From positions 1-64,000 of the forward strand of contig NZ_FONL01000006.1 of assembly GCF_900112895.1 (NCBI RefSeq): a stretch of DNA of 64,000 nucleotides, given 5' to 3'. Position numbers and translations under genes: made by a program. Below are positions 1 through 64,000 of the stretch, one piece after another. Each line of letters starts with the position of its first letter. Positions within the stretch are counted from its first letter, which is position 1. This stretch comes from Succiniclasticum ruminis DSM 9236. Lineage in GTDB: Bacteria; Bacillota; Negativicutes; Acidaminococcales; Acidaminococcaceae. The notes below the pieces were generated by a model, which ran no database searches, was not told the origin of the DNA, and saw nothing but the letters and a program-made list of their open reading frames with translations.

Positions 1-128
1 ACCCCAAGATGAGATCTCTCATGGCGTAAGCCAGTAAGACGCCTTGAAGAAGACAAGGTTGATAGGCCGGGAGTGTAAGTGCAGCAATGTATTGAGCGGA
101 CCGGTACTAATCCGTCGAGGGCTTGATT
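1..128 (+). rRNA. 23S ribosomal RNA, 3' end (partial)
   Basis: The sequence contains the conserved 3'-terminal 23S segment, including the 'gtactaatccgtcgagggctt' region near 104-124 that normally sits a few bases from the 3' end. The 5' part lies outside the window. The end point near 128 is estimated by similarity to other Firmicute 23S genes. The 5S gene follows about 80 nt later, as in a normal rRNA operon. Confidence 0.93.
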
Positions 129-206
129 TAAAGAATGTAAGTGAGGACGAGTTAGTTTGTAAGTAGTTTCTTCTGTAAAGTTTTGAAGGTCTGAGAAGAC
201 GTTCGA

Positions 207-321
207 TCCGGTGACGATGGCTGAGAGGTCCCACCTGTTCCCATCCCGAACACAGCAGTTAAGCTCTCACGCGTCGAAAGTACTTGGCTGGAAGCGGCCC
301 GGGAGGATAGATTGTTGCCGG
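207..321 (+). rRNA. 5S ribosomal RNA
   Basis: A segment of about 115 nt carries the typical 5S features: ccacctgttcccatcccgaac at 231-251 and complementary ends (ccggtgac near 209 with ttgccgg near 315-321). It lies directly behind the 23S 3' end and ahead of a strong terminator, so this is the last gene of an rrn operon. Exact ends may be off by a few bases. Confidence 0.93.
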
Positions 322-330
322 TTATAAGGA

Positions 331-363
331 AGCCCCCGCACATTGCGTGCGGGGGCTTTTTCT
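331..363 (+). terminator. Intrinsic terminator of the rRNA operon
   Basis: agcccccgca (331-340) and tgcgtgcgggggct (344-357) form a GC-rich hairpin followed by a T-run at 356-361. It lies 10 nt behind the 5S end and separates the rRNA operon from the convergent feo operon. Confidence 0.9.
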
Positions 364-379
364 GTACTTGGGATGTTAT

Positions 380-574
380 TCATTTTTTCGAAAGATTTAT
401 GTTTCCGCAGCTGCTGCAGTGAGAACATTTTCCACTGCAGCAGTTACATCCGGTTGAGCCACCATTGGCGGGATCCTGTTTCAACGCGCCGTACACTTTT
501 TTCAGGAGCTTGGAAAAGGTGTAGGCAAATGCAAAAGCGATGGCGATAAAGAGAAGAGAAGATGCAAGATTCAT
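380..574 (-). CDS. FeoB-associated Cys-rich membrane protein
   Basis: The 64-residue product has one N-terminal membrane segment (about residues 5-20), then a basic stretch and a Cys-rich tail with a CNCC...CSHCSSC pattern. This matches the small FeoB-associated Cys-rich proteins often encoded right after feoB in Firmicutes. They are proposed to help Fe2+ transport or to handle iron at the membrane, but the exact role is not established. It is the last gene of the minus-strand feo operon, 10 nt downstream of feoB, with GGAG just ahead of the ATG. Confidence 0.85.
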   Translation of the reverse strand: MNLASSLLFIAIAFAFAYTFSKLLKKVYGALKQDPANGGSTGCNCCSGKCSHCSSCGNINLSKK

Positions 575-584
575 AACTCACTCC

Positions 585-2732
585 TCACGCATGCGCGCTT
601 TCCTGTGGTTTTACGTAAGGTTTGGCCGGCCTGAAGATGAAGTACAGCGCAACTGCTACCAGGAACAGCGCGATGCCCTGCATGAGTCCGAAGGGTACGT
701 CGCCGATATACCAGCTGCCCAGATTATAGAATACGAAAGCCAGCGAATACCCCAGGATGGCCTGGAACACTATTGCAAACAAGCCCCATTTACGGCTGCC
801 CATTTCACGGTAGGTGGTAGCCATAGCCACCAGACAGGGCGGATCGAACAAATTCAGGATCATGTAAGAGAACGCAGCCATGGGCGGCATGAGTTTGGAC
901 AGTGATTCCATAACCTGTGCTTCCTCTGCGTCTTCCGCGGCGCCCGCCAGCATGGCCAGTACGCCTACGGCGTCTTCTTTGGCCAGGAAGGCGGCGATGG
1001 ACGCTACCGTTGCTTTCCAGTCACCCAAGCCGATGGGGGCGAAAATCCAGGAAATGCTGTTGCCTACAACGCCCAGCATGGACTCCTCCATTTCCTCCAC
1101 CATTTCAAAGCTGAAGTTATAGGTCTGCATGAACCACAGCAGTACGCAAATCGGGAAAATAATCATGCCGGCTTTGATGATAAAACCACGGGCCCGTTCC
1201 CACATGTGGATCAGCACGCCCTTAATAGAAGGCATGTGGTAAGCGGGGAGTTCCATGACGAAAGGCGCCGGTTCTCCGGCAAACCAGTAGGTCTTTTTCA
1301 GGGCAATGCCGGCCAGCACGATGATGGCCAGTCCCATGAAATACATACCGGGAGCCATGAATACGGAATTGGGGAAGAATACGGCGGTGATCATGCCGAT
1401 GATTTCCGCTTTGGCACCGCAGGGAATAAAGGTGGCCAGGAGAATGGTCATGCGGCGGTCCCGTTCTTCTTCAATGGTGCGGGCTGCCATGATAGCGGGC
1501 ACGCCACAGCCCATGCCGATGAGCACGGGGATAAAAGATTTGCCGGACAGGCCGAACTGTCGGAAGATACGGTCCATGATGAAAGCAACACGGGCCATGT
1601 ATCCGGAGTCTTCCAGTAAGGACATAAAGAAGAAAATCAGCAGAATCTGGGGAACGAAGCCCAGTACGGTGCCAACGCCGCCGATGATACCGTCAACCAC
1701 CAGACCGCTGAGCCATTCCGGCGCCGCTATGGATTCCAACATGCCGTTGGCTGCGTCGGTGACGATTTCACCGAAAAATACGTCATTGGTCCAGTCCGTC
1801 ATCCAGCCGCCAACAGTGGTGATGGAAATATAATACATCAGTGTCATGATAGCGAAGAAAATGGGCAGGCCCAGGAAGCGGTTTGTCACCACCTGGTCGA
1901 TTTTGTCGGACATGGTCAGCGCATGCTTCGGACGGTTTTTAGTGATGCAGGCATCAATAATGCTGCCGATATATTCATACCGCTGGTTGGTGATGATGCT
2001 TTCTGCGTCGTCGTCCATTTCCGCTTCGCAGTCTTTGATGTGTTCTTCCAGATGGGCGGTGAGGCCGGCCGGAAGCTTCAGATCTTCCAGCACCTGCTCG
2101 TCACGTTCGAACAGTTTGATGGCAAACCAGCGCAGGGTGTTTTTGTCCACTTTATCGCTGATGCTTTCTTCGATGTGGGCCAGGGCGTGTTCCACGCTGC
2201 CCCGGAACACGTGGGGCAGTTCCGGCGCTTTGAATACCTGATGATTCTCCGCTACCTTTACCGCTGCTTCAGCAACGTCAAGGCAGCCTTTGCCTTCCAG
2301 GGCGCTGATGGGATAGACCGGGGCGCCGATTTCCGCAGACAGCTTCTGCAGGTTGATGGTATCACCGTTCTTGTTGACCAGATCCATCATGTTGATGGCG
2401 ATGACCACGGGCAGACCTACTTCTATCAACTGGGTGGTGAGGTACAGGTTGCGTTCCAGATTGGTGCCGTCGATGATGTTCAGGATTACGTCGGGCTTTT
2501 CGTTGATCAGGTATTTACGGGTAACGGTTTCTTCCAACGTGTAAGGGGAAAGGGAATAGATACCGGGTAAATCCTGAATGATGACATTGTCGTGGCCTTT
2601 CAGCCGGCCTTCTTTTTTCTCAACCGTAACGCCGGGCCAGTTGCCAACGTACTGGGAACTGCCGGTGAGTTCATTGAACAGGGTGGTCTTGCCACAGTTG
2701 GGGTTGCCTGCTAATGCGATTTTGATATCCAT
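585..2732 (-). CDS. feoB: Ferrous iron transport protein B
   Basis: The 715-residue product is a GTP-dependent Fe2+ permease of the inner membrane. The N-terminal G domain has G1 GNPNCGKT (residues 9-16), G3 DLPG (about 54-57) and G4 NMMD (about 114-117). A helical linker follows, then a polytopic membrane part (about 280-705) containing two Gate regions, with the conserved Cys in IPVLIGMGCGVPA. Length is slightly above the family average. It lies 11 nt downstream of a feoA gene and is read in one operon with two feoA genes and the Cys-rich partner. The three upstream inverted repeats imply metal-dependent repression. Confidence 0.98.
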   Translation of the reverse strand: MDIKIALAGNPNCGKTTLFNELTGSSQYVGNWPGVTVEKKEGRLKGHDNVIIQDLPGIYSLSPYTLEETVTRKYLINEKPDVILNIIDGTNLERNLYLTTQLIEVGLPVVIAINMMDLVNKNGDTINLQKLSAEIGAPVYPISALEGKGCLDVAEAAVKVAENHQVFKAPELPHVFRGSVEHALAHIEESISDKVDKNTLRWFAIKLFERDEQVLEDLKLPAGLTAHLEEHIKDCEAEMDDDAESIITNQRYEYIGSIIDACITKNRPKHALTMSDKIDQVVTNRFLGLPIFFAIMTLMYYISITTVGGWMTDWTNDVFFGEIVTDAANGMLESIAAPEWLSGLVVDGIIGGVGTVLGFVPQILLIFFFMSLLEDSGYMARVAFIMDRIFRQFGLSGKSFIPVLIGMGCGVPAIMAARTIEEERDRRMTILLATFIPCGAKAEIIGMITAVFFPNSVFMAPGMYFMGLAIIVLAGIALKKTYWFAGEPAPFVMELPAYHMPSIKGVLIHMWERARGFIIKAGMIIFPICVLLWFMQTYNFSFEMVEEMEESMLGVVGNSISWIFAPIGLGDWKATVASIAAFLAKEDAVGVLAMLAGAAEDAEEAQVMESLSKLMPPMAAFSYMILNLFDPPCLVAMATTYREMGSRKWGLFAIVFQAILGYSLAFVFYNLGSWYIGDVPFGLMQGIALFLVAVALYFIFRPAKPYVKPQESAHA

Positions 2733-2743
2733 TTCGTTTCTCC

Positions 2744-2962
2744 TTACTGTACTTCGATGCTTTCTGCTTCGCTCTTGCGAATGGAAAGTTCATAGCCCCG
2801 CACGTTCAACTCCATGGGATCTCCCAGGGGGGCAATCTTTACGACCTTGATTTCCACGCCTTTGGTGATGCCCATGTCCATAATGCGACGGCGCAGTTTG
2901 CCTGTGCCGTTCAGTTTGGTAACGGTGCAGACACCGCCTACCGGAATTTCATTTAACGTCAT
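2744..2962 (-). CDS. feoA: FeoA domain protein (second copy)
   Basis: The 72-residue SH3-like FeoA protein has the typical pattern of an early GG, then RRRIMDMGITKG, PLGDPMELNVRGYELSIRKSEA and an end in IEV. FeoA proteins are cytosolic partners of FeoB needed for efficient ferrous uptake. It lies between the first feoA and feoB on the minus strand with a well-placed GGAG in front. Two FeoA proteins in one feo operon is common in Firmicutes. Confidence 0.95.
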   Translation of the reverse strand: MTLNEIPVGGVCTVTKLNGTGKLRRRIMDMGITKGVEIKVVKIAPLGDPMELNVRGYELSIRKSEAESIEVQ

Positions 2963-3028
2963 TTGGAATCTCCTCTCTCTGCATAATTTATAGTTTAAAA
3001 TTTATAATAAACGAAATCATAAAAGTCA

Positions 3029-3076
3029 AGGCGTTGCACTGGTTTATTAGTCCAGGCGAATGCATCCGTGACGCCT
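3029..3076 (-). terminator. Hairpin between the two feoA genes (possible attenuator)
   Basis: On the minus strand, gaggcgt (3077-3071) pairs with acgcctt (3034-3028), and an inner cctgg/ccag stem strengthens it. A short T-rich stretch follows (tgacttttatga). It could partly terminate transcription after the first feoA or stabilise the mRNA. The U-tract is weak, so it may not be a full terminator. Confidence 0.45.
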
Positions 3077-3085
3077 CAATGTATG

Positions 3086-3298
3086 TCAGTACATGATCCT
3101 CCGTGCCATGGATTCGTCCAGTGCCACGCGGGAATCGCGTACCTGCAGGATCATGTTTCCGCCCATACGGGTGACGACGGTGATCTTGCTGCCGACGGTG
3201 AAGCCCATTTCCGCCAGGTGCAGGCGGGTGGCATCGTTGCCGGTGATTTTTTTGATTTCCAAAACTTCGCCTTCCTGAGCGGTGGGAAGTGGTAACAT
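3086..3298 (-). CDS. feoA: FeoA domain protein (first gene of feo operon)
   Basis: The 70-residue FeoA-like protein has the family pattern GEVLEIKKITGNDATRLHLAEMGFTVGS, followed by GGNMILQVRDSRVALDESMA. As the first gene of the operon it follows an AGGAGG ribosome site and a leader containing one of the TTAG-N6-CTAA inverted repeats (3330-3345), 32 to 47 nt upstream of the start codon. It differs clearly in sequence from the second FeoA, so the two are not a recent tandem duplication. Confidence 0.95.
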   Translation of the reverse strand: MLPLPTAQEGEVLEIKKITGNDATRLHLAEMGFTVGSKITVVTRMGGNMILQVRDSRVALDESMARRIMY

Positions 3299-3329
3299 GG
3301 TGAGAGCCTCCTCGTATAATTACGAATGA

Positions 3330-3345
3330 GTTAGAGATTGCTAAC
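3330..3345. promoter_or_regulatory. Operator copy 1, GTTAG-N6-CTAAC
   Basis: GTTAG (3330-3334) and CTAAC (3341-3345) form a perfect inverted repeat with a 6-nt centre. It lies just upstream of the feo start codon and just downstream of a possible minus-strand -10 (TATGAT, complement of 3351-3356). The TTAG-N6-CTAA core fits inside the known DtxR/IdeR box. Binding by a DtxR-family metal repressor is inferred. Confidence 0.55.
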
Positions 3346-3450
3346 CACATATCATACTAAATCCTGCATTTTGAAGCATTTAAGATGCTTGCAAATTTAG
3401 AATAATCCCTCAGAAGAGATGTTAAAAATAATGAACGATTTGCAAACAAA

Positions 3451-3466
3451 ATTAGCTAATGCTAAC
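3451..3466. promoter_or_regulatory. Operator copy 2, ATTAG-N6-CTAAC
   Basis: ATTAG (3451-3455) and CTAAC (3462-3466) with a 6-nt centre; the inner TTAGC-TAAT-GCTAA is a perfect palindrome. It has the same layout as copies 1 and 3 and lies between the feo operon and the divergent DUF362 gene. Confidence 0.5.
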
Positions 3467-3514
3467 TCATAGGTAAAATATTTGCCCCGGCCTAACTGAC
3501 GGGGAGAACAATCC

Positions 3515-3530
3515 GTTAGCCGAGACTAAC
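3515..3530. promoter_or_regulatory. Operator copy 3, GTTAG-N6-CTAAC
   Basis: GTTAG (3515-3519), a 6-nt centre and CTAAC (3526-3530). The arms are identical to copy 1. Extra half-sites (ctaact) occur at 3492-3497 and 3565-3570, so the region appears to be densely occupied by one regulator. Confidence 0.5.
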
Positions 3531-3599
3531 CAAATATTACACCAACTGAAGAAGTTTGTCAAGGCTAACTGAGATGCGGCTTGAAAATTAAAATAGTTC

Positions 3600-3630
3600 T
3601 TGACATAGAGTTAACTTTAGCAGGTATAAT
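3600..3630 (+). promoter_or_regulatory. Promoter of the DUF362 gene
   Basis: TTGACA (3600-3605) and TATAAT (3625-3630) are perfect consensus hexamers separated by 19 nt, longer than the optimal 17. A long spacer with consensus boxes often marks a promoter that depends on an activator or on a DNA-distorting metalloregulator. The spacer contains gttaac, similar to half of the feo operators. Confidence 0.6.
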
Positions 3631-3767
3631 AAACGTAAAAATAGGAAACTCTGCGAAGCCTGTTTATAAAACAGATTACGCATGTGGACAAGACATGCAG
3701 AAAATGAAAAAAGAATAGATAGAAAAACAAACATATGAACAGAGTTTTTGAAAAGGGAGGAAGCATC

Positions 3768-4892
3768 ATGGAAAAATCAAAGGTGTTTTTTACGGATTTC
3801 CGGGTACAGGTGGGCGTAAGCCTGCTGCAGAAACTGAAAACACTCTGCCTTGTGGCAGGTATTAAGAAGATTGATATGGAAGGCAAGTTTGTCGCTATCA
3901 AAATGCATTTCGGCGAACTGGGCAATATGGCGTTCCTGCGTCCCCAGTACGCGAAGGTGGTTGCCGATCTGGTAAAGGAACAGGGCGGGATTCCCTTCCT
4001 GACAGACTGCAATACTCTCTATCCCGGCAGCCGCCGGCATGCGCCGGAGCATATGGACTGCGCGAACCTGAACGGTTTCAATCCCACCACAACCGGCTGC
4101 CAGATTATTATTGCTGACGGTCTGCGGGGCACGGACGAAACAGAGGTTCCGGTTAAGAACGGTGTGTACGTGGAAAAAGCGAAAATCGGACGCGCTATCA
4201 TGGATGCGGACGTGTTTATCAGTCTGGCCCATTTTAAAGGACATGAAATGACGGGGTTCGGCGGGGCGCTGAAGAATATCGGCATGGGCAGCGGCAGCCG
4301 GGCCGGTAAAATGGAACAGCATTCTTCCGGGAAATGCGTCGTGGATGAAGCTTTGTGCCGGGGCTGCCGCCGCTGCGCCAAGGAATGCGGCTCCAATGCT
4401 ATCACCTATGAAAACAACAAGGCCCATATCGACAAGAATATCTGCAAGGGCTGCGGCCGCTGCATCGGCGCCTGCACCTTCAACGCCATTAGCAACGACG
4501 AATGGGACGCCGGCGACAAACTGGACTGCAAAATGGCAGAATATGCCCAGGCCGTGTGCCAGGACCGTCCCTGCTTCCATATCAATCTGGCCATGGATAT
4601 TTCCCCCAACTGCGACTGTCATGGCGATAACGACGCAGCGATTCTGCCCAACATCGGCATGTTCGCGTCCTTTGACCCGGTAGCTTTGGACCAGGCCTGC
4701 GTGGATGCCTGCCAGAAAGCGGCGCCCATGCCTAACAGCCAGCTCAGCGACAATCTGGCGAAACCGGACTGGAAGCACTATCACGATCACTTCATGGACA
4801 GCAATCCTCATGTGCATTGGAAAGAAACCTTGGAACACGCGGAAAAAATTGGCATGGGGACAAGGGAATACGAACTGATTAAAGTGAAATAA
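3768..4892 (+). CDS. DUF362 domain protein with two 4Fe-4S ferredoxin motifs
   Basis: The 374-residue product has a DUF362 N-terminal part (about 1-190), then a bacterial ferredoxin pair with clusters CRGCRRCAKEC and CKGCGRCIGAC (about 190-245). It ends in a second DUF362-like part rich in Cys and His. DUF362/ferredoxin proteins are common in anaerobes; their substrate is not known and an electron-transfer role is inferred. The start at 3768 is preferred over an in-frame ATG at 3735 because GGGAGG lies 7 nt ahead. It is a single gene with its own promoter and a terminator at 5008-5050. Confidence 0.9.
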   Translation: MEKSKVFFTDFRVQVGVSLLQKLKTLCLVAGIKKIDMEGKFVAIKMHFGELGNMAFLRPQYAKVVADLVKEQGGIPFLTDCNTLYPGSRRHAPEHMDCANLNGFNPTTTGCQIIIADGLRGTDETEVPVKNGVYVEKAKIGRAIMDADVFISLAHFKGHEMTGFGGALKNIGMGSGSRAGKMEQHSSGKCVVDEALCRGCRRCAKECGSNAITYENNKAHIDKNICKGCGRCIGACTFNAISNDEWDAGDKLDCKMAEYAQAVCQDRPCFHINLAMDISPNCDCHGDNDAAILPNIGMFASFDPVALDQACVDACQKAAPMPNSQLSDNLAKPDWKHYHDHFMDSNPHVHWKETLEHAEKIGMGTREYELIKVK

Positions 4893-5007
4893 ACCGCCTT
4901 TTTGATAATGACAGAGGTTGACGGAGTTTTTACGTAACAAGTAACTGTTACACAGAGGCAATAGTCTATAATAATTATAAGTTTGCTGTAACGTTCTTTT
5001 ATAACGA

Positions 5008-5050
5008 AACGGTCCCGATATCCATTATAGTATCGGGACCGTTAGTTTTT
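5008..5050 (+). terminator. Intrinsic terminator after the DUF362 gene
   Basis: aacggtcccgata (5008-5020) pairs perfectly with tatcgggaccgtt (5031-5043), followed by a T-run (5045-5050). It sits between convergent genes, but the U-tract is clearly on the plus strand. Confidence 0.85.
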
Positions 5051-5091
5051 TATAACGTCATAAGATTGAGAAGAAAACCCAGATAACGGTT

Positions 5092-5865
5092 TTATTTGAT
5101 ATAGTCTTTTTCATATTGCGCGAGAGTGCCGTTGCCTTTTAATTCTGCCAGCCAGAAGTTCACAAAATTCAGGAAATCTTGGTCTCCTTTCTGCATCAGC
5201 ACACCAAAGGTGTTTTTGGTGAACGGATCTTTCAGCAGCGGTGCAGCCAGCTTGTCATTGACTGCGGCGTAATGAGCAGCTTCTGTTGTTTCCGTTACCA
5301 TAACATCAGCTTTTCCTTCTGCAATCAGCCCGGGGATTTCGGCATTTTGCGGATGCATCACCAACGTTGCGTTTGCCAGGCTGGCTTTCGCAAATTTTTC
5401 ATTGGTGCCGCCGGGGTTATACATTACTTTTACGCCAGGCTTATTAATATCTGCCAGAGATTTGAATTTCCCTGCGTCAGCTTTGCGTACCAGTATTGTT
5501 TTACCGAACTGCAGGTAGCCATCGGACATGTTCATGACTTTTTCACGGGCAAAGGTGCGCGTGATACCGCATAGGGCAACATCAAACTTCCCGTCTATCG
5601 TGTCCTGGGTAAGTGTTTTCCAGGTGGTCGGGATGTAAACCGCTTTAACGCCCAGTGCGGCGGCCAGGTTTTCTGCCAGTTGGTAATCAAAGCCTTCATA
5701 CTGTCCGGTGTCCTTATTTAAATAGGACATAGGTTTATAATCTCCGGTAGTTCCAACCAGCAGAGTGCCTCGGCTGGCTATGGCCTCCAGTTTTCCGGCT
5801 GCCAGCGCAGAGCAGGAAATCAGGAGCATTGTCAGGGTCAATAATAGGTAACCAAGTTTTTTCAT
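5092..5865 (-). CDS. Periplasmic solute-binding-fold protein, cyclohexadienyl dehydratase (PheC)-like
   Basis: The 257-residue exported protein of the amino-acid-binding (SBP family 3) fold has an N-terminal signal sequence ending near ALA (residues 20-23), with LISC as a possible lipobox. Several stretches (GTTGDYKPMSYLN near residue 38, NPGGTNEKFA near 150, ADVMVTETTEA near 188) resemble periplasmic cyclohexadienyl dehydratase PheC, which converts prephenate or arogenate. No permease or ATPase gene is next to it, which also fits an enzyme rather than a transporter subunit. An amino-acid-binding role cannot be excluded. Single gene, minus strand, with AGGAGG before the start. Confidence 0.75.
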   Translation of the reverse strand: MKKLGYLLLTLTMLLISCSALAAGKLEAIASRGTLLVGTTGDYKPMSYLNKDTGQYEGFDYQLAENLAAALGVKAVYIPTTWKTLTQDTIDGKFDVALCGITRTFAREKVMNMSDGYLQFGKTILVRKADAGKFKSLADINKPGVKVMYNPGGTNEKFAKASLANATLVMHPQNAEIPGLIAEGKADVMVTETTEAAHYAAVNDKLAAPLLKDPFTKNTFGVLMQKGDQDFLNFVNFWLAELKGNGTLAQYEKDYIK

Positions 5866-6240
5866 AAGATACCTCCTTCATAAATCATCAAAATCCGGAA
5901 TCCTAAATAATGAACACTGTCGAAACAGGTTTCATTACAATGAGGCGTCCCTTTCAATTTATTCTAAACAACATTTCTGAAGAATTCAAGAAAAAGGATG
6001 TTATTTTTTGTTTTTTTAAATAAAGTTTTTGTAATAAATGAGACAAAGAAATAACGGTTTTCCGAGCGTATGACTGACATCTTCAGGCTTGTATTCAGTT
6101 TTATGAATGCTCTGTAAAAACTTACCATAGGAACTTGATTTTTCATTACTTTTCTGCCATGCTATAAGTACAGTTCAGATAATACTGTTGAAAGCAAGCT
6201 GTTTTATGATAAATGTAAAGACAGGAAAGGAAATACTAAT
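5866..6240. other. AT-rich intergenic region, no gene seen
   Basis: A 375-nt region lies between the divergent PheC-like and ArsC-like genes. It must hold both promoters, but I see no convincing consensus pair, riboswitch or strong hairpin. The short minus-strand reading frame near 5964-6146 is low-complexity Phe/Lys/Asn translation of AT-rich DNA and is not called as a gene. Confidence 0.5.
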
Positions 6241-6594
6241 ATGCTGACAGTGTATTGTTATAGTAAATGTTCAACCTGCAAAAAGGCACTGAAATGGCTT
6301 GATGAAAAGAAAATTGAACATGAAGTCATTGATATTAAGGAAGACCATCCGGACGAAGGTACGCTACGGAAATATTATGCGGTCAGCGGATTGCCTCTAA
6401 AACGCTTTTTTAATACCAGCGGTATGCAATACCGTAACATGGATTTGTCGAAAAAGCTGCCGGACATGAGTGAAGACGATCAGCTCCGCCTTCTGGCAAG
6501 TGACGGGATGCTGGTAAAGCGTCCGCTTCTTGTGGGAAAAGATTTTGTGCTGGCTGGCTTCAAACAGGCAGAATGGGAAGAAAAGCTGATGTAA
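6241..6594 (+). CDS. ArsC/Spx/MgsR family thioredoxin-fold protein
   Basis: The 117-residue protein opens with a CSTC redox motif (residues 10-13: YSKCSTCKKAL) and shows the conserved RPLLVG...GF ending of the ArsC/YffB/Spx family. Family members are arsenate reductases or, as Spx, regulators of RNA polymerase. The CxxC motif is shared by Spx and YffB. No ars genes are nearby, so arsenate reduction is not supported by context. It is followed 28 nt later by the FAH-family gene, probably in one transcript. Confidence 0.88.
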   Translation: MLTVYCYSKCSTCKKALKWLDEKKIEHEVIDIKEDHPDEGTLRKYYAVSGLPLKRFFNTSGMQYRNMDLSKKLPDMSEDDQLRLLASDGMLVKRPLLVGKDFVLAGFKQAEWEEKLM

Positions 6595-6622
6595 AATAAT
6601 TATGGGATTTGGGGGGATAGTT

Positions 6623-7471
6623 GTGCGTTATTACACGGTTTTGCTGAAAGGTGAAGAAAGAGTGGCTGCCAGTCGGGACGGAAAAGAATTGTTTATATTA
6701 GAAGGTTTTGCGGACATGAATGAGCTGATGACGACCGGAGGCATTGGGGATTTTCCGGAAGGTGCGCAAAAGATTTCTGTCACTGACGTAAAGTTGCTTT
6801 CACCTATACCACGCCCGCAGCAGGATGTGCTCTGTCTGGGCATTAATTACACGGCTCACGCAGAGGAAGCGGAACGCTTTTCCAAAGAAAGCTTCGGCGG
6901 GGAACGCCCGTATCCCATTTTCTTTTCCAAACGGGTATGTTATTCCCAGGGAACAGATGCGCTCATCCCCGCTTACACAGGGTTGGTGGATTCACTGGAT
7001 TACGAGTGCGAGCTGGGCGTTGTAATCGGCAAAGACGCAAAGAATGTGAAACGGGAAGACGTGCCGGACTATATTTTCGGTTACACCATTGTCAATGATG
7101 TAAGCGCCCGGAATTTGCAGACAAGGCATAAGCAGTGGTACTTCGGTAAGAGCCTGGACGGCTTTACGCCTATGGGTCCCTGCATTGTTTCTGCGGATGA
7201 GTTCGCGTTTCCGCCAAAACAGAGAATTGCCTGCCGGGTAAACGGAGACGTGCGGCAGAATTCCAGCACAGCTAACCTGATTACCGGCATCACGGATATT
7301 ATCGTCATGCTGAGCGAAGGCATGACCCTGAAAGCCGGAACGGTTATTGCCACCGGTACTCCGGCGGGGGTGGGCATGGGCATGAAGCCGCCCACGTTCC
7401 TAAAGCCGGGCGATGTGGTGGAGTGTGAAATTGAAGGCATCGGTGTACTTCGGAATTATATTGAAGGTTAA
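6623..7471 (+). CDS. Fumarylacetoacetate hydrolase family protein
   Basis: The 282-residue product of the FAH superfamily has the C-terminal FAH domain from about residue 70. Markers are the LCLGINYTAHAEE start, the metal-binding acidic set around DYECELGVVIGK, GYTIVNDVSARNLQ and the GTPAGVGMG...PGDVVECEIEGIG ending. Members hydrolyse or decarboxylate beta-keto acids or isomerise 2-hydroxy-hexadienedioates; the substrate here is not predictable. I chose the GTG at 6623 because a GGGGGGAT ribosome site lies 5-12 nt ahead. An in-frame ATG at 6602 has no such site. Confidence 0.9.
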   Translation: MRYYTVLLKGEERVAASRDGKELFILEGFADMNELMTTGGIGDFPEGAQKISVTDVKLLSPIPRPQQDVLCLGINYTAHAEEAERFSKESFGGERPYPIFFSKRVCYSQGTDALIPAYTGLVDSLDYECELGVVIGKDAKNVKREDVPDYIFGYTIVNDVSARNLQTRHKQWYFGKSLDGFTPMGPCIVSADEFAFPPKQRIACRVNGDVRQNSSTANLITGITDIIVMLSEGMTLKAGTVIATGTPAGVGMGMKPPTFLKPGDVVECEIEGIGVLRNYIEG

Positions 7472-7551
7472 TCAGCGGTTATCTTAAGGAACCGTTTAGT
7501 TATCGTCTCCATGAGAACGCTGCCGGTTATCCTGGTTCAGGATAGAAGATT

Positions 7552-8718
7552 ATGCAACAGTCAGTTCATCAGCGCTGGATCATGCATGTAGATATGGATG
7601 CGTTTTATGCATCAGTAGAAATATTGGATAATCCCGAATTGAAAGGGCTTCCGGTTATAGTGGGGGGACATTCTGTCCGGGGCGTGGTTTCCACCTGCTC
7701 TTATGAGGCCCGTAAATTCGGCGTCCATTCCGCCATGCCACTGTTTGAGGCGAAACGGTTGTGCCCCCAGGGAGTTTTTGTTCCGGTGCGTATGGACCGC
7801 TATGTCGAAATGTCGTCGAAAATCATGGGGATTTTTCGGGAAACATCGCCGTTGGTGGAGCAACTTTCAATAGATGAAGCCTTTTTGGATTTAACCGGAA
7901 TGGAGCGGCTCGGCGGTGCGGAAACCATCGCCCATAAGGTACAGGATCGGATACAGGAAGAACTAAAACTCAGCGCATCTGTAGGCCTGGCCCCCAATAA
8001 ATTCCTGGCCAAGCTTGCCTCGGATATGCGCAAACCTCACGGCTTTGTAAGAATTACACCGGAAGAATCTGCCGGATTACTGGCTCCTCTTCCTGTGACG
8101 AAGGTTTTCGGCATCGGTCACAGCGCCGAAGAGAAACTGAAGCAATTTGGCATTGAAACAATCGGACAGCTGGCTGTATCGGAGATTGGATTGTTGCGCA
8201 GGGTGTTCGGCGTTAATGCGGAACAGGTGAAACGGCTGGCCCGCGGTCTGGATGACAGGCCTGTTGTCAGCGAAGAAGAGGCAAAATCTGTCGGCAGGGA
8301 AACCACTTTTGACTGGGATTTGACGGATATGGATTGCTGCAGGGATGCAGTACTGGATCTGTGTGGTCAGGTGGGCTGGCGGCTGCGCCGGGAACATCTG
8401 GCAGGGCACACGGTAACATTAAAAGTAAAGTTTTCGGATTTTCGTATGATTTCCCGCAGCTCCACCGGTGACAGGCTGGTTGCCTGGGATGAAGACATTT
8501 TCTTTTTGGCAGAGCAGATGCTGCGGAAGATTAATGTAAAGCCGGGTGTGCGTCTGTTAGGCGTTTCGGTGAGCAGCCTGTTCCGTCCGGAGGACGAACC
8601 GGTTCTGGGTTTTGAGGACAATGAGCGGATGCAGAAACGCAACCAGGCCATCGATGCCCTGAAAAACAAATTCGGGGAGAACATCGTAAAGCGTGGCATT
8701 GCGGGTAAGAAAAAATAG
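7552..8718 (+). CDS. dinB: DNA polymerase IV (Y family)
   Basis: The 388-residue Y-family translesion polymerase has the catalytic motif MDMDAFYASVE near residue 13, SIDEAFLDLT near 104, the helix-hairpin-helix region TKVFGIGHSAEEKLKQFGI near 183 and a C-terminal little-finger domain. Length is normal for DinB. It copies damaged DNA with low fidelity and is often SOS-induced; I see no clear LexA box upstream. It sits 80 nt behind the FAH-family gene. Confidence 0.96.
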   Translation: MQQSVHQRWIMHVDMDAFYASVEILDNPELKGLPVIVGGHSVRGVVSTCSYEARKFGVHSAMPLFEAKRLCPQGVFVPVRMDRYVEMSSKIMGIFRETSPLVEQLSIDEAFLDLTGMERLGGAETIAHKVQDRIQEELKLSASVGLAPNKFLAKLASDMRKPHGFVRITPEESAGLLAPLPVTKVFGIGHSAEEKLKQFGIETIGQLAVSEIGLLRRVFGVNAEQVKRLARGLDDRPVVSEEEAKSVGRETTFDWDLTDMDCCRDAVLDLCGQVGWRLRREHLAGHTVTLKVKFSDFRMISRSSTGDRLVAWDEDIFFLAEQMLRKINVKPGVRLLGVSVSSLFRPEDEPVLGFEDNERMQKRNQAIDALKNKFGENIVKRGIAGKKK

Positions 8719-8761
8719 GGTTTTACTAACATATAAGTTCAAAAATTAATGGGGACCGCGT

Positions 8762-10090
8762 ATGAAACAGAGCAAAAGCTTTTATAGATTTCTTGTGGCG
8801 GTTTTGCTGGCGCTGGCATTTGGCCTGTTGGCTCTTGTATTCGGCATGTTTCTCCTTGGTTGCGGTAACGGAGTGGTAAAAACAGGTTCCGGCAAGACAA
8901 CGGAGAGTTATATCGCCTTTACGAAAACAGATGCCTTTAACCTCCGGCAGGTGATTACGGCAGACAGTTCCGTGTCACGCACGGTAATGTGGCAATCGAA
9001 TGCAGAAGAGAAGGATGCCTTTGTGGAGTACCGTATGATAAAAGCGGAAAACGCAGCCATACAGACGCAAAAGGAACACATCAACGATAAATTTACCGAC
9101 AACGGAAAAACCACCTATGTTCATACGGTGACCCTGAAAAGTTTAAAGCCCGGAATGGAATATGAATACCGTCTGGGGTTCGGCAACAGGCGCAGTCAAT
9201 GGTACAGGCTGAATACGGCACAGGCTTACAGCAGTTATAAGGCGTTGATTTTTCCGGACAGCCAGAGCGCTAAGTATAAAGCCTGGGAAAACGTGGCCAT
9301 GCCGGCCTGGCAGCGTAACAGGGACGCTCAGTTTTTCATCACCATGGGAGACCTGGTGGATAATGGAGAACACGCCTACCAATGGAATGAATGGTTTACC
9401 CGCATCGGGCCCATGATTACCAGGATTCCTGCAGCGACTGTTTTAGGCAATCACGAAACCTACACCATGGACTGGAAGGTGCGGGTGCCGCAGGCATATC
9501 TGCACTATTTCCAGCTGCCGGAGGGAACACCGGAATCCTATAAGAACCAGTTTTATTCTTTTGATTACGGCGATGTGCATTATGTTGTGCTGAATACCCA
9601 GATGCGGGAAATGGAAGAGTTTTATCCCAATCTGTTGCGGGACCAGTTGGCCTGGTTCAAAACGGATATGGAAAAGTCAAAGAAAAAATGGAATGTAGTG
9701 CTGATGCATAAAGACGTACTGCGATATGGTTTCCTGACCCGCAAAACTCCAAGAGAGGAAGGCTTTTCCGAAGAAGGAAAAACCTTTATGCCATTGTTTG
9801 ACAAATATAAGGTGGACGTGGTATTGACCGCCCACCTGCATACCTACCGGAACCGGGGACATATTTATGATTTTAAGCGGGACGTGAAGGGGCCGGTGTA
9901 CATCCTTACGGGGGTTGCGGGGGATGTACGGTACCCGAATCTGTGGAAGCGTCATTCGCTGGACGTTGCCATAGCGCCCCAGCCGGAAACAAATAACTAT
10001 ATGGTGCTGGAAGCTTCCACCGACAGGTTGCGTTTCAGCTGCTATCTGCCGGACGGGAAGAAGATTGACGAGGCGGAATTGAAAAAATGA
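8762..10090 (+). CDS. Lipoprotein metallophosphoesterase with purple-acid-phosphatase-like N-domain
   Basis: The 442-residue product has an N-terminal signal anchor with lipobox LLGC (Cys about residue 34), then a fibronectin-like domain of the purple acid phosphatase type. A calcineurin-like phosphoesterase domain follows from about residue 160. Metal-binding motifs are visible: GDLVDNGEH, LGNHET, LMHKD and TAHLHTYRN. The substrate is unknown; the protein would act outside the inner membrane. It precedes the first SpoIIE-type phosphatase by 63 nt with no visible terminator, so it may be the first gene of that long transcript. Confidence 0.9.
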   Translation: MKQSKSFYRFLVAVLLALAFGLLALVFGMFLLGCGNGVVKTGSGKTTESYIAFTKTDAFNLRQVITADSSVSRTVMWQSNAEEKDAFVEYRMIKAENAAIQTQKEHINDKFTDNGKTTYVHTVTLKSLKPGMEYEYRLGFGNRRSQWYRLNTAQAYSSYKALIFPDSQSAKYKAWENVAMPAWQRNRDAQFFITMGDLVDNGEHAYQWNEWFTRIGPMITRIPAATVLGNHETYTMDWKVRVPQAYLHYFQLPEGTPESYKNQFYSFDYGDVHYVVLNTQMREMEEFYPNLLRDQLAWFKTDMEKSKKKWNVVLMHKDVLRYGFLTRKTPREEGFSEEGKTFMPLFDKYKVDVVLTAHLHTYRNRGHIYDFKRDVKGPVYILTGVAGDVRYPNLWKRHSLDVAIAPQPETNNYMVLEASTDRLRFSCYLPDGKKIDEAELKK

Positions 10091-10153
10091 GAAACGGAAA
10101 ATATGACGGATTATTTCCTGTTACCGTGAAGAAGACCGGCACGGAGGTGTAAC

Positions 10154-12331
10154 TTGAAACTGGATATCAGGCGCAAAGTTTTGTTATTGGTGCTTTCCGG
10201 CAGTCTTCTGACCTTTTTGCTGGTTACAGTTTTTTTATCTTTCGGACTGTATCATGCAAGGGCAACATTTGACAAAAAGAATGAAGAACTGGGCGAAGAG
10301 GTTGCCGGATACGCGGAAGATCTGGTAGAAACGCAGATTAAAAAACGCATGGAAGAGGTTACCCGTTTTCGGGCGCAGCACATTGAACACGGGCTCATGG
10401 GAACTGCCGCAAACGTACAATATCTTGCCGGAACTATGAATGCTTTTTTGAAGAATGACGTACAATCCGCCGGGGATTCTCTTCCCAATGCATTATATAC
10501 CGAAGTTCCTGTCGGCAAACCTTTTATTCATTACAGCCCGGCTCTGGTAAAGCAGGGGATTTCACCGGCGTTGCAGAGAGAAATCAACCTGACTTCCGGA
10601 ATTGCCGGCTCGTTGCTGCGTATGAATAATTATTGCGATTTTTATCCGAATGTCTTTCTGGCTTCCAAAAACGGATATTCGATCCGGGTACAGCAGAAAG
10701 AGCCGGTGGAAAAAATATCGTTTCTTTGTACAGAGCCGCTCCGGCATACCTACGATGCCCGGGAATGGGATTGGTATAAGCAGGGTAAAGACGCCTCCGG
10801 TCCAGTTTTTTCGGACAGCTATAATGACTCTGGGACAGGAGAAATCTGCGTTTCCTGTGTGGTTCCCTATTTTGGCCCGGAGGGATTCGCCGGTGTGCTC
10901 GGCATTGACTGCAGTATCCAAGATTTGTATGGAGACATCAGGGAAACTGCAATTAGCAGTACGGAACAATCTTTTGTACTGGGGAAAAAAGGAGAGATTA
11001 TCATTTCTTCAAAAACTGACGGAATTCTGTCAGCTTCCATTGACCGTCAGGATTTGCGAAACTCGGCAGAGAGCAGTATCGCTAGTGAAGCGGCTAACAT
11101 GATAGCAGGGAAAGCAGATATGAAGCCGGTTACGGTTGACGGAAAAGAGTACTACCTGGCGTATGCGCCAATCCGATCCGTGGGCTGGAGCTTTGGCACA
11201 TTAATCGCAAAGGAAGAAACACTGCTGCCGGCCACAAAAGCCCAGAGCGACGTGCGAGGCTGGATGGAAGATTTTAGAAAAACCATGCGGGGACAGTTTG
11301 TTTTTTGGGCAGCTGTGCTGGCTGTTGCCATGGCTTTGCTGTTGGCCGGGTTGATCCTATTCAGCACATGGTCGGCGAAACGGTTTGTAAAGCCAATTCT
11401 GGACCTGGAAGATGGCGTAAAACAGATAGCCCATGGAAATCTGGATAAAACGCTGTCCCTGCAAACCGGTGATGAGATTGAACGTCTGGCGGACAGCGTA
11501 AACAACATGACCGCTGACCTGAAAACATATATTGCGGATCTCTCCAGAGCCACAGCGGAAAACGAACGTATCGTTACAGAATTGTCGGTTGCCCGGAACA
11601 TCCAGGAGGGGATGCTGCCCAAAACCTTCCCTGCATTTCCGGATATAAAGGAATTTGATATTTACGCATCAATGCAGGCGGCTAAACACGTAGGTGGCGA
11701 CTTTTACGATTTCTATCTGGTGGATGAAGACCATCTGGCCGTGACCATTGGGGATGTGTCCGGAAAAGGGGTGCCCGCTGCGCTGTTCATGGTCGTTGCC
11801 AAGACCGTGCTGCAAAACAACATGCTTCTTTTGAAAAAAGCGGAGGCGCTGGGTGAAGTGATGGCCCGGGCCAACGACCGGATCTGCCGGGATAACGAAG
11901 AAGATATGTTTGTAACCGTGTTCATGGGGTTGCTGGATATCCGGAGCGGTGAGTTCTGCTATGTGAATGCAGGACATAACCGTCCGCTGCTGCGTTGCGG
12001 CACAGACCGATTTGCCTGGCTGCCCAAGGCGGATACCTGTATGATAGGCATAATGGAAGGCCTGGAGTTCCCGGTCCGGAAGCTGCAGCTGAACCCGGGT
12101 GACTGCCTGTTCTTATATACCGACGGCGTGACGGAAGCCATGGATCCGGAAGGCAACCTGTTTACAGACGGAAAACTGAAAGACCTGCTGGGGACAGTTC
12201 CCGGGGAGATGGAGACAAAAGACATCCTGACCCTGGTTTCCCAGGCGGTGAAAGCCCATGCGGAAGAAGCGGAACAGTCTGACGACGTGACCATGCTGGG
12301 ACTTTTGTACAGGGGACAGGAAAAACAATGA
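10154..12331 (+). CDS. Membrane Cache-HAMP-PP2C phosphatase (SpoIIE/RsbU type), copy 1
   Basis: The 725-residue sensor phosphatase has TM1 about 8-32, an extracytoplasmic double Cache domain about 35-375, TM2 about 380-403, HAMP about 404-460, a coiled linker, and a SpoIIE-type PP2C domain from about 490. PP2C metal motifs are intact: GGDFYDF (514), GDVSGKGVPAALF, YTDGVTEA and SDDVTML (708). Such enzymes dephosphorylate a serine on STAS-domain antagonists, so the STAS proteins downstream are the expected substrates. The Cache ligand is unknown. The start is TTG at 10154 behind GGAGGT. A paralog with the same architecture ends the block at 22603. Confidence 0.95.
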   Translation: MKLDIRRKVLLLVLSGSLLTFLLVTVFLSFGLYHARATFDKKNEELGEEVAGYAEDLVETQIKKRMEEVTRFRAQHIEHGLMGTAANVQYLAGTMNAFLKNDVQSAGDSLPNALYTEVPVGKPFIHYSPALVKQGISPALQREINLTSGIAGSLLRMNNYCDFYPNVFLASKNGYSIRVQQKEPVEKISFLCTEPLRHTYDAREWDWYKQGKDASGPVFSDSYNDSGTGEICVSCVVPYFGPEGFAGVLGIDCSIQDLYGDIRETAISSTEQSFVLGKKGEIIISSKTDGILSASIDRQDLRNSAESSIASEAANMIAGKADMKPVTVDGKEYYLAYAPIRSVGWSFGTLIAKEETLLPATKAQSDVRGWMEDFRKTMRGQFVFWAAVLAVAMALLLAGLILFSTWSAKRFVKPILDLEDGVKQIAHGNLDKTLSLQTGDEIERLADSVNNMTADLKTYIADLSRATAENERIVTELSVARNIQEGMLPKTFPAFPDIKEFDIYASMQAAKHVGGDFYDFYLVDEDHLAVTIGDVSGKGVPAALFMVVAKTVLQNNMLLLKKAEALGEVMARANDRICRDNEEDMFVTVFMGLLDIRSGEFCYVNAGHNRPLLRCGTDRFAWLPKADTCMIGIMEGLEFPVRKLQLNPGDCLFLYTDGVTEAMDPEGNLFTDGKLKDLLGTVPGEMETKDILTLVSQAVKAHAEEAEQSDDVTMLGLLYRGQEKQ

Positions 12332-12446
12332 TTCCGGATGCAAGTGTTTGAAAAATATGTTAAAATATTATGATAGGCTTTATAAATGAGATACGTATTC
12401 AACACCCGGTCAGACCGGGCGACTAAAAATGAGGGGATGAATTCAA

Positions 12447-14036
12447 ATGGCATTGACAATTACTTCTGTTACGGAAGGAACTACGGTTACACTCACGATT
12501 GCCGGCAGGTTAAGCGCGCTGGAAACGGCTGAGTTTGACGCTGCGCTTACCGAAAAGACGCAGGGGATGAAACAGGCGCTGCTGGATTTTTCCAATGTGG
12601 AATACATTGCGTCGGCAGGCTTGCGTGCCCTGTTCAGGGCGAATAAAAATATGGTCCGGCAGGGTGGCGAAATGAAGCTGCTGTATCCCTCCGAAGAAGT
12701 GGCGGAGGTTTTGCAGGCTACCCGGTTTGACAACCTGATAAAAATCGTCTGGCGGGAGGCGGAAGATAACTTTTCCCGGTTGTATCCCCTCCGTCCCATC
12801 CAGCGTTGGCTGGTGGACACCCATTTTATGAAAGCAAAGTCCACCATGATGAATACAGGCGCCCTGGTCCGGCTGGATCCGGCTGTTGATATGGAGAGGC
12901 TGGCGGCGGCTTTAAATGATGTGCTTGCGTCGTATGATATTTTCCGCTGCCGTCTGGTGATCCACCCGGAAACGGGGGATATCTGCCAGCGTTTTGACGG
13001 AGAAATTACCAAGGTTGTGGTGGAGACCCTCTCGGACGAAGCGTTTGAACAGCGGAAGCAGGAGATTAAGCAACCGTATGACCTGATTGACCATCCTCTG
13101 TACAGGATTTACCTTATGGTCACATCCACGGCAAAGTATTTGTATGCGGATTTTTATCATGCCATTATGGACGGCACTTCGATTGCCCTGCTGTTCTACC
13201 GGGAATTGGATAAACGGTACGTTCATCCCGAACGGGGCGGTAAGGCCGGGCGTCAGCCTGCCAGTTATGCCGAATATATCCGGGAGGAAGCGAATATTCC
13301 TCAGGCGGAACTGCAGGCGGGGCATGACTACTGGACCCAAATGCTGGCGGGTTTTGACGAAAACCGGCATCTGCCTCCTGCGGATATAGACGGGGCAAGC
13401 AATACGCCGGAGCACGAAATAGAAGTTCCGCTCCCGGTGATAGAAAAAGACTTTTTCAAAGAGAAGGAGTTTAACGAGAATACATTTTTCCTGGGAGCCT
13501 CGTTGCTGGCCCTGGCCAAATCCTCGGGAAGCCGGGAAGCCATTATGAGCTGGGTACATACCGGCCGGGTGACGATGGCGGAAAAGCGCCTCATGGGCCT
13601 GATGCTGGACCAGTTCCCCATCCGCTGGGATTTTAACGAAGATATTACGGCAGACGCGTTCCTGCGGGGGCTGGAAGCCAGGGTCAACGAAAGCATGCAG
13701 TACCGCAAGAGCCTGGACATGGTTTACCTGAACGGGATGGAAGATGAGTGCGCAACCTTTATTCTGCAAAAAGGAATGATGGGGCGCAAGGGCATAGTAA
13801 AAATAGGCGGCACAGATGGCGTTATGGTGGATATGCCCGCCAATGAAATCTCGGCGGCGGAAAATACGCTGGACATTGAAATGGACGCCCATGATGATGG
13901 AACATTCTCCCTGGTGCTGGATTATGACAACAATCGGTACAGCGAGGCAGCCATGCAACGGTTTGCAACGATTATGAAAGAGATGGTCGTCACCCTGCAG
14001 GACGGGGACCATGTGGTAACGGAACTGCTGAAATAG
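12447..14036 (+). CDS. STAS domain fused to an NRPS-type condensation domain
   Basis: The 529-residue product has two parts. Residues 1-105 form a STAS (anti-sigma factor antagonist) domain with the phospho-acceptor region VEYIASAGLR, Ser56 being the likely target. Residues about 112-529 form a condensation/acyltransferase-like domain, starting YPLRPIQRWL and holding the active-site motif HAIMDG (His238, Asp242, Gly243); the first His of the HHxxxDG consensus is Tyr. I know no common protein with this fusion. It lies 115 nt behind the phosphatase and 47 nt before the NRPS gene. I infer that phosphorylation of the STAS part switches the condensation enzyme or its contact with a kinase. Confidence 0.85.
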   Translation: MALTITSVTEGTTVTLTIAGRLSALETAEFDAALTEKTQGMKQALLDFSNVEYIASAGLRALFRANKNMVRQGGEMKLLYPSEEVAEVLQATRFDNLIKIVWREAEDNFSRLYPLRPIQRWLVDTHFMKAKSTMMNTGALVRLDPAVDMERLAAALNDVLASYDIFRCRLVIHPETGDICQRFDGEITKVVVETLSDEAFEQRKQEIKQPYDLIDHPLYRIYLMVTSTAKYLYADFYHAIMDGTSIALLFYRELDKRYVHPERGGKAGRQPASYAEYIREEANIPQAELQAGHDYWTQMLAGFDENRHLPPADIDGASNTPEHEIEVPLPVIEKDFFKEKEFNENTFFLGASLLALAKSSGSREAIMSWVHTGRVTMAEKRLMGLMLDQFPIRWDFNEDITADAFLRGLEARVNESMQYRKSLDMVYLNGMEDECATFILQKGMMGRKGIVKIGGTDGVMVDMPANEISAAENTLDIEMDAHDDGTFSLVLDYDNNRYSEAAMQRFATIMKEMVVTLQDGDHVVTELLK

Positions 14037-14083
14037 GCAGGCTTTCCGGCATGGGTAACGATATAAGAAAGGGTTTATAACAT

Positions 14084-17000
14084 ATGGATAAGCAGGAATG
14101 GTGTACTACACACTTCGGCTCGGAGCTGCCGGATTGTCTGCCTCTTCCCGAGTTGCGGGAAACAGTGGGCGGAACCTGGAGCCGGTTTTCGCTTCCCCTG
14201 GATACACGTCCGGAAGCGGCCGAACTGGCTGCAACGGTGTTATACTTGCTGGGTGTATACGGCGGACTGAACGAAGCCGGTTTTCTGGTGTGGAATGGAG
14301 ACGGCTGTCAGCCGCTGCGGCAGGAATGGAAGCCGGATATGACGCCCGGTCAGCTGACGGAACTGGCAAAGAGCCAGCTGCAGGAAGGCGGAGCCTTTTC
14401 CTGGGATGAAGGCGAAGCAACCGAACTCCTGGGAGTGGAAGCAGGACGGCGTGTGGCCGTTTCCCTGACCGGGGAGATTCCCCCGGCACAGTGTGAAGGA
14501 CTGGCGCTGGCGTTTTGCCTTGCGCCCCGGGGGCTTGTCATTTCCTACGACAATTCGCTGTATACAGAGCCCTTTATCCGGGTAATGGCTCTTTCCTGGC
14601 GGGAAATCATCGTGAGTTTTTCCTCTGCCGAAACGCTGGCCGGTGTTTGCATTACGGCAGAAGAAACCAGGAAAGTTCTGGACCGTTTTAATGAGACGGT
14701 CCATGCTTATGATAAAGCAGCTACCATCATTGAGCAGTTCTGTGCCAGGGCTGCGGAATATCCGGACAACATGGCGGTGACTTACGAAGAGAAGGCTTAC
14801 ACCTATGCCCGGACGCAGGATCTGGCATTCCGGCTGGCTGGCTATGTGTCCCGGCAGGGATTGGGCCGCGGGGATGTGGTGGCGGTATTCATCCCCCGTT
14901 CCGAATATATGGTGATTGCGTCCCTGGGCGTCATGCGGGCGGGATGCGCCTATGAACCCCTGGACCCGAACTATCCGGATGAACGCCTGTCCTTTATGGT
15001 GAAAGACGCCGGGGCCCGGCTTATTATTGTTTCGGATGAACTGCTGCCGCGGCTGCAGAATTTTACAGAATTTAACGGAACGGTCCTGCGGGTGTCGGAG
15101 ATTTCCTCCCTGCCGCTGCCGGATGCCGCTGCGATGGCGGAGATACAGGCGCCGAAGCAGGACGATCTGTTTATGCTGATCTACACTTCCGGTACTACCG
15201 GCGTGCCCAAAGGGGTTCGCCTGTTACAGAAGAATCTCATGGCCTATGCAGCCTGGTACCGGCGTTATTTTGCGCCTACAGAGAAATATCGCGTAACCTG
15301 TTACAACAGCTATGGTTTTGACGGATCCCTGGCGGATATGTATCCGGCCCTTACGGTGGGCGCCGGCATCGTTGTCATTCCCGAAGAGAAAAAGCTGGAC
15401 CTGCCGGCTCTGGCGGAAATTATAAATAAACATCATGTTGTGGTGGCGGACCTGCCGGCCCAGGTAGGGCGCCAGTTTGCCCTGACCATGGACTGTCCGG
15501 AACTGAAATACATTGTGGTAGGCGGGGAAACGCTGGTACCCTTTAAGCCGGTGCATCCGTATATTGTGGCCAATGAATACGGACCCACGGAAGCTACGGT
15601 TTCCATTACCTGTTATAATATGACGAAGTACGAGCCGGATATTCCCATCGGCACGCCCATGGATAATACGGCTATTTACATGGTAGACAATTGCGGGCGG
15701 CGTGTGCCTCCCGGCGCCCTGGGAGAGCTTTGGGTAGCAGGGATCCAGGTGGCAGGCGGGTATCTGAACCGGCCGGAAAAGACAAAAGAAGCGTTTGTGC
15801 CCAATCCGTTTTCGCAGGAACGCGAATATGAAACGGCGTATCGCACAGGAGACATGGCCCGTTACCGTCTGGACGGGAACATTGAGTTTATCGGCCGGCG
15901 GGACGGCCTGGTGAAAATTCGCGGGTTCCGGGTGGAACTGGCGGAAGTGGAAGGGGTCGTACACGATTTCCCTGCCGTGAAAAATGCAGCGGTGGTGGCC
16001 TGCGATAATCCGGCAGGAGGGAAGTTCATCGCGGCCTATGTAGTGGCGGATGAACCCATCGACCGGCAAGCCCTGGCGGCCTTTATCCGGGAACGGAAAC
16101 CGCCCTACATGGTACCGGCGGCGATCGTACAGCTGGATGCCATTCCCCGGAACCAGAACGGCAAATTAGACCGGCGGGCTTTGCCCAAACCGGAAGTCTA
16201 CGTGACCGAAACGCCGTATGTAGCGCCCCGTAACGAAACGGAAGCAGCACTGGCCAGAGGCTTTGCCGTGGCCTTAGGCATGGAAAAGGTCAGCGCGGAA
16301 GAAGACTTTTTCGCGGCCGGGGGCGACAGCCTCAGCGTGGTGCGGCTGTTAGCCGAATGCCGGAACCTGAAGCTGAACTTTAATCTGGTCTATGAAGGCA
16401 AGACGCCTATCGGTATTGCCAACCTGTTGGCACAGCGGGAAGCGCAGGAGCAGAACCGCGTGGTCCACAGGGAGACCCATTTCTTCGGCCCCCTGCAGGA
16501 GTTGCACTATGAGTGGGGCAACGATCTGGAAGAAGGCTATGGCCTGCACTGCGACGCCCATGTATATCTGGCGCCGGAAACGGATATGGAACGCCTGGCG
16601 CTTGCCATCGAAAAGACGCTGCTGGCCCATCCCTCCGTCGATGCCCGGTTGACTGCCACTGCCGGCGGAACCCTTCGCTGGCGGCCCGGCGACCTGCAGA
16701 ATCTGAAACCTGCCGTTGAGACGATCACCCGGCAGGAATACGAAGAATTAAAACCGCACCTGCGCCAGTCCATGAACCGTCCCGAGACCCGCATGTTCGT
16801 CATGCGTCTCTTTGCCATTGCCGAAGCGGACGGAACTGTGATGAAAGAGTTTTATTTTGACTTCCTCCATCCCATCATCGACGGCGACTCCATCAACATC
16901 TTCCTGGAAGACGTGGATGCCGCCTACCGGGGTGAGGAACCGGCAACGGAAGAGTACAGCATCTTTGATTATTATGACCGGATCGAGGATACCGTGGAAA

Positions 17001-17719
17001 CACCGGCGTACCAAAAGGAACAGCAGTGGAATGCTGATTTTGTACGGTCCTTTACGGCACGGGCCGGCGAACTTACAGGGGATCTGGATCCCGGTGAGGA
17101 AAACGTCACAAAAGATATGATGGTGCCGCTGCATGTGGACCTGGCGAAGGTGGATGCCTTTACCAGAGCCAACGGCGTTACGGACGGATCCATCCTGGCG
17201 GCCGCCTTCGGCCTTTTGCAGAGCCTGGCCAATGGGGAGCAGGCTTCCGCCGTACTGACCATATATAACGGCCGGGACGATATCCGTTATGAACGGACCA
17301 TGGGTGCGATTTACCGGCATTACCCGCTCTGCACCCGCTGGCAGGCGGATTTGACGGCGTCCCGGTTTGTGAAGGAAACCCAGGAGAATATTCTCCTGTG
17401 CCGCCGCCATGCGCTTTATGAAGGGGACTGTGTGCCTCTTATCGCAGCGTTCTCGTATCAGGGCGAAGATATAGAGGACGAGTTTACCTTCTGCGGCGGC
17501 CCGTCCCGCTACGAAGAAATCGAAGATTATGAAGACGAGGTGTTTGATTTCTTCCTGCATCGCCGCAACGATGATTTCTATGTGAACCTGACGTATAATA
17601 CCTTAGCTTACAGCGAAGCGTTCGTAGACCGGTTCCTGAAAAATTATGCGGCTGCGATACACGGTCTGGCAGCGGGCAAAACGATTGGAGAAATCGTGAA
17701 GGAGATTCTGCGTGGATAA
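14084..17719 (+). CDS. Nonribosomal peptide synthetase, partial C - A - PCP - C
   Basis: The 1211-residue synthetase begins with residues 1-200, which resemble only the C-terminal lobe of a condensation domain. An adenylation domain follows (about 205-705) with LIYTSGTTGVPKGV (365-378), NEYGPTEA (497-504), YRTGD (586-590) and NGKLDRRALP with the catalytic Lys694. A carrier domain has GGDSL and the pantetheine Ser749. A C-terminal condensation domain has HPIIDG (929-934). No thioesterase or reductase is present. Aligning by hand to GrsA gives specificity residues D413, G414, A417, D456, V478, G480, E498 and V506, a code I cannot assign. It overlaps the next gene by 8 nt, so the two are translationally coupled. 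Confidence 0.92.
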   Translation: MDKQEWCTTHFGSELPDCLPLPELRETVGGTWSRFSLPLDTRPEAAELAATVLYLLGVYGGLNEAGFLVWNGDGCQPLRQEWKPDMTPGQLTELAKSQLQEGGAFSWDEGEATELLGVEAGRRVAVSLTGEIPPAQCEGLALAFCLAPRGLVISYDNSLYTEPFIRVMALSWREIIVSFSSAETLAGVCITAEETRKVLDRFNETVHAYDKAATIIEQFCARAAEYPDNMAVTYEEKAYTYARTQDLAFRLAGYVSRQGLGRGDVVAVFIPRSEYMVIASLGVMRAGCAYEPLDPNYPDERLSFMVKDAGARLIIVSDELLPRLQNFTEFNGTVLRVSEISSLPLPDAAAMAEIQAPKQDDLFMLIYTSGTTGVPKGVRLLQKNLMAYAAWYRRYFAPTEKYRVTCYNSYGFDGSLADMYPALTVGAGIVVIPEEKKLDLPALAEIINKHHVVVADLPAQVGRQFALTMDCPELKYIVVGGETLVPFKPVHPYIVANEYGPTEATVSITCYNMTKYEPDIPIGTPMDNTAIYMVDNCGRRVPPGALGELWVAGIQVAGGYLNRPEKTKEAFVPNPFSQEREYETAYRTGDMARYRLDGNIEFIGRRDGLVKIRGFRVELAEVEGVVHDFPAVKNAAVVACDNPAGGKFIAAYVVADEPIDRQALAAFIRERKPPYMVPAAIVQLDAIPRNQNGKLDRRALPKPEVYVTETPYVAPRNETEAALARGFAVALGMEKVSAEEDFFAAGGDSLSVVRLLAECRNLKLNFNLVYEGKTPIGIANLLAQREAQEQNRVVHRETHFFGPLQELHYEWGNDLEEGYGLHCDAHVYLAPETDMERLALAIEKTLLAHPSVDARLTATAGGTLRWRPGDLQNLKPAVETITRQEYEELKPHLRQSMNRPETRMFVMRLFAIAEADGTVMKEFYFDFLHPIIDGDSINIFLEDVDAAYRGEEPATEEYSIFDYYDRIEDTVETPAYQKEQQWNADFVRSFTARAGELTGDLDPGEENVTKDMMVPLHVDLAKVDAFTRANGVTDGSILAAAFGLLQSLANGEQASAVLTIYNGRDDIRYERTMGAIYRHYPLCTRWQADLTASRFVKETQENILLCRRHALYEGDCVPLIAAFSYQGEDIEDEFTFCGGPSRYEEIEDYEDEVFDFFLHRRNDDFYVNLTYNTLAYSEAFVDRFLKNYAAAIHGLAAGKTIGEIVKEILRG

Positions 17720-19475
17720 AACAGTAGATTATGCGTATTTTACCCGTAAAATGTTTATACGCTCGGTCCTGCCGGCTCCCCTGGCAGGTATCGGGCTGGC
17801 CCTGGCGGAGATCGGCGACACGATTCTGGTAGGCCATGCCATCGGCATGGACGGCCTGGCGGCCATCGGCTTCATTTCCCCCCTGTTCCTGCTGGCGGCC
17901 TTCCTTGTGTTCGGGCTTTCCATGGGCGGGGCCGTTGTGTACAGCAACCTGATGCATGAGGGAAAAAAGGAAGAGGCCCTGGGCATCTTCAATTATTTCC
18001 TGCGGATCAGCGCGGTCATCGGCTTCGGTATCCTGGCAGGAGGTGTTCTGTTTGAAAATGAGCTGCTGTCTTTTCTGGGCACCCATCCGGATGACGGCGC
18101 GGTGTACCAGATGGCGAAAAGCTATCTCTTTTATATCCTGCTGGGTATTCCGTTTGAGATTTTGATGGAAGTACTGACTGCCTACCTGCGAAATGACGGG
18201 GAGGATACATTCTCCACGGTGGTCCAGACTGCCACCGGGGTAGGTAACCTGATCATCAGCGCCCTCCTGCTGCTGTTCTTTGACTGGGGCATCGCCGGCT
18301 GCAGCTTCGGCTTCTTTATTTCCAACGCGGTGGCGGTGCTGGTCTCCGTGGGATTACTCGCTACGCGCTCCGAGGGCCAGCTGGCGCTGCAAAGACATGC
18401 CGCCTCTTTCAAGGAGGCGCTCAAAGGGCTGAGGCTCGGTTTCTCTACTTCGTCCGAATATATTTTTGACGCCATCTTTTCGCTGGTGGTGATCCGTCTG
18501 CTGTCGGATATGGCCGGTACGGACGGCGTGGCGGTGTTCAGTATTATTGAAAACCTTTCGGTGCTCTTTATCTTTTTATATGAATTCATCGGCAAGACTT
18601 CCCAACCGTTTTTCTCCATGTTTTTTGCCGAATGCAATTTTAAGGAGCTCCACCGTTTTTTCCGGTACGCGCTGGGTTATGCGCTGGTTGTAGGCACCCT
18701 TTCCATGCTGCTGATCATGGTCTGGCCCCAAATCCTTGACCTGCTCTTCGGTCTGGAGGACATAAAGGATGCAAATCAAGCCTATTATGCGGCCCGGGTC
18801 TTCTGCGCAGGTTCCATCTTTATGGGCGTAGCCCTGGTGCTGCAGAATTACCTGCAATCGGAGGAGGACGAGAAATCGGCTTTTCTGGTGGTGTTCATGC
18901 GGCGTCTGGGCGCCAGCCTGCCGATTGCCCTTGTGCTGGCAGAGTACGGTTATTATGTGTTCTGGCTGGTGTATCCGCTTTCAGAGATTGTTACGCTGGT
19001 GGTGCTTTATTTCTACAAGCGCATACAGGGAGAACGGCATGTCATCGATTCCACCCGGGTCTATAATGCGTCCTTTTTGGGCCGGGTGCAGGATGTGGCC
19101 GAGCAACTGGATGCGGTGGAACAGTTTGCCCTGTCCTGGGGAGCTGATGCACACTGCTGTAACTCCCTGCGTCTGGCTATGGAGGAAATCTGCGGTGTGA
19201 TGAACGAGCGGGCCGGATCCATGAAAGGCGACGAGCCGGTACTAGCCCAGATTACCGTAATCGCGCAGGAAGACGGAACCTTCAAGCTCCATCTCCGGGA
19301 CAATGCCAGGGAACTGAATCCCTTCCAGCTTTCTGACAAGGCGCTGCAAGTCCTGCCGGAACAGTCGGAAGACATAGACGAAAGGGCTCTGGTTCTGCAT
19401 GCGGTGAAAACCCACGTCCGTCAGTATCTGTACCGCAACTACCACGGGTTCAATACCATCACGGTGACCGTGTGA
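17712..19475 (+). CDS. MATE family exporter fused to a degenerate GHKL (RsbW-like) ATPase domain
   Basis: The 587-residue product starts with GTG inside the end of the NRPS gene (GTGGATAA overlap). Residues 1-430 are a polytopic MATE transporter. Residues about 445-587 are soluble and resemble anti-sigma-factor kinases: an N-box-like LRLAMEEICGVMNE and a G1-like DNARELNPF. The glycine-rich G2 motif is not recognisable, so ATP binding is doubtful. The tail could dock a STAS protein and couple export to the switch. Export of the NRPS product is inferred from the tight overlap. The MATE assignment is firm; the tail assignment is moderate. Confidence 0.87.
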   Translation: MDKTVDYAYFTRKMFIRSVLPAPLAGIGLALAEIGDTILVGHAIGMDGLAAIGFISPLFLLAAFLVFGLSMGGAVVYSNLMHEGKKEEALGIFNYFLRISAVIGFGILAGGVLFENELLSFLGTHPDDGAVYQMAKSYLFYILLGIPFEILMEVLTAYLRNDGEDTFSTVVQTATGVGNLIISALLLLFFDWGIAGCSFGFFISNAVAVLVSVGLLATRSEGQLALQRHAASFKEALKGLRLGFSTSSEYIFDAIFSLVVIRLLSDMAGTDGVAVFSIIENLSVLFIFLYEFIGKTSQPFFSMFFAECNFKELHRFFRYALGYALVVGTLSMLLIMVWPQILDLLFGLEDIKDANQAYYAARVFCAGSIFMGVALVLQNYLQSEEDEKSAFLVVFMRRLGASLPIALVLAEYGYYVFWLVYPLSEIVTLVVLYFYKRIQGERHVIDSTRVYNASFLGRVQDVAEQLDAVEQFALSWGADAHCCNSLRLAMEEICGVMNERAGSMKGDEPVLAQITVIAQEDGTFKLHLRDNARELNPFQLSDKALQVLPEQSEDIDERALVLHAVKTHVRQYLYRNYHGFNTITVTV

Positions 19476-19528
19476 GACTGATAATAACAGTTGATAATAA
19501 TTGTGATTATATTTAAGGAGAGACGATT

Positions 19529-19864
19529 ATGGCTAAAGAATTCCTGCAGAAAGAAAGTACCGGACCTAACGGTTGGACCATCTGGAGCGTAAGCGGACGA
19601 ATTGATATGGTGACGGCGGACGCGGCTTACACTACGGGGGAAGACATTGTACTGCGCAATGTGAAGACGGTACTGGATATGACGGATATGGAATATCTTT
19701 CCAGCGCAGGGTTAAGGGTTTTGCTGCGCCTGAACAAGCTGGCAAAGAAAAATGGCAAGGTGTTTACCCTGACAGCGCCTTCCGGCATTGTAAAATCGGT
19801 TTTGGAAGACAGTGGCATGGATGCGTTGTTTACAATATATGCCTCCCTGGAAGAGCTGGACTGA
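19529..19864 (+). CDS. STAS domain anti-sigma factor antagonist (RsbV/SpoIIAA type)
   Basis: The 111-residue single STAS domain carries the phospho-acceptor region MEYLSSAGLRVLL, Ser59 being the expected target. It would be phosphorylated by the adjacent GHKL kinase and dephosphorylated by the PP2C enzymes at either end of the block. GGAGAG lies just ahead of the ATG. It stands 53 nt behind the MATE fusion and 15 nt before the kinase gene. A Fur-box-like sequence lies at 19492-19506. Confidence 0.94.
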   Translation: MAKEFLQKESTGPNGWTIWSVSGRIDMVTADAAYTTGEDIVLRNVKTVLDMTDMEYLSSAGLRVLLRLNKLAKKNGKVFTLTAPSGIVKSVLEDSGMDALFTIYASLEELD

Positions 19865-19879
19865 CGGAGGTGCTGTCTT

Positions 19880-20314
19880 ATGGCAGGCGCAAAAAACGGA
19901 AGCTGGCAGCGATACGAAGCCAACATGAAGTGGTATGAACATATCCGGGAAGACGTGCTGGACGCTGCGGAAGAAGCCGGCGTATCGCCACGGCAGCAAC
20001 TGAAGCTGGAGCTTGGCTTTGAAGAAATTCTGGTGAATATTATTTCTTATGCCTATGACGATCCGGGCTTTGTCTGGGTAAAAACAGAGGAAGAGAGCGA
20101 TTGTTTCCGAATAGAGTTTGCAGATCACGGAAAGCCTTTCGACCCACTGGAAAAAGACTACCGTCCATTGGAAGATATTCCCTTGGACGAGAGAAAGCCG
20201 GGAGGCTACGGAATTTTCCTGGTAAAGAAGAATTTCAAATTGGCAGAATACAAGTATGAAAAACTGTTTGGACAGATGGCTAATCATTTGTCCCTGTTGC
20301 TGGATAAGGAATAA
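19880..20314 (+). CDS. GHKL-type serine kinase / anti-sigma factor (RsbW/SpoIIAB-like)
   Basis: The 144-residue ATP-binding protein of the HATPase_c_2 family has N-box GFEEILVNIISYAY (Glu49, Asn53), G1 box ADHGKPFDPL and G2 box KPGGYGIFLVKK. All nucleotide-binding motifs are present, so it is probably an active STAS-serine kinase. In classical systems such a kinase also binds a sigma factor; none is encoded here. It lies 15 nt behind the STAS gene, the usual antagonist-kinase order. Confidence 0.93.
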   Translation: MAGAKNGSWQRYEANMKWYEHIREDVLDAAEEAGVSPRQQLKLELGFEEILVNIISYAYDDPGFVWVKTEEESDCFRIEFADHGKPFDPLEKDYRPLEDIPLDERKPGGYGIFLVKKNFKLAEYKYEKLFGQMANHLSLLLDKE

Positions 20315-20392
20315 AAAGGATGCCGGGTAAGCATGTTTGTGCGTTGAAAGGCAGGCAAACGAACCGGCGGCTTAAAATCTGGAGTGTGTATC

Positions 20393-22603
20393 TTGAAATT
20401 TGGCAAGCAAAACATGAGCCTGCATCACAGGATATTCCTGTTGCTGCTGGCAGTGGGACTGGCGTCTTTTATTATTGCGGGAGCCGTTTCTCTGGCAGGC
20501 ATGTATGCGATTCGGGAAAATATAGATAAAACCGGTGCTCTTCTGGCCGATAATACGGCTTCCTTTACGGAAAGTTTTGCCGGAGAGCAGGTTAAGAAAC
20601 GCCTGTCCTCCGATGCTTTCGCCAAAGCGCAGCTGATCCGGCATGAAATGCAGACTACGTTGGACGATACCCGCTATCTTGCCGACCGGATGACCAAGAT
20701 GCTGAAAAACCCGGAGTATTTTAAAGGACGCCGCCTGCCGGATCCCCATCATGAGGTAATCCCTTCCGGCAAGGCCTATGTTAATTTCAGCCGGGAACTG
20801 GAGCGGCAGTACGGGACAGGGGCTTTTGCTGAGGAAATCGGTCTGGTTTCCAATATCGCGGACGACCTGGAACTGATGCCGGAATGGTATACCGCAGCCT
20901 TTGCTGGCTCTGTTCACGGTTATCTCATCGCCATGGATGTGACGCCGGACAAGTCTGCCAAGCATTTCAGCCAGGCGTTTCTGGATAGCTATGACCCACG
21001 GAAGATGGGTTGGTACAGGCTGGCGGCAGACAGTAACAAATCTGGTTTTACCGGTCTATATACCGATTCCAACGGCAATCGCTGTCTGACCTGTGTAGCC
21101 CCCTATTACGATGCCGCAGGACTGGCAGGTGTAGTCGGCATTGACTGTAACCCCGAAACCCTGTTCCGCCTGACAGATAATGCGGGTACCGGGGATAAGG
21201 ACGATCAGGACCAGGATGCCATAAAAGCTGAACAGCCCAGATTTTTGTTGGACAATGCTACCGGCAGCGTTATTTTCTCAACTTTTAAGGATGGCCCGTT
21301 GGCGGCTCCGCAAAGTGCTACAGATCTGCGCCAAAGTCCGGAAAAAAGTATTGCCAGGGCTGCCTCTGCCATGGTGGCAGGAAAAAAGGATGTAATGCTG
21401 ATTACATTGGGCGACGATGATTATTTCCTGGCTTTTGCCCCCGTGGAAAAGCCAGGCTGGAGTTATGGCGTTCTGAATCACAAACGTGCAGTGGTATATC
21501 CTGCCGCGTATGCCAGGGATAATGTACTTTCCCAAATGGAAGCCTTTGCCGGCACGCTGCACGATGCCTTCCGCTCTGGTCTGCGCTGGGCGCTTCTGAT
21601 ATTTTTGCTCATGCTTGTGCCTCTGTTCTTTGTCAGTTCTGAGGTAGCCAAACGTTTTGTGAGCCCCATCCTGACGCTGATCGATGGCGTGAAGCGTATT
21701 GCCCAGGGAAATCTGGATGAGAAAGTAGACGTCCACCGGACCGATGAACTGGCTTTGCTGGCAGACAGCGTCAATGATATGGCCGGTGATCTGAAGAAAC
21801 ATATACAGACACTTTCCAAAGTTACCGCAGAAAAGGAACGGATTGCTACCGAACTTTCCGTAGCTACGGATATTCAGGAAGGAATGTTGCCGCGAAATTT
21901 TGGGGAGATTGCCCAAAACAAAGGCTTTGACCTGTTTGCTACGATGGCTGCGGCGAAAGAGGTGGGCGGCGACTTTTACGATTTTTATATGCTGGATGAC
22001 CACCGGCTGGTCATTACCATTGCCGATGTGTCCGGAAAAGGAGTTCCCGCCGCGCTCTTTATGGTCATTGCAAAGACGATTCTGAAAAATTCAGCGTCAT
22101 CCATCGGGGAATCGGAAGATTTTGCGGAAGTGATCCGGCGCACAAACCGGCAGTTGTGTGAGAACAACGAAGAGATGCTCTTTGTTACGGCGTTCTTTGG
22201 TGTCCTCGATACCCGTACCGGCGGTTTTACCTATGTGAACTGCGGCCATAACCCGCCGCTGCTGCGGCAGGGTATGGACGGAATGTTTACGTACCTGCGC
22301 CCTGCAAAGAAGAACCTGATGCTGGGCGTGGAAGAGGATATCAGCTTTGACCAGGAAACGCTGCAGATGTCTCCCGGTTCGCTGCTGTTCTGCTATACAG
22401 ACGGCGTGACAGAAGCTATGAACGTTGCGGGCGAAATGTATTCGGAAGAACGTTTGCAGGCGGTCCTTACGGGCATACCGACCGGAAACGACATACCGGT
22501 TGCGGATATACTGGCTGAATTGCGGAAAGATATTGACGCCCATGTGGGCGCAGCGGAGCAATCCGACGATATGACCATGCTGGCGATTCGTTACAGAGGA
22601 TAA
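20393..22603 (+). CDS. Membrane Cache-HAMP-PP2C phosphatase (SpoIIE/RsbU type), copy 2
   Basis: The 736-residue paralog of the phosphatase at 10154 has TM1 about 8-30, an extracytoplasmic double Cache domain, TM2 about 398-420, HAMP, and a PP2C domain with GGDFYDF (about 525), ADVSGKGVPAALF, YTDGVTEA and SDDMTML. The cytoplasmic halves of the two paralogs are very alike while the sensor halves have diverged, so they probably answer different ligands. I chose TTG at 20393, matching the TTG start of the paralog, with GGAG 9 nt ahead; a GTG at 20384 is an alternative. It is the last gene of the block, followed by a terminator. Confidence 0.94.
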   Translation: MKFGKQNMSLHHRIFLLLLAVGLASFIIAGAVSLAGMYAIRENIDKTGALLADNTASFTESFAGEQVKKRLSSDAFAKAQLIRHEMQTTLDDTRYLADRMTKMLKNPEYFKGRRLPDPHHEVIPSGKAYVNFSRELERQYGTGAFAEEIGLVSNIADDLELMPEWYTAAFAGSVHGYLIAMDVTPDKSAKHFSQAFLDSYDPRKMGWYRLAADSNKSGFTGLYTDSNGNRCLTCVAPYYDAAGLAGVVGIDCNPETLFRLTDNAGTGDKDDQDQDAIKAEQPRFLLDNATGSVIFSTFKDGPLAAPQSATDLRQSPEKSIARAASAMVAGKKDVMLITLGDDDYFLAFAPVEKPGWSYGVLNHKRAVVYPAAYARDNVLSQMEAFAGTLHDAFRSGLRWALLIFLLMLVPLFFVSSEVAKRFVSPILTLIDGVKRIAQGNLDEKVDVHRTDELALLADSVNDMAGDLKKHIQTLSKVTAEKERIATELSVATDIQEGMLPRNFGEIAQNKGFDLFATMAAAKEVGGDFYDFYMLDDHRLVITIADVSGKGVPAALFMVIAKTILKNSASSIGESEDFAEVIRRTNRQLCENNEEMLFVTAFFGVLDTRTGGFTYVNCGHNPPLLRQGMDGMFTYLRPAKKNLMLGVEEDISFDQETLQMSPGSLLFCYTDGVTEAMNVAGEMYSEERLQAVLTGIPTGNDIPVADILAELRKDIDAHVGAAEQSDDMTMLAIRYRG

Positions 22604-22707
22604 ACAGAAACCTGCTTTTGATGAGCCAGCGCGGGCGTTTCTGTATGTATTTCAGGTGTAAATGACGTTTAGAATACATAATGTAATCAGTGTTCCTTAA
22701 GAGCAGA

Positions 22708-22749
22708 CAGCGACAGAGAAAGTTAGTGAAACTTCTCTGTCGCTGTTTT
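22708..22749 (+). terminator. Intrinsic terminator closing the NRPS/partner-switch block
   Basis: cagcgacagagaa (22708-22720) pairs perfectly with ttctctgtcgctg (22733-22745), followed by tttta. It is the first strong terminator on the plus strand after 7552, so genes from about 8762 or 10154 to 22603 may share transcripts. Confidence 0.85.
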
Positions 22750-22887
22750 ACTGTGTGGAATGTATTATATAAGTGTTTTTGTATGCAGGATACGTTATAT
22801 TTTCAAATGAAAACAAAGAAGGTGTTAAAAATATAATACAAATATGTTTTATTAATGGATTTTTTGTTTCCGAAAATATGATTTTCA

Positions 22888-22916
22888 TTGACGGATAGGG
22901 CTGATATTGTTATACT
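22888..22916 (+). promoter_or_regulatory. Promoter of gltB
   Basis: TTGACG (22888-22893), a 17-nt spacer and TATACT (22911-22916) lie 80 nt before the gltB start. No other operator is obvious in this region (22604-22996) apart from the terminator at 22708. Confidence 0.7.
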
Positions 22917-22996
22917 GTGTACATATATTGTTTCATTAACAGATATAAAGCAGTAATGGAGAAGTGAATGCATTAAAGCAAAGAGGGGGAACATCT

Positions 22997-25900
22997 ATGA
23001 ATCGGAAACTGAGAGATTTACCGGCGCCGCAGGGCTTATATGACCCGGCGTTTGAGCATGACGCCTGCGGTATCGGGTTTGTTGTGAATATTAAAGGGGA
23101 AAAATCCTACAGCATTATCGACGATGCCCTGAAGATTCTGGAGAACCTGAATCACCGCGGCGCAGAAGGCGCGGACCAGAAGAGCGGCGACGGGGCAGGT
23201 ATTTTGGTGCAGATTCCCCATGACTTTTTTGTCCGGGAATGCGAGGTACTGGGCTTTTCCCTGCCGCCGGCAGGCGAATACGGCGTGGGCATGATCTTTG
23301 CCCACCGCTATGAATCCTTCCGCAAAAAGCAGATGGAAACGTTTGAGAAGATTGTCCGAGAGGAAGGGCAGAGCATTTTAGGCTGGCGCGAGGTCCCCAT
23401 TGACGAGAGCATCATCGGAGAAGCGGCCAAGTCCATCCGTCCCCGCATCATCCAGGTGTTTATCGGCAAGGCGGCGGATGTGAAAAGCCAGATGGATTTT
23501 GAGCGCAAGCTGTATATTATCCGCAAGGTGGCGGAAAAGGAGATCATTCCCCAGAGTCAGGTGATGGGATCGGACTTTTATATTGCCAGCCTGTCTTCCC
23601 GGACTGTTGTGTATAAGGGAATGCTTACCTCCCTGCAGCTGCGGCATTTTTATCTGGACCTGTCCGACCTTGATTTTACGACAGCCATGGCGCTGGTCCA
23701 TTCCCGCTTCAGCACCAATACATTCCCCAGCTGGGCCCGGGCCCATCCCAACCGTTATATTGTGCATAATGGGGAAATCAATACGATCCGGGGTAACATC
23801 AACTGGCTGAACGCCCGGGAAAGCAAGGCCAAGTCGCCGTTCTTCCCGGATATGGAAAAGGTGTTCCCGGTAGTAGATGAGACCGGCAGTGATTCCGCCA
23901 TGTTTGATAACTGCCTGGAGTATCTCATGATGACAGGGCATTCCCTGCCTCATGCCATGGTGACCATGATTCCGGAACCCTGGGAGAAGGATCCGTCCAT
24001 GCCCCAGGATAAGAAGGATTTTTACCGCTACCAGACCTTTATGATGGAACCCTGGGACGGTCCCGCAGCCATCTGCTTCTGCGACGGCACGGTGATCGGC
24101 GGCATGCTGGACCGGAACGGCCTGCGCCCGGCCCGCTACTATGTGACGAAGGACGACCGTGTGGTGCTGAGTTCGGAAGCCGGCGCGGTTCCGGTAGCCC
24201 AGGAACAGATTGCCTATAAAGGACGCCTGGAACCGGGACGCCTTTTCCTGGTGAATACGGCGGAACAGCGCATCATAGAAGATGATGAGATCAAGCACAT
24301 GCTGGCTACGTCCCATCCGTACGGGGAATGGTGCCGTGAGCACATCATCGAGATGGACGAACTGGTGGAAGAACGGGGCAGCATGATCAATGACACGCTG
24401 ATTCCCTTTGACCTGAAAGAACAGCAGAAGGTTTTCGGCTACACCCAGGAAGACCTGACCCAGATGATCGTTCCCATGGCCCGCATGGGCAAGGATCCGG
24501 TAGGCGCCATGGGGATCGACGCGCCTCTGCCGGTGCTTTCGGAAAGACCCCAGATGCTGTACGATTATTTCCAGCAGAATTTTGCCCAGGTGACAAACCC
24601 GCCCATCGACGGCGTCCGGGAAAGTATCGTAACCTCTTCCCGGGTGATGATCGGCAACGTGGCCAACATTATGGAACCGGATGAAAAAGGCACGGCGGCG
24701 CTGGAAGTGCTGCGCCCCATCCTGACCAACCGGGAGATGGCGGTCATCAAGAACCTGCAGACCGACAAGCTGCGGGCCGTGACCCTGTCCATGCTGTATC
24801 CGGTGAACGGCGGCGCGGAAGCCATGGAAACGGCTATCGAATCCATCTGCATCGACGCATACCGGGCCATCCGCAACGGCGCCAATATTTTAGTGCTGTC
24901 TGACCGGGGCGTGAACTCCCGCATGGCAGCGGTGCCGGCGCTTCTGGCATCGGCGGCGGTGCACAATTACCTGATTAAAAAGACGGTGCGCTCCGACGTG
25001 GGCCTGGTGCTGGAATCCGGCGAGCCCAGGGAGACCCACCATTACTGTACCCTGATCGGCTACGGCATTACGGCCATCAATCCGTACCTGGCGCTGGACA
25101 CGGTCCACGCGTTGGCTGCGGAAGGCAAACTGTTGCAGGGATTGGATGCGGCACAGGCGCAGGCGAACTATCTGAAAGCTGCCGTGGGCGGCATTCTGGC
25201 CGTTATGGCGAAGATGGGCATTTCCACTGTGAAGAGTTACCACGGCGCCCAGATTTTTGAAGCGGTGGGTCTGAAACAGGAACTGATCCAGAAGTATTTC
25301 GTCAATACGCCCTCCCGTATTGAAGGGCTGGGGCTGGCGGAAATTGCGCGGGAGACCCAGCTACGGCACCAGAACGCCTATAAAGACGAAGGAGATCTGC
25401 CCAGCGGCGACTATTATATGTACCATAAAGGCGGAGACCAGCCCCACATTCTGGATCCGGAAGCCATCCGCCTGTTGCAGAAGGCCTGCAAAGAAGAAGA
25501 CTACAAGGCCTATAAAGAGTATGCTAAAATCGTTGACAAGGGCGCGGTGTACCGGTTGCGCGACCTGCTGGATTTCTACTGCCCGCCGGGATGCAGCATT
25601 CCCATTGAAGAAGTGGAGCCGGTGGAGAAGATCCTGCTGCACTTCCGTACCGGCGCCATGAGCTACGGCGCCCTGAGCAAGGAAGCCCACGAGTGCATCG
25701 CCATTGCCATGAACCGTATCGGTTCCATGAGTAACTGCGGCGAAGGGGGTGAAGACCCGGCCCGCTTTGTGAAACTGGAGAACGGGGACGACCCCAGCGA
25801 CGGGGTGAAGCAGGTCTCCACTGCCCGGTTCGGCGTTACCAGCAACTACCTGGTAAACGGCCGGGAACTGCAGATCAAATGCGCCCAGGGGGCCAAACCC

Positions 25901-27562
25901 GGCGAGGGCGGCCATCTGCCCGGCGCCAAGGTGTTCCCGGAAATCGGAAAGACCCGACATTCTACGCCGGGGGTAGCGCTGATTTCCCCGCCGCCCCATC
26001 ACGACATCTATTCAATCGAAGATTTGTCGGAACTGATCTTTGACCTGAAGAACGCCAACAAGGATGCGGACATTAGTGTGAAGCTGACAGCAGGTTCCGG
26101 TATCGGTACCATTGCAGCGGGTGTGGTCAAGGCTAAAGCGGACGGCATCACCATCAGCGGGTTTGATGGCGGCACCGGCGCATCTCCCCGCTCCAGCATG
26201 CGCCATGCGGGCATTCCCTGGGAACTGGGGCTGGCGGAAGTACAGCAGACCTTGTTGCTGAATAAGCTTCGTGACAGAGTGCGCATCGAAGTGGACGGCA
26301 AGATACTGACCGGCCGGGACGTGGCCATTGCTGCCATGTTCGGGGCGGAGCTGTTCGCCTTCGGCACGGGTCCTCTCATTGCCCTGGGCTGCCATATGCT
26401 GCGGGTGTGCAACCTGAACACCTGTCCCTTCGGCATCTGTACCCAGAATGAAACGCTTCGGAAACGGTTCAGCGGTAAACCGGAATACGTGATCAATTAT
26501 CTGAAATATGTGGCGCAGGATCTGCGGGAGATTATGGCCCGACTGGGCTTCCATACGGTAGATGAGATGGTGGGCCGGTCCGACCGCCTGAAGCAGCGGG
26601 AAAGCGCCGCCAACTGGAAAGCGGCGGAAGTGGATCTGGACCGTCTGCTGTTCCGTCCCTATACGGATACGGAAGTGGGACACCGCTGTCTGCACCGGCA
26701 GAAGCACAACATCGGGGAAACCCTGGATATGTCTAAACTGGTACGCATGTGTAAGCCGGCGCTGGACTGCAAAAAGACCATCCGGGCACGGCTGCGCATC
26801 CAGAATACCAACCGCGTAACGGGTACCATTCTGGGCAGCGAAATCACCCGCCGTTACGGGGAAGAAGGACTGCCGGAGGATACCATCAAACTGTCCTTTG
26901 TGGGTTCGGCAGGCCAGAGCTTCGGCGCCTTTATTCCGAAAGGTCTGACCCTTTCCCTGGAAGGGGACGCCAACGACTATCTGGGCAAAGGGTTATCCGG
27001 CGGCCGGCTGATGGTGTTCCCGCCTCGTGAGGTTTCCTTTGCGGCAGAAGCAAATGTGATCATCGGCAACGTGGCCTGCTTTGGGGCTACCGGCGGCGAG
27101 GTGTATATCAACGGCCAGGCCGGGGAACGCTTCTGTGTACGTAACAGCGGGGCCACAGCGGTAGTGGAAGGCATCGGCAACCACGGCTGCGAATATATGA
27201 CCGGCGGCCGTGCGGTGATCCTGGGAAAGATCGGACGCAACTTTGCCGCAGGCATGTCCGGCGGTGTAGCCTACGTGCTGGATATGCAGCCTGAGCTGTG
27301 CAACCGGGATCTGGTGGAACTGGAAAAACTGGAAGACGCCGCAGAACAGGATGAAGTGAAAGCTATTGTGGAGCGGCATCTGGAGTTTACCGGGAGCCCT
27401 CTGGCAAAACGTCTGCTGGATACCTGGGAAGACACGGTGCAGCGTTTTACGAAAGTTATCCCCAGAGAATACAAGGCCATGATGCTGAACATCGCGCGCT
27501 TTAAGGCGGAAGGCCACAGTGACGAGGAAGCCAGAAGGCTGGCGTTTATGGAGAACAAATAA
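22997..27562 (+). CDS. gltB: Glutamate synthase, large subunit
   Basis: The 1521-residue product contains an N-terminal glutamine amidotransferase class II domain, whose nucleophile is the Cys of HDACGIGF near residue 22. This implies removal of a short propeptide. The central and FMN-binding synthase domains follow, with CNLNTCPFGICTQ supplying the 3Fe-4S cysteines, and a C-terminal GXGXG beta-helix domain. It makes glutamate from glutamine and 2-oxoglutarate. The ATG at 22997 is preferred because GAGGGGG lies ahead; an in-frame GTG at 22964 exists. No small subunit (gltD) follows, so the electron-donating partner must be elsewhere or different. Confidence 0.97.
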   Translation: MNRKLRDLPAPQGLYDPAFEHDACGIGFVVNIKGEKSYSIIDDALKILENLNHRGAEGADQKSGDGAGILVQIPHDFFVRECEVLGFSLPPAGEYGVGMIFAHRYESFRKKQMETFEKIVREEGQSILGWREVPIDESIIGEAAKSIRPRIIQVFIGKAADVKSQMDFERKLYIIRKVAEKEIIPQSQVMGSDFYIASLSSRTVVYKGMLTSLQLRHFYLDLSDLDFTTAMALVHSRFSTNTFPSWARAHPNRYIVHNGEINTIRGNINWLNARESKAKSPFFPDMEKVFPVVDETGSDSAMFDNCLEYLMMTGHSLPHAMVTMIPEPWEKDPSMPQDKKDFYRYQTFMMEPWDGPAAICFCDGTVIGGMLDRNGLRPARYYVTKDDRVVLSSEAGAVPVAQEQIAYKGRLEPGRLFLVNTAEQRIIEDDEIKHMLATSHPYGEWCREHIIEMDELVEERGSMINDTLIPFDLKEQQKVFGYTQEDLTQMIVPMARMGKDPVGAMGIDAPLPVLSERPQMLYDYFQQNFAQVTNPPIDGVRESIVTSSRVMIGNVANIMEPDEKGTAALEVLRPILTNREMAVIKNLQTDKLRAVTLSMLYPVNGGAEAMETAIESICIDAYRAIRNGANILVLSDRGVNSRMAAVPALLASAAVHNYLIKKTVRSDVGLVLESGEPRETHHYCTLIGYGITAINPYLALDTVHALAAEGKLLQGLDAAQAQANYLKAAVGGILAVMAKMGISTVKSYHGAQIFEAVGLKQELIQKYFVNTPSRIEGLGLAEIARETQLRHQNAYKDEGDLPSGDYYMYHKGGDQPHILDPEAIRLLQKACKEEDYKAYKEYAKIVDKGAVYRLRDLLDFYCPPGCSIPIEEVEPVEKILLHFRTGAMSYGALSKEAHECIAIAMNRIGSMSNCGEGGEDPARFVKLENGDDPSDGVKQVSTARFGVTSNYLVNGRELQIKCAQGAKPGEGGHLPGAKVFPEIGKTRHSTPGVALISPPPHHDIYSIEDLSELIFDLKNANKDADISVKLTAGSGIGTIAAGVVKAKADGITISGFDGGTGASPRSSMRHAGIPWELGLAEVQQTLLLNKLRDRVRIEVDGKILTGRDVAIAAMFGAELFAFGTGPLIALGCHMLRVCNLNTCPFGICTQNETLRKRFSGKPEYVINYLKYVAQDLREIMARLGFHTVDEMVGRSDRLKQRESAANWKAAEVDLDRLLFRPYTDTEVGHRCLHRQKHNIGETLDMSKLVRMCKPALDCKKTIRARLRIQNTNRVTGTILGSEITRRYGEEGLPEDTIKLSFVGSAGQSFGAFIPKGLTLSLEGDANDYLGKGLSGGRLMVFPPREVSFAAEANVIIGNVACFGATGGEVYINGQAGERFCVRNSGATAVVEGIGNHGCEYMTGGRAVILGKIGRNFAAGMSGGVAYVLDMQPELCNRDLVELEKLEDAAEQDEVKAIVERHLEFTGSPLAKRLLDTWEDTVQRFTKVIPREYKAMMLNIARFKAEGHSDEEARRLAFMENK

Positions 27563-27629
27563 AAACCGTAACATAGTTTACACATCGAAACAAAAATATA
27601 AAAATTAGTATCGGAAAGCGAAAAATCAT

Positions 27630-27658
27630 TTGACGAAGTTCTTTCCCGGTGCTAAACT
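27630..27658 (+). promoter_or_regulatory. Promoter of the trp T-box transcript
   Basis: TTGACG (27630-27635), a 17-nt spacer and TAAACT (27653-27658) lie about 30 nt before the T-box stem I. Confidence 0.6.
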
Positions 27659-27688
27659 ACGTTTAAAATTAATAATAACCACAAAACC

Positions 27689-27946
27689 GTTGAGACGGAG
27701 ATCAAGCCAATAGAAGCGCTCACAGAGAGTCCGGGCAGCTGGGATCCGGATAGAAATGCTGGTTGGTAAATGGACCGTTGAGGGTGTGCTGAAATCGAAA
27801 GAGAGTATTGCACAACGTTTCGTCCGCGTTAGGGAAGGAGGATGTGTTAGCATCCACAGAGGGCACAGCATAGCTGTGAATCAAGGTGGTACCGCAGGTT
27901 TGATACAATTATGACCTGTCCTTGCTGAATGCAGGGGCAGGTTTTT
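27689..27946 (+). ncRNA. T-box riboswitch, tryptophan-specific
   Basis: The leader carries the T-box hallmarks: an AGAGAG element (27724-27729), a specifier region with TGG at 27771-27773 followed by accgttgag, and the T-box sequence aaggtggtaccgc (27883-27895). A terminator hairpin follows (acctg at 27914-27918 with caggt at 27938-27942, then ttttt). TGG is the tryptophan codon, matching the trp genes behind it. Uncharged tRNA-Trp would stabilise the antiterminator and switch the operon on when tryptophan is scarce. Stem boundaries were read by eye. Confidence 0.93.
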
Positions 27947-27978
27947 ATTTGGATATTTACAATGAGGGGGATTTAACA

Positions 27979-29001
27979 ATGATTAAAGAGGCTATCGTCA
28001 AGATTGTAAGCAAAGAGGATCTGACATACGAAGAAGCTTACACAGTGATGAACGAGATTATGAGCGGGGAAACCACGGCTACACAGAACGCTGCATTTCT
28101 GGCTGCTCTCTCCACGAAGAGCGCCCGGGCGGAGACGACGGATGAAATTGCCGGATGTGCTGCTGCCATGCGGGCCCATGCTACCAAAGTGGAAACGGGC
28201 ATGGATGTGTTTGAAATCGTGGGTACCGGCGGAGACAATGCCCAGAGCTTTAACATCTCCACCACTTCGGCGCTGATTGCGGCGGCAGGTGGGATGAAGG
28301 TGGCCAAGCACGGCAACCGGGCGGCTTCGTCCCTGTGCGGCACGGCGGACTGTCTGGAGGCGCTGGGCGTGAACATCAGCCAGAGCCCCGCAAGGTGTGT
28401 GGAACTGCTGAAGGAAGTGGGCATGTGCTTTTTCTTTGCGCAGAAATACCATACTTCTATGAAATATGTAGGGGCTATCCGCAAGGAACTGGGATTCCGG
28501 ACAGTGTTCAATATACTGGGACCGCTGACGAACCCGGCTTCACCGTCCATGCAGCTGCTGGGCGTGTACGACGGTTACCTGGCGGAGCCACTGACACGGG
28601 TTCTCACCAGCCTGGGCGTAAAACGGGGCATGGTGGTGTACGGGCAGGATAAGCTGGATGAGATTTCCTTAAGCTCGCCCACCACAATCTGTGAGATTAA
28701 GGACGGCTGGTATAAGACGTATGTGATTACTCCCGAAGATTTCGGCTTCGGACGTTGTAAGAAGGAAGACCTGAAGGGTGGCACACCGGCAGAGAATGCG
28801 CAGATTACATTGGATATATTGAACGGTGTGAAGGGACATAAACGAAACGCGGTGCTGCTGAATGCAGGAGCGGCACTTTACATAGGGGGCAAGGCGAAGG
28901 ACATGAAAGAGGGCGTTGTGCTGGCGGCGGAACTGATAGACTCCGGCAAGGCGCTGGCAACCCTTCAGAAATTCATTGAATTCAGCAACCGGCCGGAGTG
29001 A
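27979..29001 (+). CDS. trpD: Anthranilate phosphoribosyltransferase
   Basis: The 340-residue product joins anthranilate with PRPP in tryptophan synthesis. Visible motifs include [25 protein letters not shown] near residue 77, KHGNRAASS and the NPA...Q region [13 protein letters not shown]. Length is normal for the family. The ATG at 27979 follows GGGGG at an 8-nt distance. It is the first gene behind the T-box; trpE and trpG, which usually precede it, are absent. trpC starts 19 nt downstream. Confidence 0.96.
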
Positions 29002-29020
29002 GGAACAAGGTTTAGAGATT

Positions 29021-29833
29021 ATGATTTTAGATACATTAGCAGCCGCAGCCAGGGCGCGGATCGACAAACTGGAAAAGGTTAAAAACTTAGCGGCGGTTAG
29101 GGCAGAAGCGGAACAGATTCATAAGCAGGCTGCAACGGATGGACGCAGAATATCTGCATCTGGAGCCAAAAGCTTTTTGGTAAACCTGCAGCGGCCCGGT
29201 CTGAACTTTATATGCGAATGTAAAAAGGCTTCTCCCTCTAAGGGGTTGATATCCCCGGAGTTCCCCTATCTGGACATCGCAAAAGCCTACGAACGGGGTG
29301 GTGGCGCTGCTATCTCTGTGCTGACGGAACCGGAGTATTTTCTGGGCTCGGATGTATATTTACAGGAAATTGCGGAACAAGTGAACTTGCCGGTGCTTCG
29401 CAAGGATTTCACCGTAAGTCCGTACCAGATTTATGAGGCAAAAACGCTGGGAGCCAGTTCAGTTTTACTGATCTGCGCCATCCTGCCGGCGAGCCAGCTG
29501 GAGGAGTACAGGCTGGAGGCGGAAAGCATAGGGCTGGATGCACTGGTGGAGACGCACGACGGTCGGGAAATCGAAACGGCGCTGAAAAGCGGAGCCAGGA
29601 TTATCGGTATTAATAACCGCAATCTGAAGGATTTTACAGTAGATATCAGGACCTGCCTGCAACTGCGCAAAGAAATACCGATAGACTGCGTCTGTATCGC
29701 GGAAAGCGGAATCCGGAATGAAGACGACATCCGCAGCTTAAAATCGAAAGGATTCAACGGTGTGCTGATTGGCGAAACGCTGATGCGAAGCGGAAATCCG
29801 GAAGAGATGCTGCGAAAGTTAAGGAAAGCGTGA
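29021..29833 (+). CDS. trpC: Indole-3-glycerol phosphate synthase
   Basis: The 270-residue TIM-barrel enzyme closes the indole ring from CdRP. Catalytic motifs are present: FICECKKASPSKG near residue 63, LTEPEYFLGS, LRKDFTVSPYQIYEA, INNRNLKDFTVD and AESGI. The ATG at 29021 fits the family N-terminus; an upstream in-frame start inside trpD would add an unusual extension. It lies between trpD and trpF in the operon. Confidence 0.96.
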   Translation: MILDTLAAAARARIDKLEKVKNLAAVRAEAEQIHKQAATDGRRISASGAKSFLVNLQRPGLNFICECKKASPSKGLISPEFPYLDIAKAYERGGGAAISVLTEPEYFLGSDVYLQEIAEQVNLPVLRKDFTVSPYQIYEAKTLGASSVLLICAILPASQLEEYRLEAESIGLDALVETHDGREIETALKSGARIIGINNRNLKDFTVDIRTCLQLRKEIPIDCVCIAESGIRNEDDIRSLKSKGFNGVLIGETLMRSGNPEEMLRKLRKA

Positions 29834-29919
29834 GAAACGTATTGGATTGTTCCGGGTAGTGCCAGGCAGACAATAATTGATCGGCATTAAGTAATCAGAT
29901 GCGCAACGGGGAGTTACAT

Positions 29920-30570
29920 ATGATTCACGTTAAATTCTGCGGCATACGCAGGCAAGAAGACATAGAAGCAGTGAACCGGCTGCAGCCTGACTTTGCAGGC
30001 TTTGTGTTTGCGAAAAGCAAAAGGCAGGTTTCAAAAGAACAGGCTGCTGCGTTAAAAGAACTGCTTGACCCTGGAATAAAAACGGTGGCGGTGCTGGTAA
30101 ACATGCCGGCAGAAGAAGCCGCAATCCTGGCAAATTCGGGGATTGCCGATTTGTTGCAACTGCACGGAGATGAAGACGCGGCTTATATTGCAAAGCTGAG
30201 AACCCTTACCCGGGCGAAAGTCATCAAAGCGGTTCGGCTGCGAAGCGCGAATCGCGCAATAAATGCCAAACTTTTGGCTGAAGCGGCTCAGGCAGACTAC
30301 TACCTGTTTGATACCTTCCTTCCAGACAACTATGGGGGAACGGGAAAGACCTTTTCTCTTTCCTTATTAAATAGCTTGTCCATAGATAAACCAATCTTTC
30401 TGGCAGGAGGACTGGATGCGGGCAATGTGGCAGAAATCATCGAACAGATGCAAAGTGATGCAAAGTTATTTCCGTTCTTTTACGGAGTAGATGTTTCCGG
30501 CGGAATAGAGACTGACGGAATTAAGGATCCGATAAAGATGGAAGCATTTATGAAAGTGATACGAGGATAA
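29920..30570 (+). CDS. trpF: Phosphoribosylanthranilate isomerase
   Basis: The 216-residue TIM-barrel isomerase has the N-terminal [15 protein letters not shown] (general base Cys), [37 protein letters not shown] and the catalytic Asp region [15 protein letters not shown]. The ATG at 29920 follows GGGGAG; an in-frame ATG at 29899 lacks such a site. The 86-nt gap after trpC is the longest within the operon and holds no clear hairpin. Confidence 0.95.
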
Positions 30571-30589
30571 GGCAGAAAGGAAGTTTATC

Positions 30590-31774
30590 ATGACAAAGGG
30601 AAGATTTGGAATCCACGGCGGACAGTACATTCCGGAAACGCTGATGAACGCAGTGCTGGAACTGGAACGGGCATACGAATATTACAAGAACGACAAGACC
30701 TTCTGGGATGAGCTGCGCCAGCTTTACCGGGATTACGCCAATCGCCCCAGCATGCTGTATTACGCGGAAAAGATGACAAAGGATCTGGGCGGGGCCAAAA
30801 TCTACCTGAAACGGGAAGACCTGAACCATACCGGCGCCCACAAGATCAACAACGTGCTGGGCCAGTGCCTGCTGGCGCAGCGCATGGGCAAGAAGCACGT
30901 CATCGCGGAGACCGGGGCAGGCCAGCACGGGGTGGCCACGGCGACGGTGGCGGCGCTGATGGGCATGGAATGCACTGTGTACATGGGCAAGGAAGACTGC
31001 GAACGGCAGGCCCTGAACGTGTTCCGTATGGAACTGCTGGGAGCGAAGGTAGTGCCCGTCACTACAGGAACCGGTACCCTGAAAGATGCGGTGAATGAAG
31101 CGCTCCGGATCTGGACGGCCCGGGTGGAAGACACCTATTACGTGTTAGGCTCCGTTATGGGGCCCCATCCTTACCCGGAAATGGTACGGGACTTCCAGAA
31201 GGTGATTGGGGAAGAAGTGAAAGCCCAGTTGCTGGAAAAAGAAGGGCGGCTGCCGGATGCGGTCATCGCCTGTGTGGGGGGCGGGTCCAACGCCATGGGT
31301 ATCTTCTACGATTTCATCCCGGACAAGGATGTGCGCCTCATCGGCGTGGAAGCGGCCGGGGAAGGCGTGGATACAGAGCGGACAGCGGCTACCATTGCCC
31401 GGGGTTCGGAAGGCATCTTCCACGGTATGAAATCCCTGTTCCTGCAGGATGAATACGGGCAGATTGCACCGGTGTATTCTATTTCCGCCGGGCTGGATTA
31501 TCCCGGCATCGGGCCGGAGCACGCCTACCTTCACGATATCGGCCGGGCGGAATATGTGCCCGCTACGGATCAGGAGTCTGTAGAAGCATTCTTGTACCTG
31601 TCAAAGACGGAAGGCATCATTCCCGCAGTGGAAAGCGCTCATGCCCTGGCTTATGCCATGAAACTGGCGCCAACCATGGACAAGGATAAAATCATCGTAG
31701 TGAACCTCTCCGGACGGGGAGATAAAGATGTGGCGGCCATTGCCAGATATTTGGGGAGGGATTTGCATGAGTAA
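30590..31774 (+). CDS. trpB: Tryptophan synthase beta chain (TrpB1 type)
   Basis: The 394-residue PLP enzyme condenses indole with serine. The PLP lysine lies in [11 protein letters not shown] near residue 86, and the phosphate-binding loop GGGSNAMG near 231 is intact. Length and sequence match the TrpB1 type that forms a channelled complex with TrpA. Its stop codon overlaps the trpA start (ATGAGTAA, 8 nt), giving translational coupling. A second, distinct TrpB lies at 34972. Confidence 0.97.
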
Positions 31775-32549
31775 GATTGCAGAGATACTGAAGAGCCATA
31801 AAAAGATGTTTGTACCGTTCATAACAGCAGGCGACCCGGACCTCGAAACCACGAAGAAGCTGATCCTGGCCATGGAAGAGGCAGGGGCCACGATTATAGA
31901 ATTAGGCATTCCCTTCAGCGACCCCATGGCGGAAGGCCCGGTAATTCAGGAAGCCGATATACGGGCCCTGAACGCAGGTACCACCACGGACAAGGTCTTC
32001 GACATGATCAAAGAGGTGCGGAAGGAGACCGATATCCCGCTGGTGTTCCTGACTTACGCCAACCCTATTTTCCACTACGGCACGGATAAATTCTATGCCC
32101 GCTGCGCGGAAGCAGGCGTGGACGGGACTATCGTGCCGGATGTTCCCTATGAGGAACGGGGCGAACTGGAAATGGCCTGCGAAAAGTACGGCGTGGACCG
32201 CATCACCATGATTGCTCCCACATCGGAAGACCGGATTCAGAAAATAGCCAGAGACGCGAAAGGGTATGTGTACATCGTTTCCAGTTTGGGCGTGACCGGT
32301 GTACGCAGCGAAATTACAACGGATATTGGAACGATTTACAAAAAGATCCGGGAAGTGACGGATACGCCGGCTGCAGTGGGCTTTGGTATTTCCACCCCGG
32401 CCCAGGCGGCAGAGATGGCCCGGCTCAGCGATGGGGCCATCGTGGGCAGCGCTATTGTGAAAATGATAGCAGAGTACGGCAGGGACTGCGTGGAACCGGT
32501 CAAAGAATATGTAAAGAAGATGGCGGACGCAGTTAACGGCAGTAATTAA
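31767..32549 (+). CDS. trpA: Tryptophan synthase alpha chain
   Basis: The 260-residue TIM barrel splits indole-3-glycerol phosphate. The catalytic glutamate lies in [19 protein letters not shown] near residue 48 and the catalytic aspartate in [14 protein letters not shown] near 127. [10 protein letters not shown] and [13 protein letters not shown] mark the phosphate site. The start at 31767 overlaps the trpB end and has GGGGAGGG in front. The UbiD-family gene begins 34 nt later with no terminator between. Confidence 0.97.
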
Positions 32550-32583
32550 TAGATAGATTGATTTGATGTTTTGGAGGGGAATC

Positions 32584-33924
32584 ATGGATTTTCGCAGTGT
32601 AATCGCCAGGCTGGAGCAGCAGGGCAAAGTAGTTCATGTGAAAAGCGAAGTGGATCCGGTACATGAGCTGGCAGGCATAGCCAAGAAATTTGAGGGGCAG
32701 GAAAAGATCGTTGTGTTTGACCGGGTCAAAGGGCAGAAGTATCCGGTGGCCTGCGGTCTCTGGTGGAACAGGGATATCATCGGTTCCCTGTTCAGCGTAA
32801 AAGCGAGAGAGGTTCCCGGTGTTTTCTCAGCAGCCGGGAAAAGCTTTCAGGAGAAACCGGTGGCGCCGGTTATCGTGGAAAATCCGCCTTGCCAGGAAGA
32901 AGTGAACCTGGCCCCGAATCTGTACGAACTGACGGTGCCTACCCTGGCGCTGGAGGATGGTGGTGCGTATTTCAGCAACTGCATCGTCATTGCGAAAGAT
33001 CCGGATACGGGTGTGCGGAACACGTCTATCCACCGGCTGATGATTACCGGAAAAAACCGGCTGGCCATGCTGATGGATGTGGGGCGTCACCTGCGCAGTT
33101 ATTATGAACGGGCGGAAGCCAGGAGCCAGCCGCTGGAAATTACGATCAACAACGGTGTGGACCCGGCAGTGTATGTTTGTGCCACCTATCCCGGGACAGG
33201 CATCAGTGATGATGAATTAGGCGTTGCCTCTGCCCTAAACGGGGGAGAGCCGGTACGCCTGTCCCGCAGCAAAACGGTAGGGGTGGAAGGACTGGCCGAT
33301 GCGGAAGTCGTCGTCGAAGGACGCATGCTGCCAAACATCCGGGAACCGGAAGGCCCCTTTGGAGAAGTCAGCGGCTTTTATGCCCAAAAGGATAACCGTT
33401 GGGTCGTGGAAGTAACGGCGATCACCAACCGGAAGCAACCTCTCATGTCCACGCTGTTGCCGGGCAAAGAGGTCTGGAACTCTGTAGGCTGCACCGCAGA
33501 GGCTTCGATTCTGGCGACGGTTTCCAAAATGGTGGGCGGGGTGAAGAACGTATACCTGTCCCACGGAAACTGCGGCTTCTTCGGCTGTGTGGTACAGATG
33601 GAGCCAACCCGCCCCGGCATGGGCAAGAATGCTATCATGGCTGCGTTTGCCGCCTTCCCGCCCATGAACATGGTGACGGTGGTGAATTCCGATGTGGACA
33701 TCTTCGACGCGGAGGATGTGATGCGGGCCATTACCACCCGCTGCAATGTGGCGGAGGACATGGTGATCATCAAACACGCGGCCTGCCACGAACTGAATCC
33801 GGCTACGGATTACGGGGTGGGAACAAAATTCGGCTTTGACTGCACCGTTAAGCCGGGTCAGGAAGAACGGAACAAAAAAGTCGCATTCCGGGATGTAGAC
33901 CTGAGCCGTTATGAAATAGAATAG
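32584..33924 (+). CDS. UbiD family (prenylated-FMN dependent) decarboxylase
   Basis: The 446-residue (de)carboxylase of the UbiD family shows the catalytic Arg-Glu-Glu region as NIREPEGPFGEVSGFY near residue 247, with both glutamates kept. The cofactor would be prenylated FMN, made by the UbiX-type protein next door. Family substrates include hydroxybenzoates, gallate/protocatechuate and cinnamic acids; the substrate here cannot be read from sequence. It lies 34 nt after trpA, so it is probably under the same tryptophan T-box, and is followed by ubiX and an LpdD-like gene. Confidence 0.93.
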   Translation: MDFRSVIARLEQQGKVVHVKSEVDPVHELAGIAKKFEGQEKIVVFDRVKGQKYPVACGLWWNRDIIGSLFSVKAREVPGVFSAAGKSFQEKPVAPVIVENPPCQEEVNLAPNLYELTVPTLALEDGGAYFSNCIVIAKDPDTGVRNTSIHRLMITGKNRLAMLMDVGRHLRSYYERAEARSQPLEITINNGVDPAVYVCATYPGTGISDDELGVASALNGGEPVRLSRSKTVGVEGLADAEVVVEGRMLPNIREPEGPFGEVSGFYAQKDNRWVVEVTAITNRKQPLMSTLLPGKEVWNSVGCTAEASILATVSKMVGGVKNVYLSHGNCGFFGCVVQMEPTRPGMGKNAIMAAFAAFPPMNMVTVVNSDVDIFDAEDVMRAITTRCNVAEDMVIIKHAACHELNPATDYGVGTKFGFDCTVKPGQEERNKKVAFRDVDLSRYEIE

Positions 33925-33939
33925 GAAAAAAGTAGTAAA

Positions 33940-34503
33940 ATGCGAATTATTGTGGGAGTTACAGGCGCTTCCGGGGTCATCATGAGTTATTATCTCCTGA
34001 AAGCACTGAAAGATGCGCCTGACTGTGAAATACATTTAGTGACCAGCAAGGCGGCCCGGCTTACCTGGCAGTATGAAACCGATAAGCCTTTTGAGGAGTT
34101 GTCGTCTTTAGCAGATGCGGTGTATGAAGAAGACGACCTGGCGGTAAAAATTGCCAGCGGCTCGTTCGTAACCGACGGTATGATCATCCTTCCCTGCAGT
34201 ATGAAGACTCTGGCGGGGATCGTCAGCGGCTACGCGGAGAACCTGCTGCTGCGGGCGGTGGATGTCTGCCTGAAGGAAAACCGGCGCGTGGTGCTATGCC
34301 CCCGGGAAATGCCGTTGGGGAAAATCCATCTGCACAACATGAAGCTGGCAGCCCAATACGGCTGTACCATCGTCCCGCCGATGCTGACCTTTTATAACGG
34401 GCCACGGACGGTAGAAGACCAGATCCATCATGTGGTGGGTAAAGTACTGCTGCAATTCGGAATCATCTATGAACGGATGAAGTCCTGGGAAGGAAGGCGG
34501 TAG
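33940..34503 (+). CDS. ubiX: Flavin prenyltransferase, UbiX family
   Basis: The 187-residue flavoprotein has the N-terminal VGVTGASGVIM flavin loop, the HLVTSKAA strand, SGSFVTDGMIILPCSMKTLAGI and the REMPLGKIHLHNM prenyl-site region. It makes prenylated FMN for UbiD enzymes from reduced FMN and dimethylallyl phosphate. It is placed directly behind its likely client gene with a 15-nt gap. Confidence 0.95.
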   Translation: MRIIVGVTGASGVIMSYYLLKALKDAPDCEIHLVTSKAARLTWQYETDKPFEELSSLADAVYEEDDLAVKIASGSFVTDGMIILPCSMKTLAGIVSGYAENLLLRAVDVCLKENRRVVLCPREMPLGKIHLHNMKLAAQYGCTIVPPMLTFYNGPRTVEDQIHHVVGKVLLQFGIIYERMKSWEGRR

Positions 34504-34508
34504 CGGAT

Positions 34509-34898
34509 ATGTTTGAACTTACGCAGGGGGAAGGAAAATATCAGGTTCGTTTCCGGGTGCTGACTGCTGATGGCAACGGGCTGGTGGTTTTTATTACCGG
34601 CGGGGAGCGCCCCCATTTAGGTGGTACAGCCCTGGCATCGCTGCCACCGCAAGGATGCGGGGACCTGTCCAGCTGCGACACATGGGATATCACACTGCCC
34701 GGCCATAAGGACAAAGAACTGGCCCGGGAGCTTGCGCGGAAAATCTGCCTCGCCGTGGGCGAACCTGTTTCCGTAAATGTGGGAATCCACACAGACAATG
34801 CTTCCGGGGAAGAGATACTGTATCTCTGCAGTCAGGCGGAGGAACTGGCGGAACGGTTCATCGGCCAATATATTATAAATAAGGGAAAACACGGTTGA
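34509..34898 (+). CDS. LpdD-like small protein, putative prenylated-flavin chaperone
   Basis: The 129-residue soluble protein has a central GGERPHLGGTALASLP stretch, then DITLPGHKDKELARELARKIC. By size, motif and position it resembles LpdD, the third component of gallate-type UbiD decarboxylases (LpdB/UbiX, LpdC/UbiD, LpdD), proposed to help deliver or hold the prenylated cofactor. It lies 5 nt behind ubiX. The family match is from memory of the motif, so confidence is moderate. Confidence 0.7.
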   Translation: MFELTQGEGKYQVRFRVLTADGNGLVVFITGGERPHLGGTALASLPPQGCGDLSSCDTWDITLPGHKDKELARELARKICLAVGEPVSVNVGIHTDNASGEEILYLCSQAEELAERFIGQYIINKGKHG

Positions 34899-34905
34899 CA
34901 AAGGT

Positions 34906-34943
34906 TGTAAATTTTTACATGTTCTTACATAGTATTATATAAT
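34906..34943 (+). promoter_or_regulatory. Promoter and palindrome upstream of TrpB2
   Basis: TTTACA (34914-34919), an 18-nt spacer and TATAAT (34938-34943) form a promoter ahead of the TrpB2 gene. The -35 box is part of the perfect palindrome TGTAAA-TT-TTTACA (34906-34919), a possible repressor site. TGTAAA/TTTACA arms are those of the TyrR box, but TyrR uses a 6-nt spacer, so the regulator is not assigned. Confidence 0.5.
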
Positions 34944-34971
34944 AAATTAAACTTTTCAGGAGGAATGAAAC

Positions 34972-36354
34972 ATGGCAAAGAAGGCACCCCACAGATTATA
35001 TTTAACGGAAGACCAGATCCCGGCAGCGTGGTATAACCTGCGGGCGGACATGAAGGAAAAACCGGAGCCTATGCTGAATCCCGCAACGGGTAAACCGGTA
35101 TCCGAGGAAGATTTGTATCCTGTTTTCTGCAAAGAACTGGCCCATCAGGAGATGGATAACGATACTCAGTATATCGAGATTCCCCCTGAAGTGCTGGAGA
35201 TGTACAAGAACTACCGTCCGTCCCCGTTGTGCCGCGCCTACAATCTGGAAAAAGCGCTGGATACCCCGGCGAAGATCTACTATAAATTTGAAGGCAACAA
35301 CACGTCCGGCAGCCACAAGCTGAACAGCGCCATTCCCCAGGCTTATTATGCCAAGAAGCAGGGACTGAACGGTGTGACCACGGAAACCGGCGCCGGTCAG
35401 TGGGGCACAGCCCTTTCGGAAGCCTGCTGCTATTTCGGTCTGCCCCTGGAAGTGTTCATGGTGAAGGCTTCCTATAATCAGAAACCGTTCCGCAAAGCAA
35501 TCATGCAGACCTTTGGGGCCAGCGTGGTAGCCAGTCCCAGCAATACCACCAATGCAGGCCGGGCGATCCTGGCGGATAATCCGGATAACCCCGGAAGTCT
35601 GGGCTGCGCCATCTCCGAAGCGGTGGAACGGGCTGTTTCAGGAGACAATGTGAAGTATGTACTGGGCTCTGTACTGAACCAGGTGCTGCTGCACCAGTCC
35701 ATTGTGGGTCTGGAAAGCGCTAAGGCGATGGAGCTGCTGGATGAATATCCCGACGTAGTGGTTGGCTGTGCCGGCGGCGGTTCCAATCTGGGCGGTCTCA
35801 TTGCGCCCTTTGCCAAAGACAAGCTGCAGGGGAAGACGAATCCCCGTCTGGTAGCCATTGAGCCTGCCTCCTGCCCGTCCCTGACCCGGGGCCGTTACGC
35901 CTATGACTTCTGCGACACCGGTAAGATCACGCCCATGGCGAAGATGTACACCCTGGGCTGCACTTTCACCCCATCCCCCATCCATGCGGGCGGGCTGCGT
36001 TACCACGGTATGGCGCCCATCCTATCCAAGCTGTACCATGACGGCTACATGGAAGCCAAAGCCGTGGTACAGACCAATGTGTTCGAAGCGGCGACGCTGT
36101 TTGCCAAATACGAGAGCATTCTGCCTGCGCCGGAATCCGCCCATGCGATTCTGGGCGCCATTGAAGAAGCAAAACGCTGCAAGGAAGAAGGGCGCAGTGA
36201 AACCATCCTGTTCGGCCTTACCGGTACCGGCTTCTTTGATATGCTGGCGTATGAAAACTACCAGGCCGGCAATTTGAACGACTATATCCCCACAGACGAG
36301 GAACTGGCGGTGAGCATGGACAGACTGCCGAAGATTCCGGTTGTTCAGGAATAG
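34972..36354 (+). CDS. TrpB2-type tryptophan synthase beta-like enzyme
   Basis: The 460-residue PLP enzyme is of the TrpB2 group, longer than TrpB1 by an N-terminal extension and insertions. The PLP lysine is in NNTSGSHKLNSA near residue 113, followed by TTETGAGQWGTALSEA and a GCAGGGSNLGG phosphate loop. TrpB2 enzymes make tryptophan from free indole and do not pair tightly with TrpA. This fits indole salvage, possibly of indole released in the gut by other bacteria (inference). It has its own promoter and a terminator, so it is separate from the T-box operon. Confidence 0.93.
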   Translation: MAKKAPHRLYLTEDQIPAAWYNLRADMKEKPEPMLNPATGKPVSEEDLYPVFCKELAHQEMDNDTQYIEIPPEVLEMYKNYRPSPLCRAYNLEKALDTPAKIYYKFEGNNTSGSHKLNSAIPQAYYAKKQGLNGVTTETGAGQWGTALSEACCYFGLPLEVFMVKASYNQKPFRKAIMQTFGASVVASPSNTTNAGRAILADNPDNPGSLGCAISEAVERAVSGDNVKYVLGSVLNQVLLHQSIVGLESAKAMELLDEYPDVVVGCAGGGSNLGGLIAPFAKDKLQGKTNPRLVAIEPASCPSLTRGRYAYDFCDTGKITPMAKMYTLGCTFTPSPIHAGGLRYHGMAPILSKLYHDGYMEAKAVVQTNVFEAATLFAKYESILPAPESAHAILGAIEEAKRCKEEGRSETILFGLTGTGFFDMLAYENYQAGNLNDYIPTDEELAVSMDRLPKIPVVQE

Positions 36355-36440
36355 AGTATTTCCTGCGGCAAGGTACGGCGAAAGAAAATCCTGTTGAAAT
36401 AAGGATTGGTCAGCTTTTCCTTTATAAAAATGATAATAAA

Positions 36441-36497
36441 AACACGCTCCGGTTCTGCGAAAGATAATTCGCGGGATCAGAGCGTGTTGCTGTTTTA
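36441..36497. terminator. Bidirectional terminator between TrpB2 and the aspartoacylase-like gene
   Basis: aacacgctcc (36441-36450) pairs with gagcgtgtt (36480-36488), with further inner pairing (ctgcga/ttcgcg). T-rich tracts are found on both sides (tgttttattt to the right, and the complement of aataaaa to the left). Confidence 0.75.
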
Positions 36498-36523
36498 TTT
36501 AATATTAAATTTCTACAAAACCG

Positions 36524-37495
36524 TCAGTCGTCGTCATCTTCCACGACCTGGCCGTAACCGACAAGGATGGTTCCTTTCGGTGCGGAGAGGGCCGGGCAAA
36601 CGTACAAAATGACGCCGGAGATTTCCGCGTAATATTCTGTGATGGTCTGACCGAACAGGTCAGTAGTGCGTCCCAGTACCTGGCCTTTCTGTACGAAGTC
36701 ACCGCTGTGGATGTGATGGAACCAGCAGCCGGTCTCCATGGACTCCAGATAAATCATGTCCGTGATATCCCGGGGATGATAATGACGCGGTTTGACGGGC
36801 AGTTCAAACATTTTCAGCCGCCGGAGTATATTGCGGATATCGTCTTTGTAGGCTTCGATATCCTCATGCAGGCAGAGTCCCGCGCCACCCCGCTCGATTA
36901 AAATAGAGGGCAGGCCGGTGCTGGCTGCGTAGTTGTAGGCGCCGCCTGTTGCAAGGGAACGTACCATGTACTCCACATCAACGACCTTGGCGATACGCTT
37001 GGAGGCCTTTTCCACTTCCGGTGTCGGCTGGCCCGGGTAATATACATAAGGATGCAGGCTTTCGTGGATATCGCCGCTGTGCATGTCCACATAGTAGTCC
37101 GCAATGGTAAACAGGTTGCTGCTGATGAGGTAAGCGGTCTTGTCCGCCAGAGTGCCCAGGGGAGTGCCGGGGAAGACCCGGTTCAGGTTTTTTCCATCCT
37201 CCGGAACGATGAATTCACGGCGCGCCCAGAAGCCCTGGATATTGACAGGGTGCAGCAGGATCAGGCAACCGTGCACATGCTCCGGCTCAATATCCCGGCC
37301 CAGTTCTATGGCTGCGGCGATGCCCGGATATTCGCCGCCGTGGATGCCGGCGGTAATCAGCAGGGTGGGACCGTCGTCTACACCGTTGATCACCGTCAGA
37401 GGTATTTTTGTCATCGTATCGGGAACCGGCAGCATGGTCCGCAGCTTGGTTCCGCGTTTTATTTCCAGTCCGCAAATCGTCATGTCCTGTGACAT
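36524..37495 (-). CDS. Succinylglutamate desuccinylase/aspartoacylase family protein
   Basis: The 323-residue zinc-dependent deacylase-like protein has the metal motif HGGEYPG near residue 50, the substrate region GKNLNRVFPG near 100 and DMHSGDIHE near 138, supplying the later zinc ligand. The C-terminal part forms a lipoyl-like barrel, as is common in the family. The substrate is not predictable. It is a single minus-strand gene; a Fur-like palindrome lies about 80 nt upstream of its start (37576-37593). Confidence 0.9.
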   Translation of the reverse strand: MSQDMTICGLEIKRGTKLRTMLPVPDTMTKIPLTVINGVDDGPTLLITAGIHGGEYPGIAAAIELGRDIEPEHVHGCLILLHPVNIQGFWARREFIVPEDGKNLNRVFPGTPLGTLADKTAYLISSNLFTIADYYVDMHSGDIHESLHPYVYYPGQPTPEVEKASKRIAKVVDVEYMVRSLATGGAYNYAASTGLPSILIERGGAGLCLHEDIEAYKDDIRNILRRLKMFELPVKPRHYHPRDITDMIYLESMETGCWFHHIHSGDFVQKGQVLGRTTDLFGQTITEYYAEISGVILYVCPALSAPKGTILVGYGQVVEDDDD

Positions 37496-37575
37496 TGGGG
37501 AATCTCCTTTTCTTTGAAAATTTATGTGGGTATTATAACATAAAACACTGATTAGTTACAAGATTTTAATCCACT

Positions 37576-37593
37576 TAATAATAATTATTGTTA
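37576..37593. promoter_or_regulatory. Fur-box-like palindrome
   Basis: TAATAATAATTATTGTTA differs at one base from the palindrome at 56348-56365. Read as 7-1-7 it is TAATAAT-A-ATTATTG, close to the Fur/PerR consensus. It lies between the divergent aspartoacylase-like gene and the iron-type solute-binding protein. The rest of 37496-37866 is AT-rich with no other clear element. Confidence 0.45.
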
Positions 37594-37866
37594 GTTTTCT
37601 CTGTTATTGTTTGGTTATATTACAAAATACACTTTATAATGCTATAGGAAAATCGTTTTAATGATTGCGTAAACTCGCGTATTTTCTGCGTTTATATCTG
37701 TTAAATACTTCTTGTTGCCGGAGCTGCTTAAAATTAATATCAATTGTAGTTTTCTCTTGCAAAGAATGCATTGATTTGATATAGTAAGCGTAATAATAAT
37801 ATATCTCAATAATTTCATAAACAGTAGTGGACGACAATACTAACGGTGTTTTAAAGGAGCAAAAAG

Positions 37867-38904
37867 ATGAAAAAGAATTTTGCGGGCGCAGCGGTTTCCC
37901 TGTTGCTGGCAGGTATGCTGGCGGTGACGGGGTGCGGCGGAATGGGAAAAAAGCCCTCGGATAAACCTGCGGAAAAGGCTGCGGCAAAACCGGTCGCCGG
38001 GCTGACGGTATACACGTCCGTTTACAACGGGATGGTACAGGAAATGGCCAAGCCGGTTGTGGAACAGCAGCTGAAGGACGTGAAAGTGAACTGGCAGACG
38101 GCTGGCAGCGAAAGTGTGAAGGCGAAGCTTCTGGATGAGATGAAAGGCGGCCGGGCAGAAGCGGATCTGGTGATGATTTCAGATCCTGATTTTTACCTGC
38201 AGCTGAAGAAGGACGGTAAGCTGCTGAACTATAAGTCGCCGGAATCGGCGGAACTTGCGGAGCCCGTGGACGCAGACGGCGCTTTTACGCCCATTCGCAT
38301 CAGCGCTATGGTGATAGCCGTACATAACGATAAGATAAAGGAACCTCCCAGGAGCTGGAAGGATCTGTTGGACCCCAAATATAAGGGGAAGATCGCCATG
38401 CCCAATCCGAAAGCAGCAGCTACTGCGCTGGCAACCGTGGCGGCGCTGAAGGATAAATACGGCTGGGAGTACTGGGAACAACTTAAGGCAAACGGCGTGG
38501 TCGTGAGCAAAACCCAGGAAATGCGTGAAAAGTTTGCTCATGGCGAGTATCCCATTATCATTAACATGGAAGAAAACGCTCTGAAACAAAAAATGAGCCA
38601 GGGCGTAAACACGACCATTATTTATCCGGAGGAGGGCAGCGTACTTGTACCCGGCTATATTGGTATCCTGAAGGATACGAAAAACCCTGAGGGCGCCAAG
38701 AAGCTGGTGGACTGGTGGCTGAGCCGGGAAGGGCAGTCGGCCATGAGCCTGGCCTATATGCACCCGGTGAAATACGGTGTGAAGGAACCTGCCGGCGCGC
38801 AAAATCTGATGGAACTAAGGATTCATTCGCTGCCGGTGAACTGGAATAAGCTGGCGGTTGAAGAAAAGCAGGTTAAAGAAAAATTTGCCGCTATCATGAA
38901 GTGA
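37867..38904 (+). CDS. Iron-type ABC transporter solute-binding lipoprotein
   Basis: The 345-residue lipoprotein has lipobox VTGC (Cys about residue 24), then a Fe(III)-binding-type (SBP family 1, FutA/AfuA-like) fold: LTVYTSVYNGMVQEMAKP, RAEADLVMISDPDF, SWKDLLDPKYKGKIAMPNP and KKLVDWWLSREGQ. No permease or ATPase gene is adjacent, so it must serve a transporter encoded elsewhere. A similar orphan protein lies at 55022. AAAGGAG precedes the ATG. Confidence 0.88.
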   Translation: MKKNFAGAAVSLLLAGMLAVTGCGGMGKKPSDKPAEKAAAKPVAGLTVYTSVYNGMVQEMAKPVVEQQLKDVKVNWQTAGSESVKAKLLDEMKGGRAEADLVMISDPDFYLQLKKDGKLLNYKSPESAELAEPVDADGAFTPIRISAMVIAVHNDKIKEPPRSWKDLLDPKYKGKIAMPNPKAAATALATVAALKDKYGWEYWEQLKANGVVVSKTQEMREKFAHGEYPIIINMEENALKQKMSQGVNTTIIYPEEGSVLVPGYIGILKDTKNPEGAKKLVDWWLSREGQSAMSLAYMHPVKYGVKEPAGAQNLMELRIHSLPVNWNKLAVEEKQVKEKFAAIMK

Positions 38905-39010
38905 TTACGGTACAGTTTTGCTCAGTTTTTTGGAGAATATACCGGTGCTGCGGTGTGATTCAAGCTGTAGCACTAAGTTAAAAAATCATAAGAAACTCAG
39001 GTGACTACGT

Positions 39011-40342
39011 TTGGCTAAAACCCTTGATCTTACTAACGGCCCCATTGCACGAAAGCTGCTGCTGTTTGCTCTGCCCCTGCTTGGCGCCAGTCTGATTCAA
39101 CAATTATATACGACCGTTGACATTCTTTTTGTCAGCAATTATTTGGGAACGGGAGCTTCGGCAGCTGTGGGGGCCAGTGTATTGCTGAACTCGGCGCTGG
39201 TAAATCTGTTTACCGGTATAAGCATCGGTGCCGGTGTGGTCATTGCCCAGGCTTTTGGCCGCAAGGAAGAAGTGCAGCTCAGTAAATCCATCCATACTTC
39301 TATGATGCTGGGTCTGATCGGCGGCGTGCTGCTAACCATTATCGGTGAGTTTTCCGGTTCGGCATTTTTAAACGCGGTCAAGACTCCGGCCAGTATTTTT
39401 CAGGATGCCCTGGACTATGTACAGGTATTCTTCCTGGGACTGACCTTTATGCTGGTTTTTAATATGGCGGCCGGCGTTATGCGGGCTTTGGGCAATTCGC
39501 AGACGCCCATGCTGATTCAGCTGGTGTGCGGTATTATTCATGTAGTGACGAATTTCCTGTTTATCAAATATATGTCCAACGGGATTTTGGCGGTAGCCTG
39601 GTCATCGGTTCTGTCCCAGGTGCTTTCGGCGATTATTGCTGTGTACTACCTGCTCCATGATGGTGTCATGAGCATTCCTAAACTGGCCGTCGACCGGCCG
39701 CTGATGCGGGAAATCATCCGCATCGGTTTGCCTGCGGGCTTGCAGGGTGTGGTGGTTACCCTTTCCAATGTATTCGTACAGTATTTCATCAACGGGTTCG
39801 ACGTGGTGGCTATCGCGGCTTTTACCGCCTACTACCGAATCGAGTTGCTGTTCTACATGCCGCTGGTCGCCCTGGGCCAGGCCATGATGACCTTTACCGG
39901 GCAGAATGTTGGGGCAAGGCTCTATGGCCGGGTGAAGAGCGGCTTGCGCACGACGCTGATTTTTGGTGTAGGCTATTCACTGGTGCTGGCGGCCGTCCTG
40001 CTTTACTTCGGACGGGAGACCTTCGGTGTCTTCTACACGGATCCTGCGGTCATTGATATGGGCGTCACCATTATCTGGATCTCTTTCCCGTTCTATTTCT
40101 TCTATGTATTTCTCGAGGTTTTCGCAGACACGCTGCGCGGCGGCGGTCTGTCGGACGTACCGATGTATATCGTGCTTTTCAATCAGTGTCTGTTGCGAAC
40201 GGTCATCCTGTTCGGGTTCATGCAGCTGGCTCACGATATCCGCCTGCTGGTGGCCGTTTATCCCATTACCTGGGGAACGGCCGGCGCCATGCTGTATTGG
40301 TACTACCGGAAGGGCACATGGATGATGCGCCCCCCGGTGTAA
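39011..40342 (+). CDS. MATE family efflux transporter
   Basis: The 443-residue polytopic inner-membrane protein has two six-helix MatE repeats, beginning LTNGPIARKLLLFALPLLGASLIQQLYTTVDI. The start is TTG at 39011 with AGGTGAC in front; no ATG fits the family N-terminus better. Substrate drug or metabolite is unknown. Unlike the MATE gene at 17712 it has no soluble C-terminal domain. Confidence 0.94.
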   Translation: MAKTLDLTNGPIARKLLLFALPLLGASLIQQLYTTVDILFVSNYLGTGASAAVGASVLLNSALVNLFTGISIGAGVVIAQAFGRKEEVQLSKSIHTSMMLGLIGGVLLTIIGEFSGSAFLNAVKTPASIFQDALDYVQVFFLGLTFMLVFNMAAGVMRALGNSQTPMLIQLVCGIIHVVTNFLFIKYMSNGILAVAWSSVLSQVLSAIIAVYYLLHDGVMSIPKLAVDRPLMREIIRIGLPAGLQGVVVTLSNVFVQYFINGFDVVAIAAFTAYYRIELLFYMPLVALGQAMMTFTGQNVGARLYGRVKSGLRTTLIFGVGYSLVLAAVLLYFGRETFGVFYTDPAVIDMGVTIIWISFPFYFFYVFLEVFADTLRGGGLSDVPMYIVLFNQCLLRTVILFGFMQLAHDIRLLVAVYPITWGTAGAMLYWYYRKGTWMMRPPV

Positions 40343-40439
40343 GGGTTTATAATAGGTTTTTCCTGAGCGGTCAGGATATTTGTGAAAAGCGCAAAAGAGA
40401 AATTAATAATAAAAAGTACTAATAAGATTATCGATTTTA

Positions 40440-40473
40440 TTGACATTGCATTTTAGATATGATAACATTATCA
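40440..40473 (+). promoter_or_regulatory. Promoter with TGATAA-CA-TTATCA operator, Nik/Opp-type operon
   Basis: TTGACA (40440-40445) is followed after 17 nt by TAACAT (40463-40468). The perfect palindrome TGATAA-CA-TTATCA (40460-40473) covers the -10 box. Its arms are those of Fur-family boxes but the centre is one base shorter. A metal-responsive repressor is inferred. Confidence 0.5.
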
Positions 40474-40482
40474 CAGTTAAAA

Positions 40483-40618
40483 AACGTACTTGCAGAGCCT
40501 TGAAAGAGCAGTAACGCCTTACCGTAAGCGAGAGAAATGTTGTTTTCGTCGAAGAGTAAGCAATAGGGAACAGGTTTCACAGGGTGAAAAACAGTCTTCT
40601 TAATTTCACCTTTTTATT
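40483..40618 (+). promoter_or_regulatory. Attenuator leader of the Nik/Opp-type operon
   Basis: The leader ends in two mutually exclusive hairpins. TTTCAC (40575-40580) can pair with GTGAAA (40584-40589), or GGTGAAA (40583-40589) can pair with TTTCACC (40604-40610) to give a terminator followed by ttttta. Upstream is a structured-looking stretch closed by TTGC (40490-40493) and GCAA (40560-40563). I cannot assign it to a known riboswitch class. Confidence 0.5.
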
Positions 40619-40648
40619 TAATATCTAACTTGGAAAGGAAGGAACTCT

Positions 40649-42265
40649 ATGAAAAAATTATCTAAAAAATCCGCAGCGTTATTGGTAGCAGGTCTCGTTA
40701 CCTGTGGTCTGCTGGCCGGTTGCGGCGGCGGTGACAAGAAAGATGCTCCTAAAGATGGCGGCAAGGCTGCAGCCAAAACGTTGGTTTTTGGTTGCCAGAT
40801 GTACGCTGACGGCGGTATCGACCCGTCTGCACAGACTAACACTGCCTGGAACTGCAGCCGTTTTGGCGTTGGTCAGACCCTGTTCCGTTTTGACGATAAC
40901 GTAAAACCGGTTCCGCAGTTGGCAGAATCCGCTACCCCCAGCGACGGCAATAAGACCTGGACCTTCAAACTGAAAAAAGGGATTAAATTCAGTAACGGCA
41001 CAGAAATGACCGCTACAAAAGTTAAAGAATATCTGGACTGGATCCGCGAAGCCGGTAAGAAGGGATCCACCAGGCCGCAGCAGTTCCTGGATTTTGAAGC
41101 AGTGGTTACGGCTGATGATGCGGCCGGCACTGTTACTATCAAATCTAAAAAGGCCTACCCGAATATGGCGGCCAGTCTGGCTGACCCCAGCATGGTCATT
41201 TTGGACGTAAAGGGCAGCAAGGATATGAAGAATGGCGCCATCGGCACCGGCCCCTACATGGTTAAATCCTTCAAAAACCAGGTAGGTTACGAAATGGTGG
41301 CTAACCCACATTACTGGAACGGCAAGGTTCCGTACGATCAGGTTAAAATTATGTTCATGGGCGACGCTTCCGCCAAGGCTAACGCGCTGCGCGCCGGCCA
41401 GATCGACCTGGCAGAAAACATCATGAACGTTGCGGACCTGAAAGCACTGCAGGGAGATAAGAAATTCACCGTGCAGATTGCGCCGGGTACCCGTTGCGGT
41501 TTCAGCTGGATGAACATGAAACAAGGCCGACCGCTGGCAAACAAGGCGCTGCGTCAGGCCGTGCTGAAAGCCATTGATTATAAGACCATCTGCAAATCCA
41601 ACACCATCGGCGGCCTGTACACCCCAGGCCCGTCTGTCATCCCCAGCTCCCTGGGTTATGGCTTTGACAAGCTGAAGAACCCCTATGAATACGATCCGGA
41701 AGGCGCCAAGAAGATCCTGGACGAAGCCGGTATCAAAGATACCAACGGCGACGGCATCCGTGAACTGAACGGCCAGAATATCCAGCTGCGCTACATCTCC
41801 TACGCGAACCGTCTGCTGAACGACTTCTCCGACGCCCACACCCAGTACCTGAAGGCTGTAGGCATTGGCGTAAAGAGCGAGTACGGCAGTTCTGACGACC
41901 AGTGGAGTAAGCTGGTTGCCGGTGACTACGACTTCAACAACAATAACTGGAACTCCATGATTGCAGGCGCTCCCACCGTTTATATGGGCAACTGGTATAG
42001 CAAAGCCGAAGCGAATTACTGTGGTTTCAAGAGCGACACCTATGATAAGGCTTATGAAGAGTTGCTGACCACGATGGATACGAAACGCTATGCTGAGTTA
42101 ATGCAGACCCTGCAGCAGACGTTGATCGACGAAGCGGCCGTTCTGGTAGACGGTTACTACAACAGCTGCATCATCTACAACAATGATAAGGTTGGTTCTG
42201 CCCACATGTATCCGCTGGATTACTACTGGATCACCGACGAAATCAAACCGGCTGGAGCGAAATAA
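40649..42265 (+). CDS. Nickel/peptide-type ABC solute-binding lipoprotein (SBP family 5)
   Basis: The 538-residue lipoprotein has lipobox LAGC (Cys about residue 25) and the family 5 fold: RFGVGQTLFRFD, LAESATPSDGNKTWTFKLKKGIKFSNG, GTGPYMVKSF and LRQAVLKAIDYK. Family 5 proteins bind peptides, nickel or metallophore complexes. The metal-like operator in front and the absence of peptidase genes favour a metal or metallophore, but this is inference. It is the first gene of a five-gene transporter operon and is separated from the permeases by a hairpin that should favour its own expression. Confidence 0.93.
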   Translation: MKKLSKKSAALLVAGLVTCGLLAGCGGGDKKDAPKDGGKAAAKTLVFGCQMYADGGIDPSAQTNTAWNCSRFGVGQTLFRFDDNVKPVPQLAESATPSDGNKTWTFKLKKGIKFSNGTEMTATKVKEYLDWIREAGKKGSTRPQQFLDFEAVVTADDAAGTVTIKSKKAYPNMAASLADPSMVILDVKGSKDMKNGAIGTGPYMVKSFKNQVGYEMVANPHYWNGKVPYDQVKIMFMGDASAKANALRAGQIDLAENIMNVADLKALQGDKKFTVQIAPGTRCGFSWMNMKQGRPLANKALRQAVLKAIDYKTICKSNTIGGLYTPGPSVIPSSLGYGFDKLKNPYEYDPEGAKKILDEAGIKDTNGDGIRELNGQNIQLRYISYANRLLNDFSDAHTQYLKAVGIGVKSEYGSSDDQWSKLVAGDYDFNNNNWNSMIAGAPTVYMGNWYSKAEANYCGFKSDTYDKAYEELLTTMDTKRYAELMQTLQQTLIDEAAVLVDGYYNSCIIYNNDKVGSAHMYPLDYYWITDEIKPAGAK

Positions 42266-42300
42266 CCCACTAATCCGCTTATAGGCGGCTGCAAAAGTAA

Positions 42301-42350
42301 ACACAAAGGGATACGGAGGTTGTACCCCGTATCCCTTCTGTGTAATTTTC
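42301..42350 (+). terminator. Partial terminator between the solute-binding protein and permease genes
   Basis: A long stem (gggatacgg at 42308-42316 with ccgtatccc at 42327-42335, extended by acaca/tgtgt) is followed by aatttt. It probably lets some transcripts stop after the abundant binding protein while others read into the permeases. Confidence 0.7.
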
Positions 42351-42394
42351 TCTTTATATCTGCGATTCGTCGCTTATGACTGGGAGAGAAGTCA

Positions 42395-43333
42395 ATGAAT
42401 AAGAATGCTATTATATCCAGATTGCTGCAAATGGTGATCGTGCTGATCGGCATCAGCTTTCTGACCTTTTTATTAACCTATCTGTCGCCGGGCGATCCTG
42501 CGCGCAATATATTTACTCATGCCGGTGTCATGCCTTCTTCGGAAATGATTGAAGAGATGCGTAAGACCCTGGGTCTGGATAAGCCGTTTTTTACACAGTA
42601 CAAAGACTGGCTGTTCAATTGCCTGCAGGGCAATTTCGGCGATTCTTTCATGCTGCAGAAGCCGGTTAAAGATTTACTGCTTGAGCGCCTGTGGCCAACC
42701 CTTAAGCTGACACTGGCCTCTACCGTGCTCATGCTCCTTTTTTCGGTGCCCCTCGGTGTGATTTCTGCTGTCAATCATAACAAACCTATCGATTATTTTG
42801 TACGCATGATCACCTTCTTCGGGGTGTCCATCCCGAACTTCTGGCTCGGCTTAATGCTGATCCTGATTTTCTGTGTAAAACTGGGGCTTTTACCGGTAGT
42901 TTCCTCTGCCGGTGATTTTAAGTCGCTGATTTTGCCGGCGGTGACACTGGCGGTTGCCATGACGGCCAAGTACACCCGTCAGGTACGCACGGCAGTACTG
43001 GAGGAACTGCATTCAGACTACGTAATCGGCGCCCGGGCCCGTGGCGTTTCGGAAAACAAGATTCTGTGGGGCAACGTGCTCCCGAATTCTCTGTTGCCGC
43101 TGATTACCATGCTGGGCCTGTCTATCGGTTCCCTGCTGGGCGGCACCAGTGTTGTCGAGATCATCTACTCGTATCCGGGGCTGGGCAATCTGGCGGTATC
43201 CGCCATTATGTCCGCAGACTATTTCCTGCTTCAGGGGTATGTGCTCTGGGTTTCCGTTATCTATATGCTGATCAACCTGGTTGTAGATATCTCCTACAAT
43301 TATGTGGATCCCCGCATGCGGCTGAGGAGGTAA
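42395..43333 (+). CDS. ABC transporter permease, NikB/OppB type
   Basis: The 312-residue inner-membrane permease has the N-terminal family signature ISFLTFLLTYLSPGDPA, six predicted membrane segments and the EAA-type loop DYVIGARARGVSENKILWGNVLPN near residue 205. It pairs with the next permease, whose gene starts 4 nt later, in the Nik/Opp-type importer. Confidence 0.95.
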   Translation: MNKNAIISRLLQMVIVLIGISFLTFLLTYLSPGDPARNIFTHAGVMPSSEMIEEMRKTLGLDKPFFTQYKDWLFNCLQGNFGDSFMLQKPVKDLLLERLWPTLKLTLASTVLMLLFSVPLGVISAVNHNKPIDYFVRMITFFGVSIPNFWLGLMLILIFCVKLGLLPVVSSAGDFKSLILPAVTLAVAMTAKYTRQVRTAVLEELHSDYVIGARARGVSENKILWGNVLPNSLLPLITMLGLSIGSLLGGTSVVEIIYSYPGLGNLAVSAIMSADYFLLQGYVLWVSVIYMLINLVVDISYNYVDPRMRLRR

Positions 43334-43337
43334 GCGT

Positions 43338-44168
43338 ATGGAAACGAAAAAGAACAAATTTTTGAGTAACAAAGGCTTTGTCCTTTTCTCCATATTGGCC
43401 CTGATGGTCGTCCTTGTGGCTATTTTTGCCCCGGTACTTTCCGGAGGCGTAGATCCCACAGCTGGCAATCTGGCGGATGCCATCATGGCGCCGGACGCGA
43501 AACACATTTTCGGGACGGATAAAATGGGTCGGGATATTTACGCCCGGGTTCTGTATGGCGCCCGTATTTCGTTAGTGTCTACCTTTGCTCTGGTGCTGAC
43601 GGTATTTGTAATCGGCACGGCGCTGGGTGTGCTGGCCGGTTATTTTGGCGGCTGGGTAGATGCAGTCATCATGCGTATTGCGGATATGATGATCGCATTC
43701 CCGGGCCTGGTACTGGCCATTGCCGTAGCCGGTATGCTGGGAGCCAGCATGCGGAACGCCATTATCGCTATTGCGCTGGTGACATGGCCTAAGTATGCGC
43801 GTATGGCCCGCTCCCTGGTGCTGAAAGTCCGCCACACGGATTACGTGTATGCGGCGATTGTTACCGGTTCCAGTACCTGGCGAATGTTGTGGAAATACAT
43901 GTTGCCGAATACGATTACAACGCTGGTCATTACGGCAGCGACGGATATCGGCGGTATGATGATGGAGCTTGCAGCTTTGTCCTTCCTGGGCTTTGGCGCA
44001 CAGCCGCCTACGCCGGAATGGGGCTCCATGCTGAGTGAAGGCCGCGATTTTATCCAGTCGGCTCCTTGGCTGATGTTGTATCCCGGTCTTGCCATTTTTA
44101 TTACGGTCGTGATCTTCAATATGCTGGGGGATAATCTCCGGGATATTCTGGATCCTAAAGAAGAGTAA
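43338..44168 (+). CDS. ABC transporter permease, NikC/OppC type
   Basis: The 276-residue permease has the OppC-like N-terminus and HIFGTDKMGRDIYARVLYGARISL, followed by an EAA loop around DYVYAAIVTGSSTWRMLWKYMLPN. AGGAGG lies just before the start, overlapping the end of the previous gene. It is the second membrane subunit of the importer. Confidence 0.95.
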   Translation: METKKNKFLSNKGFVLFSILALMVVLVAIFAPVLSGGVDPTAGNLADAIMAPDAKHIFGTDKMGRDIYARVLYGARISLVSTFALVLTVFVIGTALGVLAGYFGGWVDAVIMRIADMMIAFPGLVLAIAVAGMLGASMRNAIIAIALVTWPKYARMARSLVLKVRHTDYVYAAIVTGSSTWRMLWKYMLPNTITTLVITAATDIGGMMMELAALSFLGFGAQPPTPEWGSMLSEGRDFIQSAPWLMLYPGLAIFITVVIFNMLGDNLRDILDPKEE

Positions 44169-44181
44169 GGGGGGGAATATC

Positions 44182-44970
44182 ATGTCACTGTTAGAGATTA
44201 AAAATGTAGATATTTCCTATGGCAAGAACCTTACGGTCAAAAACTGCAGCCTGAACCTGGAAAAAGGAGAAATCTGCAGTATCGTCGGCGAGTCCGGCAG
44301 CGGCAAGACCACCGTGATCCGTGCGGTCATGGGACTGCTGCCCGGTGCGGGCAGAGTTTCCGCCGGTGACATTACCTACGACGGAATTGATTTATTGAAG
44401 CTGACACACAAAGAGTGGCGTAAGCTGCGGGGTCATGATGTGTCCATGATTTTCCAGGACAGCGGCGCCATGATGAACCAGACCCGCCTGATCGGCGACA
44501 GCTATGTAGAATATATCATGACCCATGAGGATATCTCCAGGAAAGATGCCTGGGCAAAGGGTGTGGAAATGATTGAGCGGATGCGTCTGCCGGACGGAGA
44601 CCGCGTGATGCGTTCCTATCCGTTCCAGCTCTCCGGCGGTCAGCGTCAGCGCGTGGGCATTGCCATGGGCATGACCTACCAGCCCAAGCTGTTGCTGGCT
44701 GATGAACCCACTTCGGCCCTTGACGTGACGACCCAGGCGCAGATTGTCCGGCAGTTCATGGAGCTTCGGGACGAATACGGTACCAGTATTATCATTGTAA
44801 CTCATAATCTGGGTGTTGCGGCCTATATGGGAGACAAGATCGTGGTTATGAAACGCGGCGAGGTTGTAGATCAGGGTGAACGGGAGTATATACTCCACCA
44901 GTCCACCAATCCGTATACCAAGCTGCTGTTGGATGCGGTACCGACATTAGGAGGTAAGCGCTATGTTTGA
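44182..44970 (+). CDS. ABC transporter ATPase, NikD/OppD type
   Basis: The 262-residue ATPase has Walker A GESGSGKT (about 36-43), signature LSGGQRQRV, Walker B LLLADEPTSALD and the H-loop THNLG. The substrate-binding-protein class is shared with OppD/NikD. The final codons overlap the next ATPase gene by 8 nt (ATGTTTGA). Confidence 0.96.
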   Translation: MSLLEIKNVDISYGKNLTVKNCSLNLEKGEICSIVGESGSGKTTVIRAVMGLLPGAGRVSAGDITYDGIDLLKLTHKEWRKLRGHDVSMIFQDSGAMMNQTRLIGDSYVEYIMTHEDISRKDAWAKGVEMIERMRLPDGDRVMRSYPFQLSGGQRQRVGIAMGMTYQPKLLLADEPTSALDVTTQAQIVRQFMELRDEYGTSIIIVTHNLGVAAYMGDKIVVMKRGEVVDQGEREYILHQSTNPYTKLLLDAVPTLGGKRYV

Positions 44971-45925
44971 TGAAAAAGATCTGCTGATTGACGCGCGTCA
45001 TGTGACCCGCCGTTTTCCGACCAACGACGGCCGCCTGCTTACCGCCTGTGATGATATCAATTTGAAGTTTTATAAAGGAAAGACCCTGGGCCTGGTCGGC
45101 GAGTCCGGCTGTGGCAAGAGTACTTTCATGCGTTTCTTGGTATGGCTTGATTACCCGACGGAAGGCGAAATCTTCTTCCATGGGAAAGATATCACAAAGA
45201 TGAAAGGCGCGGAGCTGCACGAAAACCGCCAGCATATCCAGATGGTGTTCCAGGATCCTTCCACATCGTTTAATCCCAAGATGAAGATCAAGGAGATCGT
45301 CTGTGAGCCCCTGCTGAATTTTAACCGCATTAAACCGTCTGAAATGGACGCGAAAGCGCGGGAACTGCTGGAACTGGTAGAGCTTCCCGGCGATTTTGCG
45401 GACCGGTTCCCCCATAACATGTCCGGCGGTCAGCGGCAGCGCGTGGCTATCGCCCGTGCCATTGCCCTGGAACCGGAGTTCATCGTTATGGACGAAGCCA
45501 CCAGTGCGCTGGACGTTTCCGTACAGAAAACGGTGATTGAACTTATCACCCGTCTGCAGCGGGAGAAGAACATTGCCATCGGCTTTATCTGCCACGATCT
45601 GGGACTGATTGAGTCCTTTGCCCATCAGGTGGCAGTCATGTATCTTGGCAATATCGTGGAAGTCATGCCGGGCGAAGGGCTGTCAGACGTATGCTGCCAT
45701 CCCTATTCAAGGGCGTTACTGGCCTCTGTCTTTGATACCAAGATGGACTTTACCAAGAAGATCGAGAATATCAAGGGCGAACCGCCCAGTCCGCTGGACC
45801 TGCCTCCGGGATGTCCGTTCAGCAACCGTTGCCCGCACTGCACGGAACGCTGCGAGCACGAAAAGCCGAAGCTAGTTGAATTGACGCCGGGTCACGAGGT
45901 AGCCTGCCATCTGTTTACCAAATAA
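44963..45925 (+). CDS. ABC transporter ATPase, NikE/OppF type
   Basis: The 320-residue ATPase has Walker A GESGCGKS, signature MSGGQRQRV, Walker B FIVMDEATSALD, the H-loop CHDLG and the C-terminal oligopeptide/dipeptide extension with GCPFSNRCPHCTERCEHEKP. The four cysteines of that extension can hold an Fe-S cluster in family members. It completes the importer. Confidence 0.96.
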   Translation: MFDEKDLLIDARHVTRRFPTNDGRLLTACDDINLKFYKGKTLGLVGESGCGKSTFMRFLVWLDYPTEGEIFFHGKDITKMKGAELHENRQHIQMVFQDPSTSFNPKMKIKEIVCEPLLNFNRIKPSEMDAKARELLELVELPGDFADRFPHNMSGGQRQRVAIARAIALEPEFIVMDEATSALDVSVQKTVIELITRLQREKNIAIGFICHDLGLIESFAHQVAVMYLGNIVEVMPGEGLSDVCCHPYSRALLASVFDTKMDFTKKIENIKGEPPSPLDLPPGCPFSNRCPHCTERCEHEKPKLVELTPGHEVACHLFTK

Positions 45926-45963
45926 GAGGGCGGACTCCAGTGACAGTCTATAACGAGTAACGT

Positions 45964-45998
45964 AACACAGGCGCTGTAAAACTGATGGCGCCTGTGTT
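45964..45998 (+). terminator. Inverted repeat after the ABC transporter operon
   Basis: aacacaggcgc (45964-45974) pairs perfectly with gcgcctgtgtt (45988-45998). The U-tract is poor, so termination may be weak or Rho-assisted. The remaining region to 46196 is AT-rich with no gene seen. Confidence 0.55.
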
Positions 45999-46196
45999 CC
46001 AGAATAAAGTTTAAGCAAAGTTCGATTTTAAAGTGAATTAGATCAGTATAGATACACTTAACTACATTGGCGTAGATACTATCAATATGAAAACACATCT
46101 GCATTCGATCACATTTGTTGAAGAACGGAACAATATTGTAACATTTGAAACAAACGGAATTAGCAAATGTGAAGAAAATGTGAAATGAGGGCTATT

Positions 46197-46227
46197 AACA
46201 TATGAACACTTGCTCATATGTTATAAT
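46197..46227 (+). promoter_or_regulatory. SmtB/ArsR-like operator and -10 box of the P-type ATPase gene
   Basis: AACATATGA (46197-46205) and TCATATGTT (46214-46222) form a perfect 9-bp inverted repeat with an 8-bp centre, and TATAAT (46222-46227) abuts it. The 26-bp length and the ATGAACA half-site resemble the 12-2-12 operators of SmtB/ZiaR-type zinc repressors. No ArsR-family gene lies nearby. The leader behind it has two hairpins (tatccc-gaaa-gggata at 46261-46276; ccggga/tcccgg at 46291-46316). Confidence 0.6.
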
Positions 46228-46345
46228 ATAAGCATGAAATACATATCAACTATCAAACCTTATCCCGAAAGGGATATCAGGGACAGAAAACCGGGAGAAC
46301 CGTGTCACAGTCCCGGAGCTCAGGCGCAAGGAAAGGTGAATTAAA

Positions 46346-49300
46346 ATGGCAAAAGAGATCAGAGATCTGGAAGATGTCCGCAGCAGTGCTGAAGACGCTG
46401 CAGTACGAACCTTTGCAAAAGGGAGCGGCGTGATGCAGCATGTGAATGAAGTGGAGGAAAACGCAGTAAACGGAATCGTAGAGCAACATGCTCACGAACA
46501 CGTACATGACCACAACCATGTACCGGCTCATTCTCACGGCGAGGGACTGGCTCATGACCACGGACACGACCATGACCATGGACACGACCATGACCATGGA
46601 CACGACCATGACCACGGACACGACCATGACCACGGACACGACCATGACCATGGACACGACCATGACCATGGACACGACCATGACCATGGACACGACCATG
46701 ACCATGGACACGACCATGACCATGACCACGGAAGCTGCGGCTGCGATGATTGCGCAACCCATGATCACAGCGAGCACGAACTGGTGCACCACAACGCGAC
46801 CTATACCCACGCAGTGCACCTGGCCGGTCATCCGGACAACTGCGAGTGCGCCGCCTGCAACTCACATGAAGAGTATTGCGATTTCTGCGGTGAGAGCCTG
46901 GCACACTGCAAATGCCGTATGCCGGACGCCGACGATGTAAAACGGGTTTACAGTCTGATTAATCTGGACTGCCCCATCTGCGCGGCTAAGATCGAACATA
47001 AAGTGAAATCTCTGCCGGGCGTTTCCTATGCGGCAGTCAGCTTCGGCACCAAACAGCTCCGTGTTTCCGCCAAGAATCCGGACGCTATGTTGCCGATATT
47101 CCAGGAAATCTGCCGTTCGTTCCTGTCTTATGTAACCGTAGTACCCAGAGATGAAGCCCCGGGACAGTCCGATAAATTCCGTACCTACAACGTGGCCGGC
47201 CTGGACTGTGCAGCCTGCTCCATAAAAGTGCAGGACGCCATTGCGGCCATCCCCGGTGTAAAGATGGCAACCCTGGTTTACGAAACCGGCCAGCTCCGGG
47301 TTACCGCCGATAACTATGACGACCTGCTGGGTAAAATGCAGGCGGCTGCGGAAAAAGCCGAAGACGGTGTAACTATTACCGAACGGGTCCGTGCTTCTGC
47401 CCAGAAAAAATACCGCACCTATAAAGTGGAAGGTCTGGACTGCGCGGCTTGCTCTGTGAAAGTACAGGACGCCATCGCCGCCCTGCCGATCGTAGATGAA
47501 GCCATTCTGGTCTATGAGACCGGTCAGCTCCGGGTCAGTGCCCGCAGCTATGACGGCCTGCTGCCCCAGATGCAGGCGGCAGCCGATAAAGCGGAAGAGG
47601 GCGTGACCATTTCCGAAAAAGAACAGTTCGGTGCTGCCAAATTCCGCACCTACGACGTACAGGGCCTGGACTGCGCGGCCTGCGCTACCAAGGTGGAAGA
47701 CGCCATCAAAGCCATGCCGGAAGTGGAGGACGCTGTGCTGGTATATTCTACCGGCCAGCTCCGGGTTACCGCCCGCAGCTACGACGGCCTCACCGCCAAA
47801 CTGCAGGCTGTCACCGACAAGGTGGAAGACGGCGTGACTATTGTGGAACGGGCAGATAATGCGCCGGTTCCGGAACGGAAAAAAGAAAAGAAATCCTTCC
47901 TCAGCGAAAACGCAAGGGAACTGACTGAACTGGTAGTAGGCGGTGCCATCTTCATCATTACAGAGTGGCTGGGCCTGGTACCGGAAGAATACCATATGTA
48001 CTTCCTTGTAATCGCCTATGTGATCCTGGGATGGAAAATTGTTCTGACTGCCCTGAAGAACCTGACCAAAGGCGAATTCTTTGATGAAAACTTCCTGATG
48101 ACCGTGGCTACCTTAGGCGCCTTTGCCATCCAGGCCTGGGAAGAAGCAGTCGGTGTTATCTTTTTCTACCGGGTCGGCGAATGGTTCCAGGACCGTGCAG
48201 CAGACCGGAGCCGTGACCAGATCATGGACGCGGTGGATATGCGTCCGGAGGTCGTAAACCTGTTGGTGGGCGATGACGTGAAGGTGATTCCTTCCGCAGA
48301 AGCCAGGGTTGGCGACATACTGCTGGTTCGTGTAGGCGACCGTATCCCGCTGGACGGTGTGGTTGTGGAAGGTGAAAGCCTGCTGGATACATCCCCGGTT
48401 ACCGGTGAGCCCGTGCCTGTACGCAAAACCTACGGCGATGAAGTGCTGTCCGGCTGCGTGAACACCTCCGGCATGCTGAAGATCCGCGTGGAAAAAGAAC
48501 TGCAGGAATCCATGGTTACCAAGATCCTTGATTCTGTGGAAAACGCGGCGGCCAACAAGCCGTATATTGACAAATTCATTACCCGTTTCGCGCGGGTATA
48601 TACCCCTATCGTAGTAGGGCTGGCTATTTTGGTAGCCGTTGTACCGTCCCTGATTACAGGAGACTGGCATAAGTGGATCTACACCGCTCTGACTTTCCTG
48701 GTTATCAGCTGTCCCTGCGCTCTGGTACTGAGTGTGCCCCTGTCCTTCTTTGCGGGCATCGGCGCCGGTTCCAAGCTGGGCATCCTGTTTAAGGGCGGCA
48801 ACGCCATGGAAATGCTGAAAAACGTGGCGGCGGTGGTTATGGATAAAACCGGTACCGTTACCAAGGGCAACTTCGTGCTGCAGCAGGTCAATCCTGCAGG
48901 CGGCGTAAGCGCTGATGAAATCCTCCGGGAGACCGCGGGAATGGAACAGGTTTCCACCCATCCGATCGCTGTCAGCATCGTCAATGCAGCCAAGGAAAAG
49001 AACCTGGCCCTGCAGCGTCCGGAACGGTTTGAAGAAATCGCCGGCGAAGGCCTGGTAGCATACTATGGCAAAGATGTATTGCTGGCCGGTAACACTCGCC
49101 TGATGAACCGTTACAAAATCGACTTCAGCGGCTACCAGGCTGCGGCATACGGCAGTGAAGTGCTGGTAGCAAAGAACGGGACCTTCCTGGGCAGCCTGTT
49201 CATCAACGATACACTGAAAGACGATGCCAAACAGGCTGTGGCAGATATTACCAAACTGGGGCTGACCACGGTTATGCTCACCGGCGACGCCCGGAGAGAA

Positions 49301-49741
49301 GCGGAAGCGGTTGCTGCGGAAGCGGGCATCCAGGAAGTCCGGGCAGAACTGCTGCCGCAGGATAAGCTGAAAGAAATGAACGACCTGCGCAACAAATACG
49401 GCGGCGTCATGTTCGTAGGCGACGGCATCAATGACGCGCCCGTACTGGCCGGCGCAGACGTAGGTGCGGCCATGGGCAGCGGTGCGGACGCAGCCATCGA
49501 AGCGGCGGACGTGGTGTTCATGAACTCCGAAATGAGCGCGATCCCCAAAGCCATTGCCATTGCTAAGGCGGTCAACAATGTAGCCTGGCAGAACGTGGTA
49601 TTCGCCCTGGTTGTCAAAGTCATCATCATGGTGGCCGGCCTATTCGGCTTCGCATCCATGTGGGCAGCGGTATTCGCGGATACCGGCGTATCCGTACTGT
49701 GTGTGCTGAACGCCTGCCGCGTGCTGTATAAAAAGTTCTGA
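46346..49741 (+). CDS. P1B-type heavy-metal (Zn/Cd/Co) translocating ATPase with His-rich repeat and four HMA domains
   Basis: At 1131 residues it is far longer than ZntA/CadA (about 730). Residues 47-150 are extremely His/Asp-rich, including nine copies of GHDHDH (about 73-126). Cys-rich pairs follow (CGCDDC, CECAAC, CDFC, CKC). Four heavy-metal-associated domains have CxxC at 209-212, 288-291, 366-369 and 443-446. The pump core has CPC (789-791), the phosphorylated Asp833 in DKTGT and GDGINDAP. CPC with this core suits Zn2+/Cd2+/Co2+ export across the inner membrane. The His tract probably buffers or senses metal (inference). Confidence 0.95.
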   Translation: MAKEIRDLEDVRSSAEDAAVRTFAKGSGVMQHVNEVEENAVNGIVEQHAHEHVHDHNHVPAHSHGEGLAHDHGHDHDHGHDHDHGHDHDHGHDHDHGHDHDHGHDHDHGHDHDHGHDHDHGHDHDHDHGSCGCDDCATHDHSEHELVHHNATYTHAVHLAGHPDNCECAACNSHEEYCDFCGESLAHCKCRMPDADDVKRVYSLINLDCPICAAKIEHKVKSLPGVSYAAVSFGTKQLRVSAKNPDAMLPIFQEICRSFLSYVTVVPRDEAPGQSDKFRTYNVAGLDCAACSIKVQDAIAAIPGVKMATLVYETGQLRVTADNYDDLLGKMQAAAEKAEDGVTITERVRASAQKKYRTYKVEGLDCAACSVKVQDAIAALPIVDEAILVYETGQLRVSARSYDGLLPQMQAAADKAEEGVTISEKEQFGAAKFRTYDVQGLDCAACATKVEDAIKAMPEVEDAVLVYSTGQLRVTARSYDGLTAKLQAVTDKVEDGVTIVERADNAPVPERKKEKKSFLSENARELTELVVGGAIFIITEWLGLVPEEYHMYFLVIAYVILGWKIVLTALKNLTKGEFFDENFLMTVATLGAFAIQAWEEAVGVIFFYRVGEWFQDRAADRSRDQIMDAVDMRPEVVNLLVGDDVKVIPSAEARVGDILLVRVGDRIPLDGVVVEGESLLDTSPVTGEPVPVRKTYGDEVLSGCVNTSGMLKIRVEKELQESMVTKILDSVENAAANKPYIDKFITRFARVYTPIVVGLAILVAVVPSLITGDWHKWIYTALTFLVISCPCALVLSVPLSFFAGIGAGSKLGILFKGGNAMEMLKNVAAVVMDKTGTVTKGNFVLQQVNPAGGVSADEILRETAGMEQVSTHPIAVSIVNAAKEKNLALQRPERFEEIAGEGLVAYYGKDVLLAGNTRLMNRYKIDFSGYQAAAYGSEVLVAKNGTFLGSLFINDTLKDDAKQAVADITKLGLTTVMLTGDARREAEAVAAEAGIQEVRAELLPQDKLKEMNDLRNKYGGVMFVGDGINDAPVLAGADVGAAMGSGADAAIEAADVVFMNSEMSAIPKAIAIAKAVNNVAWQNVVFALVVKVIIMVAGLFGFASMWAAVFADTGVSVLCVLNACRVLYKKF
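46562..46723 (+). repeat. 18-bp tandem repeat, nine copies, coding for GHDHDH
   Basis: The unit begins ggacacgaccatgacca and recurs at 46562, 46580, 46598, 46616, 46634, 46652, 46670, 46688 and 46706. It varies only at synonymous third bases (catgg/cacgg). It stays in frame, so copy number can change without breaking the gene. Confidence 0.95.
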
Positions 49742-49761
49742 TCACGTATTAACGGAAGTAC

Positions 49762-49795
49762 CGGTTGCAGGCAATAACCGGAAGATCTGCAACCG
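49762..49795 (+). terminator. Hairpin after the P-type ATPase gene
   Basis: cggttgcag (49762-49770) pairs with ctgcaaccg (49787-49795). There is no clean U-tract, so it may be a weak terminator or a processing site. Confidence 0.4.
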
Positions 49796-49883
49796 ACATC
49801 CTTTAACGGAAACATTAAACGCTCTCACGTTTCCCAAAATCAGCGGCGTCTGCTGTATCAGGCAGACAGAAGGAGGTAAAGCC

Positions 49884-50675
49884 ATGAAAAAAATTCTGTG
49901 CTTTGTATTATCAATTCTTTGCCTGCTTGCCGTTGCGGGCTGTGGTGGCGGAACTCAAAAAGCGGAGGTTCCTGCCCAGAAGCAGGCTGCCTCGGAAAAG
50001 GTGCTGCGAGTGGGCACCGATGCGGACTATCCCCCCTTTGAATATTATCAGGAATCTACCAAGGCCTTTATCGGCTTTGACGTGGAGCTGGTGCAGGGTG
50101 TGGCCAGAGAGATGGGCTATAGCAGGGTGGAGTTCGTGGACCTGGAATTCAACAACCTGTTACCGTCCCTTAAGGACGGGCAGGTAGATGCGGTTATTTC
50201 CTGCATGAACATTACGGAAGAACGCAAAAGGGCAGCTGATTTCACAGAGCCCTATCTTGTCAGTTCCAACGTGGTGATTGGTCCCGCGGAAGCAAAACCC
50301 GGCAGCGTGGACGTCATGAAGGACAGGCGCATTGCGGCAGAAATTGGCAGTATCCACGAGAAACAGGTTAAAAAGTATTCAAATACTGTTATTGAATGCG
50401 GCGGAGCGGAAGAAGCCCTGAAGATGATCATGGATAAAAAGGCTGACTTTGCTGTTATGGATAATTATACGGCCCGTTTCTTCATAACCAATTTTTACAA
50501 CGGTAAGCTGAACATCGTGGCGACATTGCCTGACGAATCGGATAATGGCATCGGGATTGCCGTTACCAAGGGTAATAAGGAACTGCTGGCCAAACTGAAC
50601 GAAGGTCTGCAGAAATACCAGGCACAGGCGTCTTTCCACCAGATGAAGAACAACTATTTTGGAAAACTGAAATAA
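49884..50675 (+). CDS. Amino-acid-type ABC solute-binding lipoprotein (SBP family 3)
   Basis: The 263-residue lipoprotein has lipobox VAGC (Cys about residue 19) and the family 3 fold: LRVGTDADYPPFEY near residue 46, FIGFDVELVQGVAREMGY, LKDGQVDAVISCMNITEERK and FAVMDNYTARFF. It would bind a polar amino acid outside the inner membrane. No permease or ATPase gene is adjacent. AGGAGG lies ahead of the ATG and a terminator follows at 50737. Confidence 0.92.
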   Translation: MKKILCFVLSILCLLAVAGCGGGTQKAEVPAQKQAASEKVLRVGTDADYPPFEYYQESTKAFIGFDVELVQGVAREMGYSRVEFVDLEFNNLLPSLKDGQVDAVISCMNITEERKRAADFTEPYLVSSNVVIGPAEAKPGSVDVMKDRRIAAEIGSIHEKQVKKYSNTVIECGGAEEALKMIMDKKADFAVMDNYTARFFITNFYNGKLNIVATLPDESDNGIGIAVTKGNKELLAKLNEGLQKYQAQASFHQMKNNYFGKLK

Positions 50676-50736
50676 AAAGGAGCCTTGACCTTTCGCAGTA
50701 AAACGCTAGCAAAATTTAACATAACGCTCATAAAAA

Positions 50737-50769
50737 ACCCGGTACGGTTTTAATCCGTACCGGGTATTT
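50737..50769 (+). terminator. Intrinsic terminator after the amino-acid-binding lipoprotein gene
   Basis: acccggtacgg (50737-50747) pairs perfectly with ccgtaccgggt (50755-50765), followed by atttt. Confidence 0.85.
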
Positions 50770-50928
50770 TGTTATCTGTAATCCAAAAGCAGAAATCTTA
50801 AATTAGAAATTGGAGTTTCTGTTGTTCCCAAATATGTGGTAAAATTATAAACGATAAAGAGTGGCTTCAAAAGAATGATTAACCCGGGTATTTATTTATA
50901 AAAAAGCAGGAGAGGAAACGGAAAACAC

Positions 50929-52527
50929 ATGAAAGCTATTTGGAAAAAATCTGCAGTAATCGCACTTTCAGGGCTGCTGGCTTTATCGGTTGCGGGCTGT
51001 GGTGCCGGAAATAAAAAGGCAGACGGTGGCAAAGAGACTGATACAAAAGATACACTGAAAGTTGCCGCTGCCAGTTTTGCGGACTCCCTGGAACCTACTG
51101 TTGATTACAACGGCTGTCAGGTTGTCCGTTACGGTGTCGGAGAAACCCTGGTCAAATTTGATAAAAAGATGAATGTTACCCCGTGGCTTGCAGAAAGCTG
51201 GAAGATCAGCGACGACAGACTGACCTGGATTTTCAGGATCAACGACAAGGCTATGTTTTCTAACGGCAACAAGGTGACCGGTGACGCAGCAGCCAAATCA
51301 TTGCTCCGTACTTTAGAAAAGTCTCCCCGTGCCAAACGTATGCTTCCAGTTGTTTCTGTCAAAATGGAAGGCCAGAATGTGTTGATCAGAACCGCAAGGC
51401 CTGTTCCGGTCTTGCCGCAGATGTTAGGCGATCCCATGTTCCTGATTGTTGATACTTCTGTTACAGACAGGGATTACGAAAAGATGGGACCCGTCGGCAC
51501 CGGTCCTTATGTGGTAAAAACCCTCACTAAAGATAAATGTATATTGGAGCGGAACGAAAAATACTGGAACGGCAGGGCTTTTTACAAGAAACTCGATATT
51601 TTTGCTATTAAGGATCCTAATACCCGTGCCATGGCGCTGAAGAAGGGCGAAATCGATGTGGCTGCGGATATATCTTCCGGCGACTTAGCCCTGTTTAAGG
51701 ATGCAAAGAAATTCCGCATCAGTGAAATTGCTTCCGTGCGCAGCGTTTTAGCCCGCCTGACCGTTAAGGAAGGCAGACCGTTGTCTGACAAACGGGTTCG
51801 CGAAGCCCTGGCATCCGCATTAGACCGCCAGGCTTACTGCAAGTTTCTTCTGAAAGACACTTTTACCTCCGGCGGACCGATGCTGCCGCCATCTGTTCAC
51901 TATGGATTCAACGAACTGATTAAATCGGATAAGAACCGGTATAATGTAGGAAGAGCCAGAAAGCTGCTGGCTGACGCAGGTTGGAAAGATACCAACGGCG
52001 ATGGCTTTGTTGACAAAAACGGCAAAAATCTGGAACTGGATTACTACTTTTACAGCAACAGGGCAGAGCTGCCTCTGTTTGCGGAAGCAACCCGTTCTGA
52101 TGCCAGGAGGGTGGGCATCAAAATCAACCTGAAGAATGTGGATTACGCCGAGATCGATAAAATTGGCAGGGAAGGATCCGGCGATTTGTGTATCTCTAAT
52201 ATACTAACCTTCCAGGGCGATCCGGAAGTCTTTATGAACATGTACGTAAAGACCAACAAAAACAACAGCAATCTAGATAACGGAGGCGGATTCAGCAGCG
52301 CCAGATATGACGAACTGTCCGATAAACTGGCAGTGGAATTCGATCCCGCCAAACGCCGTGAGTTGATCATCGGGATGGAAAAAATCGCTTTGGAAGAACT
52401 TCCGCTGATTGTTTACGGCTATCCCCGGACCAACATCGTTTCCAAAGCGGAAATTGCAAATGCTGATATCCATCCCTGTGATTATTACTGGGAGACCAAA
52501 GACTGGAAGCCGGCAGTGATACAATAA
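50929..52527 (+). CDS. Orphan nickel/peptide-type solute-binding lipoprotein (SBP family 5)
   Basis: The 532-residue lipoprotein has lipobox VAGC (Cys about residue 24) and the same family 5 layout as the protein at 40649: VRYGVGETLVKFDKKMNVTPWLAESW, GTGPYVVKTL, VREALASALDRQ and LEELPLIVYGYPRTN. Sequence similarity to NikA-type proteins is seen around the N-terminal lobe. It stands alone, so it probably delivers a second substrate to the importer at 42395-45925 or to another one. Confidence 0.9.
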   Translation: MKAIWKKSAVIALSGLLALSVAGCGAGNKKADGGKETDTKDTLKVAAASFADSLEPTVDYNGCQVVRYGVGETLVKFDKKMNVTPWLAESWKISDDRLTWIFRINDKAMFSNGNKVTGDAAAKSLLRTLEKSPRAKRMLPVVSVKMEGQNVLIRTARPVPVLPQMLGDPMFLIVDTSVTDRDYEKMGPVGTGPYVVKTLTKDKCILERNEKYWNGRAFYKKLDIFAIKDPNTRAMALKKGEIDVAADISSGDLALFKDAKKFRISEIASVRSVLARLTVKEGRPLSDKRVREALASALDRQAYCKFLLKDTFTSGGPMLPPSVHYGFNELIKSDKNRYNVGRARKLLADAGWKDTNGDGFVDKNGKNLELDYYFYSNRAELPLFAEATRSDARRVGIKINLKNVDYAEIDKIGREGSGDLCISNILTFQGDPEVFMNMYVKTNKNNSNLDNGGGFSSARYDELSDKLAVEFDPAKRRELIIGMEKIALEELPLIVYGYPRTNIVSKAEIANADIHPCDYYWETKDWKPAVIQ

Positions 52528-52614
52528 TGGTAAAAAAAGATGGAAGTTAACTGTATACTGGGATTTAAAACAGAACAGTGTACTGTTCCTGTTCAGGCAA
52601 ACCGGCAATAAAAT

Positions 52615-52641
52615 ATCCGGACGGCTATGTACCGTCCGGAT
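52615..52641. terminator. Hairpin between the convergent SBP and rubrerythrin genes
   Basis: atccggacgg (52615-52624) pairs perfectly with ccgtccggat (52632-52641). On the minus strand it is followed by attttatt, so it mainly serves the rubrerythrin gene. A further palindrome gaacagt-gt-actgttc lies at 52573-52588. Confidence 0.7.
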
Positions 52642-52658
52642 CTGAAAAGAAAGTATTA

Positions 52659-53231
52659 TTAATAATTTTCAGCTTTGATTGCGAAGAAAGATTTCGGGTG
52701 AGCGCATACAGGGCATTCTTCCGGTGCTTCTACCGATTCCGCAACATATCCGCAGTTGGCGCACATCCACAGTTTTTTCTCATCCCGTTTGAACAGCTTC
52801 TCGTTTTCTATGTTGGCCAGCAACAGCCGGTACTGCTTTTCGTGCCGTTTTTCAATTTCCGCTACCCGTTCAAACAGGAAAGCGATTTCATCAAAGCCTT
52901 CTTCCCTGGCAGTTTTGGCGAATTCCGGATACATTGAGGTCCATTCTTCGTTTTCCCCGTCCGCAGCCATTTTCAGATGTTCGGCAGTGGGTTTGGAGAA
53001 ATCCCCCAGCAGCCAGAACCAGATTTTGGCATGAGCCCGTTCCTGTGCGGCGGTTTCATCAAGAATATCCGCAATCTGCCGGCTCATCTTGCTGTCTTTT
53101 TCCGCCTGGCGGGCAAACAATGTGTATTTTACGTGGGCCTGGGATTCGCCTGCAAAGGCTGCTGCCAGGTTTTTCTCTGTCTGAGTGCCTTTCAGCCGTT
53201 TCATCTCTTCCATTGCTTTTGCTTCATTCAT
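52659..53231 (-). CDS. rbr: Rubrerythrin
   Basis: The 190-residue peroxide-scavenging protein of anaerobes has an N-terminal ferritin-like diiron domain ([20 protein letters not shown] near residue 27, later [14 protein letters not shown] and [16 protein letters not shown]). A C-terminal rubredoxin domain binds iron through CANCGY and CPVC. It reduces hydrogen peroxide in the cytosol. A near-perfect palindrome overlaps its promoter, suggesting PerR/Fur-type control. AAGGAGG lies before the start. Confidence 0.96.
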
Positions 53232-53291
53232 GTGTTGATTCCTCCTTAATTCTAATAATAAAGTTTTACCAGACTTTTAGCTGTCTGATTC

Positions 53292-53321
53292 CATTATAAT
53301 TCAATTATTATGAGGAAGCAA
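53292..53321 (-). promoter_or_regulatory. Rubrerythrin promoter with overlapping palindrome
   Basis: On the minus strand, TTGCTT (53321-53316), a 17-nt spacer and TATAAT (53298-53293) form a promoter. The sequence 53292-53312 is a 10-1-10 palindrome with one mismatch (arms cattataatt / aattattatg), covering the -10 box and part of the spacer. The layout is that of a Fur/PerR-type repressor site. Confidence 0.6.
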
Positions 53322-53393
53322 TTAAAAAGACATGAATCTTTTCTTTTTCCATATTTCCCAACCTTAATTTATTAAGAATTAATTCTATTAGTA

Positions 53394-53430
53394 TTGCATT
53401 TTTATATGTTATAACTTATAATTATCATAA
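53394..53430 (+). promoter_or_regulatory. cbiK promoter with PerR/Fur-like box
   Basis: TTGCAT (53394-53399), a 17-nt spacer and TATAAT (53417-53422) form a promoter. TTATAAT-T-ATCATAA (53416-53430) matches the 7-1-7 PerR consensus TTATAATNATTATAA at all but one base and covers the -10 box. Confidence 0.6.
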
Positions 53431-53519
53431 CTGTTGGGAGGAATCTGCTCCTGCAGTGTATGTTACTGTGAATATGAACCTTAAGTTTTTCCGTCAGGCA
53501 GAGAAAGAGGTCGTCCGTT

Positions 53520-54542
53520 ATGAAAAAGTTTCGAAAAATGCTTACTGACATATTATTAGCCACTTGCGGTATGGCATTTGCCGTACCGGGTCACGCAGGT
53601 TACAAACTCAGTGACGAGGTGAAAAAGCCAACGCCGGCGTTATTAGAAGCATCGGAAATCGGGGTACGGGTCTTTAATAACAAAGCGATGCAGGACCTGC
53701 CAGACAAGGACGCTATGGTGGTGATGTCCTTCGGCACTACAATGAAAGATACGAGAGATAAGACCATTAATGCTACGGTAGCGGAGATTCAGAACGCGTT
53801 ACCAGGTATCAAGGTTGTGGTGGCTTATACATCCCACATTATAATTGACCGCATCAAAGCAAAAGAGGGCATTGCCGTTCCCACGCCGGAGGAAGCGTTG
53901 GAACAGTTGAAAGCGGAAGGTTATACCCGCATTGCTCTGGCATCTCTGGATATTATTCCCGGCATGGAATACGACTATAAGTGCGGCATTTACAGAAACT
54001 ATCGCAATCAGTTCAAGAAGATGACCATGGGGCTGCCCCTTTTATTCTGGCAGGGGCAGGAGGACCAGCGGGATGATGTGGCAGAAACGGTGGAAGCCTT
54101 TGCCACCCAGTTTCCTGATCTGGCCGCCGACGAGGCGTTGCTGGTGATGACCCATGGCACGCCTCATCCTTCCAACGCGTTTTATGCCGTTATCCAGGAC
54201 CGCCTGAATAAACTGGGGCGGGGCAACATCCATGTGTACAGCGTGGAAGGCATGCCCGTACTGGAACACGTCATTCCCGTACTGAAAGAGGAAGGCGTAA
54301 AGCACGTGACCCTGATGCCCATGATGATGGTGGCAGGGGATCACGCCAATAACGACATGGCGGGGGACGAAGACGATTCCCACAAAGTGATTCTGCAAAA
54401 AGAAGGATTTACCGTTACGCCCTACATTCACGGCATGGGCGAGAATCCGGCAATCCGTAAGATTTTTGTGGAACGTGCCCTGGAAAGCTGGGATGCACTG
54501 CAGAATGCAGCCGAAGGCCGGACGGGAGGCATGCCCCATTAA
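53520..54542 (+). CDS. cbiK: Exported sirohydrochlorin cobaltochelatase, CbiK family
   Basis: The 340-residue class II chelatase has an N-terminal signal peptide (residues 1-27, ending GHA), so the enzyme should be periplasmic. Catalytic features of CbiK are visible: MSFGTTMKDTR, the conserved His in YTSHIIIDRI, THGTPHPSNAFY near residue 207, and MVAGDHANNDM near 272. Cytosolic CbiK inserts Co2+ into sirohydrochlorin for anaerobic B12 synthesis; exported forms are known in Desulfovibrio with a suggested role in metal or tetrapyrrole handling. No cbi genes are adjacent. The PerR/Fur-like promoter box supports an iron or haem link. Confidence 0.92.
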   Translation: MKKFRKMLTDILLATCGMAFAVPGHAGYKLSDEVKKPTPALLEASEIGVRVFNNKAMQDLPDKDAMVVMSFGTTMKDTRDKTINATVAEIQNALPGIKVVVAYTSHIIIDRIKAKEGIAVPTPEEALEQLKAEGYTRIALASLDIIPGMEYDYKCGIYRNYRNQFKKMTMGLPLLFWQGQEDQRDDVAETVEAFATQFPDLAADEALLVMTHGTPHPSNAFYAVIQDRLNKLGRGNIHVYSVEGMPVLEHVIPVLKEEGVKHVTLMPMMMVAGDHANNDMAGDEDDSHKVILQKEGFTVTPYIHGMGENPAIRKIFVERALESWDALQNAAEGRTGGMPH

Positions 54543-54568
54543 AACTGAAAAGTTAAAAAAGATAAAAC

Positions 54569-54602
54569 GAAAAGCCCGCATGGTCCAATGCGGGCTTTTC
54601 GT
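54569..54602. terminator. Bidirectional intrinsic terminator
   Basis: cgaaaagcccgca (54569-54581) pairs perfectly with tgcgggcttttcg (54589-54601). The A- and T-rich arms serve both the cbiK gene and the convergent small gene at 54752. Confidence 0.85.
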
Positions 54603-54751
54603 TTTGCTGTTTGGTGACAAAAGGTGAAGAAGAAGGATTAGGGGTTTTGTCGTGGCAGATGGCTCCTGGCCACTTATCTTTTACTACTATAATTATAATT
54701 ATTTACAATAAAGTTATCAACAGATTAAAATTATTTATTGATAATATTTAC

Positions 54752-54955
54752 TCATTGCTTTTCGTGGCTCATATCTTCCAGTACGGCCACCAGAGCAAGC
54801 TTTGCTTCTTCCAGCCGGTCCAGGTCATATATTATGTCCCGTACCAGAAAATCTTTGGTGCTGACTGTATTGCTGATGCTGTCGATTACTTCGTCCATGC
54901 GTTTCAGCACGCCATATAAAATATCCTTCCGGGTAACGTCACGGTTCACTTCCAT
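54752..54955 (-). CDS. Small protein of unknown function
   Basis: A 67-residue, charged, mostly helical protein with many Asp/Glu/Lys and no Cys, signal or membrane segment. I do not recognise the family. The start at 54955 is chosen because GGAGGTG lies ahead; an in-frame ATG at 54994 would add a basic extension without a ribosome site. It lies 66 nt behind the iron-type solute-binding gene on the same strand with no terminator between, so it may be its operon partner. Confidence 0.65.
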   Translation of the reverse strand: MEVNRDVTRKDILYGVLKRMDEVIDSISNTVSTKDFLVRDIIYDLDRLEEAKLALVAVLEDMSHEKQ

Positions 54956-55021
54956 AAAATGGCACCTCCGGTTCTTTATATTTTGATAATTCAAATTATA
55001 CTAATAACAGTAATTGCTCTT

Positions 55022-56059
55022 TTATTTTCCGATCGCTTTTTCCCACTTATTTACTACTTCATCACGATGTCTGCCTGCCCACAGAAAGTTGTATTTGATC
55101 AGCTTTATGCCTTTCAGTTCGTCTGCCTGTTTAGGTGGTTTGGCATCGGGGTGGGTAAGGAACTGGTAGGAGCCTACTGTCTGACCGATTTCCTGCGCCT
55201 TGGCAGTCAGGCACCAGTCGATGAACCGTTTGGCCGCCTCCTGATCGGGGCCGCCCTTGATCAGCGATACGGCACCCACTTCGTACCCTGTACCTTCCGA
55301 GGGATGGGTCAGGATCAGGTCTTTCATGCCCCCTTCCCGGAATTTGATGGCATCGTGCAGGAAAGAGATGCCGATGAGGCACTCACCCTGTCCTGCCATT
55401 TTCGCAGGAGCGGAACCGGACTTCTGATAGTTCTTCATCTGCTTGTCCAGTTTCGTCATATATTCCAGCGCGTCTTCTTCGCCCCGCAGCTGGAACATGG
55501 AAGCCAGCAGCGTATAGCCGGTGCCTGAAGATTTGGGGTTGGGCATGACGATCTGTCCCTTATATTCCGGTTTCAGCAGGTCGTTCCAGTTCTTAGGCGG
55601 TTCCAGATTCTTTTCCTTTAACAGTTTGCCGTTAGAGGCAAAGCCCAGATAACCCACATAAACTCCAGTCCAGAATCCGTCTCGGTCCCTGAACCGGTCT
55701 GGAATTTTGGCAGCATTGGGGGAAACGTATTTCTCCAGCAGTCCGTCCGCTTTGGCCTGGATTTGGCCGTCTGCCGGTCCGCCGAACCAGACGGAAGCTT
55801 TCGGCGCATCTTTTTCCGCTTTCAGTCGCTGCAGGGTTTCCCCGGACGACATACGCACCGCGGTCACTTTGATTCCGGTCTCTTTTTCAAAGGCGGCCAC
55901 ATCCGCCGCCATGAAATCCTCTAAAGCGCCCCAGTAAATCGTCAGCTTCTGTGTAGCGGGCCTGGCGTTTTCTTTCTTATCGCCGCCGCAGCCGCCGAGG
56001 GAGAATAGCAATAAACCGGTAAGTGACAAGGCACAAACAGTTTTCAGAGTTTTTTTCAT
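55022..56059 (-). CDS. Fe(III)-type ABC transporter solute-binding lipoprotein
   Basis: The 345-residue lipoprotein has lipobox LGGC (Cys about residue 24). Its fold is that of ferric-iron-binding proteins: LTIYWGALEDFMAADVAAFEKETGIKV, KASVWFGGPADGQ, GYLGFASNGKLL, NWNDLLKPEYKGQIVMPNP and AKRFIDWCLTAKAQ. No permease or ATPase is adjacent. It has the same length as the orphan protein at 37867 but differs clearly in sequence. Confidence 0.9.
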   Translation of the reverse strand: MKKTLKTVCALSLTGLLLFSLGGCGGDKKENARPATQKLTIYWGALEDFMAADVAAFEKETGIKVTAVRMSSGETLQRLKAEKDAPKASVWFGGPADGQIQAKADGLLEKYVSPNAAKIPDRFRDRDGFWTGVYVGYLGFASNGKLLKEKNLEPPKNWNDLLKPEYKGQIVMPNPKSSGTGYTLLASMFQLRGEEDALEYMTKLDKQMKNYQKSGSAPAKMAGQGECLIGISFLHDAIKFREGGMKDLILTHPSEGTGYEVGAVSLIKGGPDQEAAKRFIDWCLTAKAQEIGQTVGSYQFLTHPDAKPPKQADELKGIKLIKYNFLWAGRHRDEVVNKWEKAIGK

Positions 56060-56337
56060 AACACAGACTCCTTTTCCGTTGGATTGTGAGAGTGAAAAAT
56101 GAAAAACAATATATTTACTTAATACAAAATATATCGTAAATCAAACTAATTACTGATTTTTTATAAATTTATTTTATCAGAAAGCCTGTATTTCGACAAT
56201 ACCATATAATAAAAAAGAAGGATAAACGGGTTACGCAAATATTTGCCGCATAAGCTATATTTAAAAAACCTGCTATCAATATAGAGTTTTATTAGCAAGT
56301 AAAATAAATAATCTTATGATAAAAAATAACAAATAAC

Positions 56338-56366
56338 TTGACATTCTTAATAATAATTATTATTAT
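56338..56366 (+). promoter_or_regulatory. Promoter of the cobalamin riboswitch/mut transcript with Fur-like palindrome
   Basis: TTGACA (56338-56343), a 17-nt spacer and TATTAT (56361-56366) form a promoter. TAATAATAATTATTATTA (56348-56365) is a perfect 18-bp palindrome filling the spacer and -10 box; as 7-1-7 it reads TAATAAT-A-ATTATTA, close to Fur boxes. Confidence 0.6.
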
Positions 56367-56449
56367 ATTAATGGACAGGAAAACCGGTCAGGCCAACTCA
56401 AATCCGACCGTTTCCGGTGAAGAGTGTTTTATAACTTAATACAACGAAT

Positions 56450-56608
56450 AATACAGGTGCCCGCAAGGGCCCAACAGAGAAGTCCGGTGCAAATCCGGCG
56501 CGGTCCCGCCGCTGTAAGGGGGAGCGAACTTCAAAAATGTCACTGAAACAAATGGTTTTGGGAAGGCGAAGCGAGCGATGAACCCAAGTCAGAAGAACTG
56601 CCTGTATG
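56450..56608 (+). ncRNA. Cobalamin (B12) riboswitch
   Basis: The B12 box agtccggtgcaaatccggcg (56481-56500) is followed by cggtcccgccgctgtaa, the gtcactg element (56559-56565) and the closing aagtcagaagaactgcc (56586-56602). All are hallmarks of the cobalamin aptamer. It controls the B12-dependent mutase genes behind it, which is less common than control of B12 synthesis or uptake genes. Confidence 0.95.
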
Positions 56609-56687
56609 AACTCCCATTTCTTGACCCGCGAGCGACGGGGAGGAGATGACTGCATAGCCGTTAACCGGCGGGCAGCTGCCTTCAAAC

Positions 56688-56717
56688 CGTCTTTTCAATA
56701 ACGAAAAGGCGTTTTTT
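56688..56717 (+). terminator. Riboswitch terminator
   Basis: cgtcttttc (56688-56696) pairs with gaaaaggcg (56703-56711, one G-U pair), followed by tttttt. It is the expected off-state element of the cobalamin riboswitch. Confidence 0.8.
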
Positions 56718-56719
56718 AT

Positions 56720-57000
56720 TTAGTTTATATAACGGCCTGGACAACCGTCATATAATGATTTGCCATTCTCAAACCTTCCGAATTCACGTGCGCGGTAACG
56801 CAGCCGGACACTGGGTTACCCGCACGGGTCTGAAGGTGAAGGAAGATGGTGAAACGGCAGCGGCAGTGATCACTCTCACACGAGCAGGGCTTTTTTATTG
56901 GGTAACATCCATCCGGCGACGGATGGTCTTACATAGATTCAGCGACCGGGCGCATTTCCCGGGAGGAGAATCAAAAATCTTATGAGGAGGTAAATTGTTT
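56720..57000 (+). other. Long structured leader between riboswitch and mutA
   Basis: Some 280 nt remain between the riboswitch terminator and mutA. It holds a long hairpin (gtgcg...ggtaac near 56789 with ggttacccgcac near 56815), a second hairpin ccatcc/ggatgg near 56911-56928, and a ccggg/cccgg stem near 56946-56963. GAGGAGG lies just before mutA. I cannot assign it to a known RNA class and see no gene in it. Confidence 0.5.
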
Positions 57001-59256
57001 ATGGCTGAAGAAACCAACATCGAGCAGTCCAAATCCAAGCCGATGACTGACAAGGAGTTGGAAGAACTTCTGCGTAAGTCCGAACAGAACGCGTCTTACC
57101 CGGATGTTCCGTTTGATGAGTTTACAGTCCCCACTCCGGAAGAATGGGTGGCGGCCTGTAACGAACTGTTAAAAGGCAAACCTTTTGACAAGATGATGTA
57201 CACCAAAAACTATGAAGGCATTACCTTCGACCCCATTTACACGCTGCGTAAATGGAAAGACATCCTGCCGACGGATGATTATCCGGGCATGGGTGACTAC
57301 CTGCGCGGAAGCACGGTGAATGGATACGTTCACGAACCCTGGGGTATCGCGCAGGCATGCGATCTCACCGAACCGCAGGAAAACAACGAACTGCTGAAAT
57401 TTGAAATTTCCAAAGGCAGTACGGTTTACCATGTTCGCGTTGACAGCGCAACCCTGGGTGGTATTGATGTAAAAGATGCCGAAAAGCCCGGCGATAAGGG
57501 CGTAAGCCTGACCACCTTGGAAGACATGCACACCATGCTGGACGGACTGGATCTGGAAAAACTGCCGTATATGCTGTATACCGGTGAAGGCTCTGCACGC
57601 CTGCTGGCAATGACGGTAGCCGCTCTGAAAGCTGCAGGCAAAAAGATTGAAAAGCTGCACGGTATTATCGGCGCTGACCCGATCGGCGAACTGGTAAAGA
57701 ACGGCAAGACTGCTGAAAGTCTGGATGCCCTGTATGACCAGATGGCCGGCGTTATCAAATGGGCGAAGAAAAACGCTCCCGGCCTGCGCACCATCCTGGT
57801 TCGCAGCACAGTGTTCTCCCTTGGTGGAGCGGAAAGCGTTCAGGAAGTTGCCTATACCTATGCGGTAGCAGTTGAATATGTACGCCAGATGATGAAACGC
57901 GGTCTGGATATCCACGATATTTCCCAGGCTATCGCCTTCGAGTTCAACCAGGGCGCTAACTTCTTTATGGAAATCGCTAAACTGCGTGCAGCCCGCCAGA
58001 TTTGGGCAAACATCATGAAGGAATTCGGCGCGGAAGAAGCAGACCGTGCTTCCTTCGTGCATGGCCGTCCTGCATCCTTCACCAAGACCGTGATCGATCC
58101 GTACGTTAACATGTTGCGTAACTGCACCCAGTCCTTCTCCAGCGTTGTAGGCGGCGTTAATACCTTTGAAAATGAACCCTTTGACGAACTGATCCGCAAA
58201 GGCGACACTTTCTCCCGCCGTATTGCCCGTAACATCCACATCATGTTGCAGGAAGAATTCGGTATGCAGGCGCCTATCGATCAGGCCGGCGGCTCCTGGG
58301 CCGTTGAAGCGCTGACCAAACAGATCACCGAAAAGATCTGGGCTAAATTCCAGGAAGTAGAAGCAGCAGGCGGCGTTATCGCGGCACTGAAAGACGGCAG
58401 CATCCAGAAAGGCATCGCCGATGTCCTGGCTGCCCGCTTCAAAGCGCTGGAACTTCGCAAAGACCGCGCGGTCGGCGTAAACATGTATCCGAACATGACA
58501 GAAGAACCTTTGGATCCCCGTCCGGAAAACACCGAAGAGATCAAAAAGATTCTGGTTGCTGCAGTTGAAAAATATGAAGCCGACGTTGACGCAAAAGAAG
58601 CGGAAGCAAAACTGGCTGCTGTTAAGGCAGCAGCTGCTGACGTTCTGGTTGACGCGGAAGCGGAAGCATTCGCTGCCGGCGCCACGATCGGCCAGGTTGC
58701 CAAAGCTGCTGCCAAGGCAGAAGGCGAGGTAACTGTAGAAGCGATTGCGGAACATCACTGGACGGAAAAATTCGAAGCTCTGCGCAGAGATACCGAAGCA
58801 TATATTGCCAAGACCGGCAAAAACGTGGAAGTATTCCTGGCCAACATGGGACCGATTCCGCAGCATAAAGCCCGCGCTGACTTCTCCACCAGCTTCCTGC
58901 AGGTCGGCGAATTCAACGTGCATCTGAACAATGGCTTCCAGGACGACGAAGACAAGCCCAATTCCCGTTGGGAAAAGGCAGCGGCTGCCCTGAAGGCCGG
59001 CATCGACGAAGCTGGTACCCCGTATGACTGCGCGGTTATCTGCTCCACCGACGCTACCTATCCGGAAGACGTACCGGGAATGGCTCCGCTGCTGAAAGCT
59101 GCCAACCCGACCATGAAACTGTTCCTGGCCGGCGCTCCTGCCAAAGATATGAAACAGACATATCTGGATGCAGGCGTAGACGACTTCATCAGCGTATCCG
59201 CCAACTGCTTTGATATTCTGAAAGACTTGCAGAAGAGGAAGGGGATGATTGAATAA
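57001..59256 (+). CDS. mutA: Methylmalonyl-CoA mutase, small (beta) subunit
   Basis: The 751-residue partner subunit of methylmalonyl-CoA mutase has a TIM-barrel MCM domain (about 60-560) and a degenerate C-terminal B12-binding-like domain. The cobalt-ligand motif DxHxxG is missing, as is typical for the small subunit. The heterodimer interconverts succinyl-CoA and methylmalonyl-CoA in propionate formation. An Ala/Glu-rich linker sits near residues 510-570. The ATG at 57001 follows GAGGAGG. The stop codon shares a base with the mutB start (TAATG). Confidence 0.97.
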
Positions 59257-61454
59257 TGGCAAATCTGAATCCTGATTTCACCAAGATTAGTTTTCCCGAA
59301 CACCCTTCCTGCTCCTATGAGGACTGGAAGAAAGGTCTGGAAAAGAAGACCGGTGAAAACTGGGATGCCCTGAAAGGCACAACCCTGGAACGTATCCCGG
59401 TTGATCCGCTGTACACTGCTGAAATTTACAAAAAATGCAACCATCTGGATTTCATGAGCGGTATTCCTCCGTTCCTGCGTGGGCCGTACTCCACCATGTA
59501 CGTATTCCGTCCCTGGACGGTGCGTCAGTACGCCGGTTTCTCCACTGCAGAAGAATCCAACGCTTTCTACCGCCGCAACCTGGCAGCGGGCCAGAAAGGT
59601 CTGTCTATCGCCTTCGACCTGCCGACGCATCGCGGCTACGACGCGGATAACCCCCGTGTAGTAGGCGACGTTGGTAAAGCAGGCGTATCCGTTTGCTCCA
59701 TGTTGGATATGAACATCCTGTTCTCCGGCATTCCGCTGGACCAGATGTCCGTATCCATGACCATGAACGGCGCCGTTCTTCCGATTCTGTCCTTCTTCAT
59801 CGTATCCGGTGAGGAACAGGGCGTAGACAAGAAGATCATGGCCGGTACCATCCAGAACGATATTCTGAAGGAATTCATGGTACGTAACACCTACATCTAT
59901 CCGCCTGATATGTCCATGCGTATCATCGGCGATATTTTCGAGTACACCACCAACTACATGCCGAAGTTCAACTCCATTTCCATTTCCGGTTACCACATTC
60001 AGGAATGCGGCGCAACCTGCGATCTGGAATTAGGCTACACCCTGGCCGACGGCATGGAATACATCCGCACCGGTGAAAGAGCAGGCCTGAAGGTTGACGC
60101 CTTCGCAAAACGTCTGTCCTTCTTCTGGGATATGGGCAAGAACTACTTCATGGAAGTTGCCAAGATGCGTGCGGCCCGTGTACTGTGGGCGAAGATTCTG
60201 AAGAGCTTTGGCGCTAAGAATCCGAAATCCATGGCACTGCGTACCCACTCCCAGACTTCCGGCTGGTCCCTCACCGAACAGGATCCGTTCAACAATATCT
60301 CCCGTACCTGTATGGAAGCTATGTCCGCAGCACTGGGTCACACCCAGTCCCTGCATACCAACGCACTGGACGAAGCCATCGCACTGCCGACCGATTTCTC
60401 CGCACGTCTGGCACGTAACACCCAGCTGTACATCCAGGACGAGACCAAAGTCTGCAAGATCATCGATCCGTGGGGCGGCTCCTACTATCTGGAATACCTC
60501 ACCAACGAGATCATCCGCCGTGCCTGGGCGCACATCCAGGAAGTTGAATCCCTGGGCGGTATGGCCAAAGCTATCGCCACCGGCCTGCCGAAGATGCGTA
60601 TCGAAGAATGCGCGGCCCGTCGTCAGGCTAATATCGACAGCGGCAAGGAAACCATCGTCGGCCTGAACAAATACCGTCTGGCCAAGGAAGACCCGCTGAA
60701 CGTATTGTCCATCGATAACACCGCCGTTCGTAACGCCCAGATCAAACGTCTGGAAAAACTGCGTGCGGAACGGAATCCGGAAGCCGTTGCCCGTGACCTG
60801 GCAGCCCTGACCGCAGCAGCGGAAAGCCGCGAAAACGGCAACCTGCTGGAATGCGCCGTTCAGGCAGCCCGCGACCGTGCATCCCTGGGTGAAATCTCCG
60901 ACGCAATCGAAAAAGTATCCGGTCGTTTCAATGCGGTTATCCACACTGTATCCGGCGTATACAGCAGCGAATTCTCCGGCAACGACGATATGGAAAAAGC
61001 CAATGCGCTGGCTAAAGAGTTTGAAAAACTGGAAGGCCGCCGGCCTCGTATCTTCCTGGCTAAGATGGGTCAGGACGGTCATGACCGCGGACAGAAAGTT
61101 CTGGCGACCTCCTTCGCTGACATGGGCTGGGACGTTGACGTAGGGCCTCTGTTCCAGACTCCGGAAGAAACCGCACAGGACGCAGTGGACAACGACGTTC
61201 ACATGGTAGGCTTCTCCTCCCTGGCTGCCGGTCACAAGACCCTGCTGCCGGCTCTGGTGGAAGAACTTGCCAAACGCGGCCGTGAGGATATTCTGGTAAC
61301 CATCGGCGGCGTTATCCCCGCACAGGATTACGATTATCTGTACGATCATGGTGCAGCTGCCATCTTCGGGCCTGGTACCAACATTCCGAAGTGCTGCATC
61401 AAACTGCTGCAGATGTTGGTAGACCGTGCGAAAGAGGAAGCGGCTCAGGAATAA
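59256..61454 (+). CDS. mutB: Methylmalonyl-CoA mutase, large (alpha) subunit
   Basis: The 732-residue catalytic subunit has the N-terminal MCM barrel with substrate motifs ([23 protein letters not shown] near residue 78, [15 protein letters not shown] near 111, [14 protein letters not shown] near 330). The C-terminal cobalamin domain carries DGHDRG (His is the lower cobalt ligand, near residue 608). It is complete and normal in length. Translationally coupled to mutA and under the B12 riboswitch. Confidence 0.98.
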
Positions 61455-61663
61455 CGGAACGGTAAGGAAAGCAGCCTGAGCGGCTGTTGACGGACAGTTC
61501 CCAAGTGTAAGAAAAATTATGGTGCGTGCCTGCCCCTGTTGTGGTAACGGGGGCAGACAGCCCATTTATTTCATGTATGGGGAACGGGAAGCAGAATGCA
61601 TTCGGTCAGTATCGCGTGACGCCTGCCGGACCACCATATATGAAGAAAGTTGAGATGATAATC

Positions 61664-62842
61664 ATGCCTGAAATTCCAAAATCTGATTTACATCCCAGCT
61701 GGGTGCCTGAGGATGCAAATGAAAACTTTGCCTGTTCCGTAATGGGTGGCATCGACACGAAAGTTAACGCCAACTCAGAAGAAAAAGTCTACGATCCCAA
61801 TGCAGTCCGCAGGGTTCCGTTGCGCAGGAAACCCACTCTTGACGAGATTGTAAAGGGTGTAGGCGAAGGCAATCGCGTGATGTTATCCAAAGCGATTACT
61901 CTGATTGAAAGTAATGCTCCTAAAGATTTTGATAAGGCCCAGCGTGTATTGCAGGGTCTGCTGCCAAAAACGGGCAAGGCGCTGCGCATCGGTATCACCG
62001 GTGTTCCCGGCGCAGGCAAGAGTACGTTTATTGAGGCCTTTGGCCAGCTGCTGTGCAGCATGGGCTACAAAGTGGCCGTTTTGGCCGTTGACCCCACCAG
62101 TCCTCTGACCGGCGGTTCCATTCTGGGCGATAAGACCCGTATGCAGAACCTGTCCCGGGAACCGAACTGCTTTATCCGTCCTACACCTTCCGGCGGAACG
62201 TTAGGCGGCGTGGCCCGTAAGAGCCGCGAGACCATGATGCTCTGCGAAGCGGCAGGGTATGACGTAATTCTGGTAGAAACCGTAGGCGTAGGCCAGTCGG
62301 AGACGACCGTACGTAATATGGTAGACTTCTTTATGCTGGTTGTTCTTACCGGCGCAGGCGACGATCTGCAGGGTATTAAAAAAGGTATCATGGAACTGGC
62401 CGACGCCATTGTAGTTAATAAAGCGGACGGCGAAAACCTGGCGCGGGCTACCGTGACCCAGGGTGAATATGAACGTATGGTGGAATTCATCCGTCCGGCC
62501 ACGGAAGGGTGGAAGACCCATGCTTATAAATGTTCCGCGCTGACCCATGACGGATTACCCGAACTGTGGGCCGTAATGCGGAAGTTTGAAAAAGAAACGA
62601 AAGAATCCGGAGTGTTCCAGAAACGCCGTAAAGCACAGCTTCTTTCCTGGGTACGCGGCATGATTGACGAGCATCTCCATAACCTGTTCTTTAACGATCC
62701 GATGATCAAGGGCCGTATCCCGCTGGTTGAACATTCCGTAGTAAACGGGCTGATTTCCCCCAGCCAGGCGGTTACCGAGCTGATCCGCTGCTTCGATATG
62801 GACCGGGCGGCCATAAAGCATATGCAGAGCGGCAAGATGTAA
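61664..62842 (+). CDS. meaB: Methylmalonyl-CoA mutase-associated G-protein chaperone MeaB
   Basis: The 392-residue G3E-family GTPase protects and reloads methylmalonyl-CoA mutase. Walker A GVPGAGKST lies near residue 113. DPTSPLTGGSILGDKTRM, VETVGVGQSE and the NKADGEN base-recognition motif follow, then a C-terminal dimerisation arm. The family core starts near residue 60, so the N-terminus is longer than usual. ATG at 61664 is preferred over in-frame starts at 61526 to 61655, but the ribosome site is weak and the start is uncertain. It lies 209 nt behind mutB. Confidence 0.93.
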   Translation: MPEIPKSDLHPSWVPEDANENFACSVMGGIDTKVNANSEEKVYDPNAVRRVPLRRKPTLDEIVKGVGEGNRVMLSKAITLIESNAPKDFDKAQRVLQGLLPKTGKALRIGITGVPGAGKSTFIEAFGQLLCSMGYKVAVLAVDPTSPLTGGSILGDKTRMQNLSREPNCFIRPTPSGGTLGGVARKSRETMMLCEAAGYDVILVETVGVGQSETTVRNMVDFFMLVVLTGAGDDLQGIKKGIMELADAIVVNKADGENLARATVTQGEYERMVEFIRPATEGWKTHAYKCSALTHDGLPELWAVMRKFEKETKESGVFQKRRKAQLLSWVRGMIDEHLHNLFFNDPMIKGRIPLVEHSVVNGLISPSQAVTELIRCFDMDRAAIKHMQSGKM

Positions 62843-62910
62843 AGGTCGTCAGCGTTATCTTACACAAAGGCTTATTCACAGCGGTTACCGCCTTAGCTGC
62901 TGTGTGATAG

Positions 62911-62972
62911 CGGACTTCCCGCCGCCTCGGGAAGTCCGAAACCCCGGTCTCCGTAAGGAAGCCGGGGTTTTT
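62911..62972 (+). terminator. Double terminator after meaB
   Basis: Hairpin one pairs cggacttccc (62911-62920) with gggaagtccg (62929-62938). Hairpin two pairs accccgg (62941-62947) with ccggggt (62962-62968), followed by ttttt. The second is a clear intrinsic terminator for the mut operon. Confidence 0.85.
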
Positions 62973-62989
62973 GTGATGAAAACAAGTTG

Positions 62990-63180
62990 TTGAAAACAAA
63001 AAGCGTGCAAGGATTGAGCAAGACATTGTGCGCGTTTGTGTCATTCCATGAGATGAAATGCGCCGCAGCGGCGAGACTGTCTGAGGGGCGAAGCCCCGAG
63101 TTTCGAAGCCGCAGGCGCATAAATCCATGGAATAGCAAACACGCACAGTATTGCGAAACCTTGCACGCTTATGTTTTCAA
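62990..63180. repeat. 191-nt imperfect palindrome (possible MITE-like element or structured RNA)
   Basis: Nested arms pair over the whole length: ttgaaaaca (62990-62998) with tgttttcaa (63172-63180); aagcgtgcaagg (63001-63012) with ccttgcacgctt (63159-63170); gtgcgcgtttg (63028-63038) with caaacacgcac (63136-63146, one mismatch); attccatg (63043-63050) with catggaat (63126-63133); atgcgcc (63058-63064) with ggcgcat (63114-63120); and ggggc-gaa-gcccc (63085-63097) at the tip. No gene fits inside. Confidence 0.8.
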
Positions 63181-63188
63181 TAATTATG

Positions 63189-63587
63189 TTATTCCGGATA
63201 CTCGTTCAGCGGATCCTGGTCTTTGCCAATCAGGGTGAACATGTCCGTCGTCTCGCGGTTATAGGGCAGCTTGGATTTGATGCGTCCCTGTTCCTGCAGC
63301 AGACGTTCCGCTTCCAGAGGCATGATTTCCATGCGTTTCAGTTTTTTGTACACGGAAGGACGGAATGCCCGCCATACTTCCATAATATTATGCAGTACCT
63401 GGGCACTGGGGATTTCGAATTTTTCCCGGCCTTCCAGCACGGACTGCACTTTGGCACGGCGCTCTGCCAGTTCTTCTTCCTCCAGCCCTTCAATCACGCG
63501 TTCCAGCTCTGCTTCCAGCGGGTTCGCCAGATACTCTTCAATCATGATTTCCAGTTCATTGTCGTATGTAATCCTGCGTTCTGCCAT
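63189..63587 (-). CDS. Conserved-looking protein of unknown function
   Basis: A 132-residue, highly charged, helical protein, Glu-rich in the first half (EELAERRAKVQSVLEG), then a basic stretch and LPYNRETTDMFTLIGKDQDP. No signal, membrane segment or Cys motif. I do not recognise the family. A good GGGAGG lies ahead of the ATG. It is a single gene whose 3' end abuts the palindrome at 62990-63180, and no other terminator is visible for it. Confidence 0.7.
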   Translation of the reverse strand: MAERRITYDNELEIMIEEYLANPLEAELERVIEGLEEEELAERRAKVQSVLEGREKFEIPSAQVLHNIMEVWRAFRPSVYKKLKRMEIMPLEAERLLQEQGRIKSKLPYNRETTDMFTLIGKDQDPLNEYPE

Positions 63588-63835
63588 AATTAACCTCCCT
63601 CTGTTGCTTCGTGATGAATAACACCACGAAATATGAAACGAAAATGTTGTACGGATTCAGTCGGTGTTCCCTTAAGACCCGATAATCAAAACGAAAGCTT
63701 CATTCTGATTCGTTACCTTATTTTATCATTTGCGAGATTTATTATCAATAAGAATATTAAAGCTAATAATAAAAATTATCCAAATGATTGAGCTCCTTTC
63801 TGCGTCAGTAAGACCGGTTTTTTTGAAATATCCTC

Positions 63836-63925
63836 TTTACAAAATTCTCAAACCGTATTAAAATAACTCTATAAGCAACAAAGGTGTTGCGGATAATGTA
63901 TCCGTGCGTCTTTGTTGCTTTTTTG
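63836..63925 (+). ncRNA. Candidate small RNA or attenuator: promoter followed at once by a terminator
   Basis: TTTACA (63836-63841), an exact 17-nt spacer and TAAAAT (63859-63864) predict a start near 63871. The transcript would begin with aagcaacaaag (63873-63883), which pairs perfectly with ctttgttgctt (63910-63920), followed by tttttgttttt. An inner stem gcggata/tatccg is present. This gives a transcript of about 50 nt, or a leader terminator for a gene beyond the window. The rest of 63588-64000 is AT-rich with no gene seen. Confidence 0.55.
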
Positions 63926-64000
63926 TTTTTCGATTTTTTCGAAAACGCAGCCAGGCAGCCGCAGGGGGAAATGCGAGACAGAGGGGCGAATGCGGCTGTC

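Follow-up and report, generated by a model that had tools for sequence, protein, structure and literature searches.

A seven-gene block in the window (the whole 64,000-nucleotide stretch of Succiniclasticum ruminis DSM 9236 DNA analysed here) encodes the parts of a partner switch together with a small-molecule synthetase and an exporter. On balance, we favour the reading that the synthetase and exporter, and not a sigma factor, are the output of this switch, the dephosphorylated STAS-enzyme docking on a pseudo-RsbW tail of the exporter. We infer that production and export may be controlled post-translationally. In the proposed mechanism, the free kinase would phosphorylate Ser56 of the STAS-condensation fusion (STAS-C) and Ser59 of the free STAS protein. 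A ligand would activate the Cache phosphatases, and the STAS domains would be dephosphorylated. Unphosphorylated STAS would then bind the pseudo-RsbW tail, which would stand in place of the sigma factor or second partner of classical switches. The condensation enzyme, and the A-T-C synthetase with it, would be docked onto the exporter, and synthesis and export would be turned on together. The free STAS protein would compete for the kinase and the tail, and a threshold would be set in this way.

Partner switching is mainly viewed as a means of releasing sigma factors. If the docking model is true, the synthesis of a secreted small molecule would be coupled directly, and in a ligand-gated manner, to its export, and this coupling would recur with many enzymes in rumen and gut bacteria.

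Composition of the block

The ORF check placed seven genes on the + strand of 10154-22603, at the coordinates first given for them, and the domains claimed for their products were recovered by Pfam (Table 1). Intergenic gaps are at most about 115 bases, and the NRPS and MATE genes overlap by 8 bases. The block is flanked upstream by dinB-like and purple-acid-phosphatase-like genes and downstream by gltB. The single terminator described after the block was located as a hairpin with a 17-18-bp stem and a short T run (−52.5 kcal/mol for 161 nt of the region, z −4.0); it was missed by a consensus terminator scan because the T run is short. Pfam analysis of all seven ORFs detected no sigma factor and no DNA-binding protein in the block, in agreement with the preliminary description. 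The same analysis bore out the complete parts list of a partner switch, in which the biosynthesis and export proteins carry fused STAS and RsbW-like domains.

Table 1. Features of the block and the evidence used to assign them.
Feature	Position	Strand	Evidence
PhA, membrane sensor phosphatase dCache-HAMP-SpoIIE (PP2C), 725 aa	10154..12331	+	Pfam, motifs
STAS-condensation fusion (STAS-C), 529 aa	12447..14036	+	Pfam, alignments, AlphaFold
NRPS A-T-C, 1211 aa	14084..17719	+	Pfam, motifs
MATE exporter with C-terminal GHKL (RsbW-like) pseudokinase tail, 587 aa	17712..19475	+	Pfam, model
Pseudo-RsbW tail, residues 446-587 of the MATE protein	19047..19472	+	motifs, hhalign
Free STAS protein, 111 aa	19529..19864	+	Pfam
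Free RsbW-like serine kinase (predicted), 144 aa	19880..20314	+	Pfam, motifs
PhB, membrane sensor phosphatase Cache-like-HAMP-SpoIIE, 739 aa	20384..22603	+	Pfam, motifs
Intrinsic terminator hairpin closing the block	22707-22746	+	sequence, RNA fold

PhA and PhB are likely sensors through their membrane Cache domains, a role that had been proposed for them and that their dCache or Cache-like, HAMP and SpoIIE domains support. PhA matched dCache (75.8 bits), HAMP and SpoIIE (E 5e-46). Its start codon is TTG, preceded by GGAGGTG, and all its catalytic motifs are present (GGDFYDF, DVSGKG, TDGV and SDDVT). PhB matched SpoIIE and HAMP, with dCache at 44.0 bits, just short of the cut-off of 45, and its PP2C catalytic motifs are intact. 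Both proteins thus carry the catalytic Asp motifs of SpoIIE-family PP2C. SpoIIE-type phosphatases are confined to the block in this 2.54-Mb, 98%-complete genome; a third SpoIIE match was rejected as a partner-switch phosphatase, being a PP2C of the Stp1/PrpC type.

STAS-C matched the Pfam STAS (53 bits) and Condensation (147 bits) models. Its predicted phospho-acceptor is Ser56 (YIASAGL) and its predicted catalytic residue is His238 (DFYHAIMDG); the predicted phospho-acceptor of the free STAS protein is Ser59 (YLSSAGL). In each, the Ser stands two residues before a Gly, and Ser was found at this site in 36/36 rows of the STAS alignment, B. subtilis SpoIIAA among them. DFYHAIMDG was unchanged across 27 sequences. 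The AlphaFold model of STAS-C had a pLDDT of 85, with a low-confidence linker at residues 104-110. Its condensation fold was matched to Txo2, TycC and others in a fold search, which, with the Pfam score and the HxxxDG motif, identifies an NRPS condensation domain. The only two STAS domains of the genome are both in the block. The closest named relative, the rumen MAG RUG140, has a STAS-C 93% identical to that of the window, and orthologues were found from goat, reindeer and other ruminants.

The N-terminus of the NRPS has about 195 residues without a Pfam match. Its A-domain code, which we take to be DGADVGEVS from alignment to the PheA specificity positions, recurs with little or no change in homologues from Acidaminococcaceae and Selenomonas, and, to judge from its acidic residues at 278 and 322, the substrate may be a cationic amino acid. 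The carrier motif (GGDSL) is intact, as are the HxxxDG motifs of both condensation domains; that of the NRPS (HPIIDG) was also found in NRPS homologues. Although an NRPS is encoded, a single phosphopantetheinyl transferase, of the ACPS family (L203), was found in the genome, so it is not certain that the carrier domain is activated.

The MATE protein matched the Pfam MATE model (85 bits), and its C-terminal part scored 19.9 bits with HATPase_c_2, under the cut-off of 27.4; the S. ruminantium orthologue scored 31.2 bits. In the AlphaFold model (pLDDT 86, pTM 0.80), residues 10-448 matched the MATE structure 6fhz (Z 41), and fold and Pfam match together identify a member of the MATE exporter family. 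Fold searches with this model returned only MATE/MurJ/WzxE folds and matched no solved GHKL structure to the tail, because the transporter part of the model occupies the list. The tail was assigned to GHKL from Pfam matches in orthologues, hhalign and predicted topology.

The preliminary description had called this tail RsbW-like. The relationship held, hhalign of the tail against the free kinases giving a probability of 95.7; kinase-like activity did not, the full set of ATP motifs being found in 0/54 MATE tails (Asn kept in 10/54, intact G2 in 0/54). In the window's MATE protein, the N box has kept its Glu but not its Asn, and the Gly of G1 and the glycines of G2 are missing; the ATP-binding motifs (N-box Asn, DxG, GxG) are therefore not conserved. 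The E/N, DxG and GGxG motifs were intact in 26/26 RsbW-like domains that are free (22) or fused to PP2C (4). An apparent ‘free’ kinase with lost motifs (L191_2890) was discarded, being a MATE tail severed by a contig end. In the tree, a branch supported at 100/99 separated 46/46 MATE tails from every kinase, and the clade of the window's tail nested inside Lachnospiraceae tails. The tail dN/dS was 0.15-0.19, i.e. purifying selection. Since it is under purifying selection and has lost its ATP motifs, the tail is constrained but probably not catalytic, and is thus probably a pseudokinase.

The free kinase scored 54.6 bits with HATPase_c_2, and its N, G1 and G2 boxes are intact, as in RsbW-like kinases. 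A phmmer search (E up to 1) gave no solved structure resembling it. HATPase_c_2 domains were found in the genome only in this kinase and in the MATE tail, both in the block, and only the kinase looks active.

Conservation and exchange of the cassette

A check of co-conservation in the Negativicutes, proposed in the preliminary description, was run and the core order was found to be kept across two families. Acidaminococcaceae and Selenomonas ruminantium (Selenomonadaceae) share the gene order phosphatase, (STAS), STAS-C, A-T-C NRPS, MATE-tail (loci L034-L036, L038-L042, L045, L049 and L078). Of 300 Negativicutes genomes, 15 gave strong matches to STAS-C (E < 1e-200), and these were precisely the 15 with strong matches to the tail (E < 1e-50). 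Because the order is kept in two families and the tail and STAS-C occur in the same genomes, the block is beyond chance. Locus L038, on a contig labelled Fretibacterium (Synergistota), has the core of the cassette, in which the NRPS is shortened, through transfer or misbinning; being a single 11-kb MAG contig, possibly misbinned, it was left out as evidence of spread to Synergistota. No plasmid-borne MATE-tail or STAS-C was found, the plasmid matches being plain MATEs and ordinary condensation domains only.

Quinella-like relatives have a condensation enzyme and a MATE, without STAS fusion or adjacent switch genes. Their stand-alone condensation proteins (L054-L091) often adjoin a MATE with a decayed tail, and two or three copies occur in tandem at L055 and L058. 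Two sets of neighbouring genes appeared unrelated and were set aside: AcrB, DUF6056 and LeuA, which lie upstream of the STAS-C/MATE pairs in S. ruminantium, and an ABC transporter with permeases and pyruvate kinase, which surround the condensation/MATE pairs of Quinella. At L095:1450-2427, an ECF-like sigma gene is followed by a 115-aa ORF ending GGTCNLEGTSCWTLSS, which resembles the precursor of a ribosomal peptide, its leader being of the double-glycine type.

Relative to L034, dS was 0.07-0.25 over the stretch that starts with the PP2C half of PhA and ends with the MATE tail. Within PhA, it was 1.08 for the Cache half and 0.10 for the PP2C half; for the free STAS, the free kinase and PhB, it was 1.21, 1.15 and 0.36-0.69, respectively. 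Identity to L034 rises near 11.6 kb and falls near 19.4 kb. This dS contrast and the identity steps indicate that a cassette was recently exchanged between lineages, with a breakpoint within the sensor phosphatase PhA. Judged from these comparisons, the block is an exchangeable cassette (PhA to MATE-tail) and a STAS/kinase/phosphatase module able to reside elsewhere.

Three genomes (G118, G142 and G228) have the STAS-kinase unit at separate loci (L139-L141). In the sister genome G146, the STAS, kinase and PhB genes are intact at the same dinB...gltB position, without the cassette, and a remnant of 96 bp from the 5′ end of PhA (L142:4789-4884) is joined to the STAS gene region. This remnant is a deletion scar, indicating that the cassette was deleted there. 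Since the STAS-kinase-PhB module was kept after this loss, it may have another output. An intact free kinase was found, in the block or elsewhere, in 7/7 genomes of the genus with the cassette; in the seven without it, the kinase was absent from four, present in two and represented in one only by a contig-edge fragment. As the cassette itself encodes no intact kinase and all seven cassette genomes have one, a kinase in trans is probably needed. The block had been described as one circuit: the complete parts do adjoin, but they are not indivisible, in view of the dS differences, the separate loci and the retention of the module alone in G146.

Other readings and known partner switches

In a first alternative, which we regard as unlikely, the free kinase would act as anti-sigma factor on an alternative sigma whose gene lies outside the block, with the NRPS genes being members of its regulon or simply neighbours. 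Such an arrangement would suit a STAS-kinase-PhB trio that is a separate unit in relatives and outlives the cassette deletion in G146. Besides RpoD, a SigH and an ECF-like factor, the genome also encodes a candidate, a 211-aa sigma-70 factor with FliA/WhiG/SigBFG-like matches. However, this protein scored far under every SigB/F/G and FliA/WhiG cut-off, and it was found in 14/14 genomes of the genus, including four without an RsbW-type kinase, so that it is not an obligate partner of the kinase. Moreover, the block encodes no sigma factor, the enzyme and exporter fusions would be left unexplained, and a like gene set adjoins an NRPS in an archaeon (see below).

It also seems quite improbable that the block holds two adjacent but separate systems, the cassette (PhA, STAS-C, NRPS, MATE-tail) on one side and a STAS-kinase-PhB unit regulating something else on the other. 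The difference in dS between cassette (0.07-0.25) and module (0.36-1.2), the identity steps, the separate loci and the G146 arrangement described above are all consistent with such a division. Nevertheless, the cassette has no kinase of its own and an intact one accompanies it in every cassette genome of the genus, and other MATE-tail operons encode their own intact kinase. A constitutive scaffold, in which STAS would dock the carrier or the tail whatever its phosphorylation, by analogy with the partner contacts made by STAS in SLC26/SulP transporters, and the phosphatases would act elsewhere, is very unlikely: the tail is catalytically dead by its motifs and STAS domains are known in transporters (SLC26/SulP; review PMC8256260), but the phospho-acceptor Ser is invariant in the STAS alignment and PP2C genes with intact motifs adjoin the STAS-enzyme genes.

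The output proposed here, a synthetase and an exporter, was compared with known systems. With RsbU-RsbV-RsbW and SpoIIE-SpoIIAA-SpoIIAB, the block shares a SpoIIE-family PP2C, a phospho-Ser STAS and a HATPase_c_2 kinase; it differs in having no sigma factor in the locus, a STAS domain on an enzyme and an extra, dead RsbW on an exporter. As no cognate sigma factor is encoded in the block, it was classed as working like a partner switch and not as sigma-directed.

In Methanobrevibacter ruminantium M1, NRPS loci are found at mru0066-0071 and mru0513-0516 (Leahy et al. 2010, PMC2812497). Two serine phosphatases lie around the NRPS mru0068, together with a MatE protein and an anti-sigma factor antagonist, and a further cluster elsewhere has a STAS protein, a phosphatase and an RsbW-like kinase; sensing of the environment and control of NRPS expression were proposed (PMC2812497). 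An NRPS neighbouring serine phosphatases, STAS and MatE is thus common to these loci and the block, whereas STAS-condensation or MATE-GHKL fusions are not mentioned in the portion of the description used for comparison (PMC2812497). The statement that no described system has this make-up was therefore too strong, since a gene set of this kind beside an NRPS was already reported in 2010 (PMC2812497). In a literature search with few subscription-journal papers within reach, Leahy et al. (2010) was the only close precedent. The association of the gene set with an NRPS is not new. To our knowledge, archaea have no sigma factors, so the presence of a like gene set in an archaeon favours a non-sigma output. 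The docking model, if true, could account for the RsbV/RsbW-type genes beside NRPS loci in this sigma-less archaeon.

HsbA of Pseudomonas aeruginosa (HsbR-HsbA-HsbD) binds the diguanylate cyclase HsbD (PMC5085249), and SypA of Vibrio fischeri (SypE-SypA) is a STAS protein with an output possibly other than a sigma factor (PMC8256260). In both, the STAS output is or may be non-sigma, as proposed here; unlike here, the outputs relate to c-di-GMP or biofilm and there is no synthetase or exporter fusion. SLC26/SulP are likewise transporters with a domain of the anti-sigma system, but they carry STAS, whereas the MATE protein carries the RsbW-like half. The OaaC fatty-acid-amide enzymes of gut Clostridia (PMC13142362) are also compact, stand-alone condensation enzymes of an NRPS-like pathway; here the enzyme is fused to STAS and paired with an amino-acid A-T-C NRPS. 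The motif (D/H)HxxxDS/A is found in most OaaC members, whereas YHAIMDG is invariant here, which is weak evidence of a difference, as Gly occurs in 17% of the OaaC family (PMC13142362). The related systems as a set suggest an amide-type conjugate as product.

Tailed exporters and STAS fusions in other loci

Since L034-L091 were found with the STAS-C query, adjacency of condensation genes was not counted there, and the adjacency argument was based on L188-L201, found with the tail model. A tail-only search of 299 Lachnospiraceae genomes gave eight strong MATE-tail loci (L188-L195). Neighbouring genes encode a SpoIIE phosphatase in 8/8, an intact free kinase in 5/8 and a STAS protein in 4/8, and the enzymes accompanying these exporters are GNAT, formyltransferase-like or LPG_synthase_C-like proteins. 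No NRPS was seen adjoining these eight loci. Further Selenomonas MATE-tail operons (L131-L134, L146) contain a phosphatase, an intact kinase and a GNAT or condensation protein. STAS fused to an APH-like kinase domain lies directly beside a MATE-tail at L196:3087-4262 and L200:7260-8465. The docking model rests mainly on this repeated association between an enzyme tagged with STAS and an exporter tagged with GHKL.

Other arrangements were also found. At L175, a STAS-LPG_synthase_C fusion is adjoined by a short MATE and an NRPS. The MATE-tail of G267 (L135) adjoins APH and GT2-GH3 genes, without switch genes, and no switch genes are near the MATE-tails of L197 and L198. In a Lachnospiraceae STAS-C cluster (L174), the MATE has no tail. 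This untailed MATE and the Quinella-like loci without STAS fusion indicate that the tail-STAS pair is not indispensable. An independent Lachnospiraceae operon (L177) encodes STAS, a C-A-T-reductase NRPS, PP2C and RsbW; it resembles the block in uniting partner-switch genes and an NRPS in one operon, and differs in having neither MATE nor fusions.

We tentatively suggest, with somewhat less than even confidence, that these loci belong to a class of partner switches of gut and rumen Firmicutes, and perhaps of methanogens, in which a dead anti-sigma copy on a MATE docks a STAS-tagged enzyme and ligand-driven dephosphorylation assembles a synthetase-exporter complex. In such a class, one chassis would carry varied enzymes (condensation, LPG-synthase-like, GNAT, formyltransferase-like and APH-like). 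If the docking model is true, the MATE-GHKL tail would be a marker for locating uncharacterised secreted metabolites.

Three minor observations were made in these searches. A third STAS-APH-like fusion was found at L172:4122-5309. A 635-aa condensation protein (L131:6464-8371), from an operon that also has a MATE-tail, a phosphatase, a kinase and STAS, gave a weak cyclic-nucleotide-binding match, below the cut-off. At L192, ORFs of 1260 and 1465 aa (12220-16002 and 1857-6254, respectively), without Pfam match, lie near a MATE-tail/STAS/PP2C/RsbW operon.
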